Origin: a virus
Direction: 5' to 3' (one strand)
Length of the DNA stretch: 38,480 nucleotides
IMG/VR virus record: IMGVR_UViG_3300032217_000884
Location: 1-38,480 of that record
The position numbers and the translations under genes are program-made. Below the pieces are notes generated by a model, which saw only the letters and a list, made by a program, of their open reading frames with translations, did not search any database and was not told the origin of the DNA. Shown piece by piece: positions 1-38,480 of this stretch (position 1 is the first letter of the stretch; the number at the start of each line of letters is the position of its first letter).

Positions 1-1295
1 TAAAGCTGAACGGCGTCAGTTGCATCCTTGATATTCATGCCAGACATGATCGTAAATTTATCTGGTCCCGCGCCATATCCACATCCGAGAACTATTGCCT
101 TTACGCGGCTCCTCAGTTTCGGATCGCTGCGTAAGTCACCTTTATCGCGACTCCACAGGCCGAAGCGGATTGCAAAGGCTTCATAGATGTCCGCGCTTGC
201 TTTGATTTCGGCCATCGTATCTTTATCGCCCGCGAGCCAGCATAGAGTGCGGACTTCGATCTGGGAAAGGTCGACTACAACAAGTTTCTTACCAGCAGGT
301 GCAGCAATGATGCTCCGCATTGTCACCCCGAACATTTTCTCTTTTGGGAGATTCTGTAAATTGAGGTTACCACCTGAACCGCTGAAGCGTCCAGTGTGCG
401 CTCCAAAATACATCAGACCACCGTAGTATCGGCCATCTGGCATCGTAGCGTGTTGGAAGGATTCGATCTTCTTCTTTAGCGAGTTGATCCGCCGCCAGCT
501 AATAACGGCATTCACCCATGTAAATTTCGCACCGTTAATACGCAGCCACTCTTGGGCATCTGCATCAGTCGCTGCTAAGCTATGCGGTGGTTCGATCCCA
601 ACTTTACGGCACTGTTCGTCGAAGGCGGGACGGCTAAGTAGCGGCTTATCCCCCAACCATGGGATTGCTTCTTCGGCTTCAAAGAGCTTTAGGTTGATAA
701 TTTCGAGCTGTTTTTTCAACAACTCCATGTTGATTGGGATACCACCCTGCATGGCTGTCCTGTTTACATAGCTTATTTTGCGCTCAATATCAGGCCACTT
801 TGGAGAATAGTCCTGCCATAAGCGGAGGCAGAGTTCTGAATCCTTCAGAGCATATTCAGATACCTCCTTCTTGAAGTCCTCTGTCATGCTCTCCCAGCGT
901 TTGTTGCTCATATTATCTCGCGTCGATTTGTCAACCGTGAGATTGTAAGCAGCAGCGGTAGCATTCTTGAGTGATCTCGGTAGACCGCAATATGCAGCCA
1001 TGTCTGCAGTACAATGCCACTCAGCGACCTTTACTTCTGGCCACCAGTTGCGGGTTACACCATACAGGTAGAGGGTTTCATCGAATGATGCATTATGTGA
1101 AAGAGCGATTTGTCCTTCAATCAAGGACCAATCGAAGTCTTTTGGGTGGCCTACAAAGGAGTAGCCGTTGTCTGCGACGATAGAAACCATGTAGGCATCG
1201 AAGTCGGGATGAGAAAAATAGCCGAGTGGGCCAAGTGTTTTGATGGAGCATTCTTTTGAATAGAATGACTCAAAGTCGATAGCGTAGGTAGTCAT
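1..1295 (-). CDS. DNA polymerase I-type (family A) replicative polymerase, 3' end cut by window
   Basis: Copies the phage genome and proofreads with a 3'-5' exonuclease. About 431 N-terminal residues are visible, starting at the ATG at 1295 (MTTYAIDFES). The exonuclease motifs are present: D7 and E9 in AIDFES, SHNASFDE (Exo II), and YALKDSE with the Exo III Tyr and Asp. The polymerase part follows with HTGRFSGSGGNLNLQNLP and motif A as VVVDLSQIEVR (the usual DYSQIELR). The reading frame is open to position 1, so the fingers and the rest of the palm lie outside the window. It sits last in the leftward replication block, and an intrinsic terminator at 1319-1357 separates it from the preceding small gene, so it may have its own promoter or be fed by read-through. 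The family call is strong; the exact subfamily is not resolved. Confidence 0.93.
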   Translation of the reverse strand, partial: MTTYAIDFESFYSKECSIKTLGPLGYFSHPDFDAYMVSIVADNGYSFVGHPKDFDWSLIEGQIALSHNASFDETLYLYGVTRNWWPEVKVAEWHCTADMAAYCGLPRSLKNATAAAYNLTVDKSTRDNMSNKRWESMTEDFKKEVSEYALKDSELCLRLWQDYSPKWPDIERKISYVNRTAMQGGIPINMELLKKQLEIINLKLFEAEEAIPWLGDKPLLSRPAFDEQCRKVGIEPPHSLAATDADAQEWLRINGAKFTWVNAVISWRRINSLKKKIESFQHATMPDGRYYGGLMYFGAHTGRFSGSGGNLNLQNLPKEKMFGVTMRSIIAAPAGKKLVVVDLSQIEVRTLCWLAGDKDTMAEIKASADIYEAFAIRFGLWSRDKGDLRSDPKLRSRVKAIVLGCGYGAGPDKFTIMSGMNIKDATDAVQL

Positions 1296-1318
1296 ATGTG
1301 GGAATTGTGGCCTGAGCC

Positions 1319-1357
1319 AAAAAATGCCCGCATCGAATCTTGATCCGATGCGGGCAG
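1319..1357 (-). terminator. Intrinsic terminator upstream of the DNA polymerase gene
   Basis: A perfect 11-bp inverted repeat (TGCCCGCATCG at 1325-1335 with CGATGCGGGCA at 1346-1356, loop 10 nt) is followed on the minus strand by a run of six T. It would end leftward transcripts coming from the 61-residue gene before they reach the polymerase gene. The plus-strand side has no T run. Confidence 0.8.
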
Positions 1358-1369
1358 TAGTTAATTTGT

Positions 1370-1555
1370 TTAGTCCTGCACCACTTCAAATGGCAGCTCA
1401 AGCTGCCCATCATCTGTGATTGTTTCTGCAAGAGCATCGCGAATTACGATAAGCTTATGTAACTTACCCTGAACTTCGTTCATAGTAACCGACAATTGGG
1501 TTACCATGTCGGTCAACATTGCAATCTCTGATTTGATGATTTCGTTCTTATCCAT
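1370..1555 (-). CDS. Small hypothetical protein, probable coiled coil
   Basis: Encodes 61 residues from the ATG at 1555. The heptad-like spacing of hydrophobic residues (IKSEIAMLTDMVTQL onward) suggests one long amphipathic helix, so it may be a small oligomeric accessory protein. It lies 19 nt downstream of the putative ssDNA-binding protein gene and just before the intrinsic terminator, making it the last gene of that transcript. No family was recognised and no function is assigned. Confidence 0.6.
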   Translation of the reverse strand: MDKNEIIKSEIAMLTDMVTQLSVTMNEVQGKLHKLIVIRDALAETITDDGQLELPFEVVQD

Positions 1556-1574
1556 GATTATCTGTGTTTATTGA

Positions 1575-2255
1575 TTAGCGTCCGAAAGATTGAGTGAACT
1601 CAATAACGGCTTCATCTGGCGTTTCAGGACTAACACTCAAAGCAGGTGCATACCAAGAGTACTTACCTTTAGTGATGATATTTGAGCTGAAGTTCCAAAG
1701 ACGATTCTGAAGAGGAACTGCCTTATTGAAGGCTGCGAACGTAGCTAGACGTTTGAACGTCTGACGGTAGGCATCCTTAGCAACATTGATGCGGCCCAAA
1801 GCATATTGGTGGTCGCCAATAGGGAATGGGTAAGCCTCTTCATTGTCTTCGCCTTCTGGCTGTTTGAAGAGAAGGGTGATCTCCGCAAACTCCAACATGC
1901 CATATTCCGATTTGGCGGCAATCCGATCCGCTTCCTCTTTCGAGTAAGCAATTTTCGGGATACCATCGTCATCGTATGGGATGTCTTCCCGCCAGCCTTT
2001 GAGAGCTGAGATGACTGTCACCTGACTGATAGCTTCCGCTTCCTGCATGATGTGACGTTTGTCGATAACAACAGCACCTATTGGAGCTGGGATATCGCTA
2101 GTCTTTTGAACGATATTGATACGTGGGATATCAATGTCTCCTGCATCAATCGACAAACCGCTTTGGTTCGTGATTCCTGTATTTTGTGCCGCGAGGGCTG
2201 TTTCTGCTTCCATAATGGTGGCTTCTTGTTTCTTGTTTGTCGACTTGCGATTCAC
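1575..2255 (-). CDS. Phage protein next to Cas4-like nuclease, possible ssDNA-binding protein (DUF2815-like)
   Basis: The frame allows 226 residues from a GTG at 2255, which overlaps the upstream nuclease stop as GTGA. An ATG at 2213 (MEAETALAA) would give 212 residues, and either start is possible. The central part (RINVAKDAYRQTFKRLATFA, then a region rich in W, F and Y) and the acidic stretches resemble an OB-fold ssDNA-binding protein by general character only. The stronger argument is position: a PD-(D/E)XK nuclease of the DUF2800 type is commonly paired in phages with an SSB-like protein. This is inference from neighbourhood; no decisive motif is visible. Confidence 0.6.
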   Translation of the reverse strand: MNRKSTNKKQEATIMEAETALAAQNTGITNQSGLSIDAGDIDIPRINIVQKTSDIPAPIGAVVIDKRHIMQEAEAISQVTVISALKGWREDIPYDDDGIPKIAYSKEEADRIAAKSEYGMLEFAEITLLFKQPEGEDNEEAYPFPIGDHQYALGRINVAKDAYRQTFKRLATFAAFNKAVPLQNRLWNFSSNIITKGKYSWYAPALSVSPETPDEAVIEFTQSFGR

Positions 2256-3367
2256 TGAAGTGTGTAGCGCGTGTCGGAGGTTTTGAGAATACCTGCGTTT
2301 TCGCAGGCGTCAACAAATTCTTCAGAAATTTTTCCTTTTTCACCCTTTTCAGCTTTTGCTGAAATCAGCTTACTAACCTTACTGACTGATATTGTGGCAC
2401 TTGCGAGGACTTCTGCGGGGTCCACACCGAAGCCCATCGCTACGGCAACAAGTCCATCATTGTCAGTTACGCTCTTCGTAGCCCCCATCGAACGCAGGCG
2501 CAGCGTTGGAAATTGCATCCCGTCTTTGGCGTGTTTCATGATGCGTTCCTTAAAACGGTCGGACCAATTTGATACGATCTTGGAGATTGCCCAGAGTTCC
2601 TCAAGATCGGAGGCATTGTCTGTATTCTCAAAATCAATATCCGGTAGCTGTGGGTTTATCTTTTTTGCAACTTCAACGATGAGTCCGCCCAGTGCTGGGC
2701 AATAGTCCTCATGACGGCAAAAGCGGCAGTTCTGGGTAGGTTGACAATCGCTTAGGGCTGGAGTTCCAGTCTCCCACATTGGCCTAACCCGCTCACCCTC
2801 TTTGATGATCTCGCTGAGTTCATCGATAAGCGGATATAGGTCACGCTCGCGTTCAAACGTATAGGCCAACGAAGCCCTATGCTGCGGAACATAGAACACG
2901 AACGTGATTTCATTCAGTTCAGGGAACTTCTGAAAGGCTCCGATAGTATACGCTTTCGCTTGCCAGTTCTTCTCAGGCGGATCGATGATGCTGATACCCG
3001 TCTTGTAGTCGGCCATAACAGCGCGGTCGCCAAAGATGATGAGTCGGTCGCAAGTCCCCCATGTTCTTGTTCCGTTTAGATCTACGGTAACTTGGATCTC
3101 ATTATGCTCGATACCACCAGTTGGGAAGTTCCTCATGAACTCCTTTTCCATTTCTACGATCTGTTCGTAGATTTCTAGCTCTTCTTCGCTTTGAAGTGCT
3201 GATGGGTCAAAGACTTCAAGTGCTTCGTGTATGCGAGTTCCCATTTCTGCAGCAGCTGATGATCCATCCTTACCGTGGTAACCAGCGCAGCTAGCTACAT
3301 ACTTAAGGGATGATGGCGAGAACTCAGCGTGTGCTCGTTCGGAGTGGTCTATTGTATCAATGTTCAT
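2252..3367 (-). CDS. PD-(D/E)XK nuclease with Cys cluster, Cas4/RecB-like (DUF2800-like)
   Basis: Likely a DNA exonuclease used in recombination or genome processing. Of 371 residues, the RecB-type motifs occur in order: GTRIHEAL with H47, an acidic position near E90, D107 in GTCDRLI, D120 and K122 in MADYKTG, and a QAKAY motif near 136-140. Four cysteines (C27 and C214, C217, C223 within CRFCRHEDYC) have the layout of the iron-sulfur cluster of Cas4 and AddB nucleases; C208 is also close. It begins at the ATG at 3367 and overlaps the next gene by 4 nt, so the two are probably translationally coupled. No cas1, cas2 or CRISPR array is nearby, so a phage recombination role fits better than adaptation. 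Confidence 0.87.
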   Translation of the reverse strand: MNIDTIDHSERAHAEFSPSSLKYVASCAGYHGKDGSSAAAEMGTRIHEALEVFDPSALQSEEELEIYEQIVEMEKEFMRNFPTGGIEHNEIQVTVDLNGTRTWGTCDRLIIFGDRAVMADYKTGISIIDPPEKNWQAKAYTIGAFQKFPELNEITFVFYVPQHRASLAYTFERERDLYPLIDELSEIIKEGERVRPMWETGTPALSDCQPTQNCRFCRHEDYCPALGGLIVEVAKKINPQLPDIDFENTDNASDLEELWAISKIVSNWSDRFKERIMKHAKDGMQFPTLRLRSMGATKSVTDNDGLVAVAMGFGVDPAEVLASATISVSKVSKLISAKAEKGEKGKISEEFVDACENAGILKTSDTRYTLQ

Positions 3368-3386
3368 GGTTATGTTTAGTGAAAGG

Positions 3387-4025
3387 TTATTGGTCTTTAA
3401 AGTACACCTCTGTTATTGTATAAGTGGTATCAATTTTAACATCTGCATATTCGCCAGAGTGATTATACTGTGTCGCAACAACTGTATTTGTTACAGTAGT
3501 AAACTCTAGTTCATCACCCACAGCATATCGTTTTGGTATTGAGATATAAAAGCTATCTCTATAGATAAAGAAACTCCATGCTGCAAGTAGCTCTAGGTCA
3601 TAGATATAGCCACTATCATTAATAGCCCTAATTGGTTGTATACTCCCATAAAAAGTAAGCCTAGTGTTTTCTTCGCTATAAATATTACGTGGTGGGAATC
3701 CTTGTACTTCTTTAAATTTAGGGTATCCAGTATCATCAAACCCATCAACCTCAGCAAAGACACCCTTAATTTCAGTTGTAAAAGTTGACGGTGGCGGGAT
3801 TTCACCACCTTCAGTATATGGTTTTGTAGGTGTAGAAGTAGTTTTTTCTTTTTTAGTAAGCTTTCTAATATTGAATACCCAATTTGCATAAATCTGAGGT
3901 GTAATCTCTTTTACTATGTGGTAGGAATCACTTATGAGCTGCTCATATTGCTCTGTCGTTATAGTCCCAAATTCTTCACCTTTAGGGCAAATCAATACTG
4001 AAGCGTGCGTTGGATTGTCTGCCAT
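3387..4025 (-). CDS. Hypothetical protein, AT-rich gene coupled to helicase
   Basis: The chosen start is the ATG at 4025 (MADNPTHAS, 212 residues), because the helicase stop is separated from it by a single base (TAA-C-ATG), which favours coupled translation; the longer frame to 4079 would overlap the helicase. The protein is rich in Thr, Tyr and beta-branched residues, suggesting beta structure, and has a short Pro-rich segment (PPPSTF). The gene is visibly richer in A and T than the genes on both sides, which hints at recent acquisition. No family was recognised. Confidence 0.75.
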   Translation of the reverse strand: MADNPTHASVLICPKGEEFGTITTEQYEQLISDSYHIVKEITPQIYANWVFNIRKLTKKEKTTSTPTKPYTEGGEIPPPSTFTTEIKGVFAEVDGFDDTGYPKFKEVQGFPPRNIYSEENTRLTFYGSIQPIRAINDSGYIYDLELLAAWSFFIYRDSFYISIPKRYAVGDELEFTTVTNTVVATQYNHSGEYADVKIDTTYTITEVYFKDQ

Positions 4026-4026
4026 G

Positions 4027-5334
4027 TTAAGTGCTCTGTTTCGTGTGTAGGGTCTCCATCGAGAGTCTCTTTTTTTCAAGAGCCGTCAAGACTTTTTCTT
4101 CAATCGTTTTGGAAGCAACTAGAACCCTTTGGATAGAAGGGCTTTTTGCATTTGCACGGTGGATACGACCTAAAGTCTGAACGTAGTCCTTTACGTTGAA
4201 GGTGGGTGAGATCAAGCTCATCCTCGGGTGTCCACCTTCAGTATCGTGGAGCGATACGCCGACACCGCCTGCTGCGATATTGCAGATAATGACATTCGTT
4301 TGGTTGGTTTGGAACCTTTGCACGTTGTCCTCTCGCACCATTGCTGACTGTCCGCCGACAATGACTGAAGCATTAACCATTGTGTCCGCTAATGATTTAA
4401 CGGTATCCGTAAAGTTGACGAAGATCGCTACACTGTATCCCTCTGCACAGGCATCCGCTACCATGCTGATGATGTCGGGAACCTTAGCGGCTTCCGCGAG
4501 TTGGCGTGCGCGGAGGATCTCGACAAGGATATTAGGTGATGCACCACCGTCTTCAAGGAACTGCTCAACGATTTCAGGTGTAACGCCGTGCTTGCGGTAG
4601 AAGCTGGCAATGTCGCCTAAGGATGAGAAGGCGAGTGGCTCTGTGATAATCTGGTTATCTGTAAAAGCTGACGGCAGATCTTGTGGCAGGAGTTTCACAC
4701 AGTTGCGCGAATACATTTCCGTATTCAGACCCTTGAGCGACGATAGTGGGCCTGCTACCCAGTTATTCCACGGATCTTGCCTGCAACCTAAACCCATCAT
4801 CCAGCTAAACCAACTCTTCTTTTTTGAGTTAGGGTCTTTGCTTCCGTTGAGTGCGTGCAAACCTAAGGCGAATCCTATTGACCGCATCTCCGTCGGGTCT
4901 TGGCAAGCGGTCGCGGAGAGCATCAGGTTGCTGTAGCCTGCTTGGGTGGCCGCGATCAGCATCTGGCTGTTCTGAGAGTAGGCCGATTTGCATTTGTGGC
5001 ACTCGTCCCAGATGATGAGGGTATCCGGTGGTAAGGCCCAGCGGAATAGCTTCTTGCCACATTTGACAAGGTGTGTACTACCTCTTTTAAGTTTCTCATA
5101 GTTTACGATAAAGATTGGGGTGATGCCTACCTCTTTGAGTTCCCGCTCCCACGAGGGAATGACGATCTTTGGGCAGACAACTGCAACGGGCTGACCCAAT
5201 TCTAAGGCCACATGACTGGCAATCACGGTCTTGCCTACTCCCGTATGACTGGAATCCAGTGCCCCTCTATGTACTCTTAGGGCTTCTTTGAGGAAGTCAA
5301 CGGACTCTCTCTGTTTCGGGAATAGTGTTTTCAT
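4027..5334 (-). CDS. SF2 DNA helicase, SNF2-like
   Basis: An ATP-dependent DNA translocase or helicase of 435 residues. Walker A is SSHTGVGKT (28-36), the Walker B box is DECH (110-113), motif III is SAT (140-142), and motif VI is QTLGRIHRA (about 386-394). The segment IAAGGVGVSLHD is motif V-like. The DECH box and the compact two-RecA-domain length match phage SNF2-like helicases that assist replication forks. The ATG at 5334 overlaps the upstream gene stop as ATGA. The downstream partners are the small AT-rich gene and the Cas4-like nuclease, so a replication and recombination operon is likely. Confidence 0.9.
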   Translation of the reverse strand: MKTLFPKQRESVDFLKEALRVHRGALDSSHTGVGKTVIASHVALELGQPVAVVCPKIVIPSWERELKEVGITPIFIVNYEKLKRGSTHLVKCGKKLFRWALPPDTLIIWDECHKCKSAYSQNSQMLIAATQAGYSNLMLSATACQDPTEMRSIGFALGLHALNGSKDPNSKKKSWFSWMMGLGCRQDPWNNWVAGPLSSLKGLNTEMYSRNCVKLLPQDLPSAFTDNQIITEPLAFSSLGDIASFYRKHGVTPEIVEQFLEDGGASPNILVEILRARQLAEAAKVPDIISMVADACAEGYSVAIFVNFTDTVKSLADTMVNASVIVGGQSAMVREDNVQRFQTNQTNVIICNIAAGGVGVSLHDTEGGHPRMSLISPTFNVKDYVQTLGRIHRANAKSPSIQRVLVASKTIEEKVLTALEKKRLSMETLHTKQST

Positions 5335-5609
5335 GTTGCAGGATTCAGGTATTGGAGTGCTGCGTATGCGCGGTCGATATTGGCTTGAGATTCTTTTGCT
5401 GCATAGATATACCCCAAATCTTCCATCCTTCTTTGTTCACGAACAGAATCCTCAAGGCATTTCCGCAGTGCCTCAGCCAGCCTGTCCCGCTGCGCTTGCG
5501 CTCCCTTTAGTCCACGTTCAAGGTCTTCGCTTACATAGCGAGGAACCCACTGGTCAGCAAATCCGTTTATATAGCGAGCATTTGCATCTGTTCTTGGTGT
5601 GTCGTTCAT
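5331..5609 (-). CDS. MNDTPRT-leader small protein, duplicated copy A
   Basis: Encodes 92 residues from the ATG at 5609. The first 50 or so residues are nearly identical to those of the gene at 5882-6163, and the DNA over about 140 bp (roughly 5471-5610 and 6029-6165) is also nearly identical, so this is a recent duplication. After residue 50 the copies diverge completely. The shared part contains a predicted helix (SEDLERGLKGAQAQRDRLAEAL). It ends in an ATGA overlap with the helicase gene. The C-terminal codons coincide with a CCTGAATCCTG leader repeat. No family is recognised. Confidence 0.7.
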   Translation of the reverse strand: MNDTPRTDANARYINGFADQWVPRYVSEDLERGLKGAQAQRDRLAEALRKCLEDSVREQRRMEDLGYIYAAKESQANIDRAYAALQYLNPAT

Positions 5610-5734
5610 GGTTTCGGGGTTAGTGATTTGAGGCACAGCTCAGCGTTGGGCCAATAAATTCCACGCGAGCATCCAAAGCAGATCCCGCGATGGTTAATCT
5701 TCCGGCCACATCTCATGCAGTGTTCTTCGTTCAT
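5606..5734 (-). CDS. Small zinc-ribbon-like protein
   Basis: A 42-residue ORF beginning MNEEHCMRCGRK. Two CxxC pairs (C6/C9 and C19/C22) spaced by 9 residues suggest a zinc knuckle or ribbon. Both ends overlap neighbours as ATGA: its start overlaps the stop of the upstream gene at 5731 and its stop overlaps the start at 5609. That exact tiling in a compact operon is the main support that it is translated. The function is unknown; phage proteins like this often bind host factors, but that is not shown here. Confidence 0.6.
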   Translation of the reverse strand: MNEEHCMRCGRKINHRGICFGCSRGIYWPNAELCLKSLTPKP

Positions 5735-5919
5735 CGTTGTAGATCTTTCATTGATTGTTCCACTATCCACCAAGGGAGAGGCTTTGCTCCCTTCTCCTTC
5801 ATCCGCTCACGCATCGCTTCCGCTTTTTCGCGGAGGATCACACGTTGCTTGTAGCAAGATCCATTGTAAGTGCAGTGGTCTTCATCCACGCATGTTTCGC
5901 ATGGAATTCTCATAGTCAT
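5731..5919 (-). CDS. Small Cys-rich protein with basic helix
   Basis: A 62-residue protein if started at the ATG at 5919 (MTMRIPCETC); an ATG at 5913 is also possible. Four cysteines (CETC, then DHC and SC) in the first 25 residues suggest metal binding, and a charged helix follows (LREKAEAMRERMKEKG). The start lies inside the end of the upstream MNDTPRT gene in another frame, and the stop overlaps the next gene as ATGA. A longer frame to 6006 would overlap that upstream gene more and is not favoured. Confidence 0.6.
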   Translation of the reverse strand: MTMRIPCETCVDEDHCTYNGSCYKQRVILREKAEAMRERMKEKGAKPLPWWIVEQSMKDLQR

Positions 5920-6163
5920 TGGATAGTGAGGGTGGTTGGTTAAACGTGGCGAGGGCGGTACGAGCGATAAAAACACTATGTGGTGCATTGCCTCGGTAGT
6001 CCTCATTGGCGATCTTCCTTAAAGCCTCAGCCAGCCTGTCGCGTTGTGCTTGCGCTCCCTTTAGTTCACGTTCAAGGTCTTCGCTTACATAGCGAGGAAC
6101 CCACTGGTCAGCAAATCCGTTTATATAGCGAGCATTTGCATCTGTTCTTGGTGTATCGTTCAT
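5882..6163 (-). CDS. MNDTPRT-leader small protein, duplicated copy B
   Basis: Encodes 93 residues. Residues 1-50 match copy A (5331-5609) almost exactly, differing for example at E/G in LERELKG. The tail is unrelated. It overlaps the upstream gene by ATGA at 6160-6163 and the downstream Cys-rich gene by 38 nt. The conserved half plus variable tail suggests domain shuffling by recombination within the repeat. The function is unknown. Confidence 0.7.
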   Translation of the reverse strand: MNDTPRTDANARYINGFADQWVPRYVSEDLERELKGAQAQRDRLAEALRKIANEDYRGNAPHSVFIARTALATFNQPPSLSNDYENSMRNMRG

Positions 6164-6543
6164 GGTTCGTTACGGTTCGTTAAATCTTCAAGGCTCCAAG
6201 TCCCAGCAATTTCAGAGGCGAAGGCAAACACGTCAGCGGATTCGTCGGCTGATCCTCGGGCGGGGTAGCCGATACGCAGGATCATTTTCTTCATGGCTCT
6301 GATTTGGTCTTGCAGATTCTTCGCGTGGTCCCAGATAGTCCCGTTGGGGTCCATCATCTCGCAGCCAAGTTCCTTGTTTTGCTGGATGTATCTCGCCTTC
6401 CACTTGTCCCGCTCGCGTTCGCGTTGGGTGAGTTCCCGTTCAAGCTGGCGAGCAAACCTTGAAGCTACGTATTCAATTCTTGTGCCAGTCGCATCATCAT
6501 AATACCTGACTGACTGGTCATTGGTTCTTGGTGTGTCGTTCAT
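6160..6543 (-). CDS. MNDTPRT-leader small protein, divergent copy C
   Basis: Encodes 127 residues from the ATG at 6543, chosen because MNDTPRT is the conserved start of the two related genes downstream; the open frame extends to 6636 but that part is not conserved. The centre is strongly helical and charged (RQLERELTQRERERDKWKARY), likely a coiled coil. Related phage proteins with this pattern are common but uncharacterised. It heads a chain of five genes joined by stop/start overlaps that ends in the helicase. Confidence 0.72.
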   Translation of the reverse strand: MNDTPRTNDQSVRYYDDATGTRIEYVASRFARQLERELTQRERERDKWKARYIQQNKELGCEMMDPNGTIWDHAKNLQDQIRAMKKMILRIGYPARGSADESADVFAFASEIAGTWSLEDLTNRNEP

Positions 6544-6911
6544 GGTTTCTGGTTTCCTGTTTAGTGGGTCCGGTGACTGATCCGGTGTCCGCTCTGACGA
6601 GGCGGCAGTTCCATTCGTGTGATCGGGCAGCGGCATCGCACCGCTAGTCTGCCAGATGACTTTTTCCGGTATGAGGGCGAATTATAATAACCCGTTTTGA
6701 CCACATTCCAACCCCCGATCAGGTCGCTCAACTCTTGCGCTTTTCACCAACATGATATGACCAATAGCTAACTGGTGAGCCAAGGTTGGTTAATGAAGCT
6801 GGCAGCTTTGAGCCTTTTACTTCAAATACGACGCTGTCTGTTGCCCTCATTGCGGGGGCTGGAATGTGGTGACAGCGCGTAACGCTCCGCTGTCATGTGC
6901 GTGGGGGAGAA
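6544..6911 (-). other. Gene-poor gap with long-range inverted repeat
   Basis: This 368-nt gap contains a 17-bp inverted repeat: ACCACATTCCAACCCCC at 6700-6716 and its complement at 6854-6870. The single mismatch becomes a G-U pair only in the minus-strand RNA. About 137 nt lie between the arms and contain smaller hairpins. Next to it is an 8-bp hairpin, TGACAGCG (6870-6877) with CGCTGTCA (6888-6895). The gap may hold a structured leader RNA for the gene chain below it, or a terminator region; no T run is seen. Confidence 0.45.
6728..6850 (-). CDS. Possible 40-residue small protein
   Basis: An ATG at 6850 opens 40 codons (MRATDSVVFEVKGSKLPAS onward) ending in TGA at 6728. The ORF falls exactly between the arms of the long inverted repeat. 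The composition is protein-like, but there is no motif, coupling or ribosome-binding site to prove expression. It is a weak candidate. Confidence 0.3.
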   Translation of the reverse strand: MRATDSVVFEVKGSKLPASLTNLGSPVSYWSYHVGEKRKS

Positions 6912-7325
6912 TCAGTTGACGATATAGCGTTCTGCCTCTTCCAAGAACTCCTGAGCTAATCTAGCATCCGTCTGATAGTCCTCTTCCGTGAAGGAGTCAT
7001 CAGCAGGAGTGACCACATCATAGCCCAACTCGACAAGGTTTTGCAGGTTGAGCAAACGGGTTGCCAGTTCCAGATCGGATACGTTGTTTTCGCCGTCCGT
7101 GTCAAGCAGCGCGTCAACCATATCGGTGGTGCTGCGTAGACGCTTAGGTGGACAGCATGTGGCTACGCACTGGAGGACATCGACGGGTCGTTGCTCCTTC
7201 GCGCAGAGGCGTTCTGCTTCCGCTTTGGCATCTTGTTGGTTGTAGTGCTTTACGGTTGGGGCTGACTTCCCTTCGACTTGAACCATGTAATACGTCTCCA
7301 TTTTTGTTTGGTGTGTTGTTTTCAT
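6912..7325 (-). CDS. Hypothetical acidic phage protein
   Basis: Encodes 137 residues from the ATG at 7325 (an internal ATG at residue 9 is an alternative). The N-terminal third (YYMVQVEGKSAPTVKHYN) looks like a small beta-alpha domain seen in many phage proteins, where a short strand is followed by a helix rich in Ala and Glu. The C-terminal part is acidic (DDSFTEEDYQTDARLAQEFLEEAE). Three cysteines occur mid-protein, two adjacent. It lies 14 nt downstream of the next gene in the same leftward group. No function is assigned. Confidence 0.7.
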   Translation of the reverse strand: MKTTHQTKMETYYMVQVEGKSAPTVKHYNQQDAKAEAERLCAKEQRPVDVLQCVATCCPPKRLRSTTDMVDALLDTDGENNVSDLELATRLLNLQNLVELGYDVVTPADDSFTEEDYQTDARLAQEFLEEAERYIVN

Positions 7326-7339
7326 AGTGCGGGGACTTG

Positions 7340-7684
7340 TTACGGGTTCAGGATCGGGCTGGCAAGATCTTTTTTCAAATATTTTTTCGGAGTCAGGTGC
7401 ATAAGGATTTCGCCGCCCTTAGCCTCCAATTTTTCGATCTTTCGATCCGGCAGCTTCGGGTGGTATTCACGTGCGATTGCGCCAACGGTGATGAATGGCC
7501 CGCCAGATGGATCGATGAAGGTGAAGCCAGCACTGGCATCTGCTACGCCTTCAGGATAGCCGTAGCGGGCGTAGAGGTTTTCCCGCATATCTAGCCGATA
7601 GACTGTGGGGGTTTTCTTTATCGCGGTAATGGTGTGCGAGCCATAGTGGCCCCTGATTGGTATTGTTGTCAGTGTAGTTCTCAT
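7340..7684 (-). CDS. Hypothetical protein
   Basis: Encodes 114 residues from the ATG at 7684. The first 35 residues (MRTTLTTIPIRGHYGSHTI) read as beta strands, followed by GVADASAGFTFIDPSGGPFITVG and a Lys-rich C-terminal helix. It has close spacing to its neighbours (14 nt and 17 nt), which supports a shared transcript. No family was recognised. Confidence 0.7.
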   Translation of the reverse strand: MRTTLTTIPIRGHYGSHTITAIKKTPTVYRLDMRENLYARYGYPEGVADASAGFTFIDPSGGPFITVGAIAREYHPKLPDRKIEKLEAKGGEILMHLTPKKYLKKDLASPILNP

Positions 7685-7701
7685 AAGGTTATTTGTGTTT
7701 C

Positions 7702-8169
7702 TTACTTCACAATTTTAAGCTTGCCAACATCAACGCCGAACTTGGCGGCAATGTCTTCAAGAGTCAGTTCTATCGTTAGGGCGGTAAGAGCATTGAATTG
7801 ATCTTCGGTGAGGTATTTCCCATCAATCCACCATTCTTTGCTTCCGTTCGCCCATTCAACTGCTGGTCCATCAAGACGATGACGTTTACTGGAAACAAAC
7901 CATTCCCCACTGCCGTTCGCCCATTTAATCGCTGGGCCATCAAGTCGGTGTAGTTTTCCATCAACATACCATAGGTTGCTTCCATCAGCCCATTCGACTG
8001 CTGGGCCATTAAGTCGATGGAGTTTGCCATTAACAAACCATACTTTGCTTCCACTAGTATTATAATCAATCGCTGGGCCGTCGAGACGGTGACGTATTGT
8101 CATCGCTCTGTCTTTATAGTAAAACTTGTTACCGTCTTCATCAACGTAGATGTATTGTTCTTGTTTCAT
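7702..8169 (-). CDS. HRLDGPA-repeat protein (MORN/YwqK-like), copy 1
   Basis: A 155-residue protein made of four tandem units of about 22 residues, each reading roughly RHRLDGPAxxWxxGSxxWxxxGK, followed by a conserved C-terminal tail (ELTLEDIAAKFGVDVGK). The repeats form a beta-hairpin-type array related in style to MORN and YwqK repeats, which are frequent in phages and in recombining gene clusters, with unknown function here. The neighbouring gene encodes a close paralogue and a broken third copy follows, so this is a locally amplified family. Confidence 0.8.
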   Translation of the reverse strand: MKQEQYIYVDEDGNKFYYKDRAMTIRHRLDGPAIDYNTSGSKVWFVNGKLHRLNGPAVEWADGSNLWYVDGKLHRLDGPAIKWANGSGEWFVSSKRHRLDGPAVEWANGSKEWWIDGKYLTEDQFNALTALTIELTLEDIAAKFGVDVGKLKIVK

Positions 8170-8191
8170 AATTTTATTGTATTTGTGTTCC

Positions 8192-8656
8192 TTACTTCAC
8201 AATCTTCACCTTCTTAACATCAACTCCGAATTTAGTGGCAATGTCTTCAAGTGTCAGTTCAAGTGTTGGTGCTGTAAAAGCATTGAATTGTTCTTCGGTT
8301 ATACGTTTCCCATCAACAAACCATTCTTTGCTCCCATCATCCCATTCAATCGCAGGCCCATCAAGACGATGACGTTTACCATCAACATACCACTCTCTGC
8401 TTCCGTTAGTATGTTCAAATGCAGGACCATTAAGGCGGTGGAGTTTTCCATCAGCATACCATTCTTTGCCACCATCATGCCATTCAATCGCAGGCCCATT
8501 AAGACGATGACGTTTGCCATCAATAAACCATTCGTTTTTCCAATCAACCCATTCAAGTGCTGGGCCATCAAGCCGATGACGGATTTTCATTGAGCAATCT
8601 TTATAGTAAAACTTGTTACCGTCTTCATCAACGTGGATGTATTGTTCTTGTTGCAT
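8192..8656 (-). CDS. HRLDGPA-repeat protein (MORN/YwqK-like), copy 2
   Basis: A 154-residue paralogue of the gene at 7702-8169, with the same N-terminus (MQQEQYIHVDEDGNKFYYK), four HRLDGPA or HRLNGPA units, and the same tail (ELTLEDIATKFGVDVKK). The differences are concentrated inside the repeats, as expected when repeat units exchange. The start at 8656 is fixed by homology with copy 1. The role is unknown; the repeats may mediate protein contacts. Confidence 0.8.
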   Translation of the reverse strand: MQQEQYIHVDEDGNKFYYKDCSMKIRHRLDGPALEWVDWKNEWFIDGKRHRLNGPAIEWHDGGKEWYADGKLHRLNGPAFEHTNGSREWYVDGKRHRLDGPAIEWDDGSKEWFVDGKRITEEQFNAFTAPTLELTLEDIATKFGVDVKKVKIVK

Positions 8657-8675
8657 GTTATTATGTCTGAGTTAT

Positions 8676-8840
8676 TTACTTCACAATTTTAAGTTTACTC
8701 ACATCAACGCCGAACTTGGCTGCAATGTGAGGCCGAGCGGCGACATTGTAATTTGTAGTTTATCGGCAACAAATTATTCAAGTGTTAGCTCTATCGTTGG
8801 GGCTGGAGGCGGAGTGATCTTGAAAAGTTACCATTCGGGA
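8676..8840 (-). pseudogene. Remnant of third HRLDGPA-family gene, interrupted
   Basis: The minus strand of 8676-8726 encodes the family tail (IAAKFGVDVSKLKIVK, stop at 8676), and 8777-8806 encodes the preceding APTIELTLE. Between them about 50 nt (8727-8776) replace the expected codon and introduce a stop. The insert holds an 8-bp inverted repeat TAATTTGT / ACAAATTA (8749-8756, 8769-8776) around 12 nt. All repeat units are missing upstream of about 8840. This is a decayed paralogue. Confidence 0.7.
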
Positions 8841-8899
8841 TCTTTATTATGTATCACCTTCTAAAATCTTTAAATGATTACTGATCGGGAACTTTCTTT

Positions 8900-9568
8900 T
8901 TAATAAGGGGCTTGCCATTTAAGTTCACAGTCTTCACATATTAGACCCAGCGTATAATGGTTGATTTTGATCCGGCCACAGCTACAGGATTCAGGTTCAG
9001 TTGGGTCAATCCGGCGGCGGTATTTGAAGTCACTCGCCTTTGCTGGATTAGTATTACCATAGCTTGTGATCATCCAGCAATCATGGCTCGTAACATAATA
9101 CTCGTCGCCTGCTTCAATAATATCGTTTGGCTTCAAGTAGTAGTAACCTACCTCATCATGCCCTCTGTTATAGTGTTCAGTATCGTTTCTATCACATCCT
9201 TGATCTTGTTTACTAGTTTCATGTAGCTGGTTATTGGTGTTATGTGGCGTAATATTACGGTCATCCTGCAACCTGCCGCAGTAGTCAGCATCCATTAGGA
9301 TGTTGCAACTACAAGCAATGTGTGCCAGATGCGAGATACCGGATTCAGGGTCCAGTGTCTCGCCGTCGCGCCATGCGTTAAGGTGGCGCATGATGGCGTT
9401 GACGTAGGTGCTAGCGCATACTCCAGTATCCCGCCAGTTAAACGCGCCATAACGCTCCGCGCCAAACTTATGCACTAGCGCGGTCTGCTCCATTGCATAC
9501 GGTGGAATCAGGCTTAACGGTGTCTTGAGTGCGCCTGCTGCGCCTTTGGGGTCATTTGGTGTATTCAT
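8900..9568 (-). CDS. dATP/dGTP diphosphohydrolase-like domain with C-terminal zinc ribbon
   Basis: The first 100 residues match the N-terminal domain of phage dATP/dGTP diphosphohydrolases (MazG-fold helices): LKTPLSLIPPYAM, KFGAERYGAFNWRDTG, then YVNAIMRHLNAWRDGETLD and SGISHLAHI, with H62, E75, H80 and H83 as likely metal and catalytic residues. Such enzymes change the dNTP pool, in some phages to support modified bases. Residues 140-190 form a second module ending YRRRID that recurs in phage proteins, and the C-terminus has CSC...CEDC (C195, C197, C211, C214), a zinc ribbon. The total of 222 residues is longer than a bare hydrolase domain. Confidence 0.8.
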   Translation of the reverse strand: MNTPNDPKGAAGALKTPLSLIPPYAMEQTALVHKFGAERYGAFNWRDTGVCASTYVNAIMRHLNAWRDGETLDPESGISHLAHIACSCNILMDADYCGRLQDDRNITPHNTNNQLHETSKQDQGCDRNDTEHYNRGHDEVGYYYLKPNDIIEAGDEYYVTSHDCWMITSYGNTNPAKASDFKYRRRIDPTEPESCSCGRIKINHYTLGLICEDCELKWQAPY

Positions 9569-9938
9569 TTTTCGTCTGTTTTCCGTAATTGATATTGCAC
9601 GGTTTTACCACTCCGTCGATAATCTCGTATTGTGGGCAGTCGCTTTCAGGCAACAACTTGCGGGTGATGCAATCCATAATACATTCTCTAAGAATAGAAT
9701 ATGCACGGAATCTTTCTTGCTCATCGTCTTTACTAAAAATAGGGGATTCAACTGCAATAGCTTTACCTTCGTGGTGTATGGCGCAGTGGTAATAGCTTTT
9801 TGACTGGTCAAAATCATCCAGTTCTCCTTTAGACGGCCACTCAGAAAAAGGTGATCGAGTGCTTAAACTAAGGATAAATCTCGACGGTGTCTTGAGTGCA
9901 CCTGCTGCGCCTTTGGGGTCATTGTATTGTGGGGTCAT
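9552..9938 (-). CDS. Hypothetical protein with N-terminus duplicated from the hydrolase gene
   Basis: Encodes 128 residues. The first 18 residues contain NDPKGAAGALKTP, also found at the start of the neighbouring diphosphohydrolase, and the DNA is nearly identical over that stretch. The rest (SKSYYHCAIHHEGKAIAVE onward) is unrelated and unrecognised. It overlaps the downstream gene by 17 nt and its start overlaps the RNA ligase stop (ATGA). It may be a chimera formed by recombination at the shared 5' end. Confidence 0.7.
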   Translation of the reverse strand: MTPQYNDPKGAAGALKTPSRFILSLSTRSPFSEWPSKGELDDFDQSKSYYHCAIHHEGKAIAVESPIFSKDDEQERFRAYSILRECIMDCITRKLLPESDCPQYEIIDGVVKPCNINYGKQTKNEYTK

Positions 9939-10588
9939 TGTGCTACTCCTTTCGGTTGGTGGTCATTGTCAATGGTCATCTTAAAGCCAACGCCCGCTGC
10001 TGTATGATACACGATAATGCCTTCAGGGTTCATGTACCCTTCCGCTGCTGCACTGCCAGCCTGCTTGAGGTCGTAGATAACCAGTCGGGCGATGTCGGTA
10101 TCGAACAAGCCGCTATAAAGAATAGGGACCACTTTGCAGCAGGCGGGTGCGTTTTGAGTAGACTTGATCTCAGCCGTCGGGTTGTCATTCGGGATCTGGT
10201 ATGTTGGTCTGTCGTGCTCAGTCCAGCGAGCAGCATTAAAGAGCGAGAAGAAACGCTCGCCGTTCTTGTAGCCATAGCCGCGCTGGATGCCGGAACCCCA
10301 CCACTCGCCAAAGTGGTGTCCTTCGCCTAAGTCAAACAGCTCTTCAGCGTTTGCTTTAGCCCATGCCGCGAAGCCAAAGTTATCATTCTCCGGCGTAATC
10401 CAACGGGTGCGACTGCCTGCCCACATGCCCAAAGGAACATTTTCTGTGTACTGGATTCCAATGCACTGTGCATCTCCAGAAATGTAGGGGCCAATGTAGA
10501 TGCTGGCATTAGTGCCGTCAATCTTTTCGGTGATCAGGCAGTCGCGGCGAAGGCGAGCCATCTTTGGGAATGGTTTGAATGGTGTCAT
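9935..10588 (-). CDS. RNA ligase family protein (Rnl2-like nucleotidyltransferase)
   Basis: Probably joins or repairs RNA ends through a ligase-AMP intermediate. The 217-residue frame from the ATG at 10588 carries the nucleotidyltransferase motifs: motif I EKIDGTNAS with K22 as the AMP acceptor, motif III HFGEWWGSG (92-100), a motif IIIa-like segment ERFFSLFN, motif IV EGIIVYH with E189, and motif V VGFKMT with K203. It is shorter than T4 Rnl2 and lacks the C-terminal domain, like many phage RNA ligases. It overlaps the next gene by ATGA. A cloverleaf-like RNA structure lies in its leader at 10616-10688. Confidence 0.87.
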   Translation of the reverse strand: MTPFKPFPKMARLRRDCLITEKIDGTNASIYIGPYISGDAQCIGIQYTENVPLGMWAGSRTRWITPENDNFGFAAWAKANAEELFDLGEGHHFGEWWGSGIQRGYGYKNGERFFSLFNAARWTEHDRPTYQIPNDNPTAEIKSTQNAPACCKVVPILYSGLFDTDIARLVIYDLKQAGSAAAEGYMNPEGIIVYHTAAGVGFKMTIDNDHQPKGVAQ

Positions 10589-10615
10589 CACTTGACGGTT
10601 ATTAGTATGAGGAAA

Positions 10616-10688
10616 TTAGCGTATGGGGTTCTCTACCCATGTTTCCCTGTTTATCGGTCAGGGGGACTTCGATCAAGTCGAACGCTAA
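10616..10688 (-). ncRNA. Cloverleaf-like structured RNA in the RNA ligase leader
   Basis: A 73-nt segment is closed by a perfect 7-bp stem (TTAGCGT at 10616-10622, ACGCTAA at 10682-10688) and holds three hairpins: ATGGG/CCCAT (10623-10640), CCCTG/CAGGG (10645-10663) and GACTT/AAGTC (10665-10679). The size and shape recall a tRNA, but the T-loop and D-loop consensus are absent, so it is not a normal tRNA. It could be a leader structure or a degenerate tRNA-like element. The strand is uncertain; minus is preferred by gene context. Confidence 0.35.
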
Positions 10689-10699
10689 AAGTGTTTATG

Positions 10700-10828
10700 T
10701 TACAGGCGTTCTTTAATCGCCTGTTCAAGAGCGTCAAGCTTTTTTGTCAGCTCTGATGTGTGTGGATAATTCTCCATCTTTAGGAGACGGAAGTACTCCT
10801 TCTTCAGTGTTTCCAGTATGATGTCCAT
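10700..10828 (-). CDS. Small helical protein, 42 residues
   Basis: The ATG at 10828 opens MDIILETLKKEYFRLLKMEN and continues through a second predicted helix (SELTKKLDALEQAIKERL) to TAA at 10700. The heptad pattern and clean two-helix layout are those of a real small protein. It follows the A-rich leader AACCAAACAAG, which resembles leaders of other genes here. It overlaps the preceding gene by 95 nt in a different frame, so one of the two ends, or a frameshift joining them, deserves checking. Confidence 0.6.
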   Translation of the reverse strand: MDIILETLKKEYFRLLKMENYPHTSELTKKLDALEQAIKERL

Positions 10829-10934
10829 CTTGTTTGGTTAGTTTGGTTTTGTTCCATAAAACACTATTGTTCCAAGCCTCCGCGTCATAGGCGCGACGGT
10901 TGGTTCCTTTTCCTGAATCGTGTGGTCCGCTCAT
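10734..10934 (-). CDS. Small hypothetical phage protein, SGKGxxRR type
   Basis: Encodes 66 residues from the ATG at 10934 (MSGPHDSGKGTNRRAYD). The pattern SGKGTNRR followed by an aromatic-rich helix (AEAWNNSVLWNKT) resembles a widespread but uncharacterised class of very short phage proteins. After residue 35 the sequence becomes low in hydrophobics and overlaps the 42-residue gene out of frame, so the true protein may end or shift there. A possible -35 (TTGACG) lies upstream at 10985-10990 on the minus strand. Confidence 0.5.
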   Translation of the reverse strand: MSGPHDSGKGTNRRAYDAEAWNNSVLWNKTKLTKQDGHHTGNTEEGVLPSPKDGELSTHIRADKKA

Positions 10935-11032
10935 AGTTGTTGGTGTCGTATGACGAACAACCAACTACAGGTGAATAGATGAACCGTCAATACTTTTTAT
11001 GAAAAAGTTCGTTCTCAATGAAAGTGCTTGGT

Positions 11033-11536
11033 TTAGGGTAGAATTGTACTCGAAGATTTTGCAACAAAATAGGCAATTAAGGCGGCATCAATAATCCCAT
11101 CATGTGGGACTTTGCTCCTTCTTGTGGCGAGCCAGTCCTGTTCTGGCCATCGTTTAGAGGCAACTGCAAGGGCTTTTACTTTGGTGTTCCCTTTGGCGAG
11201 TCCTTTGCCCAATACGGCGTCCTGCCAATCCTTAACCTGTATCCTGCATACTGGAACACGAATCGCGTCACACGCGCCTACGCATTTACCGAAGGAGATT
11301 GCCATCGAGCGCACCGCTTGGGATGACTTAGCGTGTTTGAGGGGTTCTTCAATAGCAACAAGGATTTTGTCTGCGTTGTATTTGTAGATGAAATCAAGGA
11401 CTCCTGCTACGAATACTTCAGTCTTACTTCCTTCCTGATACGTTGGCATCGCAGTGTGGCCGAGAACCTCTTCTGTATCGTGGTCTACCGCACATAGCCC
11501 TCCGCTCAAACCGTTGTCGATGCCAATGATGGTCAT
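11033..11536 (-). CDS. RuvC-like Holliday junction resolvase
   Basis: An RNase H-fold endonuclease of 167 residues that would resolve branched DNA before packaging. Four acidic residues expected for catalysis are in place: D7 in IIGIDNGLSGG, E63 in VAIEEP, and D146 and D150 in HDGIIDAALIA. The length matches RuvC and phage RuvC-like nucleases. The start at 11536 is 2 nt from the stop of the DnaA-domain gene, which implies a common transcript. The neighbours fit a replication and recombination role. Confidence 0.88.
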   Translation of the reverse strand: MTIIGIDNGLSGGLCAVDHDTEEVLGHTAMPTYQEGSKTEVFVAGVLDFIYKYNADKILVAIEEPLKHAKSSQAVRSMAISFGKCVGACDAIRVPVCRIQVKDWQDAVLGKGLAKGNTKVKALAVASKRWPEQDWLATRRSKVPHDGIIDAALIAYFVAKSSSTILP

Positions 11537-11538
11537 GT

Positions 11539-11850
11539 TTATTTTGAAATGCTTGCCATATGCTTCTTTGCAATAAGTATAGCAACTTCTCGCAAAGACT
11601 TATTTCTTGGATACTCAACGCGCTTACATGCATTCATGACTGTCGCATGATCTCGGCCAAATACCCTCCCGATATCTGCATAACTACATTCAAAGAATAC
11701 CCGCATCAGCGACATGGCTACATGGCGGGCGTTAACAATACGCACCTCTCTAGAACGCCCTTTGATATCCTCAAGTGATACACCAAATTGATTGGCTGAT
11801 TCTTCAAGAATCGTTTGATATTTAATAGGTTCAAATAAAGTGCTTTTCAC
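11539..11850 (-). CDS. Stand-alone DnaA domain IV-like DNA-binding protein
   Basis: A 103-residue protein whose residues 28-80 match the DNA-binding domain IV of DnaA: DIKGRSREVRIVNARHVAM, the ECSYADIGRVFGRDH helix-turn-helix and the signature GRDHAT (65-70). It lacks the AAA+ ATPase and the N-terminal domains. It could mark a phage origin by binding DnaA boxes, recruit or compete with host DnaA, or act as a regulator. The start is a GTG at 11850 that overlaps the upstream stop (GTGA), favouring coupling. It sits beside the RuvC-like gene. Confidence 0.88.
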   Translation of the reverse strand: MKSTLFEPIKYQTILEESANQFGVSLEDIKGRSREVRIVNARHVAMSLMRVFFECSYADIGRVFGRDHATVMNACKRVEYPRNKSLREVAILIAKKHMASISK

Positions 11851-12089
11851 GTGTCAATAATAGAGTCAATAGTGTTTATGTTAACAATGACACCATTGCC
11901 AGATTCTGGCACGTGAATGTTATAACCTTTTGTCAGCGTTTGCAGGAAGAACACTTCATGGGCTGTCTCTGGTATTACACGGTAGTGTTCTCCCTCTAGC
12001 TCTTTTACTTCAAAAGTAAAATCATTATGTGGGGCATTCACTCGCACAAGTGTTAGCGGGTTGTTTTCTATTTGTCTATTTGTAAACAT
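11847..12089 (-). CDS. Small hypothetical beta-rich protein
   Basis: Encodes 80 residues from the ATG at 12089. Alternating hydrophobic segments (FTFEVKELEGEHYRVIP, GYNIHVPESGNGVIVNI) suggest a small beta barrel or sandwich. The gene lies 14 nt after the HTH gene and overlaps the DnaA-domain gene by 4 nt, so it may work with it. It is richer in A and T than most of the block. No family was recognised. Confidence 0.65.
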   Translation of the reverse strand: MFTNRQIENNPLTLVRVNAPHNDFTFEVKELEGEHYRVIPETAHEVFFLQTLTKGYNIHVPESGNGVIVNINTIDSIIDT

Positions 12090-12103
12090 ATGATCTAAAA
12101 TTA

Positions 12104-12757
12104 TTATTCCATTTCTGATTCTGACTCAGGCTCAACGTCAATGATCGTTGGTTTCATTTTGGAGATTGTGCCATTTCCTCTATCTGTTTTTGCGTTATTC
12201 AAGATACTGATGTCAATTCGCATATTACTCAACCCGCCGCCGTTCTTGGAATTGAGTCCCAAATTGCGGCGGATTAACTGGTCAAGTTCAGATAGCTCAC
12301 GAACTGACTTTGGGCCTTTGAGGTTTTTCATCGAGTCACGGAGCAATTTGATTCCAGCGGCAGCGATGTAGTGCTGATACTTGTCAGCGGGTGAGGACTG
12401 TGATTCAGCGATCTCTAGCATCTGCTCGTCTTCCACTAAGCGAGCTTCTTGTTTTGCTAATCGGATGGCATCGCCCGTGTAGTTGTCGAGGTTCTCCTCA
12501 AGTGCGTTAGCGATATCGTCATCGTCGACGTATTCGATTTCTTCCGCATCCTCCCCCACTTCTTTCTCAGGAGCTTTTGCCTGCCGCCGCTTGGCGGGTA
12601 GTCCAATTTTTTTAAACCACCTACGCACTGTGCCGGGGTGGACATTGAGTTCTCGCCCGATGGACATGATCTTGTAGTCCTTGGCATAAAGCTCTAAGGC
12701 CCTCTGTAAAAGAGGGTTGTCAGAGAGCTGATCATTGTTTTCTAAGTCTAATTCCAT
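12104..12757 (-). CDS. HTH protein, probable terminase small subunit
   Basis: Encodes 217 residues from the ATG at 12757; the longer frame to 12862 would run into the terminase large gene on the other strand and is rejected. An N-terminal helix-turn-helix (about residues 22-53, with MSIGRELNVHPGTVRRWFKKIG) is followed by an acidic linker and helices typical of terminase small subunits, which recognise pac or cos DNA and feed it to the large subunit. It is transcribed away from terminase large with only 47 bp between them, which is unusual. A transcription regulator is the alternative. Confidence 0.72.
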   Translation of the reverse strand: MELDLENNDQLSDNPLLQRALELYAKDYKIMSIGRELNVHPGTVRRWFKKIGLPAKRRQAKAPEKEVGEDAEEIEYVDDDDIANALEENLDNYTGDAIRLAKQEARLVEDEQMLEIAESQSSPADKYQHYIAAAGIKLLRDSMKNLKGPKSVRELSELDQLIRRNLGLNSKNGGGLSNMRIDISILNNAKTDRGNGTISKMKPTIIDVEPESESEME

Positions 12758-12804
12758 GTAGTTGACGCGCTGTCTGCGAGGAGTTATGGTGATGTTTACA
12801 CCGT
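12758..12804. promoter_or_regulatory. Divergent gap between terminase small-like and large genes
   Basis: Only 47 bp separate the two divergent start codons, so any promoters must overlap the genes or lie inside them. An AGGAG occurs in the gap on the plus strand but is about 20 nt or more from the large-subunit ATG, too far for a normal ribosome-binding site. No convincing -10/-35 pair is seen. Confidence 0.35.
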
Positions 12805-14595
12805 ATGGCAACAAAAATCGTAAAGAAAAGCAAAATTTTAGAACCACGCATCGACCCGACAACCAAGCGCATGGATGTCGGCGGGCTTTTTATCCGTCCA
12901 ACCAACTTGATTACAGCCTTGCTCTATGGCTTTGCGAACCATTCCAACTTGCGGGCAAAAGAATTTTATTTCTGGAGGTGCTGTGATGAGCTTTGGAATA
13001 ACTCTGAGATTCCAGAGCCGATGATGGTACGCCACCCGTGGGCGGAAGAAATGATCTGGGCTGCTCTGAACAACAAGTATCTGGCAATTGGTGGATCTGC
13101 TAGCTCAGGTAAATCGCACACAATGGCAGCGTGGGGCCTCATCAACTGGTTGTCGGAGCCACAGGATACGCTGGTAATGATGACGTCTACTTCCCTACGC
13201 GAAGCCCGTCAGCGTATCTGGGGTTCGGTGATTGCGCTGCTGACCGTGATTCCGTTTGCACCGTGCAAGATTCGGGATTCAATCGGGTCCATCGCTTATG
13301 TCGACGAGAATGGGACGCTGATCGAACGCGCTGGCCTGCGGCTTATCGCAGCGGAGCGCAGCAAAACACGGGAAGCCGTGGGTAAATTCATTGGTATCAA
13401 GCAGAAGAGAGTAATTGTTATTGGCGACGAGCTTTCGGAAATCTCAGAAGCGATCCTGCATGCGGGTCTGTCCAACCTTTCTAAGAACCCCTCCTTGCAG
13501 ATGATCGGCATGGCAAACCCTAATAGCCGCTTTGATGCTTTCGGTATTTGGGCGGAGCCGAAAGGCGGGTGGGATTCTGTTGACACACAAGTGGCAGACA
13601 ACTGGCCGACCAAGTGGGGTGGCTACTACTTGCGACTTGACGGCGAGCGCAGCCCCAACATTACGGCGGGGATGATCCTGTACCCGTGGCTACCGACGCA
13701 GGAGAAGCTCGATGAGGACAGGGCCTTGCTCGGAGTGGAATCAAGGGGTTACATGCGAATGGTCCGTGCTGTGTTCTTCGACAGTGATGAGACGACTGGC
13801 ATCTACTCGGAAGTCGACCTTACCCAGAGTGGCAGCATGCGGAAGGTGGAGTGGTCTGGAAAGCCAACAGCCGTCGCGGGCGTCGATCCGGCGTTCACCA
13901 ACGGTGGCGACCGCACGATCCTCTACACGGCTCTTGTGGGCTACAACACGCAGGGCCACTACGTCTTTGAGTTCGGTGACTCGATCCTGCTCAACGACGA
14001 CGCCTCCAACAAAGCGATCCCACGAACTTACCAGATTGTTCAGCAGATCAAGGACCATTGTGTCAAGCGCGGGATTTTACCGGAAAACTTGGCGGTTGAT
14101 GCCACTGGAGCGGGTTCCCCGTTTTGTGACGTTCTCGCGGGCGAATGGTCAAATCGTTTTATGCGGGTTGGTTTCGGCGGGAAAGCATCTGACAAGCGCG
14201 TCAGTTACAACTCCAAGCTGACGGGCGAGGAACTCTACGTGAACCGTGTATCTGAATTGTGGTTCGTGGGTAAGGAGCTGATGCGAACCAAGCAGCTATT
14301 TGGAGTTGACTCAGATCTGGCACAGGAAATCACCAACCGCAACTACGAGCTGGTCAAGAGTGGAACCTTACGTGTGCGAATCGAGTCAAAGCCAGAGTTC
14401 AAGTCCCGCTTCGGTAGGTCACCCGACTTGGCAGATGCGGCCTTCCTTGCGCTGGACTGTGCCCGCCAGCGGCTCGGTCTGGTAGCGATTGATCCACCCA
14501 AGGATGAGAAGCAAGCAGGATTCAGGAGACAGCCTGTGACGATCAAGGAACTTGGCGGTGCATTGATGAACTCGATGACTTGCTTAATGGAATGA
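12805..14595 (+). CDS. terL: Terminase large subunit
   Basis: The DNA packaging motor and headful or site-specific nuclease, 596 residues. The ATPase domain has Walker A GGSASSGKS (96-104) and Walker B VIVIGDELSE with D208/E209. The RNase H-fold nuclease has D361 in AGVDPAFTNGGDR, D432 in LAVDATGAG, and D541/D544 in PDLADAAF. The length is typical. The start MATKIVKKSK at 12805 has no Shine-Dalgarno within reach. It is alone before a nested hairpin at 14617-14693. No portal gene follows directly, which is atypical, so other morphogenesis genes must lie elsewhere in the genome. Confidence 0.93.
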   Translation: MATKIVKKSKILEPRIDPTTKRMDVGGLFIRPTNLITALLYGFANHSNLRAKEFYFWRCCDELWNNSEIPEPMMVRHPWAEEMIWAALNNKYLAIGGSASSGKSHTMAAWGLINWLSEPQDTLVMMTSTSLREARQRIWGSVIALLTVIPFAPCKIRDSIGSIAYVDENGTLIERAGLRLIAAERSKTREAVGKFIGIKQKRVIVIGDELSEISEAILHAGLSNLSKNPSLQMIGMANPNSRFDAFGIWAEPKGGWDSVDTQVADNWPTKWGGYYLRLDGERSPNITAGMILYPWLPTQEKLDEDRALLGVESRGYMRMVRAVFFDSDETTGIYSEVDLTQSGSMRKVEWSGKPTAVAGVDPAFTNGGDRTILYTALVGYNTQGHYVFEFGDSILLNDDASNKAIPRTYQIVQQIKDHCVKRGILPENLAVDATGAGSPFCDVLAGEWSNRFMRVGFGGKASDKRVSYNSKLTGEELYVNRVSELWFVGKELMRTKQLFGVDSDLAQEITNRNYELVKSGTLRVRIESKPEFKSRFGRSPDLADAAFLALDCARQRLGLVAIDPPKDEKQAGFRRQPVTIKELGGALMNSMTCLME

Positions 14596-14616
14596 TCCGC
14601 TCTTACTGTTTCAAGA

Positions 14617-14693
14617 AACCCTGTATTTACAATGTAACCCGATTCCTGTATCGCGGAGCAGGGATCGGGTTTCGGGGTTCAGGATACAGGGTT
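14617..14693 (+). terminator. Nested hairpin after terminase large
   Basis: The outer arms AACCCTGTAT (14617-14626) and ATACAGGGTT (14684-14693) are perfect complements. The inner arms AACCCGATTCCTG (14636-14648) and CAGGGATCGGGTT (14659-14671) pair with one mismatch or wobble. The T run is weak, so it may be an RNA-stabilising or partial terminator. The inner sequence belongs to the CAGGATTC repeat family spread through the window. Confidence 0.5.
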
Positions 14694-14696
14694 CCA

Positions 14697-14773
14697 TTTG
14701 GGGAGGAAAAACTTTCTATATAATAATGTAGTTCATTAAGCCGGGCTTAATGAACTACTTCTTCTAAAAAAGA
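14697..14773 (+). repeat. 77-bp promoter-like palindromic element, copy 1
   Basis: This segment recurs at 38404-38480 with a single base difference. It contains a TATAAT box (14719-14724) followed by a 31-bp palindrome with 15-bp arms around one central G (GTAGTTCATTAAGCC, then GGCTTAATGAACTAC, 14728-14758). Transcription from the TATAAT would start at the palindrome, so the RNA would begin with a hairpin. It lies just ahead of the operon of the Pro/Thr protein, the coiled-coil protein and the giant protein. The -35 is poor (TTTGGGG region), so an activator or a phage-specific RNA polymerase is possible. Confidence 0.6.
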
Positions 14774-14881
14774 GTTTTTATACTCTAAAAGGGAAAGCAA
14801 AAGAAACTGACGCCAGTGTTGGTAGCAGCTTATTGGACTGTTGACAGACTTCCATAAATTGCGTAAGTTTCCGGCGTTCTC
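14774..14881 (+). promoter_or_regulatory. Leader and possible second promoter of the giant-protein operon
   Basis: Directly after the palindrome is a short hairpin (AGAGT/ACTCT, about 14771-14786). A consensus -35 TTGACA at about 14840 is followed 17 nt later by a weak -10 (TAAGTT). No Shine-Dalgarno precedes the ATG at 14882. The reading as promoter is tentative. Confidence 0.3.
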
Positions 14882-15631
14882 ATGGCACTGTCGACTTATA
14901 CACCACCGAAAGACGCTTCTGAATTGGAGAAACGACGAGTTCTTGCTGAATCCGTTAAAGATCTCGCACAAGGTAAAGCGATGAATACTCCCGATCAGCT
15001 ACTCAAGATCGGAAATGGTCTCGGACTTTCAGCCAATAACATGAGTAATCTGTATCAGAAATATAAAAATGATTCGGCCACGGCGGTGACGCCACCTGTA
15101 GTTGGTGCTTCCGCAGAACCAACCACTCCCGCTCCCACTACGACTCCCGCTCCCACTACGACTCCAGCTCCCACTACGACCCCCGCTCCCACTACGACCC
15201 CCGCTCCCACTACGACTACTCAATCGGCTACATCTTTATTTGGACCTAAGACCCCAAACCTTGATCGGTATGATGCAATGCAGTCTTCGCCTTTTGGGTC
15301 AAACTCACCTCTAGATAAACCAGCAGAGCCAATCGGGACTCGTTCCGGTGCAATGTATCGTGAAGTACGCCGCCTAAATCGGTTGGGCCTTACAGGCGCA
15401 GCAAACCAATTAGCACTTTCTGCTGCTAGTGAGAAGCTAAACGAGCCATCAATCATGACTCAGGGCCAAATAGGGAGGCTGAAGACGCAGGAAGAGGAAG
15501 CGGCTAAGGCTGCGGAGCAGACTACGCTAGATCAGGCAGCGCAAGCAAAATTTATGCGTGATTTATACAAGAAGCGTCAGCAGGCACTAGATGCTGGAAC
15601 CTTGCCTTTAGTTGGACAAAAGGAGTATTAA
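14882..15631 (+). CDS. Virion-operon protein with PAPTTT repeat linker
   Basis: Encodes 249 residues. The N-terminal 65 residues are helical (KDASELEKRRVLAESVKDLAQ). A linker of about five PAPTTT units follows at roughly residues 80-114, encoded by an 18-bp tandem repeat (15125-15223). The C-terminal 130 residues are again helical and Ala-rich. The architecture of two helical parts joined by a flexible Pro/Thr tether fits a structural or ejected phage protein. It is the first gene after the palindromic element and lies 4 nt before the next gene. No family was recognised. The repeat can change length by slippage. Confidence 0.75.
   Translation: MALSTYTPPKDASELEKRRVLAESVKDLAQGKAMNTPDQLLKIGNGLGLSANNMSNLYQKYKNDSATAVTPPVVGASAEPTTPAPTTTPAPTTTPAPTTTPAPTTTPAPTTTTQSATSLFGPKTPNLDRYDAMQSSPFGSNSPLDKPAEPIGTRSGAMYREVRRLNRLGLTGAANQLALSAASEKLNEPSIMTQGQIGRLKTQEEEAAKAAEQTTLDQAAQAKFMRDLYKKRQQALDAGTLPLVGQKEY
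15125..15223 (+). repeat. 18-bp in-frame tandem repeat encoding PAPTTT
   Basis: Units of the form CCCGCTCCCACTACGACT repeat about five times with small third-position changes. The repeat stays in frame, so length variation alters the linker of the Pro/Thr protein without breaking it. Confidence 0.85.
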
Positions 15632-15635
15632 GACT

Positions 15636-16637
15636 ATGGCTGAATTTTCTTACGAATCTGATATAGCCCCCATGCGTGGGTCTTATTTTACTGATCCAAG
15701 TATCAGTAGCGCAGAGCGGAGGCAGCTTACATCACGCTACGCTTCGACGATTGCCCCGCTGCAAGAGGCTTCAAACAAAACGCTTGAGCGAGCGCTGGAT
15801 ATACAGAATCAAGAGATCTCCTTTCAACGTCAAAAATTGGATCTCGAGAAATCAAAAGAGGAGGCAAAATTTTTGCTTGAAGCTAATTCTAGACTTGGAA
15901 GTCTTACCGCTTCTCTTGGCAGTATCTTAAACGACAAGTCTAAAGATACCTTTGGAAAGGCCAAAGATATTGTCAATCTCCAGATACCAAATGCAAGTCT
16001 TATCGCTAGAGACCCGACTACCCGTGCGCTATTTGATTCGGCACTAAAGCGTATAGATGTAGATAGCACTAAAGAAACTCTCCAAGAAAGAAAGAAAGCG
16101 GATCGACTTCAGCTCATGACTACTGCTGCTCAACTGGGCGATACGGGACTTATTTCTAAACTTGCTGGATCCGATATGGATGATGAAGAACGGGCGCGTC
16201 TTGAACTTGCTGGAGGGATTGCTAAACAGAATAGTGATATCATAAATAGCAAGGCTGGTAAAGAAGCTAATGAAGTAGCCCAGAAACAAGCGACTGAAGC
16301 ACGTGACTTAGATCTCCGCATTCTGAGTGGTCATGAAGCAGCACTTCGTTCGATGAAGCCTCCTTCGATGAGTGAAGATGAAATGGTTCAGTCACTTAAA
16401 AAAGGTGAGCTACCATCTCCCGATAAAATGGGAGCTATGAAATTTAATGAACTTGATTCCATCGAACTCAAAGAGATTATGATGGATCTTAATCCGAGCC
16501 TGCAAAAAGATCCCAGTAAATTAGAAGGCATTCCTACTTCGGAGCTTTATCGAAGTGCCTTTAGAGCGCTAAATAGAAAGCGCAATAGATATCTCCCGAC
16601 TAAAAACTCCAATACATCCTCTTTGTTTTCCGAATAA
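15636..16637 (+). CDS. Helical coiled-coil phage protein, probable virion or ejection protein
   Basis: The chosen start is the ATG at 15636 (MAEFSYESDI, 333 residues); the frame extends to 15612 but overlaps the previous gene. An AAGGAG sits 10 nt upstream, one of the few Shine-Dalgarno-like motifs in the window. The protein is almost entirely helical and charged, with a long coiled coil near residues 40-80 (IQNQEISFQRQKLDLEKSKEEAKF). It ends in SLFSE, echoing the LFS motifs of the giant protein. It sits between the Pro/Thr-linker gene and the giant gene with 14 nt to the latter, so the three are likely coexpressed and may assemble together. Confidence 0.75.
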   Translation: MAEFSYESDIAPMRGSYFTDPSISSAERRQLTSRYASTIAPLQEASNKTLERALDIQNQEISFQRQKLDLEKSKEEAKFLLEANSRLGSLTASLGSILNDKSKDTFGKAKDIVNLQIPNASLIARDPTTRALFDSALKRIDVDSTKETLQERKKADRLQLMTTAAQLGDTGLISKLAGSDMDDEERARLELAGGIAKQNSDIINSKAGKEANEVAQKQATEARDLDLRILSGHEAALRSMKPPSMSEDEMVQSLKKGELPSPDKMGAMKFNELDSIELKEIMMDLNPSLQKDPSKLEGIPTSELYRSAFRALNRKRNRYLPTKNSNTSSLFSE

Positions 16638-16651
16638 CCTAATAAACTTAT

Positions 16652-19600
16652 ATGTCAGAATATGATTTTCTCCTGAGTGAGGAACCCGCGTTGAAACTCC
16701 TGCCCTATTCCAAATGGTCTGCGGAGAATGCCCCTACAGATTCTCTCGACAGCCGCAAAAATTATGCGGACTATCTACGATCTGAGCATTTGGATGCTGG
16801 AACTTACGACGAAACAATCGAACGCGATATTCGCGAAGGATTGTTTAAATCCTCTGTTGATAAGACCTTTATTACAGACGATGATATTGGGCGAGAAGCA
16901 ACACTCACTGTTGCAGCACCCTCTTTAGATGAGCAACTTCGTTCAGCAGAAAACACGCTGCCCGCTGATACTCCAGAATGGGAAGCTATTAGTAAATACA
17001 AAGCATTTCGCAGGACAATTTTAGAGCAGCCAGATGCACCTGAGAGCTATAAGGCCCTCGGAGAAGAGTATAAAGCTAACGCCGAAGCTGCACTTTTAAA
17101 TACAGCCGATGACGTATTGCGCATGAAAATCCGCAATAATGAAATACCTTTTGCTAAGGTAACTGATGCAGACGGTAACCAACAAATTATTGCAAGTGAT
17201 TCCGCATTATCTATTCCGCTTAAGCAAGCATTGCTTCAGTCTAAAGGAGCAGGTGTTGGTCTTTCAGATGCGCTCGTAGCTAAGAACGAATTGGAAGTTC
17301 AAGAAGGGTTCTCGATTCCTCGATACAAACTACGGCGAGTGCTTGAAGCATCTGCTATGCTTGAGGAACTCGCTAAATCCGACGAGGGTATCTCGACTAG
17401 CATCGATGGATATGCTCAGCGGCTTGCCCGAACTGAATACGATTTTGGTGATACTGTTGGTTATCTGGCAGACTCACTGGGTCAGAGCATTACCGATGTT
17501 GTTCAACGTATAATTGGAAAGGGTGAGGAAGTTGATAAAAATCAAGCCTTACGGGATAAAGCAGAACGTGTTGCGCTAAATGATTTTTCAACAACTGCTG
17601 AATCAATTGCTTCCAAATTGAACTCTAGCGGAGCACTTCGCGATAGCGAGGCTTTTTCTGTTGATGAAGTTCAGCTTGCTATGAATGAGCTTGGCGTCAA
17701 TGCTGCCAACAATAAAGGCTATTTCCAATTCCACGACGGACCTAACGAAATCGGTAAAAATATCCGAAGCTACGGATTCGGTCTGCCATCAGTTGCTCCA
17801 TCATTGATGGCAAATAAAGTCAAGTTCGATCAAGCCCTCGCCGCTCGTAGTGACATCGATCCAAAAATCAAGTCTCAAATGGAGGGGCAAAGAAAAGCCT
17901 TCATTGAAAGTCAATTTTCTCAATTTGATAAACTGCTTCAACGAACCGACGTTGGAGAAGATTGGCTGAATACACTACAAGCTGCTCGCGCCAATGGTCA
18001 AAAAGACTCTACAACACTTGAGTCTTTCTTGAGCGACGATAAGAATTACAGTGAATTTTCCCAACGTGCCAAAGGCATTGGGATGTCTATTGTAGATGGG
18101 TTTGGACAATTGCTCGCAGCCGTTCCCGCAGTTATGGGTGCTGATTTTGCCCAAGATTATCTCTCTGGGGTTGCCCAGAAAAATTCTGATCGGCAAGAAC
18201 TTGCCAATTTGTTTGGCGTCGATATGGGGGTTACGCAAGAAATTGCGGAAGCTGTTGCGCCAATGCTAGTTGATATGACTGCAACTACTCTCCTTGCAGC
18301 TGCTACAGCACCTGCTGCTGGAGTGGGTGGTGCCGCATATCTCGCTGCAAAGCAAGGCGCTCGACTTACAGTTAAAGGAATTGTTAAAGGGATTACCTCT
18401 GGAGCGCTTCGTGCAGGTATTGGAGAAACAGCCGAAGTAGCTGCTAAGCGATTGGTTACTGAAGGTCTTATAAAGCAGTCTGTAAAAGATGCGGGGACAA
18501 AAGGAGCAATGGAAGCTATCAGAGGATATAGTGGGACGCTTGCGAATAAGATGAATATCGTAACTACATCCTTTATTCCGGCAGCTAATCGTTCAATGGG
18601 AGCCGCTTATGGTACCATGTTCAATCAGCTCTTGAAAGACCCAACGCTTACCCGCGAGCAAGCACATGAGCGGGCGCTGGGTGGTGCTTTAGCTTCGGGA
18701 GCTGTTACGGGTTTGATTACATCAGCCTTTGCTGGATTCGGCCACGGTGGTCTCGATACAGCACTTACGCGTGGTCTTACTCGTAATGAGATGAAGACAA
18801 TATTTTCGAGACTTACAAATGCTGCGGATGAAATTTCGGATAAAACCTTTAACGAGGTTATTAAAAAGTCACTTAAGAATACTTTCAAAGACTTTGGATA
18901 TTCCAGTCTCAGCAAATCAATTGCTAAGAATGCCTTTGATGAAGGGACTGAAGAAGCGCTAGATCAATTTATTGGGAGCTTTGTGCAAGATGCTGCACTA
19001 AATGGGAACACCCCAATGCTTGATCGGTTTAGCCAATCTTTCCACGCTTTTGTAATTGGCGGTGTAATGGGCGCGGGTGTTCCAGCAATTCAAGCCGTCG
19101 TTCCGTCGATCAATAGAGATGTACGTAATGCGTCTGCACGAAATCTTGAATTAAAAGCAATTACAGATATTACTGGACGTCTTAATGAGTCCGGATCTCC
19201 GATTACCGCACAGATTGTCAGCGCTCTTCTTACTGGACCGACTCGCCGTCGAGATCAAATGGCATCAGCCATTCAACAAAAAAGAAACGAAGCGGCAGCA
19301 GCAAGTATTGTGCCGCCCGTCGACGTTACGACTTCTGCTCCTGAAGTTGCTACGGCAGCCGCTGCGGCAGCGACACCAATTGATACTACTGCAGCGCCTT
19401 CTGATACCACGACAGCTCCAGTAGTAACTGGAGCTATTGAACCTATTGTTGCACCTCTTGCTGAACCTATTGTTGAACCTATTGTTGCACCTCTTGTTGA
19501 AGCAGTAACCGTAGAGAGTCTTGAAGAAGCACTATCTAAGGTAACACCAGAAGATGTTGAAACACTTATTCCAGCCGTTCGTCCAGAAGAACTTGAAGCT

Positions 19601-22600
19601 ACAGGTCAGATGGATCTCGGCTTATATGTTACTCAGACGAATAGTGAGAGACCTGCGGCAGTAGCACCATTTAACATGCTCAATTTTAAATCGATCAAGC
19701 CTGTGATGGAACAGCTTGGTCTTGATTTTAATGACGTTGTCCAATCCGAGCTTCAAGACTTGTCGTCAAGCCCCACAATTATTCCAAGGATAGATCTCGC
19801 AACCTCCTCTGGAGGAACTGTAATGCTTGAAGCAAACCCCGATCTATTTGTTGGTGATGAAGCTACTGTCAAAGCCGAACAAGAAACCTTTAATAGGATC
19901 GCTCAAACGGGATTTCCCATATCATTTCAAACTAGTGTTCGTTTTGGAATGCCAAAGCGGAATGTGTCTGAAAAAGCCACTGGACAAAAATCGTATTATG
20001 GAACGAAGTCGAATGAGCTGGCTGGACTGATCTATAAAAATTATCCAGTAACGGTATTGGCACCTGTTGAAGCGGGCAGTAAATACGCCAGTCAACGTAA
20101 AGTTACTTTCTTTGACGCCGTCTCAGGCAAGAGAGTTTCCCGCCAGATTAAAGGGGTGCTAGATGCAAATGGTAATGGGGTATTTAATAATGACCCCGTT
20201 CTAATTTCGGAAATGATTCGCGACGGTATTCCTGTCCGTATTCCGAAGAAGTTCGTCGGTCCCGTCAATCCTTCTCTCGTTGTCCGTAAAGGATACATTG
20301 TAGATGTTCTTGGCCCACGTGCCGATGGCAAAGCAGGACTTGTGTCTATGACGGCTCCGATTGAGCGCACGCTTACCAGCGAACCCGATTATCAATCTCT
20401 CTATGAAGCGAGTGGATTGGCATCACTCTTTATTGATGACATTACAAACGAGCGCGTCATCCCATCAGGCGCTCCTGTTATTGATAAATCTGGAAAGATG
20501 CTTAAGGACGGTGGGAATGAAACAAGCGTTGGTGAGCTTGTTACAAATTTTAATCAATTTGTTTTTAATGCGACCATGCCGGAAGAGCAACAAGGCGCAG
20601 CGGCTTCCAACGAACGTGGCTCTCTTCGTGAGAACGCCTCCAAGCGCATACGCGAAATGCTGAGGCTTCGCAGCGGTTCCGAACTTGATTCCGGATTCTT
20701 TGATACTGCACTCCAAGCACTTCATACTGAATATATCTACCATGCAAACCTATTTGAGGTTCGCTCTTCACTGATCAATTCTGGAATTACTGCTGAAACC
20801 CAAGCCGGGATCGTGATCCCTACAACGAAATCCAAAGCAGCTGTAAAGCTACTGATGGCTCGATTGAAGGCGGATAGCAAGACAACGGTTGCTGAGCGAC
20901 TTGCGCCATTCGTGAATACGGATGCCAAAACAATAAGCAGGAATCCGGATGCAGTGATTCTATCGTTCCTAAATTCAATGGTGCTCAATAACCCACGCTT
21001 TGATGGGGATGTAATGCCAACAATCAATCAGTTATCAGATACCATTAAGGCACGCTATGCCGAACAACAGAAGACACGCGGAATTGAAGAGCGCGTGAAG
21101 GCTTCCATTTCGATGGATCCTTCAATTATGGATAAAATTGATATACAGAATCTTTCCAGAAGTGGGACATATATCGGAGAGCCTAGCACTCTAACTTCAG
21201 AACGCTTTTCTGATAATGAGATTTCCAGAGTCCTGAAGCAGGCAGAGTTTAATGCTATCAATGCTATCGACGAAGATGCAGATCTACGTGATGCCCTTAA
21301 TGACCTGCTGTTCCAGTCCGTTTATAAAAATCCATCTGCGAATCAAGTAAGCCGTGTTGTTGGAATGACAACTGTAGATGCCTATGGCACTTTAGCTAAC
21401 TGGATTGCCAGTGGAAATTTTGACCATCCAGAAGTCCTCGCCTTTGAGCGTAGCCTCCGTAGTGGGGAGTTCGCTTCTGGAAATGATCTTCGTTCTGCCC
21501 TTTCATTATCCAGACTTTCTTCTCGCGCTAGCGAGACGGAGAATCCCACAGAGGATAAAGCTTTCGTAGATGCAGTCCGTAATGAAATCGGAAGGTCTCT
21601 CAATCAAACTGTATCGATTGAAAGCGCTAAGAACTTTATTAAAGCCTTGGATAAAGGAATTCGTAAGCGGATGTCCCGCTCACATATTACAAGTGCTCAA
21701 GCAAACATAGCACGTAGCTTAAATACTATTGAAGTAAATAAGCTCGGCATTAAATCTGGAGATGCTCAGTCGATAATTGAAGCGCTAAAGGCGATCTCTA
21801 AGACGTCAAAGAACGGTAATCACAAGCTAGTAGCTGAGCTGCTATTGGAAGATCCAGCCTTTATCAAACGAATTAAGTTTGAAATTGGCACTGCAGATCA
21901 TTCCATTGCGGGTGAATATAATAGGCTCACTGATGGTTCCCACAGTGTCTTCATCAATCTTAACGGCTTCAACGGTCGCGGACTTACCAATGTTCTACTT
22001 GAAGAATACGTCCATGCATTCCTTTCAGATACGCTTAACAAGCCTAAGGAGGCTTTGAATGATGCACAGAAGATGGCTATCGCCCGCTTGAATGGGTTGA
22101 TGGAACTTGTGCGGCAGCAAGCAGAGAGTGAGGGTATTACCAACCCATCGCTTCTTGATGGGCTTGAAAATATCGACGAGTTTGTTGCCAGCTTTCTTCT
22201 ATCGAAAAAATTCCAAGCCCTTGTAAAATCGGTCAACCCACCTCAAGGGCAGCGTGGTTTCTTTGGGCGGATCATCGATGCAATGGTCAGCCTATTCAGA
22301 AAAGTAACCAATAAAGAGAAGAAGGGTTATGCAGAAGCATTGACGGATATCCTCGATCTCTCACGTTCCGCAATGGGCGCTGAGCGCAATACAGCAAAAG
22401 CCCTATTTTCTTCTGTTGCAGGAGATGCTTCCGATTCTCTTGAGCGAGCAGCAGCTGTCCGCGATACGCTTCCAGCGAGTGTTATCGCTGCTACTGCTGT
22501 AGCACCCACTCTTAGCCAAGAAGAAATGGCAATTGCCGCAGTAACTGCCACACAGGAGGACGCTAATAAAGCGCTTGTAGCAGAACAAAATAAAGTCACG

Positions 22601-25600
22601 ACCGCAAATATTCCACAATCTTCCGTTAATTCGGATACTGAACAAGTAGCTAAGGCACATCTATTGATGCGTTCTATTCGGAATATGATTCCATTGGAAG
22701 TCCGCCTTAAGTTTATCACTGCAAAAGAAGCAGCGCAACTCGGAGACTCTCGCCGCTTTATTGCCAGCGCATTTGGAGACGAGATCTCCATCGACATGTC
22801 GCGGCTTATGTCATATGTCGACGGTCTAGATAACCTCACATCAAACATGCTTGTTGAGAGTGTAATTGCAGAAGAACTTGGGCATGTTGCGTCCTATAAC
22901 GCACTCACTCAAAATCAGATTGATTCAATTGTTGACTCACTAAGTCAGAATGAACTCGATGCTCTTGCAAATTCGTATTATCAAACTGATGAGACTCGGC
23001 AAGCTTCCAAGGACTTGCTACGGTCAGAGGATCTTACTGAATCGTATACCGAGAAACGCCGACTTGTTGAAGAGCAGCTACGCGCCCACCTTCAGAGAGT
23101 TACTACAGGCCACTCCACAGAAGAAAATGCGGCTTTCCTGCGCACCAACCCCTCACTGTTTAAGATCGTCCTGCGTTATATTGGAGGAGCCTTCCGGAGA
23201 ATGGTCGGTCTTCGTTCAGTTGGTAATCCCCACATGGATGTGGCCCTTAGTCGCATGCTCGTTGAGATGCGTGCGCTTAAGATGGGATATCGGAACGGGC
23301 CTGCTTCCCTACGCTTTGATCCCAATAGTCCAGCGGCTTCAATGGAGGCATTCCGCGCCATTACAGGTATCGACGACTTGGAAGAAATTGAAGCAGCGGG
23401 TTTCGATGAAGACGTTTCCGAGATTCTTTTTTCCCAGATTGGACTTGAGGATTTCAAAAGGATTCAACGCGCTAGCCGACCGCTATCGGAACAGGTTGCA
23501 GATCAACCTACAGATCAGCCACTCATCAAGACATCAGAAGACGTCCCCTTCCCTCTTATTATCGAGTCCATTACTGGAAGCTTCGGTCTCTCTTGGAAAG
23601 ATGTTTCCAAAGAACTCATCAATGATTTTGAAACTGTTTATAAATTTGAAGAGGTTGCTGGTGAATATAGGGCCACTCCAATTTATGAAATGATGAGTCT
23701 GCCCACTATTTCCGGAGATCCAGATACTCCTGAAGTAGTTGAGCTTGAAGCGGCTAAAGCATTCCTAAATCGCAGATTGAATAAGACCATTAGAAATGGA
23801 CTTGCCGCTAACGATATTGAGCTTCCAGAACTAGTTAATAATAATCTAGTAGAACAGTTTATTGATACAATTCTACTTGATGCCGTTGATTTTGGAAATG
23901 GCGTACAGCTTATTCTAAATGGCAATGCAGATGCAGAAAATGAAGAGACTTTGATTACCGCTTCTGGCGACTTTTCTGAACTCACAGCTTCAAATACAAA
24001 ACCAATCAATATTGACAAATTAAAAGAGACTCTTTTTCAAATTGATGGATTTGAACTAAAAAATGAATCAATTAAATTTAATGGAAATATAAAATTTGAT
24101 GCTATAATTACACGTGGCACTAAGAAATACTCAATGGATTTTGATATAAATCAAAATACAAAAAATATCCACGTCGGATCTCTTTTCCCAATAAACGGTG
24201 GTGAAGTATCAGGAAGTGATTCGTTTGGAATGGATCTTCTACTGGCGCTTATCTCTAATAACCATCTTATTGGTGCAAAGACGCTCGATACTTATGCTGC
24301 TGGAAATGCCAAAACTGTAAATCAAGAAACGCAAAGAAATGTAGAGCGCCGACAACTGGCAATGGAACGTGGAGAAGAATATAATCCGGATCCCTCTATG
24401 TTATTCAAGGGCTTCAAAGCGTGGCCAAAAATAGGTTTCGATACAGAGCTGACTAGATATTATCTTGAATCTATGGCAGACGAAAACCAAGAGTCTGCTG
24501 GAATTATCGATGAAATAAAGCAGCTTGCAGCGGATGCAGATGGTAAACTCACACTAGTGCAACTCATGCACTTAGGTCCGGACGCAAAACGGGGGACTGT
24601 TATCTGGTCGAATTATGGTGTTGGTTCAAACATGGTCTTTAACTTGGAGTCTGGCAGTCCAAGTATGCAGGCTTTCGGAAAAATGATCGAGCGGGCTGTT
24701 AAACTAAAAGGGACAGTCGAAGAAATTAAACCGCTTCGCCAAACGTATGCCCGTTCTCTTAAGAATCTGGAATCAATCGGACTTTCCGCAGAGGAACAAA
24801 AAAGCAGAGAACAAGAGATCCGAAGTAATTTCATTGCTGGATTAAATAAACTCGGTGTCAATCCCGATAGGCTTCTTACAAGTCTTGGAAGTGGTGTAGC
24901 CTTTAGTGGCAAGTCAATCAACTTCGACCCACTACTTGAGACTCTTGAGATGCCACTGTTTGAAGCGGGCACATACAAAGCCCCTTCTGGTAGTCTACTG
25001 CGTGCTTTCCTTGGTGAGCTTGACCCCCGCATCAAGAGACTCAATGACAATCGCATGGCCTTTAATCGAGCTGCGACTTCAATCGTTACTCGATATAAAG
25101 CTACTCTTGATAAGCTGGTTATCGCACGTTATGGAGCAATCGCTAATGCTCCAAATGATCTGATCGCAGAAGCAATGGGTAGCACGGGCATCGAAGTATC
25201 CGAAGTTGAATACGATAAGATCGAAGATGAACATACCGCACGACTCGTAGCCATCCGAAATGATACAGCGCTAACTGATGATAAGAGATCAGAAGCAATT
25301 CTGGAATCGGCACGTCTCCGTGATGCTGCTCTTACCGATGCGCGGTCTCTTGCCAGAGAAGCTTTCATTCGACGTAAGGATTCTGCAATAACAGCACTCA
25401 GCTCACAAGCTCCAGAGATCGCCGCACACATCGCAGATATTCGTGGAAAGTTAATTGATCCTTTGTCAATGAAGCTTAAGAAAGATTACAATATGACCGA
25501 AGAGTTCGGTATTCATATTGATAGCCAACTCGGCATCTATATGACACGGGCTTACCGGATGTTCAATGAGATTGGTTTCTCTGATCGCGTTAAGCAGGAT

Positions 25601-27949
25601 CCAAAATATCAGGATGTAAGAGACCGTGCAATTGAGTTCTTTGAACGGGATTTTGTAAAACAAGAGAAGAGAAGACTGCAACGTGAGGGCATCCTTCCAG
25701 CAGATGCAGAGCTTCAAGCCAAAGATGCACTGATCAATAAGCGTAGTAGCACTGGGCAATCCTATGGGCAACAAGCTCTGATGGCTTTCATTGAGAGCTA
25801 TAATGGCAACTCGGGTGCGCCGACCAATATTGGCGAAGGCTATCGAGTAATGCTTAATAATCTTAAGACAAAGAAGGACATCCCGCCAGCGCTTAGAGAC
25901 CTCCTTGGTGAATACAAGAACTCAGAAGAGGGAACAAACAATCTTCTTCGCACGTTCGTCACTGTGGCTTCGATGTCTTCCAATCAATCATTCCTCAATA
26001 ACATCCGCACGCTCGGAGAACGTAATGGCTTCATGGTTCCTGCTGAAGAATACCATAAGGATCCGACTAAGTATGATGGCTTCATCCCCTTCCGTGAATC
26101 CACTACATCGAAGCATGATCCATTGCTCGGCGTGTATGCTCCGAAAGAAATGGTGGAAGGATTCCAAAAAACATTCGATTCCAACTCGCTTCGCCGCAAT
26201 ACAAATCACGCAATCGATATTGTGGACTCAGCTATGGGGGTTCTCAATAAAGCAACAGGCTACGCGATGGCTACGAAGACGCTGGGATCTGCCGGATTCT
26301 ATTTGCGGAACGTGCTCTCAAACATGCTGTTCTTTGGGCCTGCTCAAGGCTTCGGAAGAATCGATAAAATGCTAAAGGTCGCTGCGGAACATTCATGGGC
26401 GGGCCTTAAAGATCAGAATCGCATCGATGGTTACCTTGCTGAACTCACTGCGCTAGACATTATTGGAAATGAGATCCAATCAAATACCATCAGGGACTTG
26501 ATCAATGGCAAGGCTGAGGCTTCAGGAATCATGAAGCAGCTCGACGATGTGATGAAGAAGACTCAAGTATCCAAAGGCAAAGAAGCACTATCCTTTCTCG
26601 TTGATAAAGCGGGTAGGCTCGCAGCTGCTGCCGATGCCGTCTACAAGATTGCTTACTTTGAACACGAACTCAGGCTTCTCAAGCAAGCTCAAGCCGCTTC
26701 CAATACGGGCAGCGTTACTGATATGAGTGAGTATCAGCTTAAGCGACTTGCTGCTGAGAAGGTTTTGAGGACAGCACAGTCAGCTAGCCAAGCACCACCG
26801 ATTGTTTCAGAGATCACAAAGTCGGGACTTGGCCTGATGTTCGCGCCGTTCCTACGGTTCAAAGCGGAAGTTCCACGGATCGTAATCAACACCTATAAAC
26901 TATCTGTTGAAGAGATGCGTGACGACAATCCGAAGATCAAAACTCGCGGTATGCAGCGGTTCGCATCGATGACTTCGATGCTTGGACTTGTATCCGTAGT
27001 AATCCCAAGTGCATTGCGTGTGCTTGTTTCGGGTATCGACGATGAAGAAGATGATGCTCTGCGTAGTTCGATGCCCGAGTATCTTCGTGGTCATACTTTC
27101 TACTACTTCGGAAGCGGTGATAAACTTCAGTCCGTCGATCTTTCATTCATCAATCCATTTAGCTTGATGGTGGATCCTTCGCTACGCGCAATGGAAGACT
27201 TGGTTCACGGGCGTGTTGGATCTGCCGCATCAAAGTTTGCTCAAGGAATGATCTTTGACCAATATCTAGACGACCAGATTCTGGCTGGTTCTGTATCAGA
27301 TCTACGCAAGAACGTAGACGCGACAACGGGTGAGCCAATCTGGGAACAAGATATCGACGGCGCTGGGAGCGTCCTGTCTAAAGGACTGGGTTACATTTTG
27401 AATAGGGCCTATTCCCCACGTATCGTATCTGACGCGATCAAAGCATACGGAGCAGTTGGTGGAGACTTTAGTGAGTTCGACGACAGCCCGCTCGGGTTAA
27501 TGCTAAGCGGTGTGTATCCAGTTCGTATCCACGATATCGATCTAGACAAACAATTCGGACGTTACCTTCGCGAGAAGAAGGAGCAATTTGATCGGGTCAC
27601 CCGCAATAAATACGCGGCGTATAGTGAGCGTCCGTTTACAGAAGATAGTCTACGCGAACTATACAACGATGAAGTTGCCAATCGCCGCAGCCTAAATCAA
27701 GATCTTGTTAGGATCTCGCGTGGCTTTGAAGGGCTGGGCATGACGCCTACTGAGATCTACAAGAACATGACTACACGCGGTGGCATTAGCAAGCGGAGAG
27801 CTGGTCTTCTATTTAACAACTTAATGGATCGACCAGATCTTAATAAGGGATTTCTACAAGGTCTATTGCAGCGTGAGTTTGGAATGGAACGGGCCAAGGT
27901 TCTCATAGACCAGATGGAGAATCATCCGAGATACATGTTCGTAGAGTAA
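16652..27949 (+). CDS. Giant polyvalent / internal virion-type protein, 3,765 residues
   Basis: Probably carried in the particle and delivered with the DNA, as giant proteins of podovirus-like phages are. Visible layout: helical N-terminus; Ala/Gly-rich hydrophobic stretches near 531-566 and 800-818; a Pro/Thr/Ala linker near 885-950; a zincin-like domain with LLEEYVHAF (E1784-H1788) and a downstream IDEFVASFLLSKKFQ; an ALFSS motif at 1917-1921; a second zincin-like domain with AEELGHVAS (E2074-H2078) and ILFSQ at 2258; an AT-rich-encoded insert near 2440-2560; a long helical region; and a C-terminal part (about 3200-3765, FYLRNVLSNMLFFGP onward) that resembles the LPD38 domain of polyvalent proteins, with a hydrophobic segment near 3440-3461. 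No RNA polymerase motif was found. The start follows an AT-rich leader without Shine-Dalgarno. Confidence 0.8.
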   Translation: MSEYDFLLSEEPALKLLPYSKWSAENAPTDSLDSRKNYADYLRSEHLDAGTYDETIERDIREGLFKSSVDKTFITDDDIGREATLTVAAPSLDEQLRSAENTLPADTPEWEAISKYKAFRRTILEQPDAPESYKALGEEYKANAEAALLNTADDVLRMKIRNNEIPFAKVTDADGNQQIIASDSALSIPLKQALLQSKGAGVGLSDALVAKNELEVQEGFSIPRYKLRRVLEASAMLEELAKSDEGISTSIDGYAQRLARTEYDFGDTVGYLADSLGQSITDVVQRIIGKGEEVDKNQALRDKAERVALNDFSTTAESIASKLNSSGALRDSEAFSVDEVQLAMNELGVNAANNKGYFQFHDGPNEIGKNIRSYGFGLPSVAPSLMANKVKFDQALAARSDIDPKIKSQMEGQRKAFIESQFSQFDKLLQRTDVGEDWLNTLQAARANGQKDSTTLESFLSDDKNYSEFSQRAKGIGMSIVDGFGQLLAAVPAVMGADFAQDYLSGVAQKNSDRQELANLFGVDMGVTQEIAEAVAPMLVDMTATTLLAAATAPAAGVGGAAYLAAKQGARLTVKGIVKGITSGALRAGIGETAEVAAKRLVTEGLIKQSVKDAGTKGAMEAIRGYSGTLANKMNIVTTSFIPAANRSMGAAYGTMFNQLLKDPTLTREQAHERALGGALASGAVTGLITSAFAGFGHGGLDTALTRGLTRNEMKTIFSRLTNAADEISDKTFNEVIKKSLKNTFKDFGYSSLSKSIAKNAFDEGTEEALDQFIGSFVQDAALNGNTPMLDRFSQSFHAFVIGGVMGAGVPAIQAVVPSINRDVRNASARNLELKAITDITGRLNESGSPITAQIVSALLTGPTRRRDQMASAIQQKRNEAAAASIVPPVDVTTSAPEVATAAAAAATPIDTTAAPSDTTTAPVVTGAIEPIVAPLAEPIVEPIVAPLVEAVTVESLEEALSKVTPEDVETLIPAVRPEELEATGQMDLGLYVTQTNSERPAAVAPFNMLNFKSIKPVMEQLGLDFNDVVQSELQDLSSSPTIIPRIDLATSSGGTVMLEANPDLFVGDEATVKAEQETFNRIAQTGFPISFQTSVRFGMPKRNVSEKATGQKSYYGTKSNELAGLIYKNYPVTVLAPVEAGSKYASQRKVTFFDAVSGKRVSRQIKGVLDANGNGVFNNDPVLISEMIRDGIPVRIPKKFVGPVNPSLVVRKGYIVDVLGPRADGKAGLVSMTAPIERTLTSEPDYQSLYEASGLASLFIDDITNERVIPSGAPVIDKSGKMLKDGGNETSVGELVTNFNQFVFNATMPEEQQGAAASNERGSLRENASKRIREMLRLRSGSELDSGFFDTALQALHTEYIYHANLFEVRSSLINSGITAETQAGIVIPTTKSKAAVKLLMARLKADSKTTVAERLAPFVNTDAKTISRNPDAVILSFLNSMVLNNPRFDGDVMPTINQLSDTIKARYAEQQKTRGIEERVKASISMDPSIMDKIDIQNLSRSGTYIGEPSTLTSERFSDNEISRVLKQAEFNAINAIDEDADLRDALNDLLFQSVYKNPSANQVSRVVGMTTVDAYGTLANWIASGNFDHPEVLAFERSLRSGEFASGNDLRSALSLSRLSSRASETENPTEDKAFVDAVRNEIGRSLNQTVSIESAKNFIKALDKGIRKRMSRSHITSAQANIARSLNTIEVNKLGIKSGDAQSIIEALKAISKTSKNGNHKLVAELLLEDPAFIKRIKFEIGTADHSIAGEYNRLTDGSHSVFINLNGFNGRGLTNVLLEEYVHAFLSDTLNKPKEALNDAQKMAIARLNGLMELVRQQAESEGITNPSLLDGLENIDEFVASFLLSKKFQALVKSVNPPQGQRGFFGRIIDAMVSLFRKVTNKEKKGYAEALTDILDLSRSAMGAERNTAKALFSSVAGDASDSLERAAAVRDTLPASVIAATAVAPTLSQEEMAIAAVTATQEDANKALVAEQNKVTTANIPQSSVNSDTEQVAKAHLLMRSIRNMIPLEVRLKFITAKEAAQLGDSRRFIASAFGDEISIDMSRLMSYVDGLDNLTSNMLVESVIAEELGHVASYNALTQNQIDSIVDSLSQNELDALANSYYQTDETRQASKDLLRSEDLTESYTEKRRLVEEQLRAHLQRVTTGHSTEENAAFLRTNPSLFKIVLRYIGGAFRRMVGLRSVGNPHMDVALSRMLVEMRALKMGYRNGPASLRFDPNSPAASMEAFRAITGIDDLEEIEAAGFDEDVSEILFSQIGLEDFKRIQRASRPLSEQVADQPTDQPLIKTSEDVPFPLIIESITGSFGLSWKDVSKELINDFETVYKFEEVAGEYRATPIYEMMSLPTISGDPDTPEVVELEAAKAFLNRRLNKTIRNGLAANDIELPELVNNNLVEQFIDTILLDAVDFGNGVQLILNGNADAENEETLITASGDFSELTASNTKPINIDKLKETLFQIDGFELKNESIKFNGNIKFDAIITRGTKKYSMDFDINQNTKNIHVGSLFPINGGEVSGSDSFGMDLLLALISNNHLIGAKTLDTYAAGNAKTVNQETQRNVERRQLAMERGEEYNPDPSMLFKGFKAWPKIGFDTELTRYYLESMADENQESAGIIDEIKQLAADADGKLTLVQLMHLGPDAKRGTVIWSNYGVGSNMVFNLESGSPSMQAFGKMIERAVKLKGTVEEIKPLRQTYARSLKNLESIGLSAEEQKSREQEIRSNFIAGLNKLGVNPDRLLTSLGSGVAFSGKSINFDPLLETLEMPLFEAGTYKAPSGSLLRAFLGELDPRIKRLNDNRMAFNRAATSIVTRYKATLDKLVIARYGAIANAPNDLIAEAMGSTGIEVSEVEYDKIEDEHTARLVAIRNDTALTDDKRSEAILESARLRDAALTDARSLAREAFIRRKDSAITALSSQAPEIAAHIADIRGKLIDPLSMKLKKDYNMTEEFGIHIDSQLGIYMTRAYRMFNEIGFSDRVKQDPKYQDVRDRAIEFFERDFVKQEKRRLQREGILPADAELQAKDALINKRSSTGQSYGQQALMAFIESYNGNSGAPTNIGEGYRVMLNNLKTKKDIPPALRDLLGEYKNSEEGTNNLLRTFVTVASMSSNQSFLNNIRTLGERNGFMVPAEEYHKDPTKYDGFIPFRESTTSKHDPLLGVYAPKEMVEGFQKTFDSNSLRRNTNHAIDIVDSAMGVLNKATGYAMATKTLGSAGFYLRNVLSNMLFFGPAQGFGRIDKMLKVAAEHSWAGLKDQNRIDGYLAELTALDIIGNEIQSNTIRDLINGKAEASGIMKQLDDVMKKTQVSKGKEALSFLVDKAGRLAAAADAVYKIAYFEHELRLLKQAQAASNTGSVTDMSEYQLKRLAAEKVLRTAQSASQAPPIVSEITKSGLGLMFAPFLRFKAEVPRIVINTYKLSVEEMRDDNPKIKTRGMQRFASMTSMLGLVSVVIPSALRVLVSGIDDEEDDALRSSMPEYLRGHTFYYFGSGDKLQSVDLSFINPFSLMVDPSLRAMEDLVHGRVGSAASKFAQGMIFDQYLDDQILAGSVSDLRKNVDATTGEPIWEQDIDGAGSVLSKGLGYILNRAYSPRIVSDAIKAYGAVGGDFSEFDDSPLGLMLSGVYPVRIHDIDLDKQFGRYLREKKEQFDRVTRNKYAAYSERPFTEDSLRELYNDEVANRRSLNQDLVRISRGFEGLGMTPTEIYKNMTTRGGISKRRAGLLFNNLMDRPDLNKGFLQGLLQREFGMERAKVLIDQMENHPRYMFVE

Positions 27950-27954
27950 ATAAA

Positions 27955-27992
27955 AATACCCCCGTGCTATGATAGCACGGGGGTTTATTCTT
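27955..27992. terminator. Strong bidirectional terminator
   Basis: A perfect 11-bp stem CCCCCGTGCTA (27959-27969) / TAGCACGGGGG (27973-27983) with a 3-nt loop is followed by TTTATT on the plus strand and preceded by an A run that gives a T run on the minus strand. It ends both the giant-protein operon and the leftward accessory operon. Confidence 0.9.
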
Positions 27993-28007
27993 AATGTGAT
28001 AAGTAAC

Positions 28008-28172
28008 TTAGGAGTAGTCTGGGTATATTTTTGTATCGTGTCCTAATAAATCTTCTATTTCATAGGCCAGTGTTAATATGAATCTTACAGAGTCATATAC
28101 GATTAGATGCATTTGAAGTAAGGCTATCCAGAATAATGTGAAGGCAATTCCGATAAGTAGTGATGAACTCAT
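28008..28172 (-). CDS. Small membrane protein, 54 residues
   Basis: ATG at 28172, stop at 28008. One hydrophobic segment near residues 4-26 (LLIGIAFTLFWIALLQMHLIVY) would span the membrane, followed by an acidic tail. It is 8 nt downstream of another small membrane protein gene. A holin or other lysis accessory role is conceivable from size and pairing, but no endolysin is in the window. It is the last gene before the bidirectional terminator. Confidence 0.65.
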   Translation of the reverse strand: MSSSLLIGIAFTLFWIALLQMHLIVYDSVRFILTLAYEIEDLLGHDTKIYPDYS

Positions 28173-28180
28173 TGTATTCT

Positions 28181-28339
28181 TTACTTAGTGATCAGCAGTA
28201 TTACGATAGCCCAGAAAACTATAAGAAGGGCTATGGCGTAAGCTCTTACATGGATTCTGCAATATGGCTTGCGGATGTGGTTGTTGGATAAGGGTCGTCC
28301 CGAACGGGCGTTGGTAATGATTGGCTGCGTGTGTTTCAT
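28181..28339 (-). CDS. Small membrane protein with C-terminal TM
   Basis: Encodes 52 residues from the ATG at 28339 (MKHTQPIITNARSG), preceded by the leader GAAAACAACAAT typical of this block; a start at 28375 is possible. A basic N-terminal half is followed by one transmembrane helix (AIALLIVFWAIVILLITK) at the very C-terminus, a tail-anchored layout. The function is unknown. Confidence 0.65.
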   Translation of the reverse strand: MKHTQPIITNARSGRPLSNNHIRKPYCRIHVRAYAIALLIVFWAIVILLITK

Positions 28340-28349
28340 ATTGTTGTTT

Positions 28350-28523
28350 TCAGTTTGAATAGTGGTGGATCTCATGGCTTGTAGGCCGGATGATACTGAT
28401 CAGGTAGTCGATGACATCAGCGGGACTGTCGTCACCGATTGGGTGTGAGCCTGAGGATACACCCATCCGGTATGCTACCCATCCGGTGTGTATTGTGAGG
28501 ACTAAGTGTTTTGATATAGTCAT
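28350..28523 (-). CDS. Small hypothetical protein, 57 residues
   Basis: ATG at 28523, stop TGA at 28350. It reads MTISKHLVLTIHTGWVAYRM and then DDSPADVIDYLISIIRP, a strand-helix pattern with good composition for a real protein. It fits neatly in the gap between its neighbours on the same strand. No family was recognised. Confidence 0.6.
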   Translation of the reverse strand: MTISKHLVLTIHTGWVAYRMGVSSGSHPIGDDSPADVIDYLISIIRPTSHEIHHYSN

Positions 28524-28562
28524 ACGTTTGGTGGTTATATGTGATTGGCATTGCCATATGCC

Positions 28563-28856
28563 TTAGAACCAAAATGAGTCATTAACGTCGTTGACGGCTA
28601 ACTCAAATAAGTTGTCCTCAATGCTATCAGCATCAGCCTCGTTGTCGCCCGTGAGGTCGCCGAAAGAGTCCTCCTCACATTGCATCCACGGGATGGCATC
28701 CGATGGCATTGCAGGATCGTTACATGCTCCAAAAATGAATTTGTCGCCCTCCACGTTCTCGGCGTAGATGACGGGCTGAGGCCAGCTGGCGCGGTCGGCG
28801 TTGAGGACGGCAAGGATGGCGTTGCGGAATGATGCTCTGGATTCGTTGGTTGTCAT
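28563..28856 (-). CDS. Hypothetical acidic protein downstream of a CA repeat
   Basis: Encodes 97 residues from the ATG at 28856 (MTTNESRASF); longer frames would translate the CA repeat and are not favoured. The C-terminal 40 residues are very acidic (EDSFGDLTGDNEADADSIED) and end in NDSFWF. Strong acidity might indicate DNA mimicry, but nothing more specific supports that. The 5' leader consists of a 15-unit dinucleotide repeat directly upstream of the start. Confidence 0.65.
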   Translation of the reverse strand: MTTNESRASFRNAILAVLNADRASWPQPVIYAENVEGDKFIFGACNDPAMPSDAIPWMQCEEDSFGDLTGDNEADADSIEDNLFELAVNDVNDSFWF

Positions 28857-28858
28857 AG

Positions 28859-28892
<34 letters not shown>

Positions 28893-28926
28893 TTTAAAGC
28901 GGGGATGGAACTCGCTTTGTGGTGAT

Positions 28927-29169
28927 TTAGGCGAACACATAAACCTTGTATGGCTCGCCATGGTAGGACTCACGGTCCTCCACCGACACCAAGGATGCGC
29001 CAACCTCAACTTTACCCTTGGCCTTATCGTATACGCAATAACTTGCGTTTCCATTCCAAGCAGAAATAGTTGTTCCATCCGTCAAATGGATAACGTCCAC
29101 CACGTCGGTGGAACAGTTTTTGTCTGATTTCTCAATTCTGCTGATGGTGGTTTCTTGGATGTTTTTCAT
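28927..29169 (-). CDS. Hypothetical protein, 80 residues
   Basis: ATG at 29169. The segment VVDVIHLTDGTTISAWNGNASYCVYDKAKGKVEVG reads as a run of beta strands, such as an OB-like or SH3-like small barrel; the protein ends YKVYVFA. It lies upstream of the CA-repeat leader on the same strand. No family assignment can be made. Confidence 0.65.
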   Translation of the reverse strand: MKNIQETTISRIEKSDKNCSTDVVDVIHLTDGTTISAWNGNASYCVYDKAKGKVEVGASLVSVEDRESYHGEPYKVYVFA

Positions 29170-29237
29170 AATGTAATTGGTTGGTAGGGTTGGGTAGGAG
29201 TGGCATTGCCAGACGCCTCTCGGCGTTTCGTCCTTGC

Positions 29238-29507
29238 CTAGGACTCGTCAGTGGCTAGTCTGTGGCTAGTCTGCATGACAACTTCAGCCCACTCAAATGA
29301 GCATCCGCTCACCCGGGTGGGTTTGACCGGAGCCATTATCAGGGTTCCGGTCACGGAACCTTTCGCCGTCATTCCCTGCCCTAGTTGGGCAGGGACATAT
29401 TTGGTGACGGTTACTAAGTCACCAACCTTGCGGCCAGCTATCTGATGCCACCCGCAGGTGACATTTTCTGATTTGCGGATTTCCGAGAACGTTGTTTTTG
29501 GTGTCAT
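29238..29507 (-). CDS. Hypothetical protein, 89 residues
   Basis: Start at the ATG at 29507 (MTPKTTFSEIRKSENV), favoured over the longer frame to 29576, which would overlap the neighbouring gene. The sequence alternates short strands and turns (GRKVGDLVTVTKYVPAQLG, GSVTGTLIMAPVKPT), like a small beta-barrel domain. The function is unknown. Confidence 0.65.
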   Translation of the reverse strand: MTPKTTFSEIRKSENVTCGWHQIAGRKVGDLVTVTKYVPAQLGQGMTAKGSVTGTLIMAPVKPTRVSGCSFEWAEVVMQTSHRLATDES

Positions 29508-29560
29508 TTTCGTAGTGTGTGGGTTGGGTAGGATTGCGGGGATCGGACCCGCTGAGGAGG

Positions 29561-29815
29561 TCAGGCCATCTGCCATGCCTCGTATTCCGCGAAGATTGCG
29601 GTGTGAGCGATGACCTTTTCGCGCTCGTCATTTGAGAGCGTGGAAAGCATTTGGTCGGATGGATTCGAGGTGCGAATCCACCCTTGATTGCAACTGTCCC
29701 ACACGGTAACAGTTGCATCCTTGTGGAAGGTGGAGTCGTAAACTCCCTTTTTCGCACGGGCGGTGGTGGTCTTAGTGAGGGAGTGAGGTGTGAGGTTTAT
29801 AAGTGTCTTTTTCAT
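29561..29815 (-). CDS. Hypothetical protein, 84 residues
   Basis: ATG at 29815 after the A-rich leader ACGAAAACAAACGAC, which lacks a Shine-Dalgarno. It begins MKKTLINLTPHSLTKTTT; the opening INLTPH is seen in several short phage or integrative-element proteins, but that is not enough to assign a family. A helix closes the protein (SNDEREKVIAHTAIFAEYEAW). Confidence 0.68.
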   Translation of the reverse strand: MKKTLINLTPHSLTKTTTARAKKGVYDSTFHKDATVTVWDSCNQGWIRTSNPSDQMLSTLSNDEREKVIAHTAIFAEYEAWQMA

Positions 29816-29878
29816 GTCGTTTGTTTTCGTTAGTGTTGGTGCTCCAGCTATGCGGTAAGCTACCGCAGGATTCAGGGT

Positions 29879-30334
29879 TCAGGCAGCGTCTGCTCTGGCA
29901 TACAGCGCCTTAGGTGCGGTCTTGAAATACTTCAGTAGTGCAGGGCATAGCCAGCCAGTGATGTCATTCTCGGGGCAGTGATACATATTGCCACCCATCT
30001 CTGGCCGCAGCCAATTAAACGAGTGTGTGTAATTTGGAAAAGGTGTCGGTGAGAAAGTAAGTCTAAACCCATTCGAGGCATCTTCGATGCCCGCTCTTTC
30101 AACCATCTCAGTCAGGATACTATCCATACCACAGACGAAAGCTTCACGGACAAGGCCAGTAGCTTCGTCATCAAACACCCAGCCACCAGCAAAGGCATAC
30201 GGCATGAGGGTTTGTATTGCATTACGATTTTTGCAGCGATTAAAATTGATGTTCATCTTTTGTTTTATGTATTCGATTGGGCTTGCTCCAGTGTAGTAGT
30301 AGGTGAGGAAAGCGTTGCGTATTCTTTGTTTCAT
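29879..30334 (-). CDS. DUF6717-like conserved phage protein
   Basis: Encodes 151 residues. The segment WVFDDEATGLVREAFVCGMDSIL, then GFRLTFSPTPFP and LRPEMGGNMYHCPENDITGWLCPALLKYF are recalled from a conserved family of unknown function found in phages and bacteria. Conserved His, Cys and acidic residues (MYHCPEND) could form an active or metal site, but this is not shown. The N-terminal 35 residues are basic. A 7-bp hairpin (TGCGGTA/TACCGCA, about 29852-29868) lies just after the stop. Confidence 0.65.
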   Translation of the reverse strand: MKQRIRNAFLTYYYTGASPIEYIKQKMNINFNRCKNRNAIQTLMPYAFAGGWVFDDEATGLVREAFVCGMDSILTEMVERAGIEDASNGFRLTFSPTPFPNYTHSFNWLRPEMGGNMYHCPENDITGWLCPALLKYFKTAPKALYARADAA

Positions 30335-30369
30335 ATCTTTATTAAGTAAGTGGGTGAGTGTATATGTAA

Positions 30370-30633
30370 TTAAGCGTCGTGGTCGAATGTGATTGAGGTG
30401 ATCGCTTTCTTTAAAGTCTCAACTGATTCCGCTTCAAAGCTACCCACTGTCGCTGCAACCGCCGTGGCGAATGATGTTAGCTTGGAGTCAATGTGGAGGC
30501 GAGCTGATCGAAGAGAGCATGCAGGAGTGAATGCAATCACAGCCCATCCAGATGGACTCTTCGACTCGCGCCGTGACTTGAGTTCGATTTCGTTTTTGTT
30601 GATCTCTATGGATACTGTTGTTTTTTCGTTCAT
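30370..30633 (-). CDS. Hypothetical protein, 87 residues
   Basis: ATG at 30633, overlapping the stop of the small membrane protein gene as ATGA. A strand-rich N-terminal half (TTVSIEINKNEIELKSR, GWAVIAFTPACSL) is followed by an Ala/Ser-rich helical C-terminal half. No family was recognised. Confidence 0.65.
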   Translation of the reverse strand: MNEKTTVSIEINKNEIELKSRRESKSPSGWAVIAFTPACSLRSARLHIDSKLTSFATAVAATVGSFEAESVETLKKAITSITFDHDA

Positions 30634-30734
30634 GATATTAGGATAAAAGCAATTACTGTTAATGTGGTTATGAGGCCCACCATCATCAGGAGTTGTCCGG
30701 ATGACAGTGGGCTGGTTGTTGGGGTTCGATGCAT
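30630..30734 (-). CDS. Tiny membrane protein, 34 residues
   Basis: ATG at 30734, stop at 30630. A short polar N-terminus (MHRTPTTSPLSSGQ) is followed by a single hydrophobic helix to the end (LLMMVGLITTLTVIAFILIS). It starts 3 nt after the VWA gene stop and overlaps the next gene by ATGA, so it is tiled into the operon directly below the ATPase/VWA module and may anchor or accompany it. Confidence 0.6.
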   Translation of the reverse strand: MHRTPTTSPLSSGQLLMMVGLITTLTVIAFILIS

Positions 30735-30737
30735 ACC

Positions 30738-32144
30738 TCAGCGGGCTGTGACTTTCACTCGTTCACCGAAGGGATACAGTTCGGGGTTGTGTCCATAGTC
30801 AAGCCAGAGGACGGGATAAGCTGGCTCCTTTACAAACGGCCAGTCATACGCCTCGCCATCTGTAAGGTAGACAAGACCATCGATGTGCGGTGCATTCTCT
30901 TCGACCCAGTCAAAGGCGGGTGCAAACTTGGTGCCGCCCCCACCTTTGATTGTCAGCGGAACCTGATCACCTGAGCGCAGCTCGATTACTTCACGGAGGC
31001 AGTGATCAACAGACAGCAGGTAGATACAGTCAGGCTTGAGGGTATCGAGCGCATCCTGCACAGCTTCCAACATCTCCTTCAGGATCGATGGATCGATGGA
31101 GCAGCTGCTATCGATTACGATGGCAATATCATTTACATCCTTCTTCTGTCGACCTGCCGAGATGAGTCCAGTAGATGTGAAGATAGGTGCATTGAATGGC
31201 TTGTCCCATCCGGACTGGCAGCGTGCAGTGAACCACTGCTTGAGGTATTCAACCCAGTCCATACCTTCACGGAAAGCACGGAGCTTACCCACTTCCCGCA
31301 GCCCGCTGCCACCGCTGATGCCTGCTCTCTTATTCAGTGCCTCGGCAAGGATGATCTGCTCGTTGCAGTCTTCGATCTCACGTTCGACATCCTCCTTGCT
31401 GAGTCCTGCATCTGGGTCAGCTTGTGGGGCGAAGGTATCCTCGGCACCGGATCCTACCCATTCATCACCCAAGATGTCCGAGTCAGACTTGTTGCCGGAA
31501 CCGGAGGCACTGTCGCCACCTGCACTGCCGTCGTCTGCACCGCCGTCGTCTGCACCGCCGTCGTCGCCGTCGTCACCTGCTGTGTCGTCGCCGTCGTCAC
31601 CTGCATCAGGTTGTGGCTGTGGCTGTGGCTGTGGCTGTGGCTGTGGCTGTTGCGGTGGTGGTGGCGGTGACTTGAACAGCTCGTCGTAGAGTTGCTCGGC
31701 GCTCTTGTCTCCGCTAAGCGTTTCGTCAATCAACACGTTAGCGATGAGCGGGAAGGGGATCCGCTTCCGACCTGACCGCTGAAAGACTTCCTTGTTGCGG
31801 CGGACGATCATCGCATTGATGACGTAGTCGGCAGCACGATTGGCTGTGTCACGGTCGATGAACTTGGAGAGCCGTGTGCCGTGTGACAGCATGGCGTGTA
31901 GTGATTCATGAGCAAGGAGGAAAGCACAGTGACCGACTGGGTCACTCGTCTTGCTGATGCGGTCAAGCCCATCAGGATTCAGGATCAGGCGCTTGCCGTC
32001 TGTTGCACCGTAGGCTGTGGATGATGTCCACTCCCACTTCATGGCGAGAAGCTTGGTATAGGCCAGCGGCCAATACTTGCGGACTCGGCGCATCGATCTG
32101 GCAAGTAGGCAATCTCCGTTGTGGTCGTATTGAATAGCGTTCAT
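30738..32144 (-). CDS. Metallopeptidase-like HExxH plus VWA domain protein (DUF2201/CobT-like)
   Basis: Encodes 468 residues. The N-terminal domain carries LLAHESLHAMLSH with H79, E80, H83 and H88, the HExxHxxxxH zinc-peptidase layout of the putative metallopeptidase domain usually paired with a VWA-like domain. A linker follows (about 158-220): a Pro-rich stretch, (QP)n, then Asp/Gly-rich repeats. The C-terminal VWA-like domain has a MIDAS motif D345-x-S347-x-S349 (VIDSSCSI), T405 in GGGGTKF and D429 in YLTDGEAY. Upstream on the same strand are a DUF3150-like gene and a MoxR-type AAA+ ATPase, the usual partners. In such pairs the ATPase remodels targets bound by the VWA protein; the phage target is unknown. 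Confidence 0.87.
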   Translation of the reverse strand: MNAIQYDHNGDCLLARSMRRVRKYWPLAYTKLLAMKWEWTSSTAYGATDGKRLILNPDGLDRISKTSDPVGHCAFLLAHESLHAMLSHGTRLSKFIDRDTANRAADYVINAMIVRRNKEVFQRSGRKRIPFPLIANVLIDETLSGDKSAEQLYDELFKSPPPPPQQPQPQPQPQPQPQPDAGDDGDDTAGDDGDDGGADDGGADDGSAGGDSASGSGNKSDSDILGDEWVGSGAEDTFAPQADPDAGLSKEDVEREIEDCNEQIILAEALNKRAGISGGSGLREVGKLRAFREGMDWVEYLKQWFTARCQSGWDKPFNAPIFTSTGLISAGRQKKDVNDIAIVIDSSCSIDPSILKEMLEAVQDALDTLKPDCIYLLSVDHCLREVIELRSGDQVPLTIKGGGGTKFAPAFDWVEENAPHIDGLVYLTDGEAYDWPFVKEPAYPVLWLDYGHNPELYPFGERVKVTAR

Positions 32145-32222
32145 GTTTCAGGATTCAGGTATTGTGTTTCAGGATTCAGGGTTCAGGTGACAGGGGATCG
32201 GACCCTGTCACCGGATGGTAGA
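32145..32222 (-). promoter_or_regulatory. Intercistronic hairpin and CCTGAATCC leader repeats before the VWA gene
   Basis: A perfect 10-bp hairpin (GGTGACAGGG at 32186-32195, CCCTGTCACC at 32203-32212) sits just after the DUF3150-like stop. Between it and the VWA start are CCTGAATCCTGAA repeats, shared almost exactly with the leader at 34627-34661. It may tune the expression ratio of the two proteins. Confidence 0.6.
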
Positions 32223-33104
32223 TTACAGACCGAGATCAGTCAAGGTCTTTTCTGCTGCAGCTTTCGCTGCGGCGATACGTTGTGCATGCTCTCGGCGTTG
32301 GTGTGCTTCCGGAAGTGTATCAGCTTGGATGATACACGGCTTAAGCAGTTCGATCACGGCATCCAACTCTGGAAGGTTCAGCCAGTTCTTCTTGCGCAGT
32401 TCCTCAGCGCAGTTCTCGAGACGGTCGAACCGTTCTTGTCTGAGGCGCTGGCCCTTCGTCAGTGCCGTGATGGCATCACCCATCTCGGCAATCGCAGCGG
32501 AGATGCACCCACCGTGTGCCTCCAGCAGCATCTGACTCACAGCCTGCTCGCTGCTAGCACGGACTCGGGCAGCTGTCTCGCTACTCACCTTGGCCAGCAC
32601 AGTGCCTTCGATGGACTGCGGTTGACCCAGCCACTTGAGGTCGAACTTGTAGCCAGCGATGAACTCATCAACGGTCGGCCACTCGACCTCCTCACGGAAT
32701 CCGTTGATGTGCTTGAGCGCCTCGCTGACATAGCTCTCGTAGTCCCGGCGGATCTCCGAGAGCAAGCCGTCGATAGCGTCACGGCGGGAGTCGAACTCCG
32801 CTTGGATCTCGTCGGCATCCGTGGCCTGCTGGTAGGTGGTGCCATCGAAATCCGGCACGCTCATGCCCTTCTTCTTGAGGAAGATTGACATGCCGTTGAT
32901 CAGGTTGTTGACCTCGCCAATGGCGTTGCCCTTCGTGACGAAGAGCTTGGCAGACGGAGCACGGACGAACTTCTCGTCGGCCCCGTTTGCATAGGCAATC
33001 TTCTTGTGTGTGGTCTCCAGTGTAGCGGACAGCTTGGGCTTGCCAGTGACGAGGCGAACCATGAGGATGGAATTGATGGTGGTGAGGTCAGTCATTGCGT
33101 TCAT
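32223..33104 (-). CDS. DUF3150-like helical partner of ATPase/VWA module
   Basis: Encodes 293 residues, mostly helical. It lies between the ATPase and VWA genes on the same strand, the position DUF3150 proteins take in CobS/CobT-like phage and integrative-element cassettes. Segments such as KLFVTKGNAIGEVNNLINGMSIFLKKKG and the long helix over EIQAEFDSRRDAIDGLLSEIRR fit that family by general pattern. No catalytic motif is visible, so an adaptor or substrate-delivery role is plausible. The start at 33104 is preceded by the AT-rich leader TAGATAAAACTT. The family name is tentative; the module membership is more secure. Confidence 0.65.
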   Translation of the reverse strand: MNAMTDLTTINSILMVRLVTGKPKLSATLETTHKKIAYANGADEKFVRAPSAKLFVTKGNAIGEVNNLINGMSIFLKKKGMSVPDFDGTTYQQATDADEIQAEFDSRRDAIDGLLSEIRRDYESYVSEALKHINGFREEVEWPTVDEFIAGYKFDLKWLGQPQSIEGTVLAKVSSETAARVRASSEQAVSQMLLEAHGGCISAAIAEMGDAITALTKGQRLRQERFDRLENCAEELRKKNWLNLPELDAVIELLKPCIIQADTLPEAHQRREHAQRIAAAKAAAEKTLTDLGL

Positions 33105-33141
33105 AAGTTTTATCTAATTTGTTGTTCGTATTACTAAGGGG

Positions 33142-33172
33142 GGCTTGCTGTGCTACCGTAGCACAGCAAGCC
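33142..33172. terminator. Long hairpin between ATPase and DUF3150-like genes
   Basis: A perfect 15-bp stem GGCTTGCTGTGCTAC / GTAGCACAGCAAGCC with a single central base. It resembles the palindrome cores of the terminators further right, sharing TGTGCTA. There is no T run on the minus strand, so it may be an RNA-processing or attenuation hairpin rather than a full terminator. Confidence 0.6.
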
Positions 33173-33179
33173 AGAGTTT

Positions 33180-34265
33180 TCAGATGCCCTGCATAGCGGA
33201 GCGGCGTGGGTGCTGGTCAAGGGGCAGTCCGTTTCGGAGTGCGCTGTCGTATGTCCACTTACGGATCTCGCCACCGGAGGGGCAGATGATGCGGTCAACC
33301 AGCCAGTCGAGTAGGCCACCAGCAACCGCTGCCTCGGGATCGTTGCCGACTAGCTGCTTGGCTTGCCGGATGGCGGCGAAGCTCAGTGCATACTGTTCCG
33401 CCGGATCTGATGGCATCGACTCATCACCGTTGCGGATGGCCCGCAGCTTGGGTAACATCGCGCCGACCGTCTGACAGAATGCATAAGCGGCGGATCCACT
33501 GGCCACACCTACTAGGCCGGACAGCGTAAGGCTTAGCAGCGCAGGCTCATCGAGCAGGTCGCCACGGGCAGCACGGCACACCGCTTCCCATTGCCGGGGA
33601 CAAGCATGGGGTGACCCATCCCACGGTGATGGCACATTAGGGTTGAAGTGGTCAACGCCTTCGACGCCGTTGCTATACTTGAGGAAGGCATAGACTGGAG
33701 AGTCTGCCAGCCCAGCGATTGCTGCCCACTCAAGCCACTCATCAAGTGTCGGCTCGACAATGAAGGAAGCGGTGCGTTCCACGATTGGAGCAGCTGGTAC
33801 AGCGGACCGTGTGCCATCGCTGCGGCGATTGCCAGTGAGCATGATCTTGACGTTGCTACCCAAGCGGTGAGTCCCGATCATTGGAGCACTGCCATCCGGC
33901 TGGAACAGCGAGCGGCAGAGGCTCTGGATCTGGACGTCCCACTCGGGAAACTCGTCGAGCACTAGCAGCGTCGGAGTGGATCCGACACGGTCGGCAGTGG
34001 GCCACTGCTCAGGGCTGGAGAACCACAGGTCCCGTGTCGTGCTGTCCGGAATGCCATAGCCTAAAGCCTCTTGCGGGCCAGAGCCGCTGAGGTTGACGAT
34101 CCACACATCAGAGGGATCGATGTTCAGTGACGGAGCGATAACGGTTTTTGCGATGGTCGTCTTGCCTGTGCCGCCTTTGCCGTAGACGGCGAGCCAGCGG
34201 CCTGAGCCGATGACATGGGGGGCGAGAAGGCCGAGTTGCTTGATCGATGCGGATGGTGCTTTCAT
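33180..34265 (-). CDS. MoxR/CobS-type AAA+ ATPase
   Basis: Encodes 361 residues. Walker A is GKGGTGKT (29-36), Walker B is LLVLDE (100-105) and sensor 1 falls at N146 in IMLTGNR. The length and the adjacency to a DUF3150-like and a VWA/HExxH gene are characteristic of MoxR or CobS-like ATPases that work as a chaperone or remodeller with a VWA adaptor. It is the first gene of the module: the conserved promoter repeat TTGACT-N16-TAAGCT lies upstream at 34305-34332 on the minus strand. The C-terminal half is divergent and has no recognised domain. Confidence 0.85.
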   Translation of the reverse strand: MKAPSASIKQLGLLAPHVIGSGRWLAVYGKGGTGKTTIAKTVIAPSLNIDPSDVWIVNLSGSGPQEALGYGIPDSTTRDLWFSSPEQWPTADRVGSTPTLLVLDEFPEWDVQIQSLCRSLFQPDGSAPMIGTHRLGSNVKIMLTGNRRSDGTRSAVPAAPIVERTASFIVEPTLDEWLEWAAIAGLADSPVYAFLKYSNGVEGVDHFNPNVPSPWDGSPHACPRQWEAVCRAARGDLLDEPALLSLTLSGLVGVASGSAAYAFCQTVGAMLPKLRAIRNGDESMPSDPAEQYALSFAAIRQAKQLVGNDPEAAVAGGLLDWLVDRIICPSGGEIRKWTYDSALRNGLPLDQHPRRSAMQGI

Positions 34266-34304
34266 TTGGTGGTGTGTGTTGGTGTGATTCAGGGTTGAGC
34301 TATC

Positions 34305-34332
34305 AGCTTATGCGGCAGATGGCTTAAGTCAA
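34305..34332 (-). promoter_or_regulatory. Conserved promoter repeat, copy A (before the ATPase module)
   Basis: On the minus strand TTGACT (34332-34327) is followed after exactly 16 nt by TAAGCT (34310-34305), with AAAGAA ahead of the -35 and CTCAACCCTGAA after the -10. The same arrangement recurs at 35764-35791 and 36293-36320. The -10 is non-standard but conserved. Confidence 0.65.
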
Positions 34333-34407
34333 TTCTTTTCTTGAATTTATTTTTCCCCTTTAGGGGGCGGAGCTTCAACTGTGCGGCAAGCTATGCAGCA
34401 TGGGCAT

Positions 34408-34626
34408 TTATGACAGAGACTTTTCCAGCTTGCTGTATTCAGCGAGCAAGCTAGATGCTTCAGCATTCCACTTGGCAGCGGTGGCGAGATCGCCATCCAT
34501 CTCGGCAAATGTGGCCTCTATCAAGGCCTCACCATACCAGCACCATAGATAGCGGAGCTGGTTGTGGATGCGACGGGTGACCCGCTTACGTGAAGCGGCG
34601 GACAGGTTTTTAATTTTGATTTTCAT
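34408..34626 (-). CDS. Small basic helical protein, 72 residues
   Basis: Start at the ATG at 34626 (MKIKIKNLSAASRKRV), which follows the leader AATCCTGAACAT shared with several neighbouring genes; the longer frame to 34815 would translate the repeats and overlap the neighbouring gene. A basic N-terminus and Trp/Tyr-rich helix (RYLWCWYGEALIEATFAEM) are seen. It is probably a DNA- or protein-binding accessory protein; no family was recognised. Confidence 0.65.
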   Translation of the reverse strand: MKIKIKNLSAASRKRVTRRIHNQLRYLWCWYGEALIEATFAEMDGDLATAAKWNAEASSLLAEYSKLEKSLS

Positions 34627-34675
34627 ATGTTCAGGATTCAGGTATTGTGTTTCAGGATTCAGGGTAAGAGTGGAA

Positions 34676-34708
34676 GGGGAGGCCATACTACCATAGCACA
34701 GCCTCCCC
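34676..34708 (-). terminator. Repeated terminator hairpin, copy 1
   Basis: GGGGAGGC / GCCTCCCC arms (8 bp) enclose a 17-nt core with CTATGGTAG. It lies directly after the stop of the Gp88-like gene. The core recurs at 35818-35850 and 36346-36378. The T run here is weaker than in the other copies. Confidence 0.7.
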
Positions 34709-34718
34709 TTTAGGGGTT

Positions 34719-35744
34719 TCAATGAACGCCGATGGCGATAGTGACGCCATTCATGCGGGGTGAGCCACAGGCATGGGATCCATCTGGCATGCAATCTCCG
34801 CACCTTCCCGGGCAAACGAACACCCGCTTGCCAGCGGACTGGCGGACGTCCTTGGCGTACTCCGCATGGCCGTCGTTCCGTTTCGACTGGTACGCTTTGG
34901 ATGCCATGTGACGACGGTCAACTTGCACGGCAATGAACTCGCCGCGAGTGACAGGCAGCGTGGCCATTATCTCACGGAGTGTGTCGTCGTGGCGGGATCC
35001 TGATGAGAGATTCAGGATGTAATTCTCTGGCCATGCATAGCCGGAGAGGTGAAGGCTGACGAACTCCACCCATGATTTCGAGTAACCGTAAACACGCACC
35101 TCTGGACGGGATTTGATGAGGTCCATCCAGAACTCCAAGCACTCTTTCGAGTGGAAGTCCCCATCCACATAGAGGCGGAGGGTGAGCTGCGGTGTAGAGG
35201 CCGCGAGCTTCTCGAGTTTCTTAAGCTCCCGAAGTTCATACCATGCGAGCTGCTCTCGTGGCACAACCGTGAGGCGGTCGGGTATTGCCACCTTCGCAAC
35301 CTTCAGCTTGGCGAACTCCGCTGCGATGAGTTGACGCCCCGATTCATGCCGCAAGAGCATGCTGTTGGCTACCTGACGGCCCCATGCATTAGGGTGCCGC
35401 CATGCCTGCTTGCTATAGCACCACTTACCGCACTCGCCGAAGCCAGCACAATCGAGAATTGCCATGCTGGAAAACGCCGCGAAGGGTAGCTTCACGTTCC
35501 CTTCCGTGGCGAACACGGAAAAAGCAGGCTGTGCTATGGTAGTACGGCTTGCCAGCTGATCAGCGAGGTGGACAAGCTTGGTGACGACGTTTTCCCACGA
35601 CCCATTTACAAAGGATCTTGCGGGATCCTCTAAGATGAACGCGAGTGCTGATGCCGTCTTGCCGTTGATGAGATCGGCGGCGATTTTAAGTCCGCGCTCG
35701 GCTGGCATGCGGGATCCGGATTTAGTTTTCACTTTAGTTTTCAT
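34719..35744 (-). CDS. Cys-rich phage protein, Gp88-like
   Basis: Encodes 341 residues. An N-proximal cluster (CAGFGECGKWCYSK) and a C-terminal cluster (CPGRCGDCMPDGSHACGS) bracket a central domain with LRLYVDGDFHS and RPEVRVYGYSKS. The CxxxxCxxxCY pattern and the central motifs resemble phage Gp88-type proteins of unknown function; the cysteines could bind zinc or an iron-sulfur cluster. It has its own promoter repeat (35764-35791) and terminator (34676-34708), so it is an independent unit. Part of the terminator-like core (about 35528-35552) occurs inside the gene in the opposite orientation. Confidence 0.7.
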   Translation of the reverse strand: MKTKVKTKSGSRMPAERGLKIAADLINGKTASALAFILEDPARSFVNGSWENVVTKLVHLADQLASRTTIAQPAFSVFATEGNVKLPFAAFSSMAILDCAGFGECGKWCYSKQAWRHPNAWGRQVANSMLLRHESGRQLIAAEFAKLKVAKVAIPDRLTVVPREQLAWYELRELKKLEKLAASTPQLTLRLYVDGDFHSKECLEFWMDLIKSRPEVRVYGYSKSWVEFVSLHLSGYAWPENYILNLSSGSRHDDTLREIMATLPVTRGEFIAVQVDRRHMASKAYQSKRNDGHAEYAKDVRQSAGKRVFVCPGRCGDCMPDGSHACGSPRMNGVTIAIGVH

Positions 35745-35850
35745 GTTTCAGGGTTGAGTTATTAGCTTAGGCATCTAATTGCTTAAGTCAATTCTTTTTT
35801 TTTAATTGCAGTAAAAAGGGGAGGCCATACTACCATAGCACAGCCTCCCC
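35742..35850 (-). repeat. 109-bp terminator-promoter-leader repeat, copy B
   Basis: In minus-strand order it holds a GGGGAGGC/GCCTCCCC terminator with T5 (35850-35818), an A-rich stretch, TTGACT (35791-35786), 16 nt, TAAGCT (35769-35764) and the leader AACCCTGAAACATG, which includes the start codon of the Gp88-like gene. It matches 36271-36378 except for one T in a homopolymer run. It ends one gene and starts the next. Confidence 0.85.
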
Positions 35851-35859
35851 ACGGGTGTA

Positions 35860-36273
35860 TCAGATGGCGTTCATGTAAGGCTTGCCATAGCCGTTCAGGC
35901 TGATATGGACTAGCTTCGCCTCGCGGATGGGCGCTTCGCTTTGCATGAACGTGCCAGCCTTGTATGGATTGTAGCTTACGGCGTCCATGACAAGGGGATT
36001 CATTGGATCCTCTCCAACACAGCGGGCGATATCAGCACGACTCGCCACATAACCCTCCACATAAGCGTGGACGTTCTTTCGCTTGTCGCGGATGACGCGC
36101 TGGCGGCCCGCCTCGCTTACTTTGAACGCAGCATCACGGAGCGTGATGCAATCAGTGTGGGTTGCGAGACGCCAGCCCTTAGCTTGTTTGCTTAGGACCG
36201 AGAAACGGCGCTTGTGGAGGTTGAAGTATACGCGGACTTTCATAGGGGTTGCTTTCATAGGTTCAGGATTCAT
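35860..36273 (-). CDS. Conserved basic phage protein of unknown function
   Basis: Up to 137 residues from the ATG at 36273, which is the start implied by the duplicated leader; ATGs at 36258 and 36243 (MKVRVYFN) are alternatives. The core reads KVRVYFNLHKRRFSVL, then GRQRVIRDKRKNVHAYVEGYV, a basic beta-alpha protein pattern recalled from other phages. It may bind nucleic acid given the Arg/Lys density. It is flanked by its own promoter and terminator copies. Confidence 0.72.
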   Translation of the reverse strand: MNPEPMKATPMKVRVYFNLHKRRFSVLSKQAKGWRLATHTDCITLRDAAFKVSEAGRQRVIRDKRKNVHAYVEGYVASRADIARCVGEDPMNPLVMDAVSYNPYKAGTFMQSEAPIREAKLVHISLNGYGKPYMNAI

Positions 36274-36378
36274 GTTTCAGGGTTGAGTTATTAGCTTAGG
36301 CATCTAATTGCTTAAGTCAATTCTTTTTTTTAATTGCAGTAAAAAGGGGAGGCCATACTACCATAGCACAGCCTCCCC
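36271..36378 (-). repeat. 108-bp terminator-promoter-leader repeat, copy C
   Basis: The near-identical partner of 35742-35850, with the terminator at 36346-36378, -35 TTGACT at 36320-36315 and -10 TAAGCT at 36298-36293. It stops the 220-residue gene and starts the basic protein gene. Confidence 0.85.
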
Positions 36379-36390
36379 TTTAGGGGTTTC

Positions 36391-37053
36391 TCAGCCGATG
36401 ACAAACTCGAGCGCCGCTTCACGGACAGCGTCCGCTTCATCAGATGTCATGAGCGCCATCAGCGCTTGAATCTCCGATAGGAGAATCATCGCCTTGGCAG
36501 CGGGGTTTGCCTTGCCTTCGCCTCCGCCTCCGCCTTCGCCTTCGCCTTCGCCTTCGCCTTCGCCTTCGGCAGCGCTGGCCACCGGAGGTGGCGGAATTAG
36601 CTTGTTGATCATCTTCGATGTGAGGCGCTCGGCCTTATCGAGACGGATTTTATTGATAGCCGTTAGAGCTTCATCGCCACCCTTCCGAAGGAAGGACGTG
36701 ACACGGCGGGCATCAGCCACGCCGATGCCGTAGAAATGCGTCTCTTTGAGACGCAAACCCTCTTTCAGAGCAAACTCGGCAAGTTCGGAATGGCCTTTAC
36801 CATTGTTGGCGGTGGATTTAGCCCGTTTCTCGTCCATCCCGCCATTGATGAGCGCGGTCTTTACAAGACCGAAAACAGCTTCTGGCTCCATGCCAGATTT
36901 GACAAGCTGGCCACGTAACAGGCCGATGTACTTGCAGCCACGCTCAGCAAACTGAGCGTATTGATTGCACGCTGTTTCCAGCGTGCTAGTGACTTCGCCA
37001 GCGGTGAGAGCGGCGATGATCGAAGGAGCGGCGGAGGTGATAGATGTTTGCAT
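36391..37053 (-). CDS. Hypothetical protein with EG repeat linker
   Basis: Encodes 220 residues from the ATG at 37053 (MQTSITSAAPSI); the frame to 37140 lacks a good leader. The first 150 residues are helical (GEVTSTLETACNQYAQFAERG, LRKGGDEALTAINKIRL). A Glu/Gly linker made of a 6-bp repeat (about 36520-36565 in DNA) joins a short C-terminal helical tail. It is the first gene leftward of the divergent control region. No family was recognised. Confidence 0.68.
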   Translation of the reverse strand: MQTSITSAAPSIIAALTAGEVTSTLETACNQYAQFAERGCKYIGLLRGQLVKSGMEPEAVFGLVKTALINGGMDEKRAKSTANNGKGHSELAEFALKEGLRLKETHFYGIGVADARRVTSFLRKGGDEALTAINKIRLDKAERLTSKMINKLIPPPPVASAAEGEGEGEGEGEGGGGGEGKANPAAKAMILLSEIQALMALMTSDEADAVREAALEFVIG

Positions 37054-37571
37054 ATATTCAGTTGAACAACGGGATTCGATGGGATGCCAACATGGCAGCT
37101 TGTCACCGTCGCTGTTCAACAATCCAAGGGGGGAGAACAAGAACCTCGGCCTTCGGCCCCTGCGCGGACTCGCGCACGTAAGGAGCGTGATTCACGTGTC
37201 AGGAATCCGGATTCAGGAATCGTTAACGCAAGTAGATTGCATTAACGCCGATTCAAACCCTCGCGATCCAATCACCCGTACATGCACGGGGAATCACCCA
37301 TCATGCATCCCGATTCCTGCGCATAATGCCTGCGAATCAATGTGTTATCCGGATGCGTGAGGAATTGATTAGAGATGGGAGTTATAAGTCATTGAAAATG
37401 AAGCATTTACAAAGGATTTCCGATTCCGCATTACATGGGTTATAACAAGTAAGGCTCCGAAGGAGCAGCACGCCACGGGTGGGTGCACGTTTTTTTTCGT
37501 GCAGCGTGTATATACATATGTGTGTATAAGAAAAAATTTGACTTAACACCGATTACGTGCATGATGCCCAT
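37054..37571. promoter_or_regulatory. Divergent control region, possible origin or promoter block
   Basis: About 518 bp without a convincing gene separate the leftward accessory block from rightward genes. It holds many short hairpins: CGTTAACGCAA with TTGCATTAACG (37221-37247, one mismatch), CCCGT/ACGGG (about 37275-37292), GCTCC-GAA-GGAGC near 37453, and TGCACG-T8-CGTGCA (37484-37503). An AT-rich stretch follows (37505-37545). CAGGAATC-type repeats occur at 37199-37222. The density of symmetry and the divergent transcription suit an origin or early control region, but no direct proof is visible. Confidence 0.45.
37538..37565 (+). promoter_or_regulatory. Possible promoter for the 91-residue gene, nearly leaderless
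   Basis: TTGACT (37538-37543) and CATGAT (37560-37565) are 16 bp apart, the same spacing as the conserved minus-strand promoters. Transcription would begin about at the ATG at 37572, giving a very short or absent leader. Confidence 0.4.
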
Positions 37572-37847
37572 ATGTCTGACGAAGAAGGAGAAACTTATTA
37601 CCGATTGAACCGCAAAAAGCGGTTAGCCTATCAGAAACAATACTACTTGAAGAATGCAGAACTCATTAAGCGTAAGCGAGAACTGGATACTGTGCTTAAT
37701 CCCGATAAAGTTGATGCACGAAAAGCGTATAATCGTGCATACTTCTTGAACAATCGTGCAGAGATCATGGAAAAGCGTGCATTGCGAAAACAGGGGCGGG
37801 ACGAATTACGTCAAATGAAGCGTCTGAAGCGGAAGAAAGAAGAGTAA
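37572..37847 (+). CDS. Small highly basic helical protein, likely nucleic-acid binding
   Basis: Encodes 91 residues from the ATG at 37572 (MSDEEGETYYRLNRKK); a GTG at 37557 is less likely. Two related units are visible, KQYYLKNAELIKRKRE and NRAYFLNNRAEIMEKRA, each with a Y-x-x-N pattern followed by basic residues. Lys plus Arg is very high to the end (MKRLKRKKEE). The protein resembles short basic phage proteins and the N-terminal parts of some HNH enzymes, but no HNH motif is present. It probably binds DNA or RNA; its location in the control region would suit a regulator. Confidence 0.72.
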   Translation: MSDEEGETYYRLNRKKRLAYQKQYYLKNAELIKRKRELDTVLNPDKVDARKAYNRAYFLNNRAEIMEKRALRKQGRDELRQMKRLKRKKEE

Positions 37848-37872
37848 GCGTGACGGGTTTCCCGTATCCCGA

Positions 37873-37977
37873 TTCCTGATACACCTAACAGGATGCAGGT
37901 TTCGGGAATTAGGGTGTTGTTAGGTATTCAGGAAAAGGGGTGGGTTTAGGGGTTCTCTAACAGGAGAAGTTGTTAGG
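37873..37977 (+). terminator. Imperfect hairpins after the basic protein gene
   Basis: TTCCTGATACACCTAACA (from about 37873) pairs with TGTTAGGTATTCAGGAA (about 37917-37933) with one small bulge, and a second CTAACA/TGTTAG hairpin follows (37957-37976). The first contains the CAGGATTC repeat family, as does the hairpin after terminase large. T runs are poor, so efficiency is uncertain. Confidence 0.45.
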
Positions 37978-37989
37978 AAAATAAGTCAG

Positions 37990-38121
37990 ATGAAATTAAA
38001 AATGAGTGACTTATGACTATTGGGAAAAGTCAATTCTTTCGTGTTAGAGAGGACGTTTTTCAAAAGCAAAATATGCGGAGTGATAAAAGAATTGACTTTT
38101 AAGGGGCCGCATTCCCCTTAA
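37990..38121 (+). pseudogene. Paralogue of the downstream SKICGVIK gene with in-frame TGA
   Basis: From the ATG at 37990 the frame reads MKLKMSDL, then TGA at 38014-38016, then LLGKVNSFVLERTFFKSKIC and GVIKELT to a stop at 38119. It aligns position by position with the gene at 38143-38292 (VNS at 14-16, SKICGVIK), where codon 9 is Asp. Other genes here use TGA as a normal stop, so this is most likely a broken copy; a TTG start after the TGA is the alternative. Confidence 0.55.
38025..38100. repeat. 15-bp inverted repeat AAAAGTCAATTCTTT
   Basis: AAAAGTCAATTCTTT (38025-38039) and AAAGAATTGACTTTT (38086-38100) are perfect complements 46 nt apart. A further pair, ATAAGTCA (37981-37988) and TGACTTAT (38007-38014), lies next to it. 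The motif matches the -35 part of the conserved minus-strand promoters, so these may be protein-binding sites. Confidence 0.55.
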
Positions 38122-38142
38122 AGGGTTCAGGATCAAGGGTTT

Positions 38143-38292
38143 ATGAAAAGTGAAATATTAGAGTTAGATGATAGAAATGAGGTCAATTCTTTGGGAGTTA
38201 TCAACACGTTATCCAATAGCAAAATATGCGGAGTCATTAAATTCTTGACAGAGGCCCAAAAATGGAAAAAGGACGCCTCGCAAATCGGTTAG
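38143..38292 (+). CDS. Small protein with SKICGVIK motif, 49 residues
   Basis: ATG at 38143, stop TAG at 38290-38292. It begins MKSEILELDDRNEVNSLGVI and has NSKICGVIKFLTEAQKWKK in the centre. The conservation with the copy at 37990-38121 at the protein level supports a real family. The function is unknown; its position just upstream of the repeated promoter-like element and its basic tail suggest a small regulator. Confidence 0.55.
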   Translation: MKSEILELDDRNEVNSLGVINTLSNSKICGVIKFLTEAQKWKKDASQIG

Positions 38293-38403
38293 ATCCAGGA
38301 TTTCGGAACCCCGATTCAGGGTACGGGAGCCTTATTCTATATAGGAAAAGGGGTATCGGGAGCGGCTTTTCGCGGCTGCGTCAGTTTATTTTGAGTTCTG
38401 CCG
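38293..38403 (+). other. Short non-coding stretch before the right-hand element
   Basis: No ORF of note. It contains CAGGATTTCGG and GATTCAGGG repeat-family motifs and an AT-rich spot (TTCTATATAGG). No clear terminator is visible. Confidence 0.4.
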
Positions 38404-38480
38404 TTTGGGGAGGAAAAACTTTCTATATAATAATGTAGTTCATTAAGCCGGGCTTAGTGAACTACTTCTTCTAAAAAAGA
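38404..38480 (+). repeat. 77-bp promoter-like palindromic element, copy 2 (cut by window)
   Basis: Matches 14697-14773 in the same orientation except for one base: the right arm reads GGCTTAGTGAA instead of GGCTTAATGAA. In RNA the change turns an A-U pair into a G-U pair, so the hairpin is kept. It probably starts another plus-strand operon beyond the window. Confidence 0.65.

What the first reader, a model, noticed from the sequence alone, without database searches (positions are those of the whole stretch)
30630..34332. Phage-borne MoxR-type ATPase / DUF3150-like / HExxH-VWA triad with a tail-end tiny membrane protein
Three genes in one leftward unit encode an AAA+ ATPase (Walker A, Walker B, sensor Asn), a helical protein and a fused HExxHxxxxH metallopeptidase-like plus MIDAS-bearing VWA-like protein, followed 3 nt later by a 34-residue membrane protein and preceded by a conserved promoter. 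MoxR-VWA and CobS/CobT-like pairs are chaperone or chelatase machines in bacteria, and their phage role is not established. The fused peptidase motif and the added membrane peptide suggest a machine that acts on a host or virion protein at the membrane, possibly in host takeover or counter-defence.
Basis: partly seen in the sequence, partly recalled or inferred. Interest (0 to 1): 0.7.

Follow-up and report, generated by a model that had tools for sequence, protein, structure and literature searches.

The report
Phage three-part protein-remodelling machine genes
This virus of bacteria carries three linked genes for a probable ATP-driven protein-remodelling machine with a built-in peptidase-like domain; the two main parts are already known from hundreds of phages, and what is new is that a third, unstudied helical protein travels with them across diverse viruses.

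Summary
Three leftward genes encode a MoxR-type AAA+ ATPase, a helical DUF3150-like protein and a fused HExxHxxxxH metallopeptidase-like/VWA protein (Pfam DUF2201_N + DUF2201). The AAA+, zinc-motif and MIDAS residues are nearly invariant in relatives. The ATPase plus peptidase-VWA pair is not new: it is N4 gp24/gp25 (core genes of Schitoviridae) and was described in jumbo phages by Iyer et al. 2021, who proposed virion assembly. The added result is the third gene. In 47 of 56 viral loci with enough upstream sequence, a DUF3150-like gene sits beside the pair, in two gene orders that interchange at least about four times on a quick VWA tree, so a three-part machine is likely. No held paper mentions DUF3150. 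The 34-residue membrane ORF is recognisable only in the closest relative, and small membrane ORFs are not significantly enriched after the VWA gene (p=0.12), so the membrane idea is unsupported. Gene context is non-structural and N4 gp24/25 are middle genes; I favour early/middle remodelling and cleavage of a non-virion target over late assembly, at moderate confidence. By-product: PHROG 1314, labelled 'HNH endonuclease', is really this metallopeptidase-VWA family.

The parts
33180..34265 (-). MoxR-type AAA+ ATPase, 361 aa (Walker A G29-T36, Walker B D104-E105, sensor 1 N146, Arg finger R164, R224)
   Evidence: phrog_1297 1e-31; profile matches Midasin 2e-27; residues invariant or nearly so in 19 sequences
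32223..33104 (-). DUF3150-like helical protein, 293 aa, third component
   Evidence: 72% identical to L002, 22-52% to others; PF11348 in 8 of 17 aligned members; model mostly helical, pLDDT 72, no PDB fold match at E<0.001; linked in 47 of 56 viral loci
30738..32144 (-). Fused metallopeptidase-like (HESLHAMLSH, residues 79-88) and VWA-like (MIDAS D345-S347-S349, T405, D429) protein, 468 aa, with a Pro/Gln/Asp-rich linker (about 160-225)
   Evidence: PF13203 and PF09967, phrog_1314 1e-55; VWA folds matched in PDB; motif conservation
30630..30734 (-). 34-residue hydrophobic ORF, 3 nt after the VWA stop and overlapping the next start by 4 nt; probable lineage-specific small membrane protein
   Evidence: counterpart only in L002/L117; no significant enrichment of such ORFs after VWA genes
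34305..34332 (-). Repeated upstream element TTGACT-N16-TAAGCT, promoter-like
   Evidence: three copies in the window before start codons; not called by the consensus scan
33142..33172 (-). Hairpin between ATPase and middle gene, no T-run
   Evidence: -25.4 kcal/mol, z -5.3
32184..32215 (-). Hairpin between middle gene and VWA gene
   Evidence: -20.2 kcal/mol, z -3.8
32147..32180 (-). CCTGAATCCTGAA repeat just before the VWA start codon; one copy also lies before the VWA gene of L003, L008 and L011
   Evidence: 4 copies in the window, 0.01 expected; loci

Best explanation
The three genes encode one ATP-driven protein-remodelling and processing machine. By analogy with Midasin, RavA-ViaA and NorQ-NorD, the ATPase forms a hexameric ring; the VWA domain uses its MIDAS metal to bind an acidic residue on a substrate or adaptor and couples the ring to it; the DUF3150-like helical protein is a third subunit, probably an adaptor or specificity factor; and the fused HExxHxxxxH domain cuts the exposed substrate. 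It most likely acts early or in mid infection on a non-virion target (phage replication/transcription complex or a host complex), not at the membrane. Shown here: family identities, residue conservation, linkage of the three genes, non-structural context. Inferred: the complex, the peptidase activity, the direction of coupling, the timing in this virus. Unknown: the substrate.
For: ATPase profile matches Midasin 2e-27. DUF2201_N + DUF2201 in the window protein and in N4 gp25 (3e-87, 1e-46), S-TIM5, phage G, CRP-7, a Rhizobium phage and, partly, phiR1-37. VWA model matches VWF A2 (1e-4) and, more weakly, a chain of a NorQD complex (4e-3) and MDN1-MIDAS (1e-2). Catalytic and MIDAS residues retained almost everywhere. 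The triad is linked in 47 of 56 viral loci; orders ATP-MID-VWA 43 and MID-ATP-VWA 16 among all viral loci, with at least 4 order changes on a quick VWA tree. dN far below dS for ATPase and middle protein against L002 (0.16 vs 1.5; 0.22 vs 1.1). Non-structural context: in the window the terminase and the giant ORF are on + and the triad is on - with GP88, L5 gp82 and DUF6717 genes; of 127 neighbour proteins in other loci the named families among the 25 listed are DNA polymerase, primase/helicase, ligases, nucleases and peptidases, none structural; MinM2 has the triad near its primase; N4 gp24/25 are middle genes (PMC4193335).
Against: No experiment on any member with this domain layout was found. 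N4 (first 40 kb), phiR1-37, S-TIM5 and CRP-7 have no detectable DUF3150-like gene in the stretches searched, so it is not obligatory. S-TIM5 has the pair beside structural genes and Hsp20, and a single peptide of an AAA-family ATPase was found in virions of Staphylococcus phage DC4 (PMC10638138); both fit assembly. Loci were collected by the VWA protein, so co-occurrence is conditional on it. The middle protein's model is of modest confidence.
Confidence: 0.5

Rival explanations
1. Virion assembly and maturation machine: the ATPase-VWA pair acts as chaperone and the peptidase trims structural proteins, as Iyer et al. 2021 proposed for group 2.2 jumbo phages and as p618/p892 are thought to act in tail development of an archaeal virus.
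For: Published proposal (PMC7824862); ATV p618-p892 biochemistry as reviewed in PMC4124505; S-TIM5 neighbourhood; one ATPase peptide in DC4 virions; core gene status in Schitoviridae (PMC4193335).
Against: Non-structural, often replication-type neighbours; opposite strand to terminase and giant ORF in the window; middle-gene timing in N4. The archaeal pair lacks the peptidase domain according to PMC7824862.
Confidence: 0.25
2. Host takeover or counter-defence factor, possibly at the membrane through the 34-residue protein.
For: Early/middle-type location; hydrophobic ORF directly downstream in the window and L002.
Against: The membrane ORF is not conserved and such ORFs are not significantly enriched; the pair is core in Schitoviridae (PMC7650795), unlike typical accessory counter-defence genes.
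Confidence: 0.12
3. Metal-insertion (chelatase-like, CobS/CobT or NorQ/NorD type) machine in which the HExxH motif binds metal for delivery rather than cutting protein.
For: MoxR-VWA pairs include such systems (general knowledge); a NorQD chain is among the fold matches.
Against: No metallo-enzyme maturation gene is a recurrent neighbour among the families listed; HExxHxxxxH with the following conserved Asp/Asn looks like a zincin active site and Pfam names it so; an M28/M42-like peptidase gene lies upstream of the ATPase in a subgroup.
Confidence: 0.08

Closest known systems
Escherichia phage N4 gp24-gp25 (Schitoviridae core pair; PHROG 1314 for gp25-type proteins)
   Same: Adjacent ATPase and DUF2201_N/DUF2201 fusion, matched by the profiles made here, non-structural location
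   Different: No DUF3150-like gene detected in the 40 kb searched; distant in sequence
MoxR AAA+ / metallopeptidase-vWA pair of group 2.2 jumbo phages (Iyer et al. 2021, PMC7824862)
   Same: Same two components, including the N-terminal metallopeptidase fused to vWA
   Different: The passage read describes no third component; an assembly role is proposed there
Synechococcus phage MinM2 MoxR ATPase - DUF3150 - VWA-like genes (OQ594354)
   Same: All three parts in the same order and near a primase
   Different: Small genes inserted between the parts; annotated but no study found
Cellular MoxR-VWA pairs (Midasin, RavA-ViaA, NorQ-NorD) and actinobacterial ATPase-DUF2201 pairs
   Same: MoxR-clade ATPase plus MIDAS-bearing VWA partner
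   Different: Midasin, RavA-ViaA and NorQ-NorD lack the peptidase-like domain (general knowledge); the actinobacterial pairs have it but no DUF3150-like gene was detected beside them
Acidianus two-tailed virus p618/p892
   Same: Viral MoxR ATPase stimulated by a VWA partner (PMC4124505)
   Different: Archaeal virus, p618 is a virion component, no peptidase domain

Membership tests
MoxR clade of AAA+ ATPases | AAA+ core motifs (Walker A/B, sensor 1, Arg finger) | tested here: met
   invariant or nearly so in 19 sequences
MoxR clade of AAA+ ATPases | Closest sequence kin among solved structures is a MoxR/Midasin-type ATPase | tested here: met
   Midasin 2e-27, next family 2.5e-7
MoxR clade of AAA+ ATPases | Hexameric ring with helix-2 insert | not tested
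   no model of the ATPase or of its oligomer was made
DUF2201 metallopeptidase-VWA (PF13203 + PF09967; PHROG 1314) | Both domains above curated cut-off | tested here: met
   47.1 and 59.2 bits against 23.2 and 26.4
DUF2201 metallopeptidase-VWA (PF13203 + PF09967; PHROG 1314) | HExxH zinc motif and DxSxS-T-D MIDAS intact | tested here: met
DUF2201 metallopeptidase-VWA (PF13203 + PF09967; PHROG 1314) | Proteolytic activity | not testable with these tools
   needs an assay
DUF3150 (PF11348) | Match to the Pfam model above cut-off | tested here: inconclusive
   window protein itself does not match; 8 of 17 aligned members match, best 1.2e-4; the distant member L041 matches a phage protein annotated DUF3150 at 5e-38
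HNH endonuclease (label of PHROG 1314) | HNH nuclease domain | tested here: not met
   Pfam finds DUF2201_N/DUF2201 (and a weak VWA match) in the window protein, and only DUF2201_N/DUF2201 in N4 gp25
MoxR-vWA-VMAP ternary conflict systems (Kaur et al. 2020, PMC7159879) | VMAP third component | tested here: not met
   the third gene is DUF3150-like; no VMAP match appeared in the Pfam scans of the window proteins

The most novel reading that the evidence does not exclude
DUF3150-like proteins are a dedicated third subunit of a widespread phage AAA+ protease-like machine that acts in mid infection: a class of viral ATP-dependent protease assembled from a MoxR ring and a VWA-coupled zincin, with the third subunit setting the target.
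Probability: 0.3. Interest if true: 0.75.

Novelty: new variant of a known kind. Interest (0 to 1): 0.45.

Why it matters
A match to this peptidase-VWA family occurs in 586 of 50,697 phage records, including the model phage N4, and no paper found here gives it a tested function. A recurring third gene gives a testable handle on how it finds its target. The wrong 'HNH endonuclease' label in phage annotation hides the family from people who look for it.

Tried and rejected
Searches with the middle protein or near relatives found nothing in phages, plasmids or genome contigs until more distant members were used as query (then 92, 94). Foldseek of the middle-protein model gave no match at E<0.001. 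The tiny membrane protein as a module part was tested against other genes and not supported. The 3765-aa ORF as an N4-type virion RNA polymerase: no Pfam match, no significant PDB match and one weak PHROG match (0.0027) of unknown function; a direct comparison with N4 gp50 failed on reading frame and was not repeated. Data on N4 gp24/gp25 essentiality were sought in two knockdown papers without success. My idea of an amidotransferase/gamma-glutamyl cluster upstream in a subgroup was not supported for the large upstream genes tested.

Full report
What is there. On the - strand of a 38,480-base virus record lie, in order of transcription, an ATPase gene (34265-33180), a helical-protein gene (33104-32223), a peptidase-like/VWA gene (32144-30738), a 34-codon hydrophobic ORF (30734-30630) and an 87-codon ORF that overlaps it by 4 nt. 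Gaps between the first three are about 75 and 78 nt and hold stable hairpins; a promoter-like repeat stands before the ATPase and before two other genes, though a consensus scan does not call it.

Identity. The ATPase matches PHROG 1297, and its profile finds Midasin first among solved structures. The 468-aa protein matches both Pfam domains of DUF2201 above cut-off; its VWA half matches solved VWA folds, including chains of a NorQD complex and the Midasin MIDAS domain, although weakly for those two. The residues that define function are kept in nearly every homologue examined. The middle protein itself does not reach DUF3150, but 8 of 17 aligned members do, and a chain through a Devosia locus leads to a phage gene annotated DUF3150.

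Distribution. A search with the VWA alignment returned 75 viral loci. Of 56 with at least 3.5 kb upstream, all have the ATPase and 47 have the middle gene. Two gene orders occur, and a quick maximum-likelihood tree of the VWA protein needs at least four changes between them; the tree has long branches and the exact number is uncertain. In the loci held, the middle-gene profile hits lie near the other two genes, and no such hit appears beside the ATPase-VWA pairs of actinobacterial chromosomes. The loci were selected by the VWA protein, so these are conditional frequencies, and the weakest middle-gene hits (E near 1e-3) are less certain. Three genes that stay together while their order is reshuffled are the best evidence that they form one functional unit.

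Function. Position speaks for a non-structural, early or middle role: opposite strand to terminase in the window, replication-type neighbours elsewhere, and N4 gp24/gp25 as middle genes (PMC4193335). The published proposal is assembly (PMC7824862), with support by analogy from an archaeal virus (PMC4124505); S-TIM5 and one peptide in DC4 virions fit it. Neither is proven. The membrane reading rests on the 34-aa ORF, which is not generally conserved; counter-defence is disfavoured by the core status of the pair in Schitoviridae.

Novelty. The pair is known. The linked third gene is not described in any paper found here (one search gave no paper that mentions DUF3150), although single genes are annotated in GenBank. 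I therefore rate it a new variant of a known kind.

Annotation error. PHROG 1314 is named HNH endonuclease, and RefSeq records such as N4 gp25 carry the name, yet Pfam finds only the DUF2201 domains in N4 gp25, at 3e-87 and 1e-46.

Noticed in passing
PHROG 1314; L031 (N4) 11164-12306, L034, L036: The family is labelled 'HNH endonuclease' and the label is carried into RefSeq phage records, but it is the DUF2201 metallopeptidase-VWA family.
   Followed up: yes
L037, L038, L040 (Prosthecobacter debontii MAG contigs): Partial copies of the metallopeptidase domain, 46-51% identical, without ATPase, on contigs with bacterial-looking genes; may point to Verrucomicrobiota as hosts.
   Followed up: partly
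window 16652-27949 (+): 3765-aa ORF with no Pfam match, no significant PDB match and only a weak PHROG match, close to a remote terminase.
   Followed up: partly
window 14694-14773 and 38401-38480: 80-nt repeat, 98% identical, with an inverted repeat; one copy is at the very end of the record.
   Followed up: no
window 35796-35850, 36324-36378, 34654-34708, 33119-33173: Family of 14-15-bp hairpins with a conserved apical GUGCUAYGGUAG; two are followed by a T-run like terminators.
   Followed up: partly
L120, L122, L125, L143 (also L124), genes upstream of the ATPase: M28/M42-like peptidase gene (PHROG 4191 in three neighbour proteins) upstream of the ATPase in a subgroup; assignment tested directly for L122 and L143 only.
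   Followed up: partly
window 7815-8602: Seven copies of a repeat with 69-nt spacing in two blocks, within ORFs on the - strand.
   Followed up: no
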